NCBI GenBank assembly: GCA_037447655.1
Contig: JBBHKE010000323.1
Coordinates: 319,484 to 383,483 of the forward strand
Source: Zygnema cylindricum
Lineage: Eukaryota > Streptophyta > Zygnematophyceae > Zygnematales > Zygnemataceae
Length of the DNA: 64,000 bases
Direction: 5' to 3'
The notes below the pieces were generated by a model that was given only the letters and a program-made list of their open reading frames with translations, was not told where the DNA came from and searched no databases. The position numbers and the translations under genes were made by a program. Numbering within the stretch: the stretch's first letter is position 1; the number at the start of each line of letters is the position of its first letter. Of the stretch, positions 1 through 64,000 are shown piece by piece.

Positions 1-973
1 TCATAGGGGGGAGGGGGGAGGGGAGAGGGGAGGGAGATTGAGGGGGAGAGGAAGATGTGGAGAGAGAAAGTGTTCAGTCCTTAAGGGATGTTTGAAATGG
101 GGAGAGAGAGATAGAGGGTTCAATTTCGTTGGGTAGAAAAAGGGAGGGAAAGCAGAGGTTTTCTTTCATAGTTTGGCGACGATACATTCTATTTTTTTTT
201 GTGAGTAAAACACGAATGAAATGTAATTCCAGATTGCCATAGAATGTTTCGCTGAAAACTCAAGAAACAAGTATTTTGTAACCAGTTTTTTGTTTTATGG
301 AATTTATCTCATAGAAGATTCAGCAAGGATGCTGTCTTACAACAGTTGTTTGTTTTTTCAAATTGTCGGTAAAAACTTCCTTTGAATACTAGAGTACTAG
401 AGTTTTACTAAACTTGTAATTTTTTCAAAATCATGAATATAGACCGACTTTTTTCTTACAATAGTCGTTCTTTTGTTTTAAATCATCAATATGAATTTAC
501 TTCAAATGCTGCCTTGCAATAGCTCTCAGGTTTTTTTGCGAATCATCAATAAAATTGAATTCAAATACTGTTTTACAAGAGGTGTTAGATTTTCTTTTTA
601 ATTCATCGATATAAACTGACCTCATTAACTATTTTACAACAGGTCACTCTGGAGGCTGAGGCTTGTTCTCTTCGAATAATCAATAGAAACTGGGTTACAA
701 TAGAGAATTCAGTCTTCCAACAGGTTATTCATTGAGGTTTTTGTAGGTATTTTTTCAAATCATGAATATAAACTGGCTTACAACAGTTAGAAAAATGTCT
801 TACAACAGGTCACTGTGGAGCCGAGGCTGGTTTTTTCCAAAGCATCAATATAAACTGACTTCAACTGTTTGACTACAGTCTTCCAATAGGTCAATCTAAA
901 GGCTGAGGTTGTGTTTTTCTTTCAAATCATCAATAAAACCTGAAAACTGACTTCGAAAATTGTCTTACGACAG
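1..973 (+). other. last intron of NAA30 (3' part)
   Basis: Non-coding sequence ending in the CAG acceptor used by the NAA30 exon. It begins with a G-rich purine tract (about 5-60). From about 300 onward it is built of degenerate tandem units, annotated separately. The intron's 5' end is outside the window. No other gene was seen on either strand. Confidence 0.8.
300..973 (+). repeat. degenerate tandem repeat carrying copies of the NAA30 splice acceptor
   Basis: About eight diverged units of 60-110 bp. Each runs: a stretch like AATCATCAATATAAACTGAC, then a stretch like CTTACAACAG, then often the first bases of the exon. Three upstream units copy past the acceptor into exon-like sequence: CAG at 640-642 followed by GTCACTCTGGAGGCTGAG, CAG at 806-808 followed by GTCACTGTGGAGCCGAGG, and TAG at 887-889 followed by GTCAATCTAAAGGCTGAG. 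The real junction is CAG at 971-973 followed by GTCACTCTCGAGGCTGAG. Earlier units near 320, 460, 520, 575, 700 and 717 keep only the acceptor-like part. Confidence 0.8.
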
Positions 974-1381
974 GTCACTCTCGAGGCTGAGGTTACAAAT
1001 CTCGGAGCATTAGCGCTGTACGGAAACCTCGGGTTTATTCGTGCGAAGCGTTTGCATCGCTACTACCTTAATGGTGTTGATGCTTTTCGTTTAAAATTAC
1101 GTTTTCCGAGACCGCAAAATGAAATCGATCTTGAAGGACTCTCTCCTAATGCTTTAGAAGGAGGAGGAGGAGGAGGAGGTACAAGTTTACGGATAAGTAA
1201 TGTGAGACAACACACTCATTCACATGCACATTCTCATGACCATCATCATCATGAAGGTTGTTCACATGATCATTCTAATTCTCATCACGGTAAACTTTAT
1301 CATGAACATCAACAACAACAACAACAATATCAACATCAACATCATCATCATCATGAGCATGGACCCAATTGCCGCCATTAA
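974..1381 (+). CDS. NAA30: N-alpha-acetyltransferase 30 (NatC catalytic subunit), last exon
   Basis: This is the C-terminal 135 codons of a GNAT-fold acetyltransferase. NatC acetylates the initiator Met of nascent proteins on the ribosome. The exon opens right after a CAG acceptor at 971-973. It reads [20 protein letters not shown] and then [20 protein letters not shown], the NAA30/MAK3 signature that contributes to the acetyl-CoA and peptide sites. After LRFPRP the protein leaves the conserved core: an acidic linker, seven glycines, then a His/Gln-rich tail ([27 protein letters not shown]) before TAA. The tail is about 85 residues longer than the conserved end of the family and could bind metal or just be repeat expansion. 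Upstream exons lie outside the window. The preceding intron contains degenerate copies of this exon's start. Identification is firm; tail function is unknown. Confidence 0.9.
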
Positions 1382-1860
1382 GAAAGTTAATGTGTTCTCT
1401 GTCCCTTTTATTTAGCACCTAAAAGAGAGGAGAGGAAGGGATATGTGCTCCTGAAAATTTTCTGCTTATAGAAAGTTTTACGCCTTTGAATTTTATGTCC
1501 TTCGGTTCATTTAGCAACATAACAGAGAGGAGATACGATTCAGAAAATTGTAGGCTTTAGAAAATTATGTGCTTTGGTCTCTTTAGCACCATGAAAGAGA
1601 TGAGAGGAGATATGCTCCGGAAATTGTGGCCTTTAGAAAATTATGTGCATTTTGGTCCCTTTAACATCATAAAAAGAGCGTATAGATAGGCTCCATAATT
1701 TTTTGTGCTTTACAAGATTATGTGCTTTTTTGTTCCTTTTAGCCACCATAAATGAGAGAAAGTTGTTCTCTCGAAAATTGGGCTTTAGAATATTTTTTGT
1801 TTATGTCCATGAAAATGAGGTTTTTAGCACCATGAAAATGAGGCTTGAGATTCTACACTA
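1378..1860 (+). repeat. degenerate tandem repeat in the NAA30 3' flank
   Basis: About six units of 75-90 bp start at or just beyond the stop codon, near 1378, 1467, 1557, 1632, 1711 and 1783. A typical unit reads TTTAGAAAATTATGTGC, then TTTAGCACCAT, then a GAGAGGAGAGG purine run. The first unit overlaps the NAA30 stop. The array probably forms most of the 3' UTR. No clear polyadenylation signal could be fixed. Confidence 0.7.
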
Positions 1861-3834
1861 TTTTGTGGCTGAATAAATATCAATTGATATTCACGCCCCA
1901 TATCCACCATCGAGTTAAATTTGACTTTTTGTTCCGTACTTGTGTGTTATAAGAGTCAATATAACTTGGCATGAGATGTCAATTTAGCCAAATTGGCCAC
2001 ATATTGAGCAAATGGAGCTAAGTATAGGTGGTTGTGCGTGTAAAGCCGTTGTGCTTCTCTTTCCTTCTCCCCCATCTTTCTTTTTTTAGCAAGGAATGCA
2101 TTTTTTCTGGGTTTTATATCGACATGACTTTTGGCTTAGAATAAGACGATTTTGGAGCCCCGATTTGGTATAAGATGGGAGCATTAGCATCAATATCTTT
2201 TTGGCAATTATTTTTGGGCAAGTGTATTGAATGTAACATTTGAAACAAATGGAGTATTGTGTACTGTATCACCGACGTGTTTCCGAAATCCCTCGACGTG
2301 CCTGTTGGGTGTAAGGAGCTGTTGTTTATAGTGCTTTAGAGGTCTGGTTAGGTAGTTTTTGTTTTGGGTGCGCTATTTTGTTGTAGTTTTTGTGCTTGTT
2401 TTTCCTTTCGACTTGCCTTTGTTTGTGTATTAGTTTCTTTCACACTGGTTTTCCTTTCAGTTTGCTACCACCCGTATTCAGTTCGGTTTTACAACTCTGT
2501 TTATGACTTTGTTTTTTATTCCCATGTACTCAGCTTTGTTTTTTGTTCCCATGTACTCACCTTTGTTTTTTGTTCCCATGTACTCACCTTTGTTTTTTGT
2601 TCCCATATACTCAGATGGTTTACCATCCTGCTTTCTTAATACAGTCATAGAATTCAGTTTTGAGTAGAAAGCCCTCAATAAATTCCCTGAGCGTCTATTA
2701 AAAAGGTTTTGTTACATCATTATATATTTCAAAGGACAATGCACCTTCTTAAGCCAAAAGACTAATAATAATGTTACTGGCCCACCCATTTAACATAGCA
2801 AATAGTGTATAATTTCAAGTTATCCTTGTTTGTAGGAGTTAAAATAAATGATTAGATGAATTACACTACGTGCTACTTTATTAATTATTGAAGTTGAACT
2901 ATGTAATAAAATAAAGATAGACTACATAACAGTTTACGCCATGTAGACAAGCATTCTGAACAGTCCCAACCACATGCCTTAATCAGTGGGCATTACTAAA
3001 TGAGCAATGTCATTTTCTCATCAACTTTCCAGGAATTCTCCTATAGTCTCAAACTTACAACAGAACCAAGAAAAAAAAATGTTACAAAACTACATTTAAA
3101 CGGATACTTCACTACCTGGCTGCAAACCTACCCATACCTTTAACAAAAAAAGGCGAATGGCATACTTTTCCTTCTTTCAAAGACAACACAAGTGCAGCAA
3201 AAAACTTAGGGTTATCTAGGGTAGTTCAGGGTTTTGTAAGGTTTATTAAAATCTACCGCAAAATACCAATCACAACTCAGAAGTTGAAGTTAACTGAAGC
3301 CACAACAAGCAAAAAACTTTTTTTTTTTGTTACATACACCAAATCCTGACACATTTGAAGAAAAAATAAGTATTCCTGCAGGAAAAACCTGCCTTAATTA
3401 CTCGGGATAAAAAAAAAAAAAAAACAATAATTTCCGAACAGAATGAACTGTGAGCTCGTCTCGTAGCTATTAAATAAACAAAAAAAAGCTTGTACAATGT
3501 GGTCATTCATGAGGGAATAGGTTAAACCAAAAGTAAAAAGTGAGAAATCGATTCGCTCACTACCATCAACGGTAACAAAAACAGGTCACTAAACCTCAAT
3601 TGCCAAAAAAGTACCTCCTTAAAAAGTACTTTCAACTTCTCCCTTCTGAAAAACCTGCCTCAGTTCCACCTACACATAAGTGCTATAGTTATAACACATG
3701 TTATCCTGAAGTCAAGATGAGCTCCAAGACACGTAACCTGCTTAAAGAATCTCAGGAGAAAGTAAAGTAAACCCACGACTCCTGATTGTGGAAAGCCTAA
3801 AGTATTTCTCAACCCTAAAGTAAATCTCGACCTC
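1861..3834. other. intergenic region between the convergent NAA30 and RPL29 genes
   Basis: AT-rich sequence with no supported gene. It holds the 3' ends of both convergent genes, the 27-bp minisatellite at 2507-2614, and homopolymer A/T runs (3318-3328, 3409-3424). Open frames here are short and repeat-driven. Confidence 0.6.
2507..2614. repeat. 27-bp minisatellite, four near-perfect copies
   Basis: The unit CTTTGTTTTTTGTTCCCATG plus TACTCAC repeats four times with only a few substitutions. Because 27 is a multiple of three, the array stays open in several frames and gives spurious repetitive peptides on both strands. Confidence 0.9.
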
Positions 3835-4431
3835 TTAATCCTGGTAGTCAGCCGGGTTGTAAGAAGGAGGAGGTCGAGGCACAATACTTTTTCGCCACTT
3901 GTAGTCGAGTTTTCGTGACTCTCTCTTTGAAATATTTTGCTCAATTTCTCTCTCTCTCTTCACGGTCAACATACGAGCAACCTGCATGGGATCCATACAA
4001 TACAGAATTTCAGAAACACATCCACAAATACACGACAAATTCGGGTTTCAGAAGAAAAAAAAATGCTCGTGTAACCAAAAGATAAACAGTTACACTCGAA
4101 GAGAGAAAGGACTCAAGTTAACCGAAGAAATCTGACTGCAGCTTCACAAATTAGAAAGCAGCTGAGGTGTACGTTCAGAGTATAGTCCTTTTGATAACTG
4201 ACGAACACTTCCAAATTTCAAAAGGAGAGAGGAAAGAGAGAGAGATACATAAAAATGAACATATTAAGTGAGAGAGAGAGGGAGGGAGAGAGAGAGAGAG
4301 AGATGTTTACAGAGAGAGAGGTGTGTAAATAAAAACATATCAAACAAGAAAAGACAGCGAGGGGGAGAGAAGGGGAGAGAAAGAGGTGTAAAGGACAGAT
4401 TAAGAGAGAGAGAGAGATAGACAGAGAAAGG

Positions 4432-4486
<55 letters not shown>

Positions 4487-5366
4487 GAGAGGGAGAGAGA
4501 CAGAGAAGACATCAAGAGAGATGCAAAAAATCTGAATCTGAATGCAACTAAGTGCAATTACGAGAAAACGGAAAAAACTGTCACCTTTTTCCGCAGTTCC
4601 TGAACCTCATTAGGTTTGTATTCTTGTGGACTCCTCACTTTCTTGCAACGAAGAAGAAAAAGCTCTCCCTTCAAATCTACTACCGCTGTTTCAATTTCTG
4701 CAGTTGACAGCTGTCGAATATCCGCCATCAAATCTTGTTGCTTTACCAGACAAACGGCGGCTCCTGATTGGCTGCCGGGGCGAGCCTGGCTCCTGATTGG
4801 CTGACATTCAACCTTTCCTTTCTGCAATAATTAAAAAACGGTTGACATTTATCAGGAAACAAAACAAAACAAAATAAAGATGGTCTCACAATTCAGCTAA
4901 AAACTCTTTATTTATCAGCTGCCCTATGCAAGGAAAAGATGATAAAAATGACGTCAAAAATAGATAATGTACTGTACTGATTACACAAAAACGTCAGATT
5001 TCACCAATTTTTGGAATCTGGAAAGAAATTGAAACAAGTAAAAAAATGTATTAAGCAATTATGCTAATAGTTTATCCTCTTCCATAAAAAAAGGCTCAAT
5101 AAACGGACCACTACATTTTACCTTGTAAAAGTAACAGCTAGAATTCTCTCAAAACCCTAACAGAAAAACCCTAACAGAAAAACCCTAACAGAAAAACCCT
5201 AACAGAAAAACCCTAACAGAGAAACCCTAGAATAGAGAGTGTTCGTAATTTAAAAAACAGCTTACGCTCAGTAAAATATAGCGGCACTATAAATAATTAT
5301 GGATAGCGAAGCGCAACTTACAAGGGCTGCAGGAATGAAGGAGACGCGGAAAGAAGCGACAGCCAT
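3835..5366 (-). CDS. RPL29: plastid 50S ribosomal protein L29, nuclear-encoded
   Basis: Three exons on the minus strand: 5366-5322, 4821-4585 and 3981-3835, coding 142 residues, all junctions in phase 0. Exon 1 is ATG in a GCCATGGCT context, encodes MAVASFRVSFIPAAL and ends at a perfect GTAAGT donor (5321-5316). Exon 2 follows TTATTGCAG and completes the transit peptide (basic, Ser/Gln-rich). It then enters the mature protein with TAEIETAVVDLKGELFLLR, the uL29 helix, and ends AAG before GTGACA. Exon 3 starts after ATGCAG with VARMLTVKREREIEQ and ends in SIVPRPPPSYNPADYQD. The ARMLTVKRE and KSIVPRPPP blocks are typical of plant plastid L29. The protein binds 23S rRNA near the peptide exit tunnel. 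Length is slightly below that recalled for Arabidopsis, mainly at both tails. Confidence 0.93.
4262..4515. repeat. GA-rich microsatellite in RPL29 intron 2
   Basis: Compound (GA)n tract with long pure runs (about 4441-4485) interrupted by short unique pieces, lying in the 603-bp intron between exons 2 and 3 of RPL29. On the coding strand it is polypyrimidine (CT). Confidence 0.9.
4759..4803 (-). repeat. 16-bp direct duplication inside RPL29 exon 2
   Basis: GGCTCCTGATTGGCTG occurs at 4759-4774 and again at 4788-4803, a 29-bp offset. Since 29 is not a multiple of three, the two copies are read in different frames, giving QPIRS-like and GSQSGA-like peptides within the transit-peptide region. 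Confidence 0.85.
5152..5230. promoter_or_regulatory. tandem telo-box array in RPL29 intron 1
   Basis: Five exact AAACCCTAA copies at a strict 14-bp period (5152, 5166, 5180, 5194, 5208) plus a sixth variant AAACCCTAG at 5222. The array begins about 90 bp inside the first intron of RPL29. Telo-boxes (AAACCCTAA) are established plant cis-elements of translation-machinery genes. The extra CAGAA between boxes shows this is not simple telomeric (CCCTAAA)n. It may be a regulatory array or a repeat of chance benefit. Confidence 0.6.
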
Positions 5367-5470
5367 GGCGGAAGAGCAGCAGCAGAAAGTGATTTTTGGG
5401 AGAGAAACTGGATAAGCTTCTTGTCAAGAAACCCTGAAATTGAGGGTCGTACAATACATATATTCCGTAC
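5367..5470 (-). promoter_or_regulatory. RPL29: probable RPL29 5' UTR and core promoter
   Basis: Reading upstream from the RPL29 ATG, a pyrimidine-rich leader (TTTCTGCTGCTGCTCTTCCG) is preceded at about 5454-5463 by TATATGTATT, a TATA-like element roughly 90 bp from the ATG. A telo-box-like AAACCCTGA lies at 5430-5438. Placement is inferred from sequence alone; the transcription start is unknown. Confidence 0.4.
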
Positions 5471-6842
5471 AAACCACCGTGTAAACGCTGCAGTACCGTA
5501 CAGTACAGTACTACATCAAATTCGTACTGTATATTTTAAATTTTAAGTGCGGGTGGCGTGGACGATTCACGAGCGCTTATAAAATGACTTAAAAGTTAAT
5601 ACTACACCGCCCATCGCTATTAAAGTCAGTGAATTATTACTTTACTAGCGACAATAATTTATGGGTATTATCTACACTAGATCCTGTTTTCCATGTCATC
5701 CATAACACATGTTTTACGGCCAAAAATGAAAAATCGCACATTAGAGTGATTAGCTCTAACAAAAAAAAATGATTAGCTCTAACAAGAGTGGGTTGTTGCA
5801 CTAGTACACCAGCCATCGTTATTAGCTTTAATTATTTGTTAGTGTGAAGCGAAATTATAATATGTACTTCTATTTTAGTGTAAGGAGACGTGGAAGACTG
5901 TAGTCCACTCTCTTAAATAGAGTTTTTAACACTATTTTATGATTTTCGGACAAAAATATTCGCGGGCAAATTAGTGTTGTTGACTCTTGTAATGATGGGA
6001 AGTGTACTATATGTCCAAAACTTCGACATTCTCAAGTCAAAGAAATCCCTTACCTAATCAACGTCGTTGGTCATCGTAATAGTATTTGGCGGTATATTTA
6101 CCACACATCCTAAGTTAACAATATAAGCTCCGTGAATTTTGTTCCAATGGTTATCAAGATATTTGGTTGTTTGGATCGAAAACTTGCATGACGATTGACA
6201 AACCAGAATCTCGTTGAGCGAGCTTTATATGTGGAGAAAATTAACATGCATTTAATTTTTTGATAGCTTCAACATATTTTTTAACATATTTACTCGCAAA
6301 AATCATTACCAATTGTTGCTTTCACGACAGTGAACTATCGTTGCAAAAGAAACGCATCAAACAAACAAGGTTACCATTTAAAAACATGTTGATGTTTGTC
6401 AAAAACTGTAGTACTAAATGGTATTAGCTTCAATACCTAGGGTTTCGCTGAACCCTTGTTAAAATTTATTGTTATCACAAGTGGACCAACAGAAAGCCGA
6501 TAGCATCCACCTTTGGTTAAAACGTCACCATGATTGAATACTTTGATTCGAACAACTTCCTTAACCAAAATGAACGTTTTCTTTAACAATATTTGCCAAG
6601 GTACTAATAATACCAAAAGTGTTTGAGGCATGCAAACCAAGACAAACAAACACTTTCGACAAAAGGAAAAAAGTACAACTTCCGTTGGAAAAATGTCTAT
6701 AAAAAACCCACAATGTCATGCTTTAGTGAAATATCTTGTTTTTTAATGGGCAATTACTCTTGTGGCAATTGGAGACCATAGCATGTTTCGATTGTACGAA
6801 AACAGTTGGGGAACGCTTTTTTCGATTCCTCCGTATTGCACA
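5471..6842. other. intergenic region, no gene seen
   Basis: AT-rich sequence upstream of RPL29. It contains MITE-end-like motifs (CGCCCATCGCTATTA near 5610, a weaker copy near 5811), a small duplication of GATTAGCTCTAAC around 5749-5784, and GTAC-rich palindromic bits near 5490-5510. No supported coding sequence. Confidence 0.5.
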
Positions 6843-7073
6843 CGTATTACTCTCGGAAAAACTATATGATAAATGTAATATACTTGGAAAAACTATATGA
6901 TACATGTATTATACTCGGAAAAACTATATCATACACGCATTATACTCGGGAAAACCATGTCATATTTGTATTATACTCAAAGAATTTGAAGATTACGCGT
7001 GTTATACTTAGAAAAAACATAGAATACACGTTTGGTACTCATAAATTCAGTTTATCACGTGTATTACACTCGA
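6843..7073. repeat. 31-bp tandem repeat, about seven copies
   Basis: Units like TATTATACTCGGAAAAACTA then TATCATACACG repeat about seven times with increasing divergence toward the right end. An open frame across the array gives a repetitive peptide and is not supported as a gene. Confidence 0.85.
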
Positions 7074-7659
7074 ACAGTTACATATATCTTTGCCGATTGT
7101 TTTTACAGGACTAACCTATGGACCAAAGTGTTTTTTTCCCTCTCACCTCAGATAAACCGGATAAAATGTTGCCCATTTCATTCCACTATCTAATTATAAT
7201 TAATTACAAAGGGTTTTATCGATAGATCATCGTGCACACCGTTGAATTTCTTCAAAACTTGAAAAGACATTCCTCAAAAAGTTTATTAATTCTATAGTCT
7301 TGATTTCAGATGATCAACAAATAGTGTTTGGAGTAAGAATACATGATAATTGAGAATGTAACATAATAGAAAGTAAAAGCAAGAAAAATTAAAAAGCACG
7401 ATGGTAACCCATTCGAGTCCAGGGTACAAAAGGGGTGGCATGGCCAAAACTGAAAACTACAATAAAAAACAAAAAGAGCGATGGGAAAACAAAAGAAAAG
7501 AAAAGAAACCATCAACAAGTAAAATAAAAGTACCATAACTCAAAATGAAAAGCACGACAACTAAAAAACCAAAACTACAACCCCAACCCCACATCAAATA
7601 AATGTCTACGAAAAGAAACCCCGTGAGTCCCCCCAGCCTAGGGGAGCACGTTGAGGGAG
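7074..7659. other. intergenic region, no gene seen
   Basis: AT-rich with A-rich blocks around 7370-7590. Nothing coding is recognised on either strand. Confidence 0.5.
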
Positions 7660-9680
7660 TTATGAAACACGACGACGATCCATAACCCTAATGGTCGATC
7701 GGAGGATAATAGAAGCCTGCACTCGCTGTAAAGCCACCGATAAATGTTGACGATAAAAAAAAGTAAAGACCGAAGGAGGAGGGCTCCCAAGTCCTCGACG
7801 CTCGAAAGCACGTCGAGCAAAAGTACGGAGAAACTCGTCCACTTCAACACCCAAACAACCAAAGATCTCGACCGCCATCGGAATAAAGTAATCCATAGGG
7901 TCCCAGTGGGGATAATCACGCTCCTTCGCCTTAGCGGCATCACGAGGTGCCACCCCAACATGTCGAGCCGCCTAACCAACAACTAAAGTTGAAGTAGGGT
8001 TTGCCAGAACAATATCACCGAAGATGCGACGGGCATCGTCAAGCAAAACAACATTGATCTGATGCGAGAGAATAATATAAGAAACCTCTCAACGCACAGA
8101 AAAGCCCCCTTCCGAAGCGATAGTCGCAATGGTGTCGTGAATAGTGTCATGCGCCTGGATCAAATCTCCCCCATGGGAGCAATGAAGCAAATGGACACCA
8201 TCGGGCCCTAATGTAACAGTAATAGCGGATCGAACTTGTTTATAAATGGGTATTTAGGTGTTATAATTATAGAGTACTAAAATTGGTAGACGTCCGCGAA
8301 AGAATCACGCTATTTGGAGTTATATTTTAAAAGTTATAAAAGCAAAGATCCAGAACCAGGTCCACCACATGAGAGAAGATAAGCACGCGAAGAATCGGAG
8401 GGAAGCGCTTTGAGAAGGTCAGATTTAATGGCGACCACAACCCGGTCAGAAATCGATTCCTTGACACGCTCAACAGATTTAGTAACAAGGGTGTAGAAAA
8501 TTGGCACATCCAGTAGGTCATGGGGAGGAAGAGAACGTGATGCGTCCAATAGAGATCGCTGGAAGGCGAACACACTGTCTGAAACCTGGGGGATAACAGT
8601 AGCTAGAACGGGGGTGTCCCCAGCCAAGAAACGGGAAACAAAAGTAGAGGCAATAAGACACCAACTTCCCAAATAGGCAACGGGAGCAACACGAGCAATG
8701 GATAATAGACCCAACCCCCCAGTAGAGACACCAAATAGGCAACGGGAGTAACACGAGCAGTGGATAATAGACCCAACCCCCCACTAGAGATAGGGAGGGA
8801 TGCCTGAATGCAGGCCGATGGCCCAAACTCGCGATCAAATGCCCCACGACCTAACAGAGTGTGGAGGACGTCCATGAGGCGATCGTCAAAAGCCGAGATA
8901 GAGGAGATAAATGTCGGAGTGGGTGGGGAAGTATGAGTAAGGTAAGAAGGGCGGTGGGGAAAACACTTGGTTAACATAGCAAAAGCAACTTGGGGATCGG
9001 AATGGCGAGGAAGATCATCCACTTAGGTCAGATTTGTCTATAAAGCATCATGAAGGAATTGGGTCACGAAAGTATTCAAACAAAGGGGGCAACCAAGCAC
9101 CCGAATGCCATCGGAGGGAGAAGGGGTTTGAAAACCAAGAGGGGGAGTAAACGAAAGTGGAATATCATGAGGAGACCAAATAACACACTTCGACGGCTGG
9201 ACTGAAAGGTTGAATTCGGCTAAATGTTTCTTGAAAAATCATATGCCAACACGACTTGTTCTCTGGGCCCAATAATGTGCGTATCATTAGCGTCCGAAGG
9301 GAAAAGGCAAGAAGGAAAGGCGGCCGCGGCGACACGAAGGGCCCGATAATGGGCGAGGGCCAACAAAGGTCCGCCGAGAGGTCGCCTTGGCGAGCTAGTA
9401 GCAGAGGAGAGAGGAATGAGATCACCATCAGCCGAGAAGGAAAGGCTGCTTGTCAAAGAATAGAAAGCCCTCACAAAGGGGAATAATTGGACAATCGGAG
9501 ATGGAGCCGCCACAAGCCCTGAAAAAATCACGTTCCGATCCACCGTATTAAAGGCATTGGAAACGTCGACATGAAGGACCAACCAATCGGGATGTACATC
9601 CAACAAAGCCTGAATCACGTGGACCACGGCCTTACAAACATCATGGAAACATTTGAATGATTCAGATATATTATTTAAAG
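7660..9680 (-). pseudogene. degenerate non-LTR-like reverse transcriptase gene
   Basis: Read on the minus strand, a conserved RT starts near 9660: HPDWLVLHVDVSNAFNTVDR is RT block A with the catalytic-type D in VDVSNAF. The GD turn of the next block is lost (SPRRPLGG), and the expected YADD box reads DANDTHIIGP, so the active site is dead. After frame changes near 9225 it continues with LSVQPSKCVIWSP, then LPRHSDPQVAFAMLTKCF, SISAFDDRLMDVLHTLLG and ASLPISSGGLGLLSTARV. The C-terminal part (7660-7953) reads FIPMAVEIFGCLGVEVDEFL and SVALQRVQA. At least four frameshifts or stops separate the pieces, and the 5' end is missing. The order matches, from memory, an RT family abundant in mosses, liverworts and green algae. 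Confidence 0.75.
8669..8792 (-). repeat. 62-bp tandem duplication inside the RT pseudogene
   Basis: Copies at 8669-8730 and 8731-8792 differ at a few positions. Each encodes the GLLSTARVxPVAYL region, so that region appears twice. The shift of 62 bases adds a frame change. Confidence 0.9.
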
Positions 9681-10439
9681 CATTAGAGTTGGATTGAGTT
9701 TTTTTTCCTATGAGAAACAATAACTGATGCTTTTGTCGTCCTTGTTTTCGACTTTTCCAACAATTAAAAAATAGACCATTCATTACTCTATCAAAAAAAG
9801 ACCACAAAAATAAGGACAATCGTAACTCAACCACATAAGACAAAGACGAATGCTCCAAATCTCACAACTCCCAACGACCCACAGTACATAGGTGCTAAAC
9901 AAAGAGAAAAAATAAGAGGAGAATAAATCATTAGCAAGAAAGCAGATACAATGACATCACCACAAAAGCCCCAGAAAAGTGAATTCCAATCTTCTTCCCT
10001 AACGTACATTTCACAAATGTTTCACATATATTTCCAATACTTTTCACAAACATTTGTCCAAAGTAAAAAAAAAGACAAAACCAATCTCTCTCAAGTCATC
10101 ACTTTTGCTGGCTTTACTGCGAATCTAAAGAGATCCCCTCCCTCTCCCTCTCCCTTTCCCTCATCTATCTCACTCTCCCTCTCTCTAACCGAAGGAAATG
10201 CAAACTGTTCTAAACCTTTGAATACTATACTAAGCTCACAAAATTCCATTTTCTTACAAAACATTTCCGCATTCTTTTTTCTTTCATTTTTCCTTCTCAC
10301 AATATATTAAAAAGCTGAAACTTCCAAATAGCCAAATAATAACAAAAAAACGTGAAATATTTCTTTGGGAAATTTTCATCCCTTTTCCCAATATGTTTCT
10401 TATTCTCCCTTCTCTTCCCAAATTTAGTGCCCTGTTAAA
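9681..10439. other. intergenic region, no gene seen
   Basis: AT-rich, with a CT-rich tract at 10134-10192. No supported gene or RNA. Confidence 0.5.
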
Positions 10440-10991
10440 AGTAACACCTATTAAAAGTTGCCGATTTTTCTTTTTTTTTTCCCTTTTTTTCTCTTTACCT
10501 TTTTTTTTTTCTCTTTTCCTTTTTTCTTTTCACATTTTATGTCTTTCGTTGACTTCGTAGAACAACATTCCAAAACCGGAAAAGATGAAAACGACAAAAA
10601 GGAGTGAAAAAAACAAAAGACAAGACAAAAAGCCAAAAAGTCAAAAAAACGAAAAAGAGAGAAAGAGAAGTAGAGCATGACGTAAAATCCTAAACCATAC
10701 TACGACCAAATAGGACCAGAAAACGTCCAGATTCCCACTAAAAATCCACACTAATTCTGAGCCACTCTCTTACATCTCCCTTCGAATCAAACAAGCTTTT
10801 CAAACTTAAGAAAGCCAAAATTTTGGGAAAAGTCAAAAAAATTGCGATGATTTGGGGTTTTTAAAATTTGGGCACACTGGTGAAAAAGTCGATTGTATCG
10901 GCCAATCCCTTAAGAAAAACGTCGACGTCTTCTTTGGTATTGTAGAGATAGAGACTCGCTCGAGCGCTCGCATTGATGCCCAAAAGTCGGT
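10440..10991. other. polypyrimidine then polypurine block with an exon-like segment
   Basis: 10455-10540 is T/C-rich and 10590-10680 A/G-rich. At 10852-11035 (+) a balanced-composition stretch is open and would encode [20 protein letters not shown], then [20 protein letters not shown] do not recognise it. It is the best-preserved and longest copy of the unit repeated at 10992-11705. Confidence 0.35.
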
Positions 10992-11705
10992 GGAGAGGCT
11001 GAGTGCAATGATGACCGGACCGTACCGCCACGCCATGCTGTCAATAGGAAAAAAAAAGCAAAAAGACAAAATAAAAAGAATAAGAAAAGGAAAGAAAGAA
11101 TAAGTTTTTTAAGTTAAAAGAGAGTGAAAAAGTAACGAAAACGGCGAAGAGGTTGAGTGCAATGATGACCAGACCATACCGCCACTCCATGCCGTGAAAA
11201 GGACAAATAAAGGAAAAAGACAAAAGGAAAAAGGAGAAGTAGATTAGAGAGAAGTAGAAGGAAAGTAAAAAAAAAAAAAAACCCAAAAAAGAAACGGTGG
11301 GTGAAATGCTGGCCGGCTCATGCTGTTAATAGAAGAAAGAGATTAAAGAAAATGATAGAGAAAAGTAAACGGAAAGAAAGAAAGGGACCGAAAAAGAAAC
11401 GAAAAAACAGAAGAGAGGTTGAGTAAGCTGATGGCCAGACCTTACCGCCACTCCATGTTGTAAAGAAAGAAAGACGCGAAGGAAAAGACAAAAGAAAAAG
11501 ATAAGAGCAAAGTATAAGGAAAGAAAAAGTTACAGCTTAAAGAGACTGAAAAAGAAACGAAAAATGGTGGAGAGGTTGAGTACAATGATGACCAGATTGT
11601 ACTAGAAGAAAGAGAAGAAAGAAAAAGATTAGGGAAAAGTAAAAGGAAAGTAAAAATAGCACCGAAAGAACGAAGAAACAGGGAGAGGTTGAGTATAATA
11701 ATAGC
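10992..11705 (+). repeat. degenerate tandem repeat of about 110-160 bp, six copies
   Basis: Six copies of GAGAGGTTGAGTGCAATGAT followed by GACCAGACCATACCGCCACT and CCATG start near 10992, 11148, 11296, 11413, 11571 and 11683. They are separated by A/G-rich filler. Each well-kept copy ends at CATG, two bases, then GT (CTGTCAA, CCGTGAA, TTGTAAA), which looks like a donor. The unit could be a repeatedly copied exon 3' end, but no gene was recognised. Confidence 0.7.
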
Positions 11706-11710
11706 CAAAT

Positions 11711-12445
11711 CTTAACTATCTACCTATCCTACCGATCTTATCTCTCCTCTCTCTCCCTCTCTCCTCTCTCTTCTCAACTTTCTCCACTCCACTCGCATCT
11801 CTCTCCTCTATCTCTATCAACTATCACCTCTCTCACTCCTCTCTCCTATCCCTCTTCTCCAACTCTCTCTTCTCTCATCTCACACTCCTCTCTCTTTCTC
11901 CTCTCGCTTTCTCCTCTCCCCTCTCTCCTCTTGCTCGCCTCTCCTCACTATCCTCTATCTCTCCTCTCTATCTCTTCTCCACTATCCTCTCTCTCTCTCC
12001 TCTCCCTCCTCTCTCAATTCTCTCTCCTCACACTCCTCTCTCGCATCTCTCACCTCCCTCCCCTTTCTCTCCTCTCTCCTCTATCATGTCTCTCCCCTCT
12101 CCCTCCTCTCTCGATTCTCTCTCCTCTCCTCTCTCCTCTCTCCTCTCTCCTTTTTCTCCTATCTCCTTTCCCTCCTCTCTACCCTCTCATTCTCCTCTCC
12201 TCTTTTCTCCTTTCTCTCCTCTCCCTCCTGTCTACTCTCTTCTATCTCTCCACTCTCTCATCTCTTTCTCGTCTCTCTCTCCTCTCCCTGTCCACTCCCT
12301 CTTTTTTCTCTCCTCTCCTCTCCCTGTCCACTCCCTCCCACTTCCTTGGTCACGTAATCCTCTCCCTTTTTTTATCTTGTTGTCTCCCTTGCATTCCTTT
12401 TTTCTTCTGTTCTCTCCCTTTCTCTCCTTTTCTCTTCCTTCTATA
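11711..12445. repeat. 735-bp polypyrimidine (CT/CCT) tract
   Basis: Almost uninterrupted C/T on the plus strand, with irregular CTCTCC and TCTCCT units. It lies directly after a kilobase of purine-rich plus strand, so strand composition flips near 11710. Open frames here are compositional artefacts. Confidence 0.9.
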
Positions 12446-13542
12446 TAAATAGACGCTCTCAATGGTAGTGTTTCGACATGGAAAAAAACCTTTTCTCCTA
12501 AAACCCTACATGTTTTTCCATGTGAATTTTTGTTTCATATACTTCTGACCATTTTCACCTTTAGTGCAAATGGTATATGTTGCTTATTTGATGTCTACCC
12601 CAAGAAGATAATTTTTTATAAATGTAACTTATGTAACTTATAAATATTGCTTATAGCCATGAATTATAGCTACAGTGAGACTATTTTATAAGAGAATTAA
12701 CGTTAATACTTAACTAACTCTGATAGCGATAGTTGGTGTACACTGCCCATCACTATTAGTGGTGATCACTCTAATTCACTCAGGAACTTCTTTGGGCAAA
12801 AAATTATAGAATCGTTTTCATATAGGGAGTGGAAATAAAACGGCCTCGTCACTCGAAACTAACTTAGTATTTCTGATGCTAATTTCTCCTTCACAGTTAT
12901 AGCGATGGGCATGCATTCGACATTTCTTTGGTTGTTAAAACGTCTTTAAGTTTATTGTCAACCGTTTAGAATTTCATTTTTTTTTTTAAACTAATCATAA
13001 GGGAACCGTCTCACCTCTCCGCTGTGATGCCCCGATAAAAAAATTGGAAAACTGTTTGATGAAAATAAAGTACTTTTGCGCAAAATATATTTAACACTAA
13101 TAGTGAAGGGCGGTATAGCACAACGTTTTTATCCCAATTTATTGCATAAAAGTTAAAAAAATGAAGCAAAAGAATTAAAATATTTGGGCGAATGATGTAA
13201 GGTAAAGATATCCTTTTAGCGTTATTCATATGTGTGTTTCCAAAAGTTTTCACTTAAGTATGGCTTAGATTCTTAGAGGAGTAACTGAAATTGAAGCTCA
13301 ATTTCGAATTGAAACCAAAAAAGAAACTACATAAAATAAAGAAAATAACCTAGAGGGGAAGTATTCATGTCATTTACGTGATTTATCTTTTCGACATTGT
13401 TGTTTCACCGTCTTTTTTCATTTTAGCGAACTTGTTTTAACACATCCTGTGACACCTGTTCACAAAATTCATGAAAGAGAGTCGATTTATATATTGATAT
13501 TGCCAGAATTATTAATCCAAAAGCTTAGAAAGACCATCTTAT
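12446..13542. other. intergenic region with possible MITE
   Basis: No gene seen. A pair of related inverted motifs, TACACTGCCCATCACTATTA at about 12739 and the reverse of TATACCGCCCTTCACTATTA at about 13118, could bound a 380-bp MITE related to those at 19 and 21 kb. A further end-like motif lies near 12900. Confidence 0.35.
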
Positions 13543-13699
13543 GATAAAGATAGGGTCGTTGTACTTCACATAAAACAGACAAATAATATGCACAGCGGAA
13601 GCTTTAGAGAACAAAAAATAGATAAAGATAGGATCGTTGCACTTCACATTAAAGAGACAGAAATAATATGCACAGCGGAGTCTTTAGAGAACAAAAAAT
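13543..13699. repeat. 78-bp tandem duplication
   Basis: Two copies (13543-13620, 13621-13699) starting GATAAAGATAGG and ending TTTAGAGAACAAAAAAT, about 90 percent alike by eye. Confidence 0.85.
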
Positions 13700-14423
13700 C
13701 ATAATCAATCACAACTCGAAAATTTGACCAAATATAAATGTTATTCAGCCGTAGGCTTTTCTTTTACAAACTCGCTTCTCCTTTTCTCACGCACAATTTT
13801 CCTCTCACCGGCATTTACACACTTCGGATAATAAAGCTTATTGTAAGACTTCTACTAAATAAGAACTCTAAAAGAAAACTTACACTACACGACTTCTTCT
13901 TCTCATGTCACTGATTCCACTCACGCAGACAGGACACTTAGGCGCCGAAACAAAAGTGGGCGCCTAAAAAAACATTAGTACGCCGAACTTAATCGTGCGC
14001 TGGACACTAACACCGTACCACGGTCCTATGCACAAAATGACTTGTTGGCTGTACAAAACCAATGGTACAACTTAATTGTCACTCAAAACTAAACAAGATG
14101 TAACAAATACAGTACCGCCAACATAAACTGAACATCAACTTAATCTTAACGCAAACTTAAACTGAACCAAACTCAAACTGAACAAAGACGTTAATTCGGC
14201 CAGTCGCCGATTCACCCAATATCCTAACATCTTATCCTCACATTTTCTTTTCATTTCTGTCTTTCCATTCCTTCCATCCTTCCATTTCCTCCATTCCTGG
14301 CTGTTCAGATTCCTCCCTCTCCCTCTCCCTTTCCCTCTCCTCTCCCTCTCCCTCACTCTCTCCCCCTCTCTTCCTCCCTCCCTCCATCTATTGCCGTCAT
14401 TTATTTCGAAGGCTTTTTTCCAC
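13700..14423. other. upstream region of the SDR gene
   Basis: Probably contains the promoter or an intron of the downstream SDR gene. The transit-peptide exon was not found. It holds the hairpin at 13938 and a CT-rich tract at 14315-14395. Confidence 0.4.
13938..13967. repeat. perfect 9-bp inverted repeat
   Basis: TTAGGCGCC, a 12-nt loop, then GGCGCCTAA. It could form a small GC-rich hairpin in AT-rich surroundings. Function unknown. Confidence 0.6.
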
Positions 14424-14463
14424 AAATTCTTGTACTGGGAGGCGACGGCTATATGGGGGTCAG
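14424..14463 (+). repeat. degenerate copy of the SDR exon start
   Basis: ATTCTTGTACTGGGAGGCGA then CGGCTATATGGGGGTC closely matches the real exon start at 14594 (ATTCTTGTCCTTGGAGGCAA then CGGCTTTGTGGGGTC). It would read ILVLGGDGYMG. Both copies follow a long CT tract, so the duplicated unit is about 170 bp of pyrimidine tract plus exon start. This copy has CACAA where the real one has CTGCAG, so it lacks an acceptor. Confidence 0.8.
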
Positions 14464-14593
14464 GCCATATTCAATAACTTGACCTTTGATGCCCCTTTCT
14501 CTCCCCCTCTCGCCTTCCCTCTCTCCTTCTCTCCCTCCCTCTCTCCTTTTCTCCCTCTCTGTCGGTTTTGGTCCTGGTGTCTCTTTTCTGCAG

Positions 14594-15672
14594 ATTCTTG
14601 TCCTTGGAGGCAACGGCTTTGTGGGGTCGGCGGTTTGCAAATCAGCCGTCGGTCAGGGCATTGATGTCGTCAGTTTAAACAGGTGGGCAGGGTGGGATAG
14701 AGGGGACCACTGTTTAAACGTTTTTTGAAAGGGTTCAGATGTTTTTGACAGTTAGTTTGTTCGGTTTGAAGGAGTTTAGGCGTTTTTAAGGCGTTTGAAG
14801 GCTTTTGAAGGCGTTTTTAAGGTGTTTCTAAGGTTATGAAGGCGTTTTTGAAGGGGTTTTTAAGGCGTTTTTGAAGGCGTTTTTAAGGTGTTTGTATGGC
14901 TTTTTTATTACTGTTGGGTTGTTGTTTTCTGAGAGCTGCAAAGGTTTTGGAATTTTCGGGTGTTGGTTATGGATGTCGTCAATTTGGACCGGGTGTACGG
15001 ATGAGCTGAGGGTGCGAGGTTTTTAAAGGGTTCAGATATTTTTGACGGTTAATTTGTTCGTTATTAAAGAGTTAAAGCGGTTTTGACTGTTGGGTGGTTT
15101 CTATCTCAAGGGTTTATCGTTTTTGGCTGTTGAATTTTTTATTCTTTAAGGGTTCAGTCTTTATGGACTGTTGATTTGTTCCTTTTTAATGTGACAGTTT
15201 TTAGTAAGACATTTTCGACTGTTTGTTTGTTTGCTTCTTGAAGGGTTCAGGTATTTTTTTTACTATTAATTTAATCGTTTTTAAAGGGTTCCAACATTTT
15301 TGACTGTCGGTTTGTTCATTTTTAAAGGGTTCAGGAAGTTCTCACTGTTGTTAAGTTGTTTAAAGGTTTCCTTCAATTTTTTTTTTGGGGGTTTTTCCAG
15401 TGTATTTATCAGGATGATTATCTTGCATATGTTTTTGTGTTGGGCTTATAAAATAAAATTTGTGATGTCATGTTTTTATACTTTGAAAAGTTGTGGGGAA
15501 TCATAAGATGCTTATTTTTAAATGCGGGTGCATTTTTATGTTTTCTTTTATATGTTTTTTTTTTTTTTGTGGTGAGAGGGCTAAAAATGTGAATATTGGA
15601 ATTGCTATGCAGGTCGGGCCGTCCTGCATATTCTGACACGTGGATCAATGATGTCACCTGGCTCCAAGTTGA

Positions 15673-15725
<53 letters not shown>

Positions 15726-17383
15726 TCCCTCTCTCCCTCTCTCCCTCTCCCTCTTTTCCTCTCTCCCTCTCTCCCCCTCTCCTCTCTCTCCCTCCCTCCC
15801 TCTCTCCCTTTCTCCCTCCTCCCTCCCCTTCCCTCCTCCTTTCTCCCCTTTCCCTCTCCCTTTCTCCCTCCCTCCTCTTTCTCTCTCAGGGTCTCTCCCC
15901 ATAATTAATAAAAACCATGTTCCTTTCTTTTTGGGCGATAACAGGAGATGTATTTTCCATCGATTGGGACAATGTTTTGAACGGAGTATCGACTGTTGTT
16001 TCGTGCATTGGAGGGTTTGGATCGAACGAGGCCATGGAAAGGATTAACGGAGATGCTACGATCGCAGCCGTTAATGGAGTCATGGATAGCAGTAAGAGAT
16101 TCTGTAACACTTAGAAGTTTTTCGTAAAAGTTTTCCTTCAAAGTTTTTCTTAAAAAAAATTCGAACCTTCGTAACTCTTTCCATGAAAAATGTTCTTATC
16201 TGAAGAAGGTTCTTATTAGAAGATTTTTTTCAGAGAAGGTTGGACGTAATTTAGTCACTGCTTTTTGTAAAATGGTGTTATTGTTGGAAGATATTTTCTG
16301 GAGAATGTTTAGCGCATAATTAATCTTTCCACTCTGCTATTTTTTTTTATATTTGACGATGAAGATTTAAACTCTGATTTTACTGTAACTTTGTCTACAT
16401 AGATTCAATATTTTTATTTCCCATGCTGGTCAACACTAAATTAATTATTTTTTCACCTCTCAGAGTTGACTGTCAAAGGCCTTGAAAAATTCGTGTTATT
16501 TTTAGGCTTTTGAAGAGAATATTTTTGTGTTTTTTGGTGACCAAGTAAAGCACCACAAAAAATAAAAAGTGTATGCTTGTGTTTTTCCAGATGTGGAACG
16601 ATTTATTTTTGTATCCGTGCACGACTATAATCTCCCATCATTTGCATTAGACAACGGTTATTTTAACGGGAAGAGGAGGGCAGAAGCACAAATTATTGCT
16701 AAATTTCCCGTCTCAAGTAAGTTTTTCCTTGATTTTATCTGAATTTTTTTGTCAATGACTTTATCAAGATTTTTTCTGGTCATTGGAACTCTTCTTGCTT
16801 TCCCTCTCTCTATCTCTCTCTCCTATCCTTTTATATCGAGTCATTTTAAGGAGAGAAAGGTGCACGACTTGAGTGTAGTTTTTTCCGTAAATTGAAATAT
16901 CTCTTGAGTTGAACTTTTGTGTATAAACTCAATTTTTCGATTTTACATTAATAGTAAAGAAAATTTGAATGAATGAAATCGGAAAATTCAAGAATTCGGA
17001 AAATCAAGTAATTGAACATCAAAGAATCTAAAAACGAAGAAATCAAAAGAAGTTGAAGGACCAAGAAAACCAGAAATTGAAAAACTGGGAAAAGATATAC
17101 AGGTGTTATTTTGAGACCGGGATTCATTTACGGAACTCGTCGAGTCAATTCTATGGAAATTCCGTTGGATCTCGTGGGTCGCCCGCTCGAAGCCGTTCTC
17201 CAAGCGACCGAACGGTTCACAAAACCTCTCACAAATCTCCCTTTTTCCGATCTTCTTTTTGCTCCTCCGGTTTCGGTCGAGGATGTTGCTTCGGCAGTTG
17301 TGGCGGCTGTCACCGATAAAAGTGTATATGGAATAATACCAATCGAGAAGATTAAGGAGATGGCGAAAACAGTGAAGGTTTGA
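14594..17383 (+). CDS. At1g32220-like NAD(P)-binding atypical SDR, partial gene
   Basis: Exons read at 14594-14682, 15613-15674, 15945-16091, 16591-16716 and 17103-17383 (TGA). They give about 234 residues of a Rossmann-fold atypical short-chain dehydrogenase, resembling the plastid-predicted Arabidopsis At1g32220 family. Evidence: ILVLGGNGFVGSAVCKSA with the GxxGxxG dinucleotide loop; SGRPAYSDTWINDVTW; STVVSCIGGFGSNEAM; RFIFVSVHDYN; GYFNGKRRAE with a YxxxK-like pair; VILRPGFIYGTRRVNSMEIP; and a short C-terminus MAKTVKV. Four of the five exons have canonical borders. Exon 2 does not: the reading frame needs it to end at 15674, where a CT microsatellite begins, and no GT or GC donor fits. The gene may be damaged or use an unusual junction. 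The N-terminal targeting exon was not found. Substrate unknown. Confidence 0.82.
14700..15360 (+). repeat. degenerate tandem repeats in SDR intron, including a copy of the exon donor end
   Basis: First a run of short GGCGTTTTTAAGGCGTTTGA units (14770-14900). Then about six units of roughly 60 bp reading TTTTTGACTGTTGGTTTGTT then CGTTTTTAAAGGGTTCAG. The unit at 14967-15060 also copies the preceding exon's end and donor: GGATGTCGTCAATTTGGACC GGGTG against the real TGATGTCGTCAGTTTAAACA GGTGG at 14663-14687. Confidence 0.75.
15675..15895. repeat. CT microsatellite and polypyrimidine tract abutting SDR exon 2
   Basis: Pure (CT)n from 15675 to about 15718, followed by CCCT-rich pyrimidine sequence to 15895. 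It fills almost the whole intron between exons 2 and 3 and begins exactly where the splice donor should be. Confidence 0.9.
16100..16330 (+). repeat. weak tandem repeats in SDR intron 3
   Basis: Diverged units around AAGTTTTTCGTAAAAG and TTAGAAGATTTTTTTCAGAG then AAGGTTGG, two to three copies. This is the same kind of local duplication seen in the other introns, but more decayed. Confidence 0.45.
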
Positions 17384-17395
17384 TGGAAAAGTATT

Positions 17396-17600
17396 TTATG
17401 GAATAATATACCCATGGAGAAGATGAAGAAGATGGCGAAAAAAGTTTTAGGTTGAGGTTTAGACGCTCGGGGTTGAGAATGTTAGGGTTGAGAATGTTTT
17501 AGGTTTAGAATGTTCAAAGGTTTGGAATGGTTAAAGGTCTAGAAGGTTTAAAAGTTTACAATTCCAATGCTTAGAATGCTAAGAGAATGTAAGCATTTAG
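17396..17600 (+). repeat. echo of the SDR coding end, then GGTTTAGAATGTT repeats
   Basis: 17396-17457 copies the last codons and stop region at 17326-17384: TATGGAATAATATACCCATG then GAGAAGATGAAGAAGATGGC, against the real TATGGAATAATACCAATCGA GAAGATTAAGGAGATGGC. It is followed to 17600 by 18-25-bp degenerate units like GGTTTAGAATGTTCAAA. Confidence 0.75.
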
Positions 17601-18843
17601 ATATGGAGAACGGGTAAGGTATCGTGGTTAGGAGTTGGGGTACATCGAGGATAATGACAAAATTTGTATAAAATGAGATTACATCAGTTGCCAAAACTGG
17701 AAATATAAGGATCTATTATATGTAGTTGTAATGCTCCATTTGTAATTTGGTTTTGTATACGAAGCTCTTAAATTCGTTCACGTGTTATCAAGGCAACTTT
17801 TTTAAATTTTAAGTGAAAATTTCGGTACAGCCGTTGGAGAACAAATGAAGGAGGAACATGTATATAACGGAAATGTTCGAAACATAGAAAACCTTAGTAT
17901 ACGACAAACGACTTAGTACTGTACTTTTTGTACATGATAGTACATATCAAATAACAGTTAATACCTATTTTTTCTATCCATTTGCATGCATAAAAGTGTA
18001 CATGTTTTCTTAACGGTAGCAAAACGCACAACAAAATTTTGCGGGAAATGTTTTTGAGGTCAAAATTGTTGTCGCTTTCACGAAAAAAACTTTGAGGCAT
18101 TGAAAATAAAAACCACAGAGGCAAAGTGGGATGTGACAAGGAGGAAGTTTTCAAATTGTAGGATCGTGGGTTTCCATGATGTTGCCGTGATTTTTTTTTC
18201 AAACTGAGGGGAGAAGGGAGGGGGGAGGGAGAAGGGAGTGGGGAGGGAGGAGGGAGGAGGGAGGAAGGGAGGAAGGCAGGGAGGAAGGTATGGAGGAGGG
18301 GGAGAGGGAAGAAAAGGGGGGTAGGGGGGAGGAGGACACAAATCACGGACGTCAAATATTCTGTCCCGTAAAATCTTTCGCAGTATAATTATTTTTTGGG
18401 ACAAGTTGTAACCGGCAGAGATTTCTTTAAAACCTCTGTGAGTGGTCAAAAAAAGTAGTGTTGTTTTTTTACAATTTAGGATTATATATTTTTGTTCAAA
18501 ATGTGATTTGTTGTATCACAAGAATTTAAATGTTAAAAACAATTCGGTGGTCGGTAAAAACGCAATCACTTAAGACAAAAAAGTGAAAAAACACATTTTT
18601 TTTATTAAAAAATACATTTTTTTTTCAAATAGCGTAGGAGAGTGTGAAAGACTTCGCAAAAGAAAGTCTCCAAACACATCTCGACTTTTTTTTCATTCCT
18701 TAAGAGAAACCTCCAATCAAAATCTTTACCTTTTTATTCCCTCCTCCTCTCAATTTAGTGAGAAAGTAAGAAAGCATGACAACACAACATTACCAACAAT
18801 GAATGATTTAACCTAATACCAAAAAAAGACAAAGCTGGAATGC
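17601..18843. other. intergenic region with G-rich purine tract
   Basis: No gene recognised. 18207-18345 is a purine tract with more than ten runs of three or more G on the plus strand, able in principle to form G-quadruplexes. The rest is AT-rich. Confidence 0.5.
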
Positions 18844-19473
18844 TTTGTCATTTTGTGTCTTAAGCAGTTTGATATAAAACCATAATAGGATCGATTTATT
18901 ATTAAAGACCAAATACAATAAAAAAATGTACGGGAAAGCAATTCCTACAAATATCTTTTAGAATTCATAAGAAGAAAGAAAGACTGGTCAAAAGGAAATC
19001 CTTAAATCGTCTCAAGAGAGAAAAAGCAACAGGTGCAACAGTTAGTCGCATGCCCAGAGAAAACTACATCGCCTATCGCTATTAGGGTTAATGCTTTTAT
19101 CGCCACTTAAAACATCTTTTCACCGTGCATGCTTGTCGGATTGTTTATCCAACGGCTGCGATGGAAAGTCGAGATTATCATTTTTCGATTGGCGGTTTAC
19201 AATCGAAAATCAGTTATGTGTGCACGGAGAAAAGATGATTCAAGTGGCGGAAAAATAATTAACACCAATAGCGATACACGTGTCCAGTGGAGTTTTGTAA
19301 CATAGGAGGATACTATCCTGCCAATGAAACGGCGAGTCCTCCGTTTCCATAAAAGGTTAACGGACCCCCGCGCACGTTTTCTTCGAAAGGAAAAGGAAAT
19401 GACGTCACTTTACCGAACGGAAGATGAGAAGCGACGAAATTCTTAGGCCCAATAAAAGGTGGGCAGTTGTAAG
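18844..19473. repeat. 630-bp direct repeat, left copy
   Basis: Matches 21416-22047 in the same orientation. The first 220 bp differ at roughly one base in ten; from about 19050 to 19430 I see essentially no differences. It starts TTTGTCATTTTGTGTC and ends GGGCAGTTGTAAG, so it is not a TG...CA LTR. It contains the 203-bp MITE. It could be a segmental duplication or ends of an unclassified element. Confidence 0.85.
19074..19276. mobile_element. 203-bp MITE with long imperfect inverted arms (copy 1)
   Basis: Left arm TATCGCTATTAGGGTTAATG then CTTTTATCGCCACTTAAAAC and ATCTTTTCACCGTGCA mirrors the right arm TGCACGGAGAAAAGATGATT then CAAGTGGCGG and TTAACACCAATAGCGATA. A second perfect 10-bp inverted repeat, TTTTCGATTG/CAATCGAAAA, lies inside. 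No coding capacity. Family of origin not assigned. Confidence 0.7.
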
Positions 19474-20091
19474 ACCTACATAAACATTTGTCGGTCATGG
19501 TTAGTATTTGTTTGACATTTTTTTTGAAAACCCTAAAAAACCCTAAAATGATCCCGGAAAGAAAATAAAAGATAGTAAAAAATAATGGTGGGGAAAAATG
19601 TAATGATAAAAAGAGTACTGTACCTTTCTGCCTTAACAAATGTTTGTTGACCAATCAAAAATTTTTAGGTTTAAATGTTTGAAACCTTTCCACGGAAAAT
19701 TTTGTCGTGTACACATTTCTAAAACCTTCGAACAATGAAACCGCACGCACACGACTGCTACTAGAGTAACTTGTTGAAAAGTACGGTACTTTTTTAAAAT
19801 AAATGTAGATTTGAAAATATACTCCGTTACCATTAGTACTTACATTTATTTTGGAAATAAAATCTATATTTTTGTTTTTTGGTATTTTTACATTCGATAG
19901 TCGAAACTGAAACAGAAGGTCGTTGTTTCAATGGCGAAAACGTGTAACCTACGGATGAAATTGTCAAATTGTGAATCCATTGGCACAATTCTGCATTACG
20001 TTACAGTTTCGCCATGTTTTTCAACTGAACACCATTCCGTCCAAAAGCCAATGATTGCAAATGATAGAAAAAATCAAAAAAATATCATTTA
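19474..20091. other. AT-rich spacer inside the direct-repeat pair
   Basis: No gene seen. Contains two adjacent AACCCTAAAA stretches near 19530-19550 and otherwise unremarkable AT-rich sequence. Confidence 0.5.
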
Positions 20092-21003
20092 GGGTGTGTT
20101 TTCATGTAACCGTATCTTAGTCTTGCTACTTTATTTTAGTGAAGATTCTCCATACTACTTTTTAGAGTGTTCCTATGGTCGAAAATGAAATCGTTACTTT
20201 AAACTGTGACGGTTGTAGACGTTGGTACAATTTGTGACGGTTGTAGACGACTACAAAACTCGCAACAATTTTTGACGTTTACAAATAGCGACAATTGTAG
20301 TTTCCTAGTTTTTGTGACATTGTAGATGCTTAAGGTTTTGTGACATTGTGACGTCATGCTCACTTGTGACAAAGTCGACGTCACTGATTCAAGAACATTC
20401 GGCCATGGGTTCTCAATTTCTTTTTTTCAACTTTTCTCACTCGACTTGCCATCAAAAAATATGCCCAAAGGTAGTAAAAAGAATCATTTTCCAAAACTCT
20501 TTCATTGCATACCAAAATTGTCATGTTTCGTTCCAAAAAGTGAGAGATAAAATTGATAGTGTGAGAGGGACAGGGAGAGAGGCGCCTTCACGAGCTACGC
20601 TGTTGCGAAATGGCATCCGTTGCTCAAGACCCCTCCACGACCCCTATACGGAAAAAAATCCTTACAAGTTGGCTGCGGACAATGTTAATTTTCCTTGTGA
20701 CTTTTAGATGTTTTAGAATTTTACAACAATACAATCCTATTCGTGGTTTAACCATTACTCTTCATAAAATCAACTCGCGAGTCGTTTTCAGATAAAGTTT
20801 GAAGATGAGCTGGAATGGTGTGGTGGTGGGTTGAAAAGAGCAAGACGTTAAGCCGTAGTACATTTTAAGTTTCACGATGACGCAAATTGTACTTTGGTTT
20901 TCACAATTTTCTTGAACGGCAGAAGATTTTCTCGTTGCGGGCTCTATTTTGGACGAAAAGGACAAGAAAAAAACCCTTACTTTAACACATGGAAACACAC
21001 CCC
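20092..21003. mobile_element. 912-bp non-autonomous DNA transposon
   Basis: Terminal inverted repeats GGGTGTGTTTTCATGT (20092) and ACATGGAAACACACCC (ending 21003), flanked on both sides by TA. No transposase is seen. The left interior has direct repeats of GTGACGGTTGTAGACG (20207 and 20235) and TTTTGTGACATTGT. A related lone end, GGGTGCGTTTCCATGTG, occurs near 22048. TA flanks suit Tc1/mariner-like elements, but a 3-bp target duplication cannot be excluded. Confidence 0.6.
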
Positions 21004-21415
21004 TAGTAACTAAGAGTAACAACTCTGTTGTACGCATTTCGACAAAAAATGACAAAAATTAAAGCTTGGACTTTCAATATCGCACGAAATTGTGGAATTT
21101 TTGTTTCAATATATCAAGTTCTTCAATGTTATGTAGGTCAAACATAGCTCGAACGAAAGCTACCTTTTTCGTCCATGGTCGAAACGTTTTGGAAAAGTTA
21201 CAACCGAAAGATTTTCGAAAACAATTTAAAAATAAACTTAAACCAATTTTTTTCAACTTACTCGAAACCGCGAAAGGCAACCACTTTTACATAAACCAAT
21301 TAGTACTATACTTTGCAAAAAAGATCACAACGAAAAATGAAAACTCTCAAATTTCGTACGATTCCTTATAATTTTAGGAATTAACACAAATAATCCCATA
21401 AAACATTGCATTTCC
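21004..21415. other. AT-rich spacer, no gene seen
   Basis: A weak open frame (21066-21371, +) has no recognisable motif and its composition matches the surroundings. Not called as a gene. Confidence 0.5.
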
Positions 21416-22047
21416 TTTGTCATTTTTTGTCTTAAGCAATTTGATATAAAACCATAATAGGACCAATATAATTATTAAAGACCAGATATAATAATAAAAA
21501 TGTACGGGAAAGCAATTTCGACGAATATCTTATAGAATTCATAAGGAGAAAGAAAGACTGGTCAAAAGAAAATCCTTAAAATTGTCTCAAGAGAGAAAAA
21601 ACAACAGGTGCACAGTTAGTCGCATGCCCAGAGAAAACTACATCGCCTATCGCTATTAGGGTTAATGCTTTTATCGCCACTTAAAACATCTTTTCACCGT
21701 GCATGCTTGTCGGATTGTTTATCCAACGGCTGCGATGGAAAGTCGAGATTATCATTTTTCGATTGGCGGTTTACAATCGAAAATCAGTTATGTGTGCACG
21801 GAGAAAAGATGATTCAAGTGGCGGAAAAATAATTAACACCAATAGCGATACACGTGTCCAGTGGAGTTTTGTAACATAGGAGGATACTATCCTGCCAATG
21901 AAACGGCGAGTCCTCCGTTTCCATAAAAGGTTAACGGACCCCCGCGCACGTTTTCTTCGAAAGGAAAAGGAAATGACGTCACTTTACCGAACGGAAGATG
22001 AGAAGCGACGAAAAAATTGGGCCTAATAAAAGGTGCGCAATTGTAAG
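21416..22047. repeat. 632-bp direct repeat, right copy
   Basis: Partner of 18844-19473. It starts TTTGTCATTTTTTGTC and ends GCGCAATTGTAAG. Divergence is confined to the left third and the last 30 bp. Confidence 0.85.
21648..21850. mobile_element. 203-bp MITE (copy 2)
   Basis: By eye identical to the copy at 19074-19276, including flanks, so it was duplicated together with its host segment and not inserted independently. Confidence 0.7.
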
Positions 22048-22212
22048 GGTGCGTTTCCATGTGCCTAAGTAAGGGTTTTTTTCTGTCGTTTTCCTGTAAA
22101 ACTTAGAGCCGTACCGCGTAAGTTTCAACCGTACAAAAAAAAAAAAATGAGAAGTACATTTTGAGTCATCATCGAATTTAAGATGTACTACATATTGTCG
22201 TTTTGTGTTCTT

Positions 22213-23219
22213 TGCAATTCTGTGTCCTCCATTGGACTACAGAATACAGGAAGCCTCTAGATAATATTTAACTAACCCACTTCAAGCCACAACCACTGCT
22301 GCCCAAGAAGGCAAACTGACAATTTGACTGCACCCCTGTGTAGCCTGGACTCCCCTGAGTCCGTAGCAAAAAGAATCACTGAAAACGTCCAACCAACCGA
22401 TAAGTTATGAGTCGGCAAAAATGCCAAGTTTATACAAACTCTCAAAGGGAGAGAGGTACCTATCTACCAAATTCTCTAAGTCCTAAATCCCTCTCACAAC
22501 CCCTATCTATTGAAGTACGAACCAATCAGATCACTGTAGGGTACAGAAAAGTACTATGGCCGATGTACTTTCTGTACGGCCCATGTATGGCAACGCCATT
22601 GAGTGGACGCGTGTCCACCTTTAACTTGTCCTTATGTTCGCCGGAATTCCTGCAACCAAATGTCATCCCTTCGCGTGGCGCCACGTCATGCCACGTCCAT
22701 AAACGCCAAAGTGACCATTACGCGATCTCGGTAGTGATATACGCCGTCGGATTAAATCGAACATTAAATGTCCGCCGTTAAAACAAATGTCCAATTCATT
22801 TGTTTTTGTGCAAGATAATGTTCGCACTATATAATACTTGGTTCTATGTTTCTTCGTTTGTCATTCCGTTAATCGAATTCATGGTCGTAATACTGGTTAA
22901 ATATATATCAAACCCAATGTATTCTAACAGACTTCTACGACAGACTGGCTAGAGCTAACGGCTATGCCGCGCTCTGCCGGTTGGAGGTTCGAGTCCTGCC
23001 GAACTCAACCTTTTGTTGAGAGTGACATAAGTCACTCCTTAGCCTTGCCTGCTTAAGCTAGGAATGCCATGCCTCAGCCACCCTCTCTATCCCCCAGTGA
23101 CTACGACAAGTTTGGTGGGTAGGGAGAGGAGGTGGAGGCAGGTTGTCCGCCTTTTTCCTTCTAATATTTGTACTAAATTTAGACCTAGAAAATACCATAT
23201 AAAACTAATAATTTCAACA
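22213..23219 (-). mobile_element. solo copia LTR (family A)
   Basis: Minus-strand LTR of about 1.0 kb, from TGTTGAAAT (reading down from 23219) to GAATTGCA (ending at 22213). Flanks are TTCTT (22208-22212) and TTGTT (23220-23224), a target duplication with one mismatch. It matches the LTRs at 29850 and 35214. It contains the antisense tRNA-like block at 22943-22996. Confidence 0.8.
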
Positions 23220-23289
23220 TTGTTGGACACACGGCCACGCCAAAAAACGTCATCTTCAAACTTTTCTTTAAAACATAGGGAAGATGTGT

Positions 23290-23880
23290 TTTAAAACAAA
23301 GATTTTTCGTAAAACAAATAAAAACACGTATTCGCACGTGTAAGAAATTTCCATGAAATTTCAAAAGAATTCAAGCGACGACGAAAAGTGCAGGATCCGC
23401 TATGTTTTGTCCGTTTGCGTTCAGGTATGACAAAGCAAAGTACACAATTTGTGTGGTTTGTCCGTTTGCGCCTTAATTTGTCTTTTGTCATTTCGATAGC
23501 ACTTGCTTCACGCTGATTGGTTCCTTGTATTGTTTGACTTTTTTGATCGGAAGTGGACAAACTTGGTTGTATAAGGCGCTTGGAGCCGAATGAGACAGGT
23601 TGCTTTTCAGTATTGTCTCCTGTGAAAAACTTCAGAGAAATTCCAAACAAACCTTCTTTTGGAGAATCTTTGTTGGGCTTGATTGCTTGACTCTATTGCC
23701 ATCTTTGTTTGGATTTGTCTTGTTTGGAGATCGTAGTTCGGGCGGGTAGTTAGCACTATCAATCTTTTTGGGCGATCCTGACTTTTTGCTATTGAAACCA
23801 AGAAGAGTCCAGTCAGTTCCGATCTGCTGAAACTGAGTGGTGAAGGAGAATCGTACACGGCCACCCTTTTTCCGGTCAAA
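23290..23880 (-). mobile_element. copia LTR fragment (family D), probable 3' LTR
   Basis: Similar in the same orientation to 48870-49450 (shared GAGACAGGTTG, GACTCTATTGCCAT, CGGGCGGGTAGTT, GACTTTTTGCT). It lies just downstream, in minus-strand sense, of the RT-RNase H fragment at 23940-25347. Ends were not resolved. Confidence 0.55.
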
Positions 23881-23939
23881 TGGGAAAAGGGAGGGGAGGT
23901 GGGGTATCTTTTCTTCTTCCCAACCTTGTATTTCTTAGC

Positions 23940-25347
23940 TTGCCCCATTCTCAGCAATGCCTTGCTTGCATGTCTTTAGGAGGTATGGGAGGGAAAAAAT
24001 GGGCATTATCACTGTCACGAGAAGCACTCGCATTTTGGGGTTATTGGCAAGACTCCAATGCCGACCATTTAAGCTACCATCTTCATTCTTTATAATGCAC
24101 CAGGCACGCTCGACAACCGCCTCCGTAGATGAAAGTGCCACGGTAGGTTGCGAATGGGAATTCCACGAGATGGCTCCTCATGCAACTAAAAACACATATC
24201 CCGACGTAGACCTTCCTATATCATGGTCCCCTCCATAGTCGGCATCACAATATCCATAACAACTAAGCTCTCATCTTTCTTATAAACAATTCTAAGACTA
24301 AGTGTTCACGCCAAATACTTGAATATTCTCTTCACCGCCTTCAATGTACTTTTACGGATTGCCACAATACCGACTAACCACACTCACTAAGGCACTAATG
24401 TCACGCTTAGTACCGACACTTAAATACATTAAGCTACCGACGCCTTCCCTATACGGAACATCAACCTTGGGACTTTTAACAAAGTTAGAATGTTTGTCAC
24501 GAGGATCAAAGGGAGTTCCAAGTGGCTTACAATCTAAGAACCCAAATCTTTCCTATACCTCTTTTGCATAATGTTCTTGGCTTAGCTTAATATCTCCGTT
24601 CCTCCTCCTTTGAACCTGAATTCCCACAATGTATTGTGCATCTCTTGAGTCTGTAATTTAAAATGCTTCCGAAATTCAATCTCTAATTCTCCAAATAAAT
24701 CCAAGTTGTGAGAGATTGAAATGAAATCATCTACGTATACACCGAAAATTAACATGTCCCAACCTTCTCCCCGAATATACACTCCACAATCTATAGTAAG
24801 CCTCCTAAATCTCAAAATTAGTAAAACCTTGTGAATTTTATGGTTTCCACTTTCATGGTGCCTGCTTCAAACCATACAAAGCCTTCCACAACCTCCATAC
24901 TTTAATATCGTTTCCAAGAACTCCTTCCGCAAATTTCATATACACCTCCTCCTTTAATTCTCTATTGAAGAAAGCTGTCTCTACATCCATCTGTTGGATA
25001 TGCATTCCTTCCACTGCCGCCATTGCAATAATTGCTCGCAAAGAATCGAACTTTAACATAGGAGCTAAAGTTTTTGAATAGTCAATGCCCTCTTTTTGTT
25101 GAAAGCCTTTAAATACTAATTGTGCCTTATACTTAAGAATTTTTCCTAAGGCTCCAGTCTTTGTCTTAAAAACCCACTTTGAGTGTATCACCTTCTTACC
25201 AACAGGCAAGTCTACTTCTTCAAAACACCCATTTGCTTTCACATGATTAAACTTTTTTAAAAACGCCGATTTCCACTTCTCCTCCCATCTGTTCGTGTCT
25301 CCAACCTCTTGATATGATTGAGGATCCGCTGAATGATTTTCCGTCAT
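23940..25347 (-). pseudogene. Ty1/copia RT-RNase H fragment
   Basis: Minus strand. 25347-24853 encodes the RT start: [47 protein letters not shown]. 24815-24582 continues with the catalytic box FGVYVDDFISIS. 24580-23940 carries RNase H remnants (CDADYGGDHD, SGYVF, PTVALSSTEA). Frames are broken at several points and gag, protease and integrase are missing. It belongs with the family D LTR next to it. Confidence 0.8.
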
Positions 25348-25439
25348 TGCCTTTCATAAGAGGAAGGATTCCGCCCTTCCTTCTCTAAGTTTGGAGATCG
25401 TCTTTGGTAACTGGTTTGCTTTTTATATGACTATGCTGG

Positions 25440-26745
25440 TGAGAATCGTTCTAATGCCTTCCCTTTCTGCATGTACCCAAGCTCTTGTAAAAGTGCCTTC
25501 TCCCATAGGAGTTCCTTCAGAGCAGAGCTTGCTGCCATGTATTTTGATTCCTTGGTTGACTAAGGAGTGACCTTTTCAAGTTTGCTGCTCCAGCATCAAG
25601 TTCCATTTCCAATCTACAAAACAAATCTAGTAGTTGATTTTTTTGCTAGGCATGTCGCCATTGTTGGCATCGCTCCAAGTTTGCAGTTTCACTTTTGCTC
25701 CTCCAAGTACAAGTTTGAGGTACTGAGTCCTTGCCAAGTATCTCAAAACCCTCTTTGCAGCTTTCTAGTCTGCCTTTTTTGGATTCTACACACTTCTACT
25801 CAGAGCACCAACCGCACCTGCAATATCGGGCCACATGCAATTCATAAAAAAGATGAGGCTACCAACAACGTGCCTGTGTGGTTTTTAGGCTATAAAAACC
25901 TCCTCCCCTGACTCTAAATGGCCACATGCAATTCATAAAAAATATGAGGCTACCAACAACGTGCCTGTGTGGTTTTTAGGCTATAAAAACCTCCTCCCCT
26001 GACTCTAAATTTTAACTTACTGTAATGCGTGAATCAGAGTCACTTCCTTCTAATTTGTTCCTAAACTCCATGGGAGTTACACATCGTTTATCTTCTTTCA
26101 TTTTGAATTTTTCCAGCATATTTCCTATAGCCTATTTTTGAGTTAGCATGATCTATTTCTTATTTCTATCTCTCTCTACTAGTATCACTAAAATATACTT
26201 GGCCTCACCGAGGTCCTTCATTTCAAATTTGGATTTTAATGCTTCCTTAATGTGGTTTATTTCATCTACAGATTTGATGAGAATAACAAGTCATCTACAT
26301 ATACAGCAATATATAGTACCCAATTTTCACCATGCAGAACATACACAAAGTGATCAAAACTAATTCTCTTGAAGCCTAGTCCAATTATGAATTCATCTAA
26401 CTTTAAGTTCCATTGTCCAAGGGCCTGTTTTAGCCTATAAAAGGATTTCATCAATTTGCTCACTAATTTTTTTTTATTTTTTTTCATACATTTTTGGTTG
26501 TTGCCTTTATATGGTTTCCTTAAGCTCTCCATGTATGAAGGCTGTTTTGACATCCATTTGATGAACCTCCATATTTTTAAATGTAGATAGACTTAACATA
26601 ATTCTGATAGTTGGAAACCTTACCACAGGAGAGAAGGTCTCCTCAAAGTGGACTCCCCCTTTTTGATTGTACCCCTTGGCAACCAATCTGGCCTTATACC
26701 TTTCAATAGTGCCATCCAGATTCAACTTCACCTTGAAGACCCATT
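25440..26745 (-). pseudogene. Ty1/copia RT-RNase H fragment
   Basis: Minus strand. 26731-26507 reads RYKARLVAKGYNQKGGVHFE then ETFSP and VHQMDVKTAFIHGELKE; 26553-26266 reads FDHFVYVLHGENW and IAVYVDDLLFSS. RNase H follows with VGSLIFFMNC, WSDANNGD and related pieces. Several stops. A 92-bp segment is tandemly duplicated at 25827-26010. At 26745 it is abruptly joined to a plus-strand copia end, marking a nested insertion. Confidence 0.8.
25827..26010. repeat. 92-bp tandem duplication in copia RNase H remnant
   Basis: Two nearly identical copies beginning GGCCACATGCAATTCATAAA and ending CCTGACTCTAAAT (25827-25918, 25919-26010), with one or two differences, so a recent event. Confidence 0.9.
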
Positions 26746-27923
26746 TGTAGCCGATATGGTAGCAGATATGATGACCAAACCTGTGCCTTCCCCTAAGCTA
26801 ATTTTCTGCAGGGAGAAGTGTGGTCTGAAATTAAAGATTGACTAGAAAATAAGGGGAGTGTAGTAATTAATGGTCCGTTTTTAAGTATTTTCTAGGTCTA
26901 AATAGAAACATAGAAAGATAACGAGGCAGTGTATCTCTAACTTCTCTCTCCCACTCTCAAACTTGTCGTAGTCACTGAGAAATTGGAGAGGAAACTAGAG
27001 CCATGGCTACCTAGGCTCTCCAGAGGTTTACGGGAAATATATTAGTTTATTTATCGTTAGGGGTTTATTAACTAAGAAGATATATGCTGCATCCAAGATT
27101 TGATCCTGGTACCTGCCGGACGGTGAGCAACCGGTAGCCAATAGCCTTATCCGTTAAGTCTAGAACTAGTGATACATAGTATATGGTTTGATATTTACTT
27201 AAACATTACCACGTAGGATAATTCATTTAACTGAAACTGTTTACAGTATACATAGATCTAGGAATGTAAAAGTACGAATCAAGGTACGGACAAGAAACAT
27301 GTACTGCGCATTTGTTTCAATAGCAAAACGAAAACCGCGCAGGTATTTATTACGGCTACGATTAAATGTGCATTTAATTGGATGGCCGGATTGAATGCCG
27401 AGATCCCAGGAGAGGATTTGGGCGGTTTTTGGTCATTGCCACATCGGATGACACGTGGCATAATAACATTGGATCACATCATCTCCGAGGATTAAGGGAG
27501 CAAATCAAAATATACCACGTGTCGACATTTAGGGCATGTCGTACAATGTCCGTACAGAAAGTACACTGGTAGCTGTACTTTAGTGTACGGAAGTGTAATA
27601 TGATTGGCTCCATACATCAGTAGATAGAGTCTGTGAGAGAGATAAGACTTAAAAAAAATAGTAGATAGGACCCTCTCTTCCAGAGAGCTTCTGTACAAAA
27701 GGTTAACTTTGACCCTCAATAACTTACTGCTCAGAGGAGCAAATTCAAAGATTCTTTTTGCTATCGACTCACAGAAGTCTTGCCTTTATATGGGTGAAGG
27801 TGGTCAAAGTTTTTGTCTGCCACGGTGGCATGTGTTCTTGCTGAAACAAAAAGAGTTCAAGGTTATCCTAGAGGCTTCTTGGAAGCTGTCCATTCTGAGG
27901 ACTTATTGAGGTCTCAAAGTTTG
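26746..27923 (+). mobile_element. 5'-truncated copia element: RNase H end, PPT and 3' LTR (family B)
   Basis: 26753-26842 encodes MVADMMTKPVPSP and REKCGLKLKID-stop, the usual copia C-terminus. AAATAAGGGGAG follows (polypurine tract), and the LTR starts TGTAGTAATTAATGG at 26860. The LTR runs to about 27923, where sequence switches to an inverted copia protease-integrase fragment. Its antisense B-box-like block is at 27093-27106. It appears inserted into that inverted copy. Confidence 0.75.
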
Positions 27924-28690
27924 AGGCACATCCACCACAATCACTAAGATTCTCATTCTCACCAAAATGAATCCCTTCCACTACCCCCATCTTTTTCATC
28001 TCTTTTAACTTATCTACAATCACATTCCCAAGCCTCTTATGCCACAACATTATATTATGAACACCAGCATAGTAAAGTTTTTTTCTGTTCATTGCTTAAA
28101 ATCAGCATAAACATTCTTTGGCTACCTTTTTCAGCAGTGAAATAAACTTCTTCCTCAAAACTAGCAGTAAAAACTCCTTTACTAGTGTTAGTGTGAAAAC
28201 CCTTATCATCTAACACAAAAGTAGAGATGAGGTTTTTGTTTAACTTTGGAATACACATTACATTTGAGAATGTAACAATGGATGTCTTTCCTTCCACTAA
28301 CACTTTCAAATCTACCGATCCTACAAAAGTAGTAGTGAATATCCTCCCATCCTCGTACTTTATCTCTACGGTGGGAATCTTTCTCTTTTTGTGAACATGT
28401 GTTTGTCATTACACATGTGCATGGAGGCACGTGAATCCACAATCCAACCTGTTTCACCTTTCAATCCACTGAAGGCACATTTGTGCTTACTTGGAATTTC
28501 AGCCTTGGTTTTTGCCTCCAACTCCTCATCCAACAAGAGCTCATTGTTCTCGTCCTCGGATTCCTCCTTAAGCACCTACGTCAGAAGGGCCTTTTTCTCT
28601 CTTCTCGGAGGTCCACCGGCCTGCCCCTTCTTTACCCGAAGTTTGGCCAGCTTAGTACACTCCGCCATACGTTGTTTTTCAAAAGTTGGT
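27924..28690 (-). pseudogene. Ty1/copia gag-protease-integrase fragment
   Basis: Minus strand, reading from 28690: AECTKLAKLRVKKGQ (end of the gag zinc-knuckle region), EIPSKHKCAFSGLKGETGWI, protease-like DSRASMHMC (the catalytic DSG reads DSR), VDLKVLVEGKTS, then the integrase zinc region MLWHKRLG and DCGGCA, where it is cut by the plus-strand LTR. Stops and frameshifts are present. Confidence 0.8.
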
Positions 28691-29844
28691 TTCGTGCGTA
28701 CGCGTCGTTTCGTGCGTACACAATAATTCGTGAGTACAATACCCGATTTTAATACGTATGCTATTTCGATTTACTATGGAGGTTTGAATGGATTTGTCAA
28801 TTAGGGGAGTAATGGTACTTGTTGTTTTAGGGCGTACAAAACTATTTGAGTGGCGCAAACAAACATATGAAAAGGTACGAATTGTGTAAGTCAAATGTAC
28901 ATTTTGGAATGTTTTGAGAAGGTACGTCGCATTTACGTATCATATTGATGACGAACGGATTTCGAATTAGAAGTGGCGTGAGCGGCATTTATTGAAAATG
29001 GACGCCGCTAGTACGGATTAGTTTGGATGAGATGACGTCATTTCGTCAAGTGGATTTTGATGACCACGCGACATGACATCAAGGATGCCAATAAGAGCTA
29101 CGGACGGCGGCGCCGTCAGTTTGGTCATTTTGGTGAGGAACGCGAAATCGCGTCCATCACATGATATTTATTTTGGAAGGCCCAGTTTCGTTTGACGAAA
29201 TTCGTAAGGTTTGTATATTTACAACAATGTTTTGTCCTATGTGAATTAATTATTAGTGAAGATCTATTAGTTATGACATATCACGAAGTATTCGGGTATA
29301 CTCACATTAATAGAGGTAGTTGATAGATTCCGTATGGTTGGTATGCCTCCGTACAATCATTAGTAAGCTCTAGTGTATATTATGTAGGACTAAATCATTT
29401 TTTGGACTTAGGGAACTTTTTGGACAAAATCTGTTTTTGCTTCTTTTGGTAATTTCATCTTAGAATTTCTCTTAGTTATATTAGCAAAATTATCTGAAAT
29501 TTTGCATGTGTGTTATTCTTTAAATTGGAAATATTGTAACATATTTTTGGACCTATTGTTTTTCTGGTTTGCTTGGGGCTTCATTGTGAAGTTGGTGAGA
29601 TATATCAAAGTTATGGCAGACTGATTTTCTTCAACTTTGACTGAGTGATGTGATAAGTATTTTTGGTATTTTTATATGAAATAGGGAATACAACGTGGCG
29701 TACAAACTATCTTTTCGTGTAGTTTTAGCATGTTTTGTTTATTCTGTACAGTTCTGAGTGGACTCAAAGCAGGCTATTTTTGGAGTAGCTTGTGGTGCTT
29801 CCGAGGGTAAATTCATGGTTGAAAATGGCTATAAAAAACACCAT
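28691..29844. other. degenerate LTR-like region, no gene
   Basis: Shares TTTCGTGCGTACG-type and CGCATTTA / GACGCCGC(T/C)(A/G)GTACGGA stretches with 49430-50100, and GGTTTGCTTGGGGCTTCATT with 48138. It lies 5' of a minus-strand copia fragment, so it is probably an old LTR or leader. No coding sequence seen. Confidence 0.4.
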
Positions 29845-29849
29845 ATAGT

Positions 29850-30884
29850 TGTTGAAATAAGTAGTTTTTGTTGTATTTTTTAGGTCTAAAACTAGTTAGC
29901 GGAAACACATAAAGAAAATATAGGCAGCCTGCCTCCATCTCTTCTCTCTTGCCCCCATACTTGTTGTAGTCACTGAAGGGGAGAGAGAGCGATGGAGCCA
30001 TGGCTGCCTCAGCTCCACAGGGAGGACTAAAGAGTGACTTAAGTCACTCTCAACAAAAGGTTGAGTTTGGCAAGACTCGAACCCCCGACCAGCAGAGCGC
30101 GGCGTAGCCATTAGCTCTAACCAGTCTGTCATAGAAGTCTATTAGGATTTTTAGGGTTTCATTAGTATTTAAACTATTGTATAATACAAAAACCATTTAA
30201 TTGAAATATGGACGAACGGACATAGAACTTGTTAAGGTTTAGTGCGAACGTCATTTCGCACGAAACAAATGAAACGGACATTTATTTTAAAGGTCAACAT
30301 TTAATGTCGGATTTAATTCGACAACGCACATCATCGCCGAGATCGCGGAATGGTCACTTTGGATTTTATGGATGTGGCATGACGTGGCGACGCGTGAAAG
30401 GATGACATTCGGTCACGAGAATTCCGGAGAATATACGAACGAGTGGAAAAGTGACACGTGTCCAATCAGAAGCCTTAACGTACACCGGCCGTACAGAAAG
30501 GACATGGGCCGTAGTACCTTTATGTACTTTACACCGGCCGTACAGAAAGGACATCGGCCGTAGTACCTTTATGTACTTTACAATAATATGATTGGTTCAT
30601 ACTTCAGTAGATAAGGGTTGTGAGAGAGGTTTAGGACTTAGGAAATTTTGGCAGATAGTCACCTCTCTCTTTAAGAGAGCTTAAATAAATTTGCATTTTT
30701 GCCGGCTCATAACTTATCGGCTGGTTGGCCGTTTTTAGTGATTCTTTTTGCTAAGGACTTAAGGAAGTCCAGACTCCATAGGGGTGCAGTTAAACTGTCA
30801 TTTTGCCTTCTTGGACAACATTGGTTTTGGCTTGAAGTGGGTTGGTTAAATACTATCTATAGGCTTCCTATATTCTGTGGTCCA
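29850..30884 (+). repeat. 5' LTR of copia family A
   Basis: About 90 percent similar by eye to 35214-36201. It has an extra 49-bp tandem duplication (30482-30530, 30531-30579; unit starts ACACCGGCCGTACAGAAAGG). It stops matching at 30884 (GTGGTCCA), before the AATGGAGGACACAGAATTGC terminus kept in the other copies. Confidence 0.85.
30066..30130 (-). other. tRNA-like block, antisense in the copia LTR
   Basis: On the minus strand: GACTGGTTAGAGCTAATGGC (30126-30107) resembles a tRNA D-arm/A box, and GGGTTCGAGTCTTGCC (from 30084 down) is a B box close to GGTTCGANNCC. Spacing is tRNA-like. The same block is at 22943-22996 (+) and 35438-35490 (-). Whether RNA polymerase III uses it is unknown. Confidence 0.55.
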
Positions 30885-30933
30885 CCCTCTAGGGTGCCCA
30901 CCTTCAATAGATCTGGGTTCATCTATTGGGAAG

Positions 30934-33900
30934 CCATGATGATGGGAGCTTTGTGCAAAAAACGATACTGGGGTATCCTCAGTGGACAAGTGAAACGTCC
31001 ACTTTCGGGAACTCCACCAAGATTTGGAGGAGTAAGGTTTCCTGCAGCAACGGCTGCCTCAGCACAAGAGGCAGATGATGGGGACAACAGTGTGTCCGAA
31101 AAGGGAAAAGGGAAGGAGACACTCTTACTCCTATTGCCACAGTACAAGGAGCGGCGACCGTGAAGACCAGGGAGAACCATACTCAAATGTGGGAGAATGT
31201 AAACATGGGTGCCAAGAAATTCATTCTCAGGCACCTCACTCAAGCTTTGGCCACTCCTCATCTTCACATTTACAAGGCCGGGGAGTTGTGGGTGATTTTG
31301 GTGGAGATTTATAGAGCTGTAACTATTCTGGAGCTTTAGTTGGCTGAGCAAAAGCTAGTAAGTTACACTTACAAAGGAGGAAAGATGTTAGATTACTGTA
31401 ATGATCTTTCTTGTTTGTATATGGAGATGGAAAGTGTCGGGTGGACAGGTACAATGAAAATGAAAGTTAACACTCTTATCATCAAGTTACCATATGAGTT
31501 CGAGAACGTAGTGTATCGAGTACAAGAAATGCCTGATAGTTCATGGAAATGGAACACAGTGGTCAGGATGATACTTATGCAAGAAAAGACAATGGAGATT
31601 AGAATAGGAGGAAAGAGCATTCAAGCTTTAGCAACAAGAGGGGATAGATGGGGAAAGGATCCGAAGATATCGTACAAAGGGGAAAGAGATCATCTTGGAG
31701 GACCGAGGCCCCCAAAGGGTCTTTGTCATTTTTGCAAAAAGCCAGGACACTTCATCGCAGATTGTGTCAAGCTGTCAGAGCTGAGGCTCAAAGAGAACCG
31801 TGGAGGGGGTTCTTCTGGAGAGAAGAAAAAGGCACATGTGGTTACAAAAGTTATAGGAGAAACCGAGGATGAGTCCTCTGAGGAGGATGGGGAGCTTCTT
31901 CTTGACGAGAGTCAAGAGGAGAAAGAGATCCCTCGGAGATAGAAGTGTGCCTTTGGAGCAATTCGGGAAGCTCTACAAGAAGGATGGATTATTGACTCAG
32001 GTGCATCCATGCATATGTGTCGTGATAAAAAACTCTTCACTAAGCTAAGGAAAATCCCTACTGTAGAGATAGAGTATGGGGATGGGAGAATAGTTACTAC
32101 AGATCTAGTGGGATCAGTAGATTTGAAAGTCTTACAAGAGGGTAAGACTTCTATACTTACATTCTCAGATGTACTCTACATTCCTCAGCTGAGTAAAAAT
32201 CTTATCTCTACATCTATGTTAGATGACAAAGAGTTTGATACGTTCACTCGAAAGGGAGTCTTTACAGCTAAGTATGGGGATGAAGTTTACTTCACGGCAA
32301 ATAAGGGAAGCCAAGGAATGTTTAGGCTTAACGTGAGTATTGAAAAGAAGAATGCTTATTATGTTGGTGTTCCTAAGTTGATGATTTGGCATAAGCGATT
32401 GGGGCATGTGCAGTTTGATAGGTTGAGGGAAATGAAAAAGCTTGGGGTAGTAAAAGGCATTCAGTTTGGGGATAATGAAATGATGGATGATTGTAGTGGT
32501 TGTGTTCAAGGTAAGGCTCACAAACTTCCCTTTCCCAAAGCCGCCACATATAGAGGTGAGAAAGTGATAGATTTGGTCCACACAGATATTTGGGGACCTG
32601 CAAAAGTACCTTCGGTTGGAGGAAAAAGATTTATGATGACAATAATCGATGATTGGTCTAGGTACTCTAGAGTCTACTTTCTGAAAACAAAGTCTGAAGC
32701 ATCAACTTACTTCAAAGAATATAAAGCCTAGAGTGAGAAGTTGCATGAAACCCCCATTAACAAGATAAGGAGTGATAATGGGGGGGAATATACCTCTAAC
32801 CAATTTGAGGAATATATAAGAGATGAGGGAGTGCAACACCAAAAAATTGTACCATATAACTTGGAAAAAAATGGGGTAGTTGAGAGGTTGAACCGAACTC
32901 TAAGAGATAGTGTATGTAGTATGTTGGCAGACAAGAAAATATGAAAGAGATTTTGGGTAGAAGCAATGAACTGTGCCAACTACATTAAGAATAGAGTCCT
33001 TACCTCAGCTGTAAAGGGAGCGACACCTTATGAGAGATGGGTTGGAAGGAAACCAAATATCTTACACCTTAAAGTATTCGGTAGCCAAGTTTATAGTCTT
33101 GACACAGATAGGAAAAACTGGAAACTAGATGCTAAGGGAAAACCTGGATACTTTGTGGGATATGATGAGGATGTTAAGGGATATAGAGTCTATGACTTAG
33201 CAAAGAAAGATATAATTCTGGTCAAACACTTAGTTTTCATTGATGAAGGGAAGTCATTTGACCCCTTCAAATATACAAAGAAGATAAGAATCAAATTTGA
33301 GTCCGATAGTGAGGAGAACTCAGTCGTTCCCGAAAGGGACATGAGTGAAACCGTGATTGCAGATTCAAGGGAAAATCGAGATATAAGAGACTCACCGTAA
33401 ACCTCACATACTCCTATGGATTTCGAGGACATAGAAGAAGTGGGACCAGAACCGGCTTCCATGGACTGGTGAGCGGATAAGAAAGTGAGAAGAAACCCAA
33501 GACTTCCATCCATTCCAGCTTCATAGTTTGAGGGAGGAAGGAGGAACAGCAAAAGGATACAAGAAAACCAGGTAGCTCATAAGGTAACTAAGCAATCTCA
33601 CCCAGATGAGCCTCAGTCTTACTCGGAGGTTGTGAATAGTCCAGAGAAAGAAAGATGGATTAGTGCCATAAATGATGAGATGGCTTCTATCATAGAAGCA
33701 AATACTTGGGAATAAGCTTATTGTCCTCCAGATAGAAAACCTATAAGGTGTAAATGGGTATTTAAATGAAACCTTAACCCAGATAATACCATTGAGAGAT
33801 ATAAGGATCGATTGGTAGCAAAGGGGTTCACTCAATAGAAAGTGATTGACTAAGAGGAGACCTTTGCTCCAATTACTCAGTTCCCCTCAGTAAGGATTCT

Positions 33901-35200
33901 CCTCAGTCTAACAACAGCGGAAGACATGGAAATTCACTAGATGGACATTTAGACAACTTTTCTTAATGGTGAGTTAGAGGAAAAAAATTTCATGAGGCAA
34001 CCCAAGGGGTTCGTGGAAGAAGGAGAAGAGAGCAAAGTCTGCAAGCTCATAAAATCTTTATATGGACTGAAGCAGGCTCCCTGACACTGGAATAAGAAAC
34101 TAGATGAGTTTCTCACCATTCTAGGATATATCCGTATCAGCTATAACCATTCTATCAATATGTTTGAAGATGAGAATGGTGTCATTTTTATTGCAATTTA
34201 TGTGGATGATCTGCTTGTGTTGAGTAAGTCTTTGGAGAAGATCAATAAGCTAAAGAAAGATCTTAGGGGGAGATTTGATATGAAGGATTAAGGGAGGAAA
34301 AATATATTTTGGGGATCAAAATGGAGAGAGATAGAGGGAAGAAGATTATTTGACTTACTTAGAAAAAAGCAATAGGAAATATGATTGAGAAATTCCAGAT
34401 GGAAAATGCTAACAGTTGTACCACTCCCATGGACTTGAAAAAAGTAAGTGATGGGAGTGTACAAAGAGGAGTAATAATCTTAGACGATCACATGAGTCCA
34501 GAGGAGAGAGAGTTTATGAAGTCTATCCCTTATAGACAAGTCGTAGGAAGTTTGATCTATTTTATGAATTCTACCACGCCGGACATAGCGCCAACAGTTG
34601 GAGTTCTCAACAGGAGTCTTAATGATCTTATTAAGAGAGACAGGGAGGCAACCAAGAGAGTCATGAGATATCTGGTTGGAACAAGAGAATTATGGTTGCA
34701 TTTGGGAGGGGAGCACACTGATATCACCACTTGGAGTGATGCCAGTTTTGGGGATGCACTTATGAGACAATGCACTTCTGGGTATGTGTTGTATGTTGGG
34801 GAAGGTCTTTGCTATTGGAGTAGTAAGCAACAAAAGGTTGTTGCTCACTCCACTATGGAGGCTGAGTACATGGCCTCTTGTTCTGCTGTGAAAGAGTTGA
34901 TGTGGGTTAAGTCGTTGCTGCAAGAATTGGGGTATATGAAGGAGGGAGTGCATGAAGTGTTTTGTGATAATCAAGCGGTCATAGCAATTGCAGCCAATCC
35001 AAAACATCATTTTAAGGATAAACAGATGGACATAAGATTAAGTTTTGTAAGAGAAAAAAGTTGAAAAAAAAATAGTGAATCTTGTATATAGATTTGATGA
35101 GGGAATGGTGGCTGACATGATGACCAAACCTGTGCCCTCTCCAAAGTTAAAATACTATAGGGAAAAATGTGGATTAAAAGTAAAGTTAAAATTAGACTAG
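30934..35200 (+). pseudogene. copia gag-pol (family A), multiply interrupted
   Basis: Order: gag (RPLSGTPPRFGG, LDYCNDLSCLYMEMES); zinc knuckle CHFCKKPGHFIADC (CX2CX4HX4C); protease WIIDSGASMHMC; integrase HHCC (WHKRLGH, DCSGCVQGK) and core (VHTDIWGPAKV, IRSDNGGEY); RT with the intact catalytic box IAIYVDDLLVLS; RNase H (WSDASFGDA, STMEAEYMASC, CDNQAVIAIA); end DMMTKPVPSP. In-frame stops fall at about 31940, 32729, 32942, 33398, 33468, 33526, 33714, 33765, 33837, 33939, 33951, 34081 and 34289. Several look like C-to-T changes of CAG, CGA or CGG codons. There is a frameshift in gag near 31100-31190. The catalytic motifs survive better than the frame. Confidence 0.9.
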
Positions 35201-35213
35201 AAAATAAGGGGAG

Positions 35214-36221
35214 TGTTGAAATAAGTAGTATTTGTTGTATTTTTTAGGTCTAAAACTAGTTAGCGGGCACACATAAAGAAAATGTAGGCAGCTTGCCTCC
35301 ATCTCTTCTCTCTTGCCCCAATACTTGTTGAAGTCATTGAAGGGGAGAGAGAGCGATGGAGCCATGGCTGCCTCAGCTCCATAGGAAGGACTAGAGAGTG
35401 ACTTAAGTTACTCTCAACAAAATGTTGAGTCCGGCAAGACTCGAACCCCCGACCGGCAAAGTGCGGCGTAGCCGTTAGCTCTAACCAGTCTGTCGTAGAA
35501 GTCTGTTAGGATTTTTAGGGTTTCATTAGTATTTAAACTATTGTATCATATAGAAACCATTTAATTGATATATGGACGAACGGACATAGAACTTGTTAAG
35601 GTTTAGTGCGAACGTCATTTTGCACGAAACAAATGAAACGAACATTTGTTTTAAACGGTCGATATTTAATGTCCGATTTAATCCGACGGCACACATCATC
35701 GCCGAGATCGCGAAATGGTCACTTTGGATTTTATGGACGTGGCATGACGTAGCGCCGCGTGGAAGGATGACATTCGGTCACGAGAATTCTGGAGAATATA
35801 CGAACGAGTGGAAAAGTGACACGCGTTCACTCAGTAGCCTTGTCGTACGCCAGCCGTACAGAAAACACATCGGCCGTAGTACCTTTATGTACTTTACAGT
35901 AATATGATTGGTTCGTACTTCAGTAGATAGGGGTTGTGATAGAGGTTTAGGACTTAGGAAATTTTGGTAGATAGTCACCTCTCTCTCTAAGAGAGCTTTG
36001 TATAAATTGGCATTTTTGCCGGCTCATTACTTATCGGCTTGTTGGCCGTTTTTAGTGATTTTTTTTGCTACGGACTCAAGGGAGTCCACAATGTATAAGG
36101 GTGCAGTCAAACTATCATTTTGCCTTCCTGGACAGCAGTGGTTGTGGCTTAAATTGGGTTAGTTAAATACTATCTAGAGGCTTTCTGTATTCTGTGGTCT
36201 AATGGAGGACACAGAATTGCA
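35214..36221 (+). repeat. 3' LTR of copia family A
   Basis: 1008 bp, TGTTGAAATAAG to GAATTGCA, immediately after the polypurine tract. It lacks the 49-bp duplication of the 5' copy and carries the antisense tRNA-like block at 35438-35490. Confidence 0.9.
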
Positions 36222-36364
36222 ATAGTGTCTTGATTTCTTGCAAATCTGACACAACGCCTTTGAGAACATCAATCCAGAATCATCGGATTCATTTCTTTGT
36301 CCTCCTCCTCTCTAGTTTTTAGCCTACTTTTTGGGATCTTTGTTCCTCTAATCGATCCTTGCTG

Positions 36365-36910
36365 CCAAAGCTTGTTCGCTCTTTCCTCCCCTTCAGATCT
36401 CTATCGTATTCTCTCAAACTAGGATCATCCCTACCACATTAGTCCAAAGCCACCTCGAGTCCGGCAAATCCTACACACGGTCGACTACGTTCTCGTAGTC
36501 ATCGGGTAAGCTTGTCCACTTTTTCCTCCCCTTCGGATCTTTATTATATTCTCTCGCACAAGAATCATCGCTACCACATAATTCCAAATCCACCTAGATT
36601 CTATCAAATCTTGCACACGGTGGACTACATTCTCGTAGTCATCGAGTAACTTCATGAGCATCCTGTTAACTTTTATCTTTTCTCTATCTACTTTTCTAAC
36701 ACTTTCGAGCTCCATGAAAAGGGTTGCAAGCTCATTACAAAAATCTAGCATCTTCCCCTCTTTCTATGCATATGCATCTATCTTGTGATCAACGAACTGC
36801 TGTTGCAAAATCGTACCACTCCGATACATCTCTATAAGGGCAATCCACATATCGGATGCCCTTTTTACCTGCAAATGAGGTGATGTAAGTCCTTGAGTAA
36901 GTGTTTTTTT
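36365..36910 (-). pseudogene. copia gag fragment with internal tandem duplication
   Basis: Minus strand: RASDMWIALIEMYRSG, then MLDFCNELATLFMELESV and LLDDYENVVHRVQDL, homologous to gag of the family A element. About 143 bp covering the YENVVHRVQ region is present twice (36365-36507 and 36508-36650). It abuts the element's 3' flank, so it is an older fragment. Confidence 0.75.
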
Positions 36911-37162
36911 GGAAACCTTTAGTCCACTCTATATCTCGTGTGTGGGAAAGAGATTTCAAACTTAATAATTTTGTCTATGGGCTGAATTATCATAGAGAGG
37001 ATTTAGTGTGGTATGTAACTCCGAAGTGAGTACAAAGATTTGGTACACTCTTGGAACACGTGTTTGTCCGTGAAGAAGTCAAGATTTTTTGATCTGGATG
37101 ACGAAGTATGTTGAATTTTTTTAGAAATCCGAGATTTGGCATGTCCCACACTTGGGAAAATT

Positions 37163-37233
37163 GAGCCCGCGAGGGTTCAAACCTGGGACCTTTCACGTCA
37201 ACTGCAAATGCACTACCACTATGCCACTTGCTC
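37163..37233 (-). other. tRNA-like sequence in TRIM LTR (downstream LTR)
   Basis: 71 nt on the minus strand: 5' GAGC pairs with 3' GCTC; A box TGGCATAGTGG; B box GGTTTGAACCC. Unlike the copia cases it lies in sense with the LTR. The anticodon arm is poorly formed, so this is a tRNA relic or mimic and not a called tRNA gene. Confidence 0.6.
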
Positions 37234-37447
37234 GATGTAGAGACTGACAGGTCCGTACCCATTTATTACGTGCGGCTCCATTATGGATTTTTCATTTTCT
37301 ACCACGTATTGGACCACTTCACGTGCTAATCCAACACCCCTCTTCACGGGAAAGCTGGTCAAACCATCCGCAATCCTGGTGGCTCCGATACTATGTTGAA
37401 TTTTCTTAGAAATCCGAGATTCGACATGTCCCACACTAGGGAAAATT

Positions 37448-37518
37448 GAGTCGGCTAGGGTTGAAACCTTGGACCTTTCACTTCAGCTGCTAACGCACTA
37501 CCACAGTGCCACCAGCTC
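37448..37518 (-). other. tRNA-like sequence in TRIM LTR (upstream LTR)
   Basis: Second copy of the 71-nt block: A box TGGCACTGTGG, B box GGTTTCAACCC. It is more decayed than the copy in the other LTR. The ends GAGC and GACTC no longer pair fully. Confidence 0.55.
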
Positions 37519-37649
37519 GATGTAGAGACTAGCTGGTCCGTACCCATTTATTACAGGCGGCTTGAGTATGGATATTCTATATTCTACCTCGTATTGGATC
37601 GGCTTCACGTGCCAATCCAACAAAGTACAGTTTCATTTGGTTATTGAAT

Positions 37650-38406
37650 TCACACGTGGAGGTTCATCTTCAGTGATGAAAAAATGTGCAGACGGCGGAC
37701 GGAGTCCGCCGTCATTTTTGGAAGAGAAATATTGACTGTGCCGTCATTTCAGCAAACAAACTTTGATTGCGTATTATCTCATTTTAGCCACTGTCTGTTT
37801 TAGGTTTGATGTAAAAAATTGTGTACGGTTGACAGCGAGGTTAATTAAAGACTAGGTTTAAATGTACCGCACGACCTCGGTTATTATAGTACACTGTAGT
37901 TCAGTTGTAGGCTCACTTGTATAGGTAGGACTTAGAATATTTTGGAGTATGGAATTCCTTGTATGAAAACAGTGAAGTAGTTTCTAGGGTTTTTGAATTG
38001 CAAGATCATTGTGAGCTGTTGTGCATGTGTTAAATAACGTGAAGATGCATGCAATATTATCAGCTCTGCACCACTTAAACTCACATAATCGCAAAACATC
38101 GTGACGAGAATAAGACATAGAAGCAAAAAATTTGGATATGCAAGTACGGTAAGATAACATGTTCAGACGCGAACGCGAAAATAAGTCCTCGACAAAAATT
38201 ACGGGCATCGTAAATTTGTACGGTCCAACTCGTCATCGACGGAAATTACGGGCAATGTAAATATCTACGGTGAGCGCGAACGCAAAATATAATTATTTAC
38301 GGTCATGCAAAACCCAAATAACCTACAAACACATATTAGTGTGGCGGCTGCCCATCCTAATACCTAAATATACAAAGAAAAATGTCCGACAAGATGCGGC
38401 ATGACA
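37650..38406 (-). repeat. 3' LTR remnant of the gypsy methyltransferase element
   Basis: Starts (minus strand) TGTCATGCCGCATCTTGTCG at 38406, matching LTR starts at 48038 and 51417. It contains repeated CCGTAAATTT and GTCCAACTCG-type stretches of the U3 array. Its far end is not resolved and may be lost. Confidence 0.65.
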
Positions 38407-38595
38407 ACTATCGTGGATTTGTTAAAAAACGTGAAGTAACATGCGATATTTGAAGCTGTGCACCACTTAAACTCACATAATCGAAAAACATCGTGACAGG
38501 AATAAGACATACAAGCGAAAATGGATAAATACAACAACAAGCAAGTTAGAAGAAAAAAAAAGGTGAACCACTGAGCTGTTTATGGTTAGGTCGGT
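38407..38595 (-). repeat. duplicated LTR piece beside the gypsy 3' LTR
   Basis: 38425-38520 repeats 38033-38130 (shared GCACCACTTAAACTCACATA ATCG and AAAACATCGTGA). A run of 12 C at 38599-38610 next to it reads G-rich on the element strand and may be the remains of the polypurine tract. Confidence 0.6.
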
Positions 38596-38868
38596 TTATC
38601 CCCCCCCCCCAAGCTTATTAGCCAACAGAGGAGCTGGCCAACACGACCGGAAGCTCGCCACATCCGTGGCAAAACCAGTGACCATCCGGAAACGCCAACA
38701 ATGGTGGCACCAAACACTCAATGTGAAACCCCTGATTGCAGTGATCACAAAGTAACATGGTAGTTTCCCCGTCGATCGATGACAAAAGTTACATGCTGTC
38801 CCTTGCGTAATTGGCATCGCATTGGATCCATATCCCGCAAAAAATCTGGTAAATAACATAGAGCACAA
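38596..38868 (-). pseudogene. PHD finger at the C-terminal end of the gypsy polyprotein
   Basis: On the minus strand, after DMDPM one frame reads GTACNFCHRSTGK. After a single frameshift another reads MLLCDHCNQGFHIECL then VPPLLAFPDGHWFCHGCGE. Together the zinc ligands are C-x2-C, C-x2-C, H-x2-C, C-x2-C, the C4HC3 pattern of a PHD finger, with the usual LLCD.C..GFH..CL core and W before the last pair. PHD fingers commonly read the histone H3 tail. It sits downstream of the integrase, where chromoviruses carry a chromodomain. One frameshift separates the halves, so this copy is broken. Confidence 0.75.
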
Positions 38869-40154
38869 ATCTTAGAGTTCTCCCAAAATGTTCGCGTGTT
38901 CGCTCCTTCTAATCCCAAAATTCTGTTTGGATCCACCTCTATGATCCGTAGGATGTGTGCAGAAACATCCGTGTCCAAAGTGTCGAAGGATTGCCTACGA
39001 AAATACACATAGTCTCCCTCTCAATAGAGCTTTTGTTGCGGCCTGTAACTGCCGTTTCGAGTGGTGGCAAACCGAATTGTGTCCTGATGCTGGGTAATCT
39101 GCAGACTATCAAAAGCCATTGGCATTTCACGGGCAAAAAGAAAAGCACGATGAGTAAGTTCTTCCAAAGAGATGGTGTCAAACATAAGTGTAAGTGGATA
39201 GCTTGCAGCTTTCTGAATATTGCGACCGAGCAACGGTTGTCGCCCAAATAAAACATAATACAAGCTGAAATCAGCCAGACTTGCTTGAATTGACATGCGA
39301 TATCCCATGGTAATGTAGCCGAGGGACTCGTCCCAAACCGAGATGTGTTTCTCTAAGCAATGCTTACGCAAGGCACGCTTAAATGTTTGACTGCCCGTTT
39401 ATCGTCGCCATCTGCCTAAGTGTGATCGCGACTAGTACGACAATGATCGATTAGAGCCTCATCAAGCATCTCTTAAAATTCTCCCCGAAATTCCGTACCT
39501 TCATCCGTAAGGACCTCTGCTGGGGGCACCATATCTCATAACGATATGTTCATTAAAGGCAGCGGTAGTTAACTTTGTTGTCTTGTGAGGGAGAGCTACG
39601 ACTTCTACCCACTTATTGAATTTATTGATCATAATCATGATGTGTTGTTTTCCTCTACGTGAGATGGGAAAAGGTCTGGCTTGATCAACGAACCATCGAT
39701 AAAATAAACCCCTAATAGGTAGAGGTTGGAGCGTAGTGTGCCAATTAGAAAAAAATGTTCGAAGAAGGTCGCAAGTGGCACACTTGTGTAGAATAGCACC
39801 AACATTGGCTTGCATTCCTGACCACCAATACCATGCCTGAACTAGGCTTAACGTCCGCTTGGTACCTTAATGACGAAGCTAGGTGTGAATCTCCTCGATT
39901 AGAGAAAGCTGCTCGGTAGGACGAGGGACGTGTCTATGGCTTACGTCAGCCAACAACCGAACTAAAGATCCCTCGAGCCAAAGGTACTTTTTGGCTCTCT
40001 TTTTCACTCTGTCTTCTTTGTCAAAGGAAATGCGTGACCTAAAGGTATGAGAGGATAGGAAAAGAATGAGAGGCCCATCACGCCAAGGATTTGTGGCAGG
40101 AGGATGGTTCAGAATAGAGGCTAGAACGTAAGAAAGATAACAACCCACTGACAT
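38869..40154 (-). pseudogene. gypsy integrase
   Basis: Minus strand: zinc-region remnant HKCATCDLL (H2C2 type); core WFVDQARPFPISRRGKQHIM and MINKFNKWVEVVALPHK; EVLTDEG-type remnant near 39500; ALRKHCLEKHISVWDESLG; GYRMSIQASLADFSLYYVLF then GRQPLL; and the C-terminal SFDTLDTDVSAHILRIIEV leading to the PHD finger. At least five frame breaks. Catalytic acidic residues are only partly kept. Confidence 0.8.
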
Positions 40155-41547
40155 GGCGAGAATATCGTCATCATCAAAATCCTGTCGAACTCAATTATCC
40201 GTCAATCGAGGTAAAGGATTTCGGGAAATTTGTCCGCGTTTAGGCTAAGCAGACTGGTTCGGTGAATTATTTCAACGTCATATACTTGCAAAATTAAAGC
40301 CCATCGGGCTAGCTACTTGGAAAGCTTATCGTTAGTCATTAGCCAATGTAAGGGCTGATGGTCAATTAGTTGTGTGAACGGCTTTCCGTAAAAATAATTG
40401 TTGAAGTGAATGATTCCCCAAACCCCGACAAATATTCCCCTTGGTATCCACTATAATGTGATTCAGCACGGTTATTACTTCTACTTGTGTAAGCAACTAC
40501 ATATTCTTCTTTGCTCAACTCTCTTTGTGTCAAAATGGCAACAATTTTGGGTTTTCGAATATCTGTTTGGAGACAAAAAGGGGGTTTGTGATTGGGGGAA
40601 CGAAGAATCGTAGCACTCGATAAGGCGGTTTTTAATTTTTGAAATGTGGAAATCTGATTTGGACCCCATATGAAGGCCACTTCCTTCTTGAGACGGTCAT
40701 TTAACGGAGATGTGATGGTACTGAAATTAGATACGAACCTACGATATTAATTAGCAAGCTCGAGAATGGCTCGCAGACTTGTGAGGTATTTGGGAGCCAA
40801 CAATTTACTAGTTGCCTCTACTTTTGCTTCGAGTCGAGTGATCCCCTCAGCCGAGATAAAATGGCCAAGGTAAGGCACTCCCTCAGATTCAAAGCTGCAT
40901 TTTGCGGGATGACACTTAAATCCAACTTTTTTTAATTTAGTCAATACCCATTCGATGTGAGCCGCATGCTCTTGAATACTAGCGGAGGCAATGATGAGGT
41001 CATGGATGTAACACCTAGCAAACTTACAACCTCGAAGAACTGAGTCCAGGAGTTTTTGAAATACAGCCAGAGCATTTTTCAGTCCGATGGGCATTATGGC
41101 CCATTCCCATCCGTCGTCACTACCCTAAGAGGCAATTTTATGTCGGTCTTTTTCCTCTATCTCAATTTGATTGAATCTGTCAAGGATACTAAAATACTTC
41201 GCCCCGCCTACGTGGTCAAATATTTCCTCGGCGAGGGGCATGGGATGACGATCTTGAACGATCCTAGCATTTAGTTCACGATAATAACCGCACATTCGCT
41301 TTTCCGTAAAATTATCCTCGGAATCCAATTTCCGAGGCATGACAGTGGGAGCTGCGAATGTGGAGTCCGACCCATAGATTACGCCAGATTCTTCTTGCTC
41401 AACACATTGCTTGTCTAGCATTTCCCATTCAGTTTTTGACAAGCAATGCTTTGGTTTAAATATTAGGTGGTCATCTTCGAGATCTTTCAACATCATATAA
41501 GCGGTGTGTTGACCCAAATTTTTCATTGAAAAAGCAAAGGCATCCAC
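40155..41547 (-). pseudogene. gypsy reverse transcriptase and RNase H
   Basis: Minus strand: ESGVIYGSDSTFAAPTVMPR and MCGYYRELNARIVQDRHPMP (fingers), KYFSILDRFNQIEIEEKDRH (block A), MPIGLKNALAVFQKLLDSVL (block B), CYIHDLIIAS where YIDD is expected, so the second catalytic Asp site reads YIHD, and FKCHPAKCSFESEGVPYLGH. RNase H/connection follows (FIWGPNQISTFQKLKTALSS, PPFCLQTDI, VAYTSRS). Stops occur near 41123 and 40746. Ty3/gypsy by motif form and by order relative to the integrase. Confidence 0.88.
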
Positions 41548-42029
41548 ATTCCGTAAAACTACGTCAATGAGTAACTTGTGTTGAGCCTTTGTTAAATTGG
41601 TGCCGAAATTTCATTATAGATGATCACGGTTCTTAATGGTCATGGCCTCCATGGCTTGTGCAAAGGCAAACTGCTCATCTGCGATAAGCGTTTGACCTAA
41701 CTCGTAAGCCAGAGGTGTCTCTTTAAGGCAATTAACCGAATGATTCCAGCTGCGTGTTGGAAAAGCAATAGTCTAATGAGGAGTGGGTGGATTATACATG
41801 GAGCTTACAGACTTGACAGCCATGTATGCGGGAATATACCATGACATATGGCTAGGATTGAGGAAATCGTAGATAGAGATTTCCGGAACAGGTGGAACTA
41901 GAGAAAGAAAGAGGAATAATTGAAATGTGGTCCCTTTGAGAGTGGGACAGAAAGATTTACTTAGTGATGCATTCCTCCCCCTAGCTGGTTGAGACGTATC
42001 TGCCTGAGAGTGGCGACTAGCTGCAAACA
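41548..42029 (-). pseudogene. linker between methyltransferase and RT of the gypsy element
   Basis: Minus strand: open stretches such as EISIYDFLNPSHMSWYIPAY and NHSVNCLKETPLAYELGQTL connect the methyltransferase motif X to the RT. No named domain recognised. Part of the same broken polyprotein. Confidence 0.55.
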
Positions 42030-43012
42030 GAAGACCTAAAACAAAAGAGAAAGACTTCAGGTCCATGACAAGGCCTAATAAAGTGCATCTTTGACGTACT
42101 ATATCTTTGACGTTGTGTAAAAGGAAGAGCGGCTATAGTGCAAAGGATGAAATGCAAGAGGTGTTCTTGCTGCGTAAAGATAGGCTCTACGAGCTCACCG
42201 GTATGAATGTTTCAGAGCATGCCAAGACCGTGATTAGAGAAAGCTTGTGAATGTGGGTGAGAAACTAAGGTAGGAAGAACCTCGAGAGGTTGACCCGGGA
42301 TATTGATATTAAAATTAGGGAGACACTCTTTTTGAGTGCTGCACCTTATAAAAAGGAAGAAGTGCAGCCTGAACGTCCGTAGGTGGCGGACACACTAACA
42401 CGTTTGCCTCATAGAGTCGACCAATATCAATCACAAACGTCCATTCGGAGCGACCCCAGTGTGCTAGTGAACCATGGCGAGCGGCGTCAATACTAAGGGG
42501 CGTACCAATTAATTGATCGATCCGTTGATAATCAGCCAGGAACGTAGGTCTTAGATCGTTATAGGTTGCGTCATTTTTTAGGATATATCCCATAGAATGT
42601 TCTAAAGTTTGTAGGAAATGCAGATGGGAACCAATTCAAAAAATAATTTGGTAGGGAGATCGGCCAAACTGAGACCTTTCCCGGCCCGTGACATTCCCTA
42701 GCACTCCCATCCGCCAAAAACAAGATCAAATAGACCAATATCTAGTAAGTGATGGTTGCCCACAATCTGGATGTCTTGTGGGAGGGCAGTATGCATATGC
42801 TTGTATGCGGATTTTGGTATTAAATGCGGGTATTGGAAATGCAACAGATTACAATGATGTACTTGTGCTTTCCGTGCTAAAGGATCAATTTCAACGAAAT
42901 AATAAAATCGGATTAATAATCCATCCCGCAAACATGAAAAGAGGGAAGTGCCGATTCCAGCAAAGAGGTCCCAAATCACCAATCGATATAGATGAGGTCT
43001 CAACTAGATCAA
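42030..43012 (-). pseudogene. cytosine-5 DNA methyltransferase domain inside the gypsy polyprotein
   Basis: Minus strand, about 325 codons. Motif I VIWDLFAGIGTSLFSCLRDG (SAM loop). Motif II FYYFVEIDPLARKAQ. Motif IV FDLVFGGWEC, a TAG stop, then GMSRAGKGLSLADLPTKLFF, holding the catalytic Cys; a WEC variant of the usual PC loop. Motif VI is worn (LEHSMGYILKND, near the ENV position). Motif VIII region LIGTPLSIDAARHGSLAHWG. Target-recognition/IX region VLPTLVSHPHSQAF then EPIFTQQEHLL. Motif X LVMDLKSFSFVLGLL. Frame changes near 42595, 42310 and 42080. It transfers methyl groups to cytosine C5 in active relatives. It lies between protease and RT. Catalytic activity of this copy is excluded by stops. 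Confidence 0.85.
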
Positions 43013-43887
43013 ATTCCAATTATTGGGAAGAAACCCACAATAGTCTGTAGCGATTAAGATTGGAGGAGAGACTGGAGAAAATGGAATTGATAAGGTTTGG
43101 TTATAGATGCGGTCATATTCCCTCCTATCTATAAGAAATCCTAGATCAATGAAAATTTATGGCAAAAAATAACTATTGGGCAGAATTTCTCTTCCTGACA
43201 ATGAATGAAATTGAAATATTTCAGCCCTCGCAGAATTCCTTGAAAATGCAATTAGGAAGGTGGCCGAACGCGCCATAACATGCATGGGTTTCCTAGCGGA
43301 AATTAGCCAAATGCAGATTTTGCGATCTGGGAAGTTAGTGGTCCTATAAGAAAATGTTTGATCATGCATGTCAACTCCACCCCCTACACGAAATATAATG
43401 TCATCTCCCACTAGGCATTCATATTCACTACATTTAGTGACCAGAGGGTGAACCGAGATCTCATAGCTGTTCCGTTCTGAAGCATGAAAAAGAGCGGTTC
43501 TTTAGTGATTATTAAGACTGGCTCAGTTGTACTCGCTGATGTTAACAAGCGAGACAAAGTGGACTGAAGCTTCTTCAGAGTTAGACCAAGCTTGAGTGCA
43601 AAGCTAGAGCCTAATATCACCGGCTTTGCACCTGTATCCATGAGGGGCAGGGAAGGGGCTATACCATTCATCAACAACGAACCCTTCCCGTTATCCAAAA
43701 AACTAATATGAGGATCGAGGGAATTTCGCCCCTCTACGAAAATAGGCTGAATCGCAGCAAGATTTTCGTGTACTAGCAGTGCTTGTAAAGCGGCAACTGC
43801 GGCAGCTATAACTGAGCTATCGGTGGTATAAGAGAGTTTTGGAGTGTCATAAATCATAGTGGATAGAATGCACAAGCGTTCTTTCAC
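43013..43887 (-). pseudogene. gypsy aspartic protease and following linker
   Basis: Minus strand: SLPLMDTGAKPVILGSSFAL then KLGL is a retropepsin active-site region with DTGA. LFFMLQNGTAMRS follows. After 43411 a second open stretch (MGDDIIFRVGGGVDMHDQTF) leads to the methyltransferase. Length to the methyltransferase is about 290 codons. Confidence 0.75.
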
Positions 43888-43899
43888 GCGATGTGCTTT

Positions 43900-45660
43900 A
43901 TGTATGGTAGATCCACTATGTTGAGAGCTAAAGCCGTGATGGTTGAAGCGGTTTCGGGCAAGGGAGGAGAAGGTTCTTTAGTAAATTAGAACAAAATACC
44001 TGTGTTAGTAATTTAACCGTCACGGCTGTGATCGGTCGAACCTTTATCGAACATAGCCTCTCGTTGTTGGACGGTGGAATCTCGTAAGATTCATATTGCC
44101 AACGTGGGCATGTGTACAACGATGCGAGCCATGCCTCTAAATTGTGGCTTCATTTGAGTCATGAAGGCTGCAAACTGCTCCTTCATCATGACCACCATTT
44201 CCTCTTACATTTTCAAACGTTCTTTATCCCTTCGAGATACCTTAAGTAGATTGGTGTCATTTTTCGGTTATTTAACACGTTGAAGTGGTATTGCGGATCG
44301 AGGGGGAATGCCACGAGTCTTAATTTGGTTCTCATAATAAAATTATTGGTTATTTATATGACAACGTTATACAGAATGTCCTGTTTTTTTGCAATGTGTA
44401 CAGGTGACAGTTTTGTCTAGACACATTCGGGCATCATGCCCTATTTTCCCACATCGAAAACATAATCTATTTCCTATAACAACTGGTGGGGTTCCCATGG
44501 CCGGGACTATATGAGGTCCGTTGTTAGGACATGTTTTGTTCCATGGTGGAATAATAGGTTCTTTCGGAACCGCTTTAGGATGGTCATGGGCTTCCCACCA
44601 ACAATTTTGCATTTTGTATTCCACGGCATGTTGCGCGGCTTGGTCGAAAGTGAACTTCAAGCCGTAGATTTGAGTCAAGTGATTCTGGATAAATTTCTTA
44701 TACTGACTCGGAAACTGTCTTACAAATTTTGAGACAGCTTTAGCATCTGACATCAAGTCCGGCAATGCTTCACGAACAGCTTCAATACGAGCATTCATGG
44801 CAGGGACAGTCTCTTCTAACTTCCGTTCAAAGTTCATCAACTCTCAAACTTGGTCAAGGTTTTGCATACGGTATTCCGCTTGCAATATTTCAAACATGAC
44901 AAAGAGAGGATCTAGTATAGGGATCGTTATCGGTGGTCGTGTCAGGATTCGAGCACCTGCAGCTATAGCAAACTGCTACGGTATTTTCGTAGCAACCACT
45001 GTAATAACATCGCCGTTGAGATCAAGGACTTCCGCGATAGCTAGTTGATAAGGAATTGCTGGTTGTCCTATAATAGCAAGACTCCTAGCAAAAGCTACAG
45101 AAAACTATATCATTGCAAGTACGGAATCATACTTGCGAGGGTAAAAAGTAAGAGCCAAACCGCGTAGGTAACAGCCTAAAAAAAAAAAAGCAACCCGTAG
45201 GTCATACAGATCTTGGTACCGGAATGCAAGATCGTGCATTTTGGTATTGAATAAATTACGGAAATGAGATAGAGTCATTGTGTCCTTCATTCTTGAAAGA
45301 TAGAAATGAAGCCGAACCCACCCTTCGGATGTGGAAGCCATTTCCAATATTGGAATGATTGGGGCTAATAATGAATTTGAAATTTGTGTAAACCAAAAAG
45401 ATAATGAATTGGAATCCGACCCGTCAAGGGAATTGTGGTCAGATTCTTCCTCGAAAAGTGTGGAAGAGACTAATGATAAAGAAGATATTGAGGTGAGAGA
45501 TGATCGAACTGAAGGGAAAATTTGACCCGAGATATTCGGGGAAGGATGGTACAAAAGACTATGTAAGTCTGATGGTCGTGATTCGAGGGCCTAAAGGAGG
45601 CCGACGATCGAGTAGTTCCGAAAGGATAATCGAGATTAACCCAATCGGTGGGCATAAAAA
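43900..45660 (-). pseudogene. gypsy gag
   Basis: Minus strand: MPTDWVNLDYPFGTTRSSAS near the start; MASTSEGWVRLHFYLSRMKD then TMTLSHFRNLF; PIPILDPLFVMFEILQAEYR-type stretch; FVRQFPSQYKKFIQNHLTQI and FDQAAQHAVEYKMQN; zinc knuckle CFRCGKIGHDARMC (CX2CX4HX4C) and a second CTHCKKTGH. It packages RNA in active relatives. The frame is interrupted several times. A second copy of the same gag lies at 53747-55014 (+). Confidence 0.85.
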
Positions 45661-46129
45661 TGATAAAACCAAATGACGACCAGATACTAGAATTGATCTA
45701 TAATAGATGCTTGAAATGCCAAGCCACTCCGCTCACTTGCTTAATCAACGAATAAATCTCTAACACGACCTCGATGGCCAGATCTATCAAGAAGCTGTAT
45801 TACCCAAAACCTTCTACTAAGCAAACAAGGGGGCAAGGTCGAAGGGCCAGATCTATAAAGGCAAAAAACGTACTATCCAAAGGCTTTATATCGGCACAAT
45901 CCACAAAGGAACAAACCAATGGCACCAACGGCAAGATCTAAGGAATAAATCTAACACCAAGCAAAGTAAACTCAGCCAAGGCCACTCAGGGCCAGATAGC
46001 AAGCATGAAAAGCTAAAAAAATGTAATGCTCAATGTCAGTGGATTCAAGCAAATCCACTCCAATCTCGTTCCCTCTAAGGATCAACCACCTATCCTAACA
46101 CACTCTTGCACCCGCAAGGCATTGTGATA
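45661..46129 (-). other. gypsy leader between LTR and gag
   Basis: Non-coding leader of the gypsy element, aligned to 53270-53746 on the other copy (shared CCAAGCAAAGTAAACTCAGC-type and GGCCAGATCTAT-type stretches). The primer-binding site was not identified. Confidence 0.5.
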
Positions 46130-48038
46130 CTGACCGAACACTTTTAACAATCTGGTGATTTTCAAAAGTGAACTGCTGCTGATCGCTACCGCTGGAATTT
46201 TTAAAAACTCTCTATCGAATTTGCTTTCTTTTTGTCACTTCCAACGAAATACAGAAGTCGACTATTCACCTCGTATATAAAGTCGTGTACGAGTGAAAAA
46301 TGCAACGCAAACCAACAGGAGACAAGTTAGGGTGGAAAATAGTACACGAAAACAATTGAATATCCAAGAATTTGGCAACAATCTTAAGCAAAGTTGATAA
46401 TTGATTGGACAAGTGTGAAATTGAAAGAAGTGTTTAGAAATAGAAAGAAATGTGTTACAATTTCGACTAAATGTGCACAATTGGAAGAAAACGGAGCTGT
46501 CTTCTAGAAATGTGCAGAAATTGTAGAAATTATGCAGAAATGTACCAAAATGTACACAAATTGCAAGAAATGTGCAGAAATTTTCTAATGTCCTACAATG
46601 TCTGCAAATGTGACCACATGTCTAACAATGTATGATAAAAGTAACCCATGTTAGTAACTAAGGCTTAAATTGTGAAGATAAGTTTCGAAAATTGCATCAA
46701 TTGCGCCAAATGTGCGACAATGTTGACCAATGTCAAGAAAATGTGATTATTATATATTTATTTTGATTTTTGAATATTTTTTTTTCTTTTTATATAATCT
46801 ATTCTGAAAAAACAAAATGAATTGAAAATAACAATGGAAAATGAGACGACAATTTTCAAGTGCATGAATATTAAGGGGATGGTTGGCCACTAGGCCCCAA
46901 GGTCTATTTATATTCCTCGCACGAGTTATCCTATCGAAGACAATCTGAATTTAGACTTAAAGAGAATAAATCAAAGTAGAAACCAGCGAAACAGAAAACA
47001 AAAACTGAAAATGACAATACGCAATACACTTAGGAGGTTTGAGATAACCAAACTCAAAAGGTGAGCATAAGCCAAATAGAAATAAATACACAATCACAAG
47101 AAATAAAAACAACAAAATGATATTCCCAACAACAACTTCCACACTAATTAAAGTTCAGCTACAGTTGGGAAAAGAAGTTTGTGATATGAGGACGGGATCA
47201 AAATCCCCTCAAACGGACGAAAAGAGTTGAAGGGAACCCGTGTAGGTCTTGGTCGAAGCCGTATAGATTAATATGTTAGGCTTTACAAAATATTGATAAT
47301 ATCATAGAAACTTGACGCTTCACGCTAAGGCAAAAAATCGCCTCTAAGCTGCCCGGACAATTTTACAAAGAATAAGATGGCTGCAAAAAATCTTCAATAC
47401 TGAAAATAACAATTCCTGCACTTGAAAATTGTGTGTAGGAAATAATTTAAAATAACTAAGTACCAAGGCCTACACCTATCGAAAACAAGCCAATGAGAGT
47501 ACAGCATGCTATGTAAGTATTTGCGTCTAGTTTGGATTCAGCCAAAAGGTGACAGGAATCCTATGCCCTACGTTACAAAATCTATAACCTACAGATTAAA
47601 ACCCTTCTTATCTACATGTGAATGCGTAAACCTCCAAATGGTTCATGACTTAACTTTGTCCAATCACATCGCTTTGTTAGAAGTGACAGTTTGCTAGTCA
47701 GTACATCAGGTTGATGGTCTGGATGTTAGGTTTCGAACAAAGTATATTCCGCGTCGACGGCCGAGATGCGCCCTCACGCGAAACAATCGAATTTGTTGTC
47801 GGCATAAATTCTAAAGATGTAGGTACAGTAAGATTACCTGTACAGATGCGAATGCGAAAATAATTCGTCCGCGGAAATTAGAGGCAACGTAAATATGTAC
47901 AGTCGGGGCGAACGCGAAATGTAAGTATGTACAGTATTACGAAACCCAAAGAACATACAAACACAAATTAGTGTGGTGGCCGCCCATCCTCACACCTAAA
48001 TATATTAAGAAAAATGCCTGACAAGATGCGGCATGACT
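46130..48038 (-). repeat. 5' LTR of the gypsy methyltransferase element
   Basis: About 1.9 kb. Its start (GTCATGCCGCATCTTGTCAG, reading down from 48037) and interior (GAATCCAAACTAGACGCAAA TAC, GGCTTATGCTCACC-type stretches) match the plus-strand LTR at 51417-53260. 46430-46740 is a run of degenerate AAATGTGCAGAAATTG units. The inner boundary near 46130 is approximate. Confidence 0.7.
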
Positions 48039-48869
48039 GATCTTTTGGCATAACCTTGTAAAATTCTCCATGTGGTTTCTTTGTGATATTACCTTAATTG
48101 TGGCAAATTCGCCAACTTAGAATGTATCTGGTTTGCTTGGGCTTCATTGTGAATTCAGTGTTTTGTGGTTTTTTGTGAGAGTTTCCTCTTTGTATTTTGA
48201 ATACAATGGAAACTGTTGATGCTTCTTTTTATTCCTTTGGGGCACTGGTTGCCTTAAGTCACTAGTAAGATGGCGAAGAATGAAATGATATGCTGCCATA
48301 TTATTGTAGTCCGAAGTATCAACATAATTCTCCTCATTCCTCGGAATAGGTGCTATAAAGTTGAACCGGTTGCTATGGTGTTGCTATCGGTGTGAGTTTC
48401 TCCTTTTCTTTCCCTTTGTCTATCACAATGCTCTCTCTGTCCTCTATGCTCTCTCTGTCCTCTGAATCCTCCAGTGGAGCTAGGTCTGCTTTTGAATCCT
48501 CCAGTGGAGCTAGGTCTGCTTTTCAGGTAAACATGCTTCCCCCAAACCTTGGAGGAATGTCTAAACTAGATGGACGATTCACTCGTCCACTCACTATTGT
48601 CAAGCTCGTGTGCGCTTTCGGCACACCTTTATCTACCCATGATTTTCGGGACTCTTTCTACCCAGTACGGCATTAGAGTACGAAAAAGGGAGTGCACCAA
48701 ACGTGACAAGATTGTGGTATTTCATAAACTGAGCGGAACACACCTTGTTTCACGCCTAACGGAGGCCGAACGACAAAGTTATTCCGCTTCAAAGATTACA
48801 ATTTTGTTACATGCGACCACTTACCACGTGCCCTAGTGGGGGGTACATTGTGGAACGCCAAGTGACTTT
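48039..48869 (-). pseudogene. copia gag fragment (family D) and flanking remnant
   Basis: Minus strand near 48620-48520: SGRVNRPSSLDIPPRFGG, matching gag VKRPLSGTPPRFGG of family A. A 32-bp tandem duplication (GAATCCTCCAGTGGAGCTAG then GTCTGCTTTT) lies at 48464-48523. The remaining 400 bp at 48039-48440 is AT-rich without recognised features. Confidence 0.5.
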
Positions 48870-50450
48870 TCCGAGTGTCCTCTAAATTATGCTGTTAGCT
48901 GTCAATAGGAATTCAGTTCAGATCTAGCTGACTCTCGGTCCATTAATAACATTAGGTCAAAGTTTGGCGTCTCAGCGTCATTTTCAGTACTTTGTCTTAT
49001 AAGAGTGGAACGAATTTTGACTTTTGGCCGCAGATCTAGCTACAGTCGGAAGTATAACTTTTTGTGATAAACGTAGTATGGCTTACTTTGTCTTATGTCA
49101 GTCCAATAGCATTTGCTTCCCGCTCATTAGCTTAGTGCATTGCTTTGACTTTTGTATCTGAATTTGGACAACCTTGGTTGTATAACTCACTTGGGGCCTG
49201 GTTGCATAACTCACTTGGGGCCGAAAGAGACAGGTTGTTTTTTTAGTACCGTCTCCTGAGAAAACCCCCAGAAATTTAAAAAAAACCTTTTTCAAAAGAA
49301 TCTTTATTTTGTGTGTGTTTTGACTCTATTGCCATGTTGGTTTTGGATTTGTCTTTTGTGGAAATCAAAGTTTGGGCGGGTAGTTGGCACTATAATCCTT
49401 TGGGTAATTTTTGACTTTTTGCTGATTGAAACTGAGAAGAGTGTTGTTTTTTGAAGATTCAGTTTCGTACGTGCGTGCGCATGTTTGCGTGCGTACGTAA
49501 ATACTGAAAGTAATGTGGTGGTACGAATGGATTTACGGGTTTGGGGTAGAAGCAAAATGAATTTAAAGTGACGTAAAGTACAAATTGAGTGACACGAAGA
49601 AGCGTACGAAAAATTACGGAATGCGAAATAGAAATGGACGGCGGATCGCTTCGCGATTCGATTTGAAATATTCGAAGGATTTGAAAAATACGCCGGCCAT
49701 ACGAAACATAATGCGACAGACCGCATTTATTAAATGTGACGCCGCCGGTACGGAGCGTCGTGTTTTGACAGGTGCACTTCAAATTTGGCACGTGACATTT
49801 ATGACGAAGTACGTGATTTCGGTACGGACAGGATTTGGAACGTACGAATTGATTTCGACAAGTTGGTCATGGTACACGTGGAGGGCGAACGGCGTTTGCC
49901 GATATTTTTTAAGAGATCACATTGTTTTTTATGACGCATTATCTAGTGGACCGTACATATGCGATGTCGGTTGACTACGTGGATTTATCTACAAGTGACT
50001 AAGCGAGTTGTCGCTTATGACGCGTATTTTGCGGACGCGTCGGTGTAATTATTTGAAACATCAATATTTTGTTTTATGCGAACTAATGATTTAGTGTTGA
50101 TTATAATAGTTATATTTTACGTGATTAATGAGGATATCGACACTTTAATTTATGTGTCGTATTTGCAGACAAGTGTACGCTTACGATTGCTTGACTTTCA
50201 GGTGTACGCTTACGATTAGTTTATTCTTAATAGTAGGTTATCATGTTTAAATAGGAGATAATGATAGTTACGTAATTTCCAGTTAGGATTTTGTCGTAAT
50301 AGGATATTATGTTTTAGTGGAAGTTATGTTGGATATTTTGACAGTTAGTGATTTGTTGACAGCTCACAAGTGTATATATAGCTATGAGCTTTGTTAGCGA
50401 AATCATCAATGCTTAGCATGAAAAGTAGGGACCGAAGATGTAGACTTTTA
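48870..50450 (-). mobile_element. copia LTR remnant (family D) and adjoining GTACG-rich region
   Basis: 48870-49450 matches 23290-23880. A 24-bp tandem duplication (GGTTGTATAACTCACTTGGG GCC-) is at 49177-49226. 49430-50100 is rich in CGTACG and resembles 28690-29200. It lies 5' of the minus-strand gag fragment, as a 5' LTR would. No genes; outer ends unresolved. Confidence 0.5.
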
Positions 50451-51416
50451 GGGTTGCCGATTAGGTCATGCACTTTGAATGATATAATGATTATTTGATT
50501 ATACTTTGATTATACTTTTTGTTTATGTGTGATGCATTTGTTTGTTATTATTTATTTATGTTATTTTATATATGTTTGATATGCATTGTTTATGCATTAG
50601 TCCTAGGGTTTGTTTATGTTGATTATTCCATCAAACCTTAGATGTTGTCATAGGGTTTATTTATGTTGATTATTCCATGAAACCCTAGTTGTTGTTTATT
50701 GCATCTGTGTATGCATGTATGTTAAATGGAGGATGCATTTCAAATGATTGTTCATTGGCTTAGCTTTGCTTAGCTTTTTGCATGATAGTTTGGGTGGCTT
50801 CTGCGGTCTATTTTAGACCAAAGAACAACAAAGAGTCCTCTCCATCCCAAGTTGGGGACACCAAGGGGTGAAGGAGGATCACACCTGATTTCGAAACCAT
50901 CGTTAAATGTTTTGCTTTCTCTCTTTGTCATCGTTGATTGTCGTGGTATGTTGAGGTTACTTCGCTATTTTCCTTAATTTTATCTTTTATTTTCTTTTAT
51001 TGGGCAAGGTGATATTGTTAATTATGAAACATGGTATTCTATTTCTTTCCTATATTTCTACCTGGGAGTTCATTTGTGTCTTATTTAAGTATTATTTTTT
51101 GGTTTCAGCGGTGTTTGGCCGTAGTAGGTTGCTAAAACACTTTCATCAGAACAGTTGGTTTTAAGGGAGCATTTGTTAATACTTCTAGTGGATAAGCACA
51201 CTACTTAAAAAGCAACATGTCTCCTTGGATTAGAGGGGATAGGAGCTTTGAATTTGGAATATCACTTTGTGTAAGGGAGTTAGGGTTCCCATTTTATATT
51301 TCTTCTATCTTTCTCGCTACCATCATCCTATGGGGGGAGGAGAGGCTTAGAACACAGGAACCTTAGACATCGCGTCCGAGGAGGAAGGTAGTCTAGAGGG
51401 TTTCGAAGAGGGGGGT
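50451..51416 (+). other. gypsy 3' internal remnant up to the polypurine tract
   Basis: Mostly AT-rich with no domain recognised. A 60-bp tandem duplication (TAGGGTTTGTTTATGTTGAT then TATTCCATCAAACC) lies at 50601-50690. The last 70 bp reads SEEEGSLEGFEEGG up to a purine run GAAGAGGGGGG directly before the LTR start at 51417, so this is the 3' end of a gypsy interior. Confidence 0.45.
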
Positions 51417-53260
51417 GTCATGCCGCATCTCGTCGGCCAATGTTTATATTTCGGGATTAGGATAGGCACGTGCCACACTAATTCGTATTTGGGTGTTATT
51501 TGGGTTTATAGGACCGTACAGACCTACATTTTGCGTTTGCGTCGACCGTACATTTTTACATCGCTATACGCGCCGACCGTACATATGTATTTTTGGCCAT
51601 AATATGTGTCGACAACAATATTGACCGTACGACTCAAAATTTCTGCAATTTCCGCAATTTCCGCCGACGGCGAGTTCAACCGTACGACATATATTTTCCT
51701 TGATTTCCGCCGACGGGGAATTTTTTTCATTTCACGTCGGCCGTACCACATCTACCTTTCGCGATTTCCGCCGACGGCCACTTTGGTGATTTAACGTCAA
51801 CCGTACGACTCACCTTTTTTGGAATTATCGCGACTACAAATTGGACTGTACCCACGGTCCTACCGTACCTACTTTCATTTTCCGAAATCCTGGCTGACGA
51901 CACATTTGAATCATTTCGCGCGAGGGATCATTTCGACCGTCGACGCAAAGTATACAATTTTTGTAATATCTCATTTGAACCGTTGATAGGAGTGACAAAC
52001 AAATCGGCTGTCAATTCTGACGAAGCGACGTGATTGGATCATTTTAAGCCGTGAACCATTTGGAGGTTCACGCATTCACATGTAGATAGGAAGGGTTTTA
52101 ATCCATAGGTTATAGATTTTGTAACGTAGGGCATAGGATTTCGACCTCCTATTAGCTGAATCCAAACTAGACGCAATTACTTACATAGCACGCTGTACTC
52201 TGATTGGCTTATTTTTGCTAGGCGTTGTTTTTGTTACTCAGTTCATTTTAGATTATTTCCTGTTCACAATTTTCAAGTGCAGGAATTATTTATTGACATA
52301 TTTTCAGTATTAAGGATTTTTCTGCAGCCATCTTTTTATTTGTAAAATTGTCCCGACAGCTAAGAGGTGATTTTATGCCTTAGCGTGAAGCGGCTAGTTT
52401 TCTATTACATTAAAGCCTTACATATTAATCTATAAGGCTTCGGCCAAGACGTACACTGTTTCCTGTCACTTCTCTCGTTTGTTTGAGTGGATTTTGACCG
52501 CGTTCCCACAAAACAAACTTCTTTTCCCGGCTGTGGTTGAGCTTTATTTAGTGTGGAAGTTCCATGTTGGGATTATTGATTTGTTGTTTTTATTTCTTGT
52601 GATTGTGTATTTATTTCTATTTGGCTTCTACGCAACTTTTGAGTTTGGATATCTCAAACTTCATAAGTGTCAGGCATATTGTCATTTTCAGTTGTTGTTT
52701 GTCTTTCTCGGTTGTTTATGTTTTTATTTGTTTTATTTAAGTATAAATTCAGATTATTCTCGATAAGATAACTCCTACAATGAATATAAATAGACCGTGG
52801 GGCCTAGTGGCCATCCATCGACTTAGTATCCCTGCACTTGAAAATTGTCTCTTTTCTTATCTCGCTTATTTGTTTTATTTCAATTTCAATTTTCTTTGGT
52901 TAAAATAAAAAGAAAAAAAAATATTCAAAAATCAAATATATATATTTATAGATACATTTCTACAAAAAATTTAACTAGCTTTACATTTATAATTACCATT
53001 TGCTTGTTGGTTGACGCTTTAATCTTTTTGGCCAATTTTCGGCCAACAATATATTTCACTAACTTAAGTATTTGGTTTTTGTTTCCTCCGTTTTTTGGTT
53101 ATATATAAGGGTCATCATTTGCTCACATTTTGACATATTTCGCTAAAGAGTGGAGTTAGTGGAGCGGATACGTTTTTGGGAGCTCTGCAAAACTTCGGTT
53201 ATAGCAAACAACCGCAGTTCATCCTTGGCAATCACCAGATTGCTAAGAGTGTTATGTAAG
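51417..53260 (+). repeat. gypsy LTR (plus strand)
   Basis: Begins TGTCATGCCGCATCTCGTCG right after a polypurine tract and leads, about 490 bp beyond its approximate end, into gag of the same family. It therefore serves as the 3' LTR of what lies upstream and the 5' LTR of what lies downstream, a tandem LTR arrangement. The U3 part has the repeat array at 51505-51860. Confidence 0.7.
51505..51860 (+). repeat. tandem array in the gypsy LTR U3 region
   Basis: About six to seven degenerate units of 45-65 bp, each with a CGACCGTACG-like core and usually ATTTCCGCCGACGG. CCGTAC recurs near 51512, 51548, 51577, 51626, 51680, 51740, 51800 and 51863. In LTRs such arrays often act as enhancers; that role is inferred here. 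Confidence 0.65.
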
Positions 53261-53746
53261 TATCACGATGCCTTGCAGGTACAGGCGCGTGCTAAGGTAG
53301 TCACTCGATCGTATAGAGGGATCGGGTTTGGAGTGGATTAGTGTTAATCCATTTGTATTGAGCAAACCATTTGTCCTGCTTTCCATGCTTACTATCTTTC
53401 CATGCTTGCTATCTGCCCTGAGTGGCCTTCGCTGAGTTTACTTTGCCCGGTGTGGGATTTGGACCATAGATCTTGCCGTTGGAGGCATTCGTTAGCTCCT
53501 TTGTGGATTGTGCCGCTTAAGATCTGCACTTGGGAGTGCTTGGAGAGTAATTTAGTTGCCTTTATAGATCTGACCCTTTGACCTTTTCCCTTTATTTGCA
53601 AGGTAAAAGGATTTCGTAATACAACTTCTTGATAGATCTGGCCATCAAGGCCCTGTTAGAGACTGATTGGTTGGGTGATTCGACAAGTGAGTGGTGTGGT
53701 CTGGCATTTGAAATATCTCGTATAGATCAATTTTGCTATCTATTCG
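53261..53746 (+). other. gypsy leader between LTR and gag
   Basis: Non-coding, aligned with 45661-46129 of the other gypsy copy. Primer-binding site not identified. Confidence 0.5.
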
Positions 53747-55014
53747 TTGTTTGATTTTATCATTTTTTTGCCCATTGATTGGGCTAATCTCGATTATCCT
53801 TCTCGAACAACTCTATCGTCGGCCTCTTTTAGGCCCACGGAATCAGGACTTTTAGACTTACATAGTTTTTACGACCATCGTTCCCTTGATATCTCGCGTC
53901 AAGTTTCCCCTTCAGTCCAATTGTCTCTCACCTCAGGATCTTCTTTATTATGAGTCTCTTCCACACTTTTCGATGAAGAATCTTACTACGATTCCTTTGA
54001 CGGGTCAGATTCCAATTCATTATCTTTATGGTTTCCGCAAATTATAAATCCATTATTATCCCCAATCATTCCATTATTGGAAATGGCTTCCACATCCGAG
54101 GGAGGGGGTCGACTTCATTTCTGTTTTTCAAGAATGAAAGACACCATGACCTTATCCCATTTTCGAATGTTAATCGATACCGAAATGCGTGATCTTGCAT
54201 TTCGGTACCAAGATCCGTTTGACCTACGCATCACTTTCTCTGTTTTAGGCGTTACCTTTGCAGTTTAGCCCTTACTCTTTATTCCTGCAAGTATGATTTC
54301 CTACTTGATGATAGAGTTTTCTTTAGCTTTCGCAAAGAGTCTTGCTATTATAAGACAACCAGTAATTCCCTACTAACTGGCTATTCCGGAAGTCGTTGAT
54401 CTCATTGATGATGTTATTACAGCAGCAGCTGTGGATATATCGCCGGAGTTTGCTATAGCCGCACGTGCTGGAATCCCAACACGACCAGTGATGACGATCC
54501 CTATATTGGATCCACTCTTTGTCATGTTTAAAATGCTGCAAGCGGGATACCGTATGGAAAACCTTGACCAAGTTCGTGAGTTAATAAACTTCGAACAAAA
54601 GTCAGAAAGACCGCACCTACCATGCGTGCTCGTATAGAAGCTCTTCGTGAAGCATTGCCGGACTTAATGTCGGATGCTAAAGCTCTCTTAAATTTGTAGG
54701 ACAGTTTCCGAGTTAGTCTAAGAAATTTATCCAGAGTCACTTGACTCAAACCTACGGCTTGAAGTTCACTTTCGACCAAGCCGCCCAGCATACCGTGGAG
54801 TACGAAATGAAAAACTATTGGTGGGAAGCCCATGACCGTCCTAAAGCGGTCCCGAAAGAACCAATTGTTCCACTATGGAACAATCCTCGTCCTAACAACC
54901 GGCCTTCTAAAGCCCCGACCATGGGAACCCAACCTGTTCCTCCCGAAACTGATTATGTTTTCGATGTGGGAAGATGGGGCATGATGCCCGAATGTGTCCA
55001 GACAAAACTCTTAC
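53747..55014 (+). pseudogene. gypsy gag, second copy, cut by a copia insertion
   Basis: Plus strand: PIDWANLDYPSRTTLSSASF, MASTSEGGGRLHFCFSRMKD, FDQAAQHTVEYEMKNYWWEA, and a zinc knuckle read across frames (CVDVGRWGHD-like, then CVQTK). It matches the gag at 43900-45660. It stops inside the zinc-knuckle region at 55014, where a copia LTR begins, so the remaining gypsy domains, including any methyltransferase, are absent here. Confidence 0.8.
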
Positions 55015-56108
55015 TGCAACTCTGAGACCTCTATAGGTCCTCAGAATGGATACCTTACAAGAAGCCTCTAGGATAACCGTGACCCCTTTTGTGTTTCAGC
55101 AAGAATAACTACCACCCTGGAAAACAAAAACTCGACCACGTTCACGCGTGTGAAGGGAAGACTCCCATGAGTAGATAGCAAAAATAATATTTGAATTTGT
55201 TCCCGTGAGCAGTAAGTTATGCAGGGTCAAGGTTGACCTTTTGAACATAAGCTCTCTGGGAGAGAGTGTCCTATCTACCAAATTTTTCTAAGTCCTATCT
55301 CTCTCTTAAACTCTATCTACTGACGTACGACACCAATCATATTAAAATGCCATACAGAGAGGTATAGGTGCCAGTGTACTTTTTGTACAGACATTGTACG
55401 ACATGGCCAAAAAGTCAACACATGTCCTATTCGGATTCGTTTCTGTAATCCTTGGAGATACCGAAATCCAATGTCGTGGTGCCACGTGTCATCCGATGTG
55501 GCGGTGACCATAAACCGCCAAAATCCTCTCCCACGATCTCGACATTCTTTCTGGCCGTCCGATCGAATGTCGATTTCAATCGTAGCCGTCATAAATATTT
55601 GCGCGGTATTTGTTTTGCTAACGAAACAAATGCGCGGTACTTGTTTCTTCTCCGTGCACGTAATCTATACTTTTTATAACTGACTCTATGTATCCCGTAT
55701 ATAGTTGCCGTTAAATGAATTAGCCTACATGGTAACGTTTATATATTTATTAAACTATATATCACTTACCACTAGTCCTAAACTTAATAGATGAGTCTTC
55801 CGGCTACCTGTAGCAATAATTAACAGTAGGTAGCAGGATCCAATTCTGAAACTGATAGATTCCCTTTTGGTAAGTTAACTACTTTACTACTCGTAAATCA
55901 ACTAATCTATTACCCGTAATCAACTAATCTATTACCCTTAACTCTCTGGATAGCATAGGCAGCCATGGCTCTAACTCTTCTCCAACTTCTCAGTGACTAC
56001 AACAAGTATGGGAGTTCGAGAGAGAAGTTACAGGCAGACTACCTCGGCTTTTTTTTGTGCATTTCATTTTAGACCTAGAAAATACTGAAAGAACCATTAA
56101 GTTTTACA
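55015..56108 (-). repeat. 3' LTR of copia family B
   Basis: 1094 bp, similar to 26860-27923 and more distantly to 61298-62304. Contains the antisense B-box-like GGATCCAATTC at 55836-55846. Confidence 0.8.
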
Positions 56109-59100
56109 CTCCCTTTATTCTCTAGTCAATATTTAATTTTAGACCACACTTCTCCTTGCAGAAAATTAGCTTAGGGGAAGGCACAGGTTTTGTCATCATA
56201 TCTGTTATCATCTCACTAACTGATCAATAATCTAAACTGATTATTTTGTTTTCTACTTTCTCTCTAACAAAGTTGAGTCTAATGTCTATGTGTTTGGCTT
56301 TAAAATGATGTTTACGATTGGCACAAATAGCGATTGCTGCCTGATTATCACAAAAAAATTATTGCACACCACTCTTAAGGTAACCATGCTCATCAAGCAA
56401 AGACTTGACCCACATCAATTCTTTTACAACAGAGCAAGAGGCCATATACTCAGCCTCCATGGTAGATTGAGCATTAACCTTTTGTTGTTTGCTACTCCAA
56501 CAACAAGCCCCATCACACACATACAATACACATCCAGAAGTACATCTTCTCATCGGAGCATCACCATAACTGGCATCACTCCAAGTAGTGATGTTAGTAA
56601 TCTCCCCACCCAAATGTAACCATAGATCCCTAGTTCATGTCAAATATCTAAGGACTCTCTTAGTTGCCTCCCAATCCCTCTAAGTGGGAGCATTTAGACT
56701 TCTACTCATTACTCCTACAACTGCAACTTAATCCGGTCGGGTACAATTCATAAAATAAATTAGGCTTCCCACCACTTGCTTATAAAGAATAGTCTACATG
56801 AACTTCTGTTCTTCACGACTTAATTCCTCATCTTAGATTATGACTCCTTCTTCCTCACTCCCATCACTTCCCTTTTTTAACTCCATTGGAGTTGTACAAC
56901 TATTAGACTTATCCATCTGGAATTTTTCCAACATGTTCCCTATTTCTTACTTTTGAGTCAATCTTATAATCTGTGTTTCTCGGTATTTTTCTACTTGAAT
57001 TCCCAAAATATATCTTGCCTCTCCCATATCCTTCATCTCAAATCTCCTTTTTAGATCGGTTTTCAGTTTATCAATTTTTCCATTGATTTACTTAAAACAA
57101 GCAAATGATCAACATAAATTGCAATAAATATAACACCTTTCTCATCTTCAAAAACATAGATTGAGTGATCTAAGCTGATCCGGATATATCCTAGATCAGT
57201 AAGAAACTCATCAAGCTTCTTATTCCACTATCGAGGCGCCTGTTTCAAACCATAAAGAGATTTAATCAGCCGGCATACCTTACTCTACTCTCTTTCCTCC
57301 ACAAACCCTTCGGGTTTTTGCATGAAGATCTCCTCTTCCAATTCTCTATGCAAAAAGGCTGTCTTAATGTCCATCTGGTGCACCTACATGTCTTCCACAA
57401 CTGCCATACTAAGAAGTATGCAGACAAAGGGAAATGTGACGACCGGGGCAAAAGTTCCTCGTAGTCGATTCCTTCTTTTTGTGTAAATCCTTTTTATACT
57501 AATCGGGCTTTGTTACGTTCAATGGTGTTATCTGGGTTCAGTTTTAATTTGAACACTCACTTACAACTGATTGGTTCTCAGTAAGGTGGACAATCCACCA
57601 GCTCCCAAGTATCGGCAGCCATAATTGAGGCCATCTCCTGATTGATGGCTCTCTTTCACCGGTTCCTTTCTGGACAAGTCATCGCCTCTCCATAAGTCTG
57701 AGGTTCATCTTGATGAGATAGTTTTGTTACCTTGTTATTAACCTATTTTTCTTGCAATCTTTTGCTACTTATTCTTCCCCCCTGAAAACGTGTGGCCAGA
57801 ATAGATGGTTCTCGTGGATTCTTTCGAACAATCTCGGCTTCTCCCCAGTCCCTTGATTCCGAATCAATTTCCACCACGTCTTCCGCTTCGGGTAGAGTTG
57901 TCATTGGAGTTTCCGCAGCTTAGTCCTTTTCGGTCTGATTTGTACCTGCAAGAATGTCATCTTGTCTAAAACCTGGATAGTTAGGAAGCTCAAAGTCATC
58001 AGAATTTTTTGACTCAAATCTGATTTTTACTGACGCTGTATACTTGAAGGGATCCACAGACTTTCTTTCATCCATAACTACTAGATGCTTTACTATGATT
58101 ATATCTTCTCTTTTTAGATCATAAACTCTATATCATTTAACATCCTCATCATATCCTAATAAGTATCCCGGTTTTCCTTTAGGATCTAGCTTCCAATTAG
58201 ACTCATGTGTATCGAGACTGAATACTTGACTGCCAAAAACCTTTAAGTGAGATATGTCTGGTTTTTCGGCCGGTCCATTTCTCATAAGGTGTTTGATCTT
58301 TTATAGCTAAGATAAGAACTCTATTTTTGAGGTAATTAGCGCAGTTCATTGCTTCTGCCCAAAACCTTTTTCCTATGTTTTTATCCGACAACATACTTCT
58401 AGCACTATAACTCAGTGTCATGTTTAATCGTTCAGCTACCCCATTTTGTTCCGGGTTTTTTGGAACTGTCTTTTGGTGTTGAACTCCATCTTCCCTCATA
58501 AAATCTTCAACAGGTTAGAAGAAAACTCTCCACCATTGTCACTCTTTACTCTCTTGATAAGAGTTTCATGGAGTTATTTGCTCCATTGTTTATATTGTCT
58601 AAAACAATCGTGAGCTTTTAACTTGTTTTCAAAAAATACACCCTGGAATACCTAGACCAATCATCAGTGATAGTCATCATAAATCTCTTCCCCCCTGGTG
58701 AGGGCACTTTGGCTGGTCCCCAAATATTTGTGTCTACTAAATCTAGATTTTTTTCTCCCGTATAGGTGGCTGTTTTGGGAAAGGGCAATATGTGTGCTTT
58801 ACCTTGAGCACATCCACTACAATCACTTAGATTCTCACTCTCACTAAACTGAATTCCTTCCACCACTCCCATCTTTTTCATCTCTCTTAACTTATCTAGA
58901 TTCACATGTCCAAGCCTCTTATGCCACATCATTATATCATGAACACCAGCATAATAAAGTTTTTTCTTTTCATTGCTTAAAGTCAGCCTAAACATCCCTT
59001 GGCTACCTTTTTCAGGAGTAAAATAAACTTCCTTCTCAAAACTAGCAGTAAAGACTCCTTTCCTAGTGCTTGAATCAAAACCCTTATAATCTAATATTGA

Positions 59101-59640
59101 CGTAGAGATGAGGTTTTTGTTCAGCTCCGCAATAAACAATACATCAGAGAATGTAACTATGGATGCCTTTCCTTCTACTAACACTTTCAGATCTACCGAT
59201 CCTACAGGAGTAGTAGTAACTATCCTCCGATCCTCGTACTGTATCTCTACGGTGGGAATCTTTCTTATCTTAGTGAACATGTTTTTATCCTTACACATGT
59301 GTATGGAGGCACCTGAATCTAGAATGCAGCGTGCTTCACCTTTCAATCCACCGAAAGCACATTTATGCTTTCGTGGAATTTCAACTACGTGTGTCGCTTC
59401 CAACTCCTCATCTAATAGAAGCTCATCGTCCTCGTCTTCGGATTCCACCTCATGTACCTCTGTCACAAAGAACTTTTTCTTTCCTCTCGCGGTTCCACCG
59501 GTCTGCCCCTCCTTTAACCGAAGCTCGTTTAGCTTAGTGTACTCCGCCATATAGTGCCCTAGTTTCTTACAGAAATGACATATACCCTTCGGAGCCTTTG
59601 GTTGAACTCGTCGGTTTTTTTTTTTTACCCCCCCCTTGCG
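56109..59640 (-). pseudogene. copia gag-pol (family B), interrupted
   Basis: Minus strand from 59640: zinc knuckle CHFCKKLGHYMAEY (last ligand Cys reads Tyr); CILDSGASIHMC protease; WHKRLGHVNLDKL and DCSGCAQGK integrase zinc region; VDTNIWGPAKV and DDWSRYSRVYFLK; QNGVAERLNMTL. The longest open stretch, 353 codons at 59679-58618, spans zinc knuckle to the integrase core. RT follows around 57600-57100 (MDIKTAF-like, YVDHLLVLS-like) and RNase H at 56613-56359 (TTWSDASYGDAPMRRC, MEAEYMASC). Stops and frameshifts throughout RT. Confidence 0.85.
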
Positions 59641-60324
59641 TAATTTTCGACCGGTTTCCGAGAATTGAAGATGTGACAAATGTGTACGGAGAAAAGATGT
59701 TTTAAGTGGCCAAAAAAACCTTGACGTTAATAACGATTCGAGATTCTACTAGACCGTAGTGCTGTGTATCGAGCCTCTTACCAATACCGGATATGTACCT
59801 TTTTTTGACTTATTGATTATCGATATATATTGGTTCGCACTTCACACGTGTGGTTTCGTTTTTTGTACTACAAAATAGGTTCCGTACTCCAATTTTTTTT
59901 TTTTTTTCAAACCCTCTTACACTCTTGTTGTGATATCAGCTCCTCGCAATGTATCAATTATCGGTAGCCATCCCTTTTATGTATCGATATATCGTAATAT
60001 ATTTGCCACAATAACCAATATCGATATATTGTTATTTATCGCTCCACTCACCGATATAAATATTTGATACATTGGTATCGGCAACAAGATTCTTAGCCTA
60101 GCTGATACACAACAATAGGAAAAACCATCAAGGTTGAAACGGGGGAAAGAAAGTTAAAGGCCAAACAACAAAAGGTAAAAAAGTTAGAAGCAAAAAATTG
60201 AAAAGGTTAGCTTTATTTTGGCCTTATTTAGGTCAACTTTATTTAGGCCCATCATTTTCGTGTCATTGTGACCTGTATTTAATACTAGTACCCTGCTACA
60301 AACGACGTGTTACGTGCTAAAAAA

Positions 60325-60475
60325 CTGCTTGCCCGGAAAAAAATCAGAACTGCTTGCCCGGAAAAAACAAAACATAACTACTTGCCCGGAAAAACATAAC
60401 AACCATGCTTGCCCGAAAATAACAAAACAAAATTGCTTGCCCAGAAGAAACAAAATAGAATTGCTTGCTCAAGAC
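60325..60475. repeat. tandem repeat of 25-29 bp, six copies
   Basis: Units CTGCTTGCCCGGAAAAAACA then AAACATAA start near 60325, 60350, 60378, 60405, 60433 and 60461, diverging rightward. Confidence 0.85.
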
Positions 60476-60837
60476 TCTCTTAGCCTATTCCAAATTTTGA
60501 AAGAACCAGAGAGCTGTCAACGATGGCAAAAAAGAATAAAGTGATTGCATGATCGGAAATTACTTTATCCGCGTAAAAAAAAAAGAATATAATTAAAGAC
60601 TGTTGCATTTATGACATTTTGTGCGGCTAAAGGATGGCCATAGAGAATTCCCACGTGGCCGGTAAGTACGCGAGCAAAAGATGGTATTGGTAGAGTGTTG
60701 AAAGTTGGTATACAAACAAAATAAAGATTGAATGTTACATACACGGCTCTGCCACATCTAAGTGGGGCAGTAGAAGCGTGGTGGGCCCAAAACCTGTAGG
60801 TCCGTGGATCGAAACTTGGCTTTGGTATTTATACAGT

Positions 60838-60936
60838 CCAAATTTTATCCGATTATACATTGGTTAGATCCAATTGGGCGTTTATTTTGTTCGAATTTTT
60901 TTCGATGATACATTGGTTAGATCCAATTCTGCGCAG
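60838..60936. repeat. direct duplication of about 50 bp
   Basis: GATTATACATTGGTTAGATC CAATTGGGCG and GATGATACATTGGTTAGATC CAATTCTGCG, preceded in both by AATTTTxTxCG. Two copies. Confidence 0.75.
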
Positions 60937-61168
60937 TGCATCTTTTTAGGCACAAATTGCGCCTTAGGGTAATGTTCCATCAGGCGAAAAGTGGGGATGT
61001 TTCCAAAAATCCACGACTCTCTATGCCAAATCGTACTGCCTATATTGTTTTTATACGAATAACATAATTACAAAGAGTCTTGCCAATACTCTACGAAGGT
61101 CTTGGAGGTAATACTAACCATCAGATGTTCATCTGCGATGAGTTGGCTTCATTTTTCTCTGTAACTAT

Positions 61169-61193
61169 CAACCCACCTCAATGAGGTGGGTTG
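61169..61193. repeat. 25-bp near-perfect palindrome
   Basis: CAACCCACCTCA, one A, then TGAGGTGGGTTG: twelve paired bases with a single-base centre. It could extrude as a cruciform. Function unknown. Confidence 0.75.
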
Positions 61194-61297
61194 CAGATAT
61201 AGAAAAAAAAATGTCATGACACGATGGACGATTAAGCTACGTGTCATGATGTAAAACGAACAAAAAATCTTAAGATTTGCACATGACATGCGCTTTC

Positions 61298-62304
61298 TGC
61301 AATTCTGAGACCTTCCATTGGTACTCAGAATGGGCAAGTCACCCAAAGCCTCAAGGATAGCCTGAACCTATATACTTTACACAAATCTGACTACCACCAT
61401 GATAGACAATTGAGTGACATGACTTCACCCCAGTGAAAAGAAGACTCCCTTGAGTCCGCCACAAAAAGAATCATGCAATTTGCTCCCCTGAGTAGTTAAT
61501 TATCAATGGCCGAAGATGGCCTATAAATACATATGCCTTTACAAAGAGAGGCGGCTACCTCTAAAATGTCTTAGTGCTAAATCTCTCTAAACCCCCTTCT
61601 ACTAAAGTACGGCACCAATCAGATGACTGGGGAGTGCAAAAAAGTACAGGTGCCGGAGTAGTTTTTGTACGGCCACCGTAGACATGGCTAAAAAGGTTAC
61701 ACCTATCACATCGTGACTTGTGGTGATGCTCCCCAAAGATTCCTCAAGTTATTGAGATGTTCCGAAGTGTCATCATGTGTCAGTGTGATTGCAAACCGCC
61801 AAAGAAACCATTCCGCGATGTCGGCTGGCACCATGGCCATCCGATCAGAAATCGTCTTTTGATACAAGCCGTTGAAACAAATGTCCGTAACGTTTGTTTT
61901 GTCCGGTACATAAAGTACAGCGGAATCTATGCTTTATAATCTGTTCATCTAGTTAAATGGTATTCCCTACATGTATTATTTTAAATAGTTATCACACCCT
62001 ATATATCTCAGCATAGTTCCTAGGCTATACGACAACGCTAACGGCTACTTTCAGGGACGACAGGTACCAGGATCAAATCCTTGGTGCGTGAGACCTTTTT
62101 GGTAAATCTACTACCTTTCCCTTCCTGTCTCATTCACACAACCAGGCAGCCATGGCTCTACCTCCTTCTCCAGTCTTCTTGACTACGACAAGTGTGAATA
62201 CTTGAGAGAGGAGTTAGAGGCACATTGTCCATGTCTCTTTTCTCCCTTTTGTTTTACATTTTGCAGATCTAGAAAACACAAAACGCAAATCTCTAATTTA
62301 TACA
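61298..62304 (-). mobile_element. solo copia LTR with CTTTC target duplication
   Basis: Minus strand, TGTATAAATTAGAG (from 62304) to CTCAGAATTGCA (ending at 61298), 1007 bp. Flanks CTTTC (61293-61297) and CTTTC (62305-62309) match exactly. It is related to families A and B (shared ACTACGACAAGT block and AGCCATGGCT) but distinct. Antisense B-box-like GGATCAAATCC at 62070-62080. Confidence 0.85.
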
Positions 62305-62459
62305 CTTTCCAAAATACAACCGAAAATAAAACGAAATTTCATAACATTCCTTCTTCGCGCTATTTTTGGTAACTTTTCTTCGTCACACTATTTCTCTCAA
62401 AGGACTTTCTTTATGTTCGAAAACAAAATCCCTAAAAATGAGTTGGTGTACAGACGGGC

Positions 62460-62520
62460 GTCTACAAAAAGTATAAAAGTTATGTCGTACGTCTACAAAA
62501 AGTATAAAAGTTATGTCGTA
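62460..62520. repeat. 31-bp tandem duplication
   Basis: GTCTACAAAAAGTATAAAAG then TTATGTCGTAC occurs twice in a row without differences. Confidence 0.9.
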
Positions 62521-63219
62521 TGATTACTTCGTATGCTAGTACATGGTACGAAAGTGAAGATTTGAAGTTAAGTTTGTCGGTGATAAAAATCAGAAAGATA
62601 TTTAATCTGATTGTAGCTTGCGTGGCGCCAATCAATTTAGAGCACGTGGCTTACAAACTCTCCGATATCGAACATCAACATATCGAACATCAACTCCAAT
62701 TCACCTGGTTTGGAGAGTTGGCTATACAATTACAGAAACGTATGAGGGAACTTCACCCTTAGTTTCTAGGTCAACTTTTTATTGAGCTAAAAAAGTTCAA
62801 TGTGCCATTTTCGAATTCATGCGTAACCTGTTTTTGTTGTTTTGACGAAATGTTCGAAGAGGGTTTTTGACTTTTTGCAGTTTCTCACCGTCGAGATAAA
62901 CAACCTTCGTTGACCTTGTTTGAAGTACATGAATGACTTTTATCTTTGAATATATATAATTCAAAAACTTAAATCCTTAGATCTAGCATTAACACCCAAA
63001 TTTGGACAAATTAGTTTCTTTTATTCGACAACTAAAAAGATTTTGCAAAATTTTAATCGGAACTTTTTGTTTTTCCAGTTTTTTAATTTGCCTTAATATG
63101 GCACACCTATGGAAACAATAGGCCGGAGTAATTTCTTCCAAATCTTTGAGATTTATAGAGTCAACTCCTATTGGTCGTCGCATTTTACAAGTCGGCTGCG
63201 AAATTAGCCACTTCGAGGC

Positions 63220-63304
63220 CGAACGTACCGAAACCTTATGAGTTGGGCTCAATTGGGCCGTGCCAAACGTACTGAAACCTCATGAGTTGGGCTCAATTGG
63301 GCCG
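63220..63304. repeat. 43-bp tandem duplication
   Basis: Two copies of a unit containing ACGTACYGAAACCTYATGAG and TTGGGCTCAATTGGGCCG, with two or three differences. Confidence 0.85.
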
Positions 63305-64000
63305 ATTTACAATGTTTTTCCCCTTTTCGTACCAGCATGGTTTTTGCGTCGCAAGTTTTTAAATAGCGAAATAATCTTTTTGGGGGCCAAAAAAGCTCGA
63401 TTTGAAAAAAGCTACAATACTACCCTCAAAATAGAGCCACAAAAGATCGATGACTTGTATAGCTGTGGGAAATCAAGGGCACGTGCCATTTTGTTACACA
63501 TAAAAAAAAAAAACAAAAAAACAATAAACGCTCTACTAAGGAACTTTTTTGTCTCCATTTACCAGAAACCGGTTCGCCCGTTTAAACTTGATATAGGGTA
63601 AGGCTCCATCTGGCTAAAACTGAGGTTGCGTACTAAATACCTCACATTTTTCTACTAAGTCGCACTGTTTTTTTTTTCTTATTATTGTTAAATGTTTAAT
63701 AAAAATTCATCAGGATTCTCCAAACATTTGAGCGACAACTTAGATCGTCTGATTTTGTATTTTTCACGCAAATGGTCATTCTATTAGTTGCAGGCACTGA
63801 CAAGACATCTCTCTTTTATCTCTCCTTACTGCAAATCAATTTACTCCAAATTTAGGACAAACATGTCATCATAAAAAACCTCCTCCCCTACCTCCCTTAC
63901 CTCCCATTCCTCTTCCTCCCATGCTACCATGGCCTATTGATAACTGATATCTCTAGTCTTGTGTAACAATCTAAGATTGTTAAAGACCCATACCAGATCC

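Follow-up and report, generated by a model that had tools for sequence, protein, structure and literature searches.

The window, by which we mean the whole 64-kb stretch of DNA analyzed here, carries on its minus strand, at approximately 38.0–48.0 kb, a Ty3/gypsy element that is very probably an old, inactivated copy; judging by sequence homology, its lineage encodes Gag, protease, a DNMT3-like C5-methyltransferase (DNMT), reverse transcriptase (RT), RNase H, DDE integrase, and a C-terminal PHD finger. The order Gag, protease, RT, RNase H, and integrase on one strand, together with an integrase of the DDE type, is that of a Ty3/gypsy LTR retrotransposon. All seven parts of the element are collinear with P0004, an intact 2358-amino-acid Gag-protease-DNMT-RT-RNase H-integrase-PHD polyprotein, and the coordinates of the parts are collected in the table. 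The first-pass annotation of this DNA lacked the PHD finger and the B-A-B repeats described below; both are added here.

Features of the Ty3/gypsy element and of its second copy (positions in the window; identities are to P0004 unless stated)
Feature	Position	Strand	Evidence and remarks
Repeat A1 (5' terminal repeat)	47810..48038	-	83% over 166 and 78% over 88 bases to A2; ends by eye, to about 10 bases
Gag ORFs	45105-45554 and 44367-44840	-
Gag with zinc knuckle	44316..45344	-	29% identity over 376, E 3e-32; zf-CCHC E 5.8e-5
Aspartic protease (DTGA), two frames	43292..43749	-	39% and 36%; PF13650 under its cutoff (E 0.002)
DNMT piece A: motifs I, II, and IV, stop in catalytic loop	42581..43027	-	46% over 149
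DNMT piece B, in a shifted frame: region of motifs VI and VIII	42240..42599	-	45% over 69 (42599-42393) and 36% over 121
DNMT piece C: between motifs VIII and X, in the frame of piece A	42104..42337	-	40% over 80
Motif X remnant (MDLKSF...)	42022..42066 (approx.)	-	by eye
Reverse transcriptase	40852..41607	-	59% over 255; RVT_1 E 1.3e-12
RNase H, two frames	40232..40728	-	50% and 59%
DDE integrase	38754..40229	-	40% over 520, one frame; rve E 0.0056, below cutoff
DDE integrase, second-frame match	39523-39386	-	alignment to P0004
C-terminal PHD finger	38627..38803	-	PF00628 E 9.4e-10, 38.8 bits, cutoff 24; 50% over 56 (aligned part 38788-38627)
Repeat B1	38408..38527	-	84% identical to B2
Repeat A2	38138..38408	-	pairs with A1; ends by eye, to about 10 bases
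Repeat B2	38016..38138	-	pairs with B1
Second copy, truncated after its 5' part (A repeat, 5' UTR, and gag)	51416..55009	+	79-81% to copy 1 outside the A repeat, 74-76% within it

Within the matches to P0004, stop codons interrupt gag (five), the DNMT (six, in pieces that partly overlap), RT (one), RNase H (one), and integrase (eight), and none falls in the protease or the PHD finger. The reading frame changes in the protease, the DNMT, and RNase H, and also in the integrase, as judged from one extra match. Because these stops and frame changes run across the domains and include a stop in the catalytic loop of the DNMT, the window copy is dead.

Repeats B1 and B2 abut A2 on either side, almost without a gap, so that the element reads A-coding-B-A-B in this one copy. 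No B match was found near A1 within 45.5–51 kb, and no tRNA primer site was recognized by eye in the element. The gag of the second copy matches P0004 at 54074–54684; the copy ends before the protease and is silent on the DNMT. Ahead of its A repeat lies a stretch rich in purines. Its 5' end faces that of the first copy, and it is cut at 55009, just before a repeat held in common with 26753–27921. Ordinary LTR elements carry a purine-rich stretch before the 3' LTR. The terminal repeats could, with a likelihood that we place somewhat short of even, be ordinary LTRs, the 3' B-A-B being a local duplication in the window copy alone; the purine-rich stretch before the second A repeat and the sighting of B-A-B in a single copy fit this reading, as does the related contig L069, where no B-A-B repeat was seen (closure of the contig through its repeat could hide one), but B1, A2, and B2 are nearly gapless, no B lies near A1, and A-coding-B-A-B is the order that the figure legends of PMC5890265 report for the algal element KnitGypsy-Dnmt3.

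Several neighboring features bear on the host and on the other repeats of the window. The first-pass annotation had noted plant genes beside the element, and this context is supported by an ORF matching chloroplast ribosomal protein L29 (PF00831 2.9e-8; best PDB chloroplast L29 7.5e-7), which argues for a plant or algal host; this gene content makes a eukaryote with plastids the most likely host. The terminal part of a gene for N-alpha-acetyltransferase 30 (PDB 5e-13; not named by Pfam) lies at 944–1378 (plus strand), and its open frame runs on into a long stretch rich in His and Gln. Two direct repeats of approximately 0.2 kb, 85–86% alike, occupy 37107–37622 and may be a SINE; the first contains a weak tRNA-like Rfam match on the minus strand (37162–37233; 30.2 bits, cutoff 29), and ARAGORN found no tRNA in the window. 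Three related 1-kb repeats (29850–30882, 35214–36199, and 22212–23219; 75–87%) are perhaps copia LTRs, and copia-like sequence was recognized by eye at 31340–35100 and 55957–59680, with CpG observed/expected ratios of 0.33 and 0.53, respectively, compared with 0.89 for the gypsy element. LINE-like reverse transcriptase fragments were seen by eye at 8330–9861 (minus strand). A 0.63-kb direct duplication (18843–19473 and 21415–22047) is 96% identical, more alike than the transposon repeats.

The first-pass annotation had placed a cytosine-5 DNA methyltransferase domain between a DTGA protease and a gypsy RT. Its motifs DLFAGIGTS, EID, GGWEC-stop-GMS, and SIDAARHGSLAH were found where it had put them, at 43003–42698 and 42593–42315 in two different minus-strand frames, and the P0004 alignments agree that the protease and the RT flank the domain on the same strand. 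By homology, the DNMT extends from 43027 to 42104 (minus strand) in three pieces collinear with P0004 residues 935–1255 (Expect(3) 5e-51), which bears out a cytosine-5 methyltransferase within a Ty3/gypsy Pol. Motifs I, IV, and VIII are present in the window copy and motif VI is decayed; the claimed motif X (MDLKSF) is collinear by eye with AIDLRCLTF of P0004, but it is absent from every alignment. Support from the Pfam DNA methylase profile PF00145 was borderline, with no match at E≤1 for the bare 101-amino-acid ORF and, for the longer DNMT piece with stops written as X, a score below the cutoff of 22 (18.1 bits, E 0.0019). The same longer piece matched three DNA methyltransferase families in PHROGs, at 5.9e-6 (phrog_116), 1.7e-4, and 8.7e-4. 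NCBIfam returned no match for the window DNMT, and piece B by itself matched no methyltransferase family in Pfam, NCBIfam, or PHROGs. Protein searches with the bare window ORF and then with the DNMT region gave no matches, as did a PDB search with the bare ORF, and phage tblastn with the window ORF gave a best E of 0.5 or worse (16 records).

A protein search with the window RT region returned 330 proteins at E≤0.001, the best 120 of which were examined (P labels). The best four are 54–56% identical to the window; beyond them, identity above 46% was found among the matches listed only in P0014 (53%, over 67% of the query). P0004 matches both DNA_methylase (8e-8) and PHD (6e-11) above the Pfam cutoffs. 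Among the best 120 of the 330 matches, PF00628 was detected in 17 and a DNMT in eight (six by Pfam, P0060 and P0078 by motif), and no sequence was named as coming from Klebsormidium nitens; some of the PHD-bearing matches may be second ORFs, with the DNMT in the first. L069 has two such ORFs, one of 1162 amino acids encoding Gag-protease-DNMT and open at its start, and one of 1043 amino acids encoding RT-RNase H-integrase-PHD. The locus takes up 9197 of the 9285 bases of its contig (GC 52%), and because the last 39 bases of the locus repeat its first 39 exactly and it ends in gag, the contig looks circular. Its record is labeled as a cyanobacterial MAG; judging from gene content, it is likely a misbinned eukaryotic contig and a probable contaminant in the prokaryote reference set.

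In P0004, L069, and the window, the DNMT follows protease and precedes RT; in P0007, P0008, and P0021 it also precedes RT, within an ORF that has no protease; and in P0060, P0081, and P0112, a group that P0078 resembles by motif and in the tree, it comes after RNase H and ahead of integrase. At the end of P0008 a PHD finger was seen by eye only. The aligned relatives have C5 motifs I, IV, VI, VIII, and X in canonical order; at 35%–45% identity to the first row, all seven keep ENV, the catalytic Cys, and the motif VIII RxR without change. These invariant motifs, with the open frames of L069 (1162 amino acids) and P0004 (2358 amino acids), suggest that the domain has been kept by selection.

The carriers also belong together by descent of their polymerases. 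An RT-RNase H tree of 121 rows (119 of the 120 listed matches, L069, and the window; P0022 was dropped for short coverage) was built by a quick method with no bootstrap and rooted at the midpoint. A single clade of 21 of the 121 rows (SH-aLRT 99) takes in the window and the nine known DNMT carriers, and it also holds 16 of the 17 PHD matches, with P0071 outside. The window lies in a six-row subclade (100) with P0003–P0006 and P0014. In the DNMT tree, one group (100/100) unites the ten retrotransposon rows, with the window and P0004 as sisters (100/97), the pairing expected from the RT tree. L069 joins this pair in the DNMT tree (81/82) and the group of P0007 in the RT tree, a mild conflict.

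A profile of the seven relatives placed DNMT3A/B/C chains first in the PDB (up to 73 bits, 1.6e-19; best 60 of 81 matches), so DNMT3 is the best class for these enzymes among PDB chains. Lower matches were 4onj (45 bits), labeled a DNA methyltransferase in the PDB and which we take to be tobacco DRM, HaeIII (42), HhaI (41), DNMT2 (34), DRM2-labeled chains (33), and DNMT1 (19), in a comparison that disadvantages DRM by its permuted motif order; the motifs of the relatives, unlike those of DRM, are unpermuted. A predicted fold of the P0004 domain (mean pLDDT 70.2, pTM 0.68, seven sequences) retrieved DNMT3 entries in 50 of 50 listed PDB rows with Foldseek, at TM-scores of only 0.42–0.49 by query length. 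In the unconstrained DNMT tree, DNMT3 stands beside Bacteroidota enzymes with weak support (82/53), and the retrotransposon DNMTs are not grouped with it; a tree constrained to join the two gave p-AU 0.473, with only two partial DNMT3 rows, a value that speaks neither for nor against such a grouping. Against 66 viral loci the profile reached a best E of 1e-16 (31% identity), and against the 80 genome loci retained from 94, with L069 not counted, 2e-15 (26%), where each E is relative to the candidates only. A phage or bacterial origin of the DNMT domain is not favored by these comparisons, though compatible with the DNMT tree.

Traces of past methylation were sought in CpG decay. In the terminal repeats, transitions are seen at 18 of the 53 cytosines in CpG, compared with 10 of the 81 elsewhere (p 0.004, uncorrected, one of nine tests, and with small counts); repeat A alone gave p 0.013 and repeat B alone p 0.197, also uncorrected among the nine. 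Between the two copies, gag and the 5' region showed no CpG transition bias (p 0.92 and 0.57, respectively), and the other comparisons, three copia-like and one duplication, gave p 0.05, 0.84, 0.61, and 0.76. Observed/expected CpG is 0.89 in the element, 1.09 in copy 2, and 0.33–0.53 in three copia-like regions assigned by eye. The transitions offer a weak hint that the terminal repeats may once have been methylated at CpG, and the element body provides evidence against strong methylation-driven decay. Broad CpG loss through self-methylation was rejected because the body is undepleted.

In living members of the lineage, the DNMT, whether cut free of the Pol polyprotein or still part of it beside RT, would methylate CpGs de novo on new double-stranded cDNA, during or after reverse transcription. 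The premethylated copy would then bear a mark like that of resident silent DNA on entering the genome, and the retrotransposon, with a DNA methyltransferase of its own, would turn a host silencing mark into its tool. Chromodomains direct chromovirus integration toward one type of chromatin; by binding histone H3 tails, the PHD finger of the integrase would do likewise. We regard PHD-guided integration in living members as close to an even call and self-methylation as conceivable, with the balance leaning against it; the window copy itself cannot self-methylate. As described in the text of PMC5890265, the DNMTs of the dinoflagellate element SymbioDIRS-Dnmt3 methylate CpG de novo in yeast, and KnitGypsy-Dnmt3 produced no methylation there, in a test that its authors call inconclusive. 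The DNMT might instead act elsewhere, on host chromatin, RNA, or the DNA viruses of the host, and benefit the element indirectly. Antiviral roles have been proposed for retrotransposon methylases (PMC6338049), RNA methylation has been discussed for LINE-type DNMTs (PMC5890265), and the CpG traces reported here leave a mark in cis unproven, but we consider such action unlikely for a domain that matches DNMT3 rather than DNMT2 (73 versus 34 bits) and forms part of Gag-Pol beside RT.

Motif IV reads Glu-Cys (WEC) in the window, P0004, and P0007, which are three of the ten retrotransposon DNMTs, and Pro-Cys in the other seven; Pro-Cys was also found in 113 of 113 scorable microbial loci (31 of 144 were unscorable) and in both DNMT3 rows. 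On this comparison, the WEC of the window is a motif IV variant common to P0004 and P0007, not decay of the window copy. P0007 is apart from P0004 in both trees, at forks that are modestly supported, which may mean either two origins of the Glu or a reversion. The contrast between these three DNMTs and the uniform Pro of the microbial loci could mean that catalysis has been lost or changed in the Glu-Cys subgroup and that the domain serves there as a nucleic-acid binding module, which we hold improbable, given that the Cys, ENV, and RxR are retained in P0004 and P0007.

The notion of chance motifs, or of a cellular or phage methyltransferase gene that landed once inside a gypsy element, draws on the sub-threshold Pfam score and has a negligible likelihood: chance similarity was rejected on the collinear homology to the P0004 domain at the same place and on shuffling (122, 61.6, and 48.5 bits in the window, compared with 27.7 for the best of 100 shuffles of the P0004 DNMT stretch), and a one-off insertion on the nine further elements, from other sources, that carry such a domain. 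The broader picture that we tentatively draw is of an ancient gypsy lineage in which a writer (the DNMT3-like domain) and a reader (the PHD finger on the integrase) would form a portable epigenetic cassette, premarking cDNA and picking target chromatin. One subgroup would have the Glu-Cys loop absent from the 113 scored microbial loci, and the two places of the DNMT in Pol, one ahead of RT and the other separating RNase H from integrase, would reflect two captures or a move. A PHD finger beside a DNMT is a testable writer-reader pairing, and with open-frame relatives identified, activity, selection, and target choice become testable.

Chromoviruses are Ty3/gypsy elements with a chromodomain on the integrase. 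The window element likewise has a chromatin reader at the integrase C terminus, but a PHD finger replaces the chromodomain and a DNMT is added. The precedent that the first-pass annotation had named for capture by retrotransposons is present in the literature as KnitGypsy-Dnmt3 of Klebsormidium nitens (de Mendoza 2018, PMC5890265), described there as a Ty3/gypsy Pol with a DNMT3-type, unrearranged DNMT, as in the window. According to the figure legends of that paper, A-coding-B-A-B is the DIRS order (Figure 1e) and the K. nitens elements have the same (Figure 4c). The window element thus combines the two features of KnitGypsy-Dnmt3, a DNMT3 domain in a gypsy Pol and the A-coding-B-A-B order, the latter in one copy and likened by published description; the host of KnitGypsy-Dnmt3 belongs to the green lineage, and that of the window is plastid bearing. 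Unlike KnitGypsy-Dnmt3, the window element has Glu-Cys in motif IV, and its PHD finger has no mention in the main text of PMC5890265, figures and supplements aside. SymbioDIRS-Dnmt3, as described in the same paper, also has a DNMT3-type DNMT in a retrotransposon Pol and A-coding-B-A-B repeats, but it is a tyrosine recombinase element, whereas the window element has a DDE integrase. In passages of PMC12344493, DNMT3 members are placed in retrotransposons of streptophytes and dinoflagellates, and a PHD finger in such elements is not named in those passages; transposons with DNA methylases are described as absent from land plants such as tracheophytes (PMC6338049), a description that would have to be revised were the host of the window a land plant. 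Among the open-licence papers listed, covered mostly by title and the beginning of the abstract and for some by passages of main text, none was found to report a DNMT and a PHD finger in one retrotransposon.
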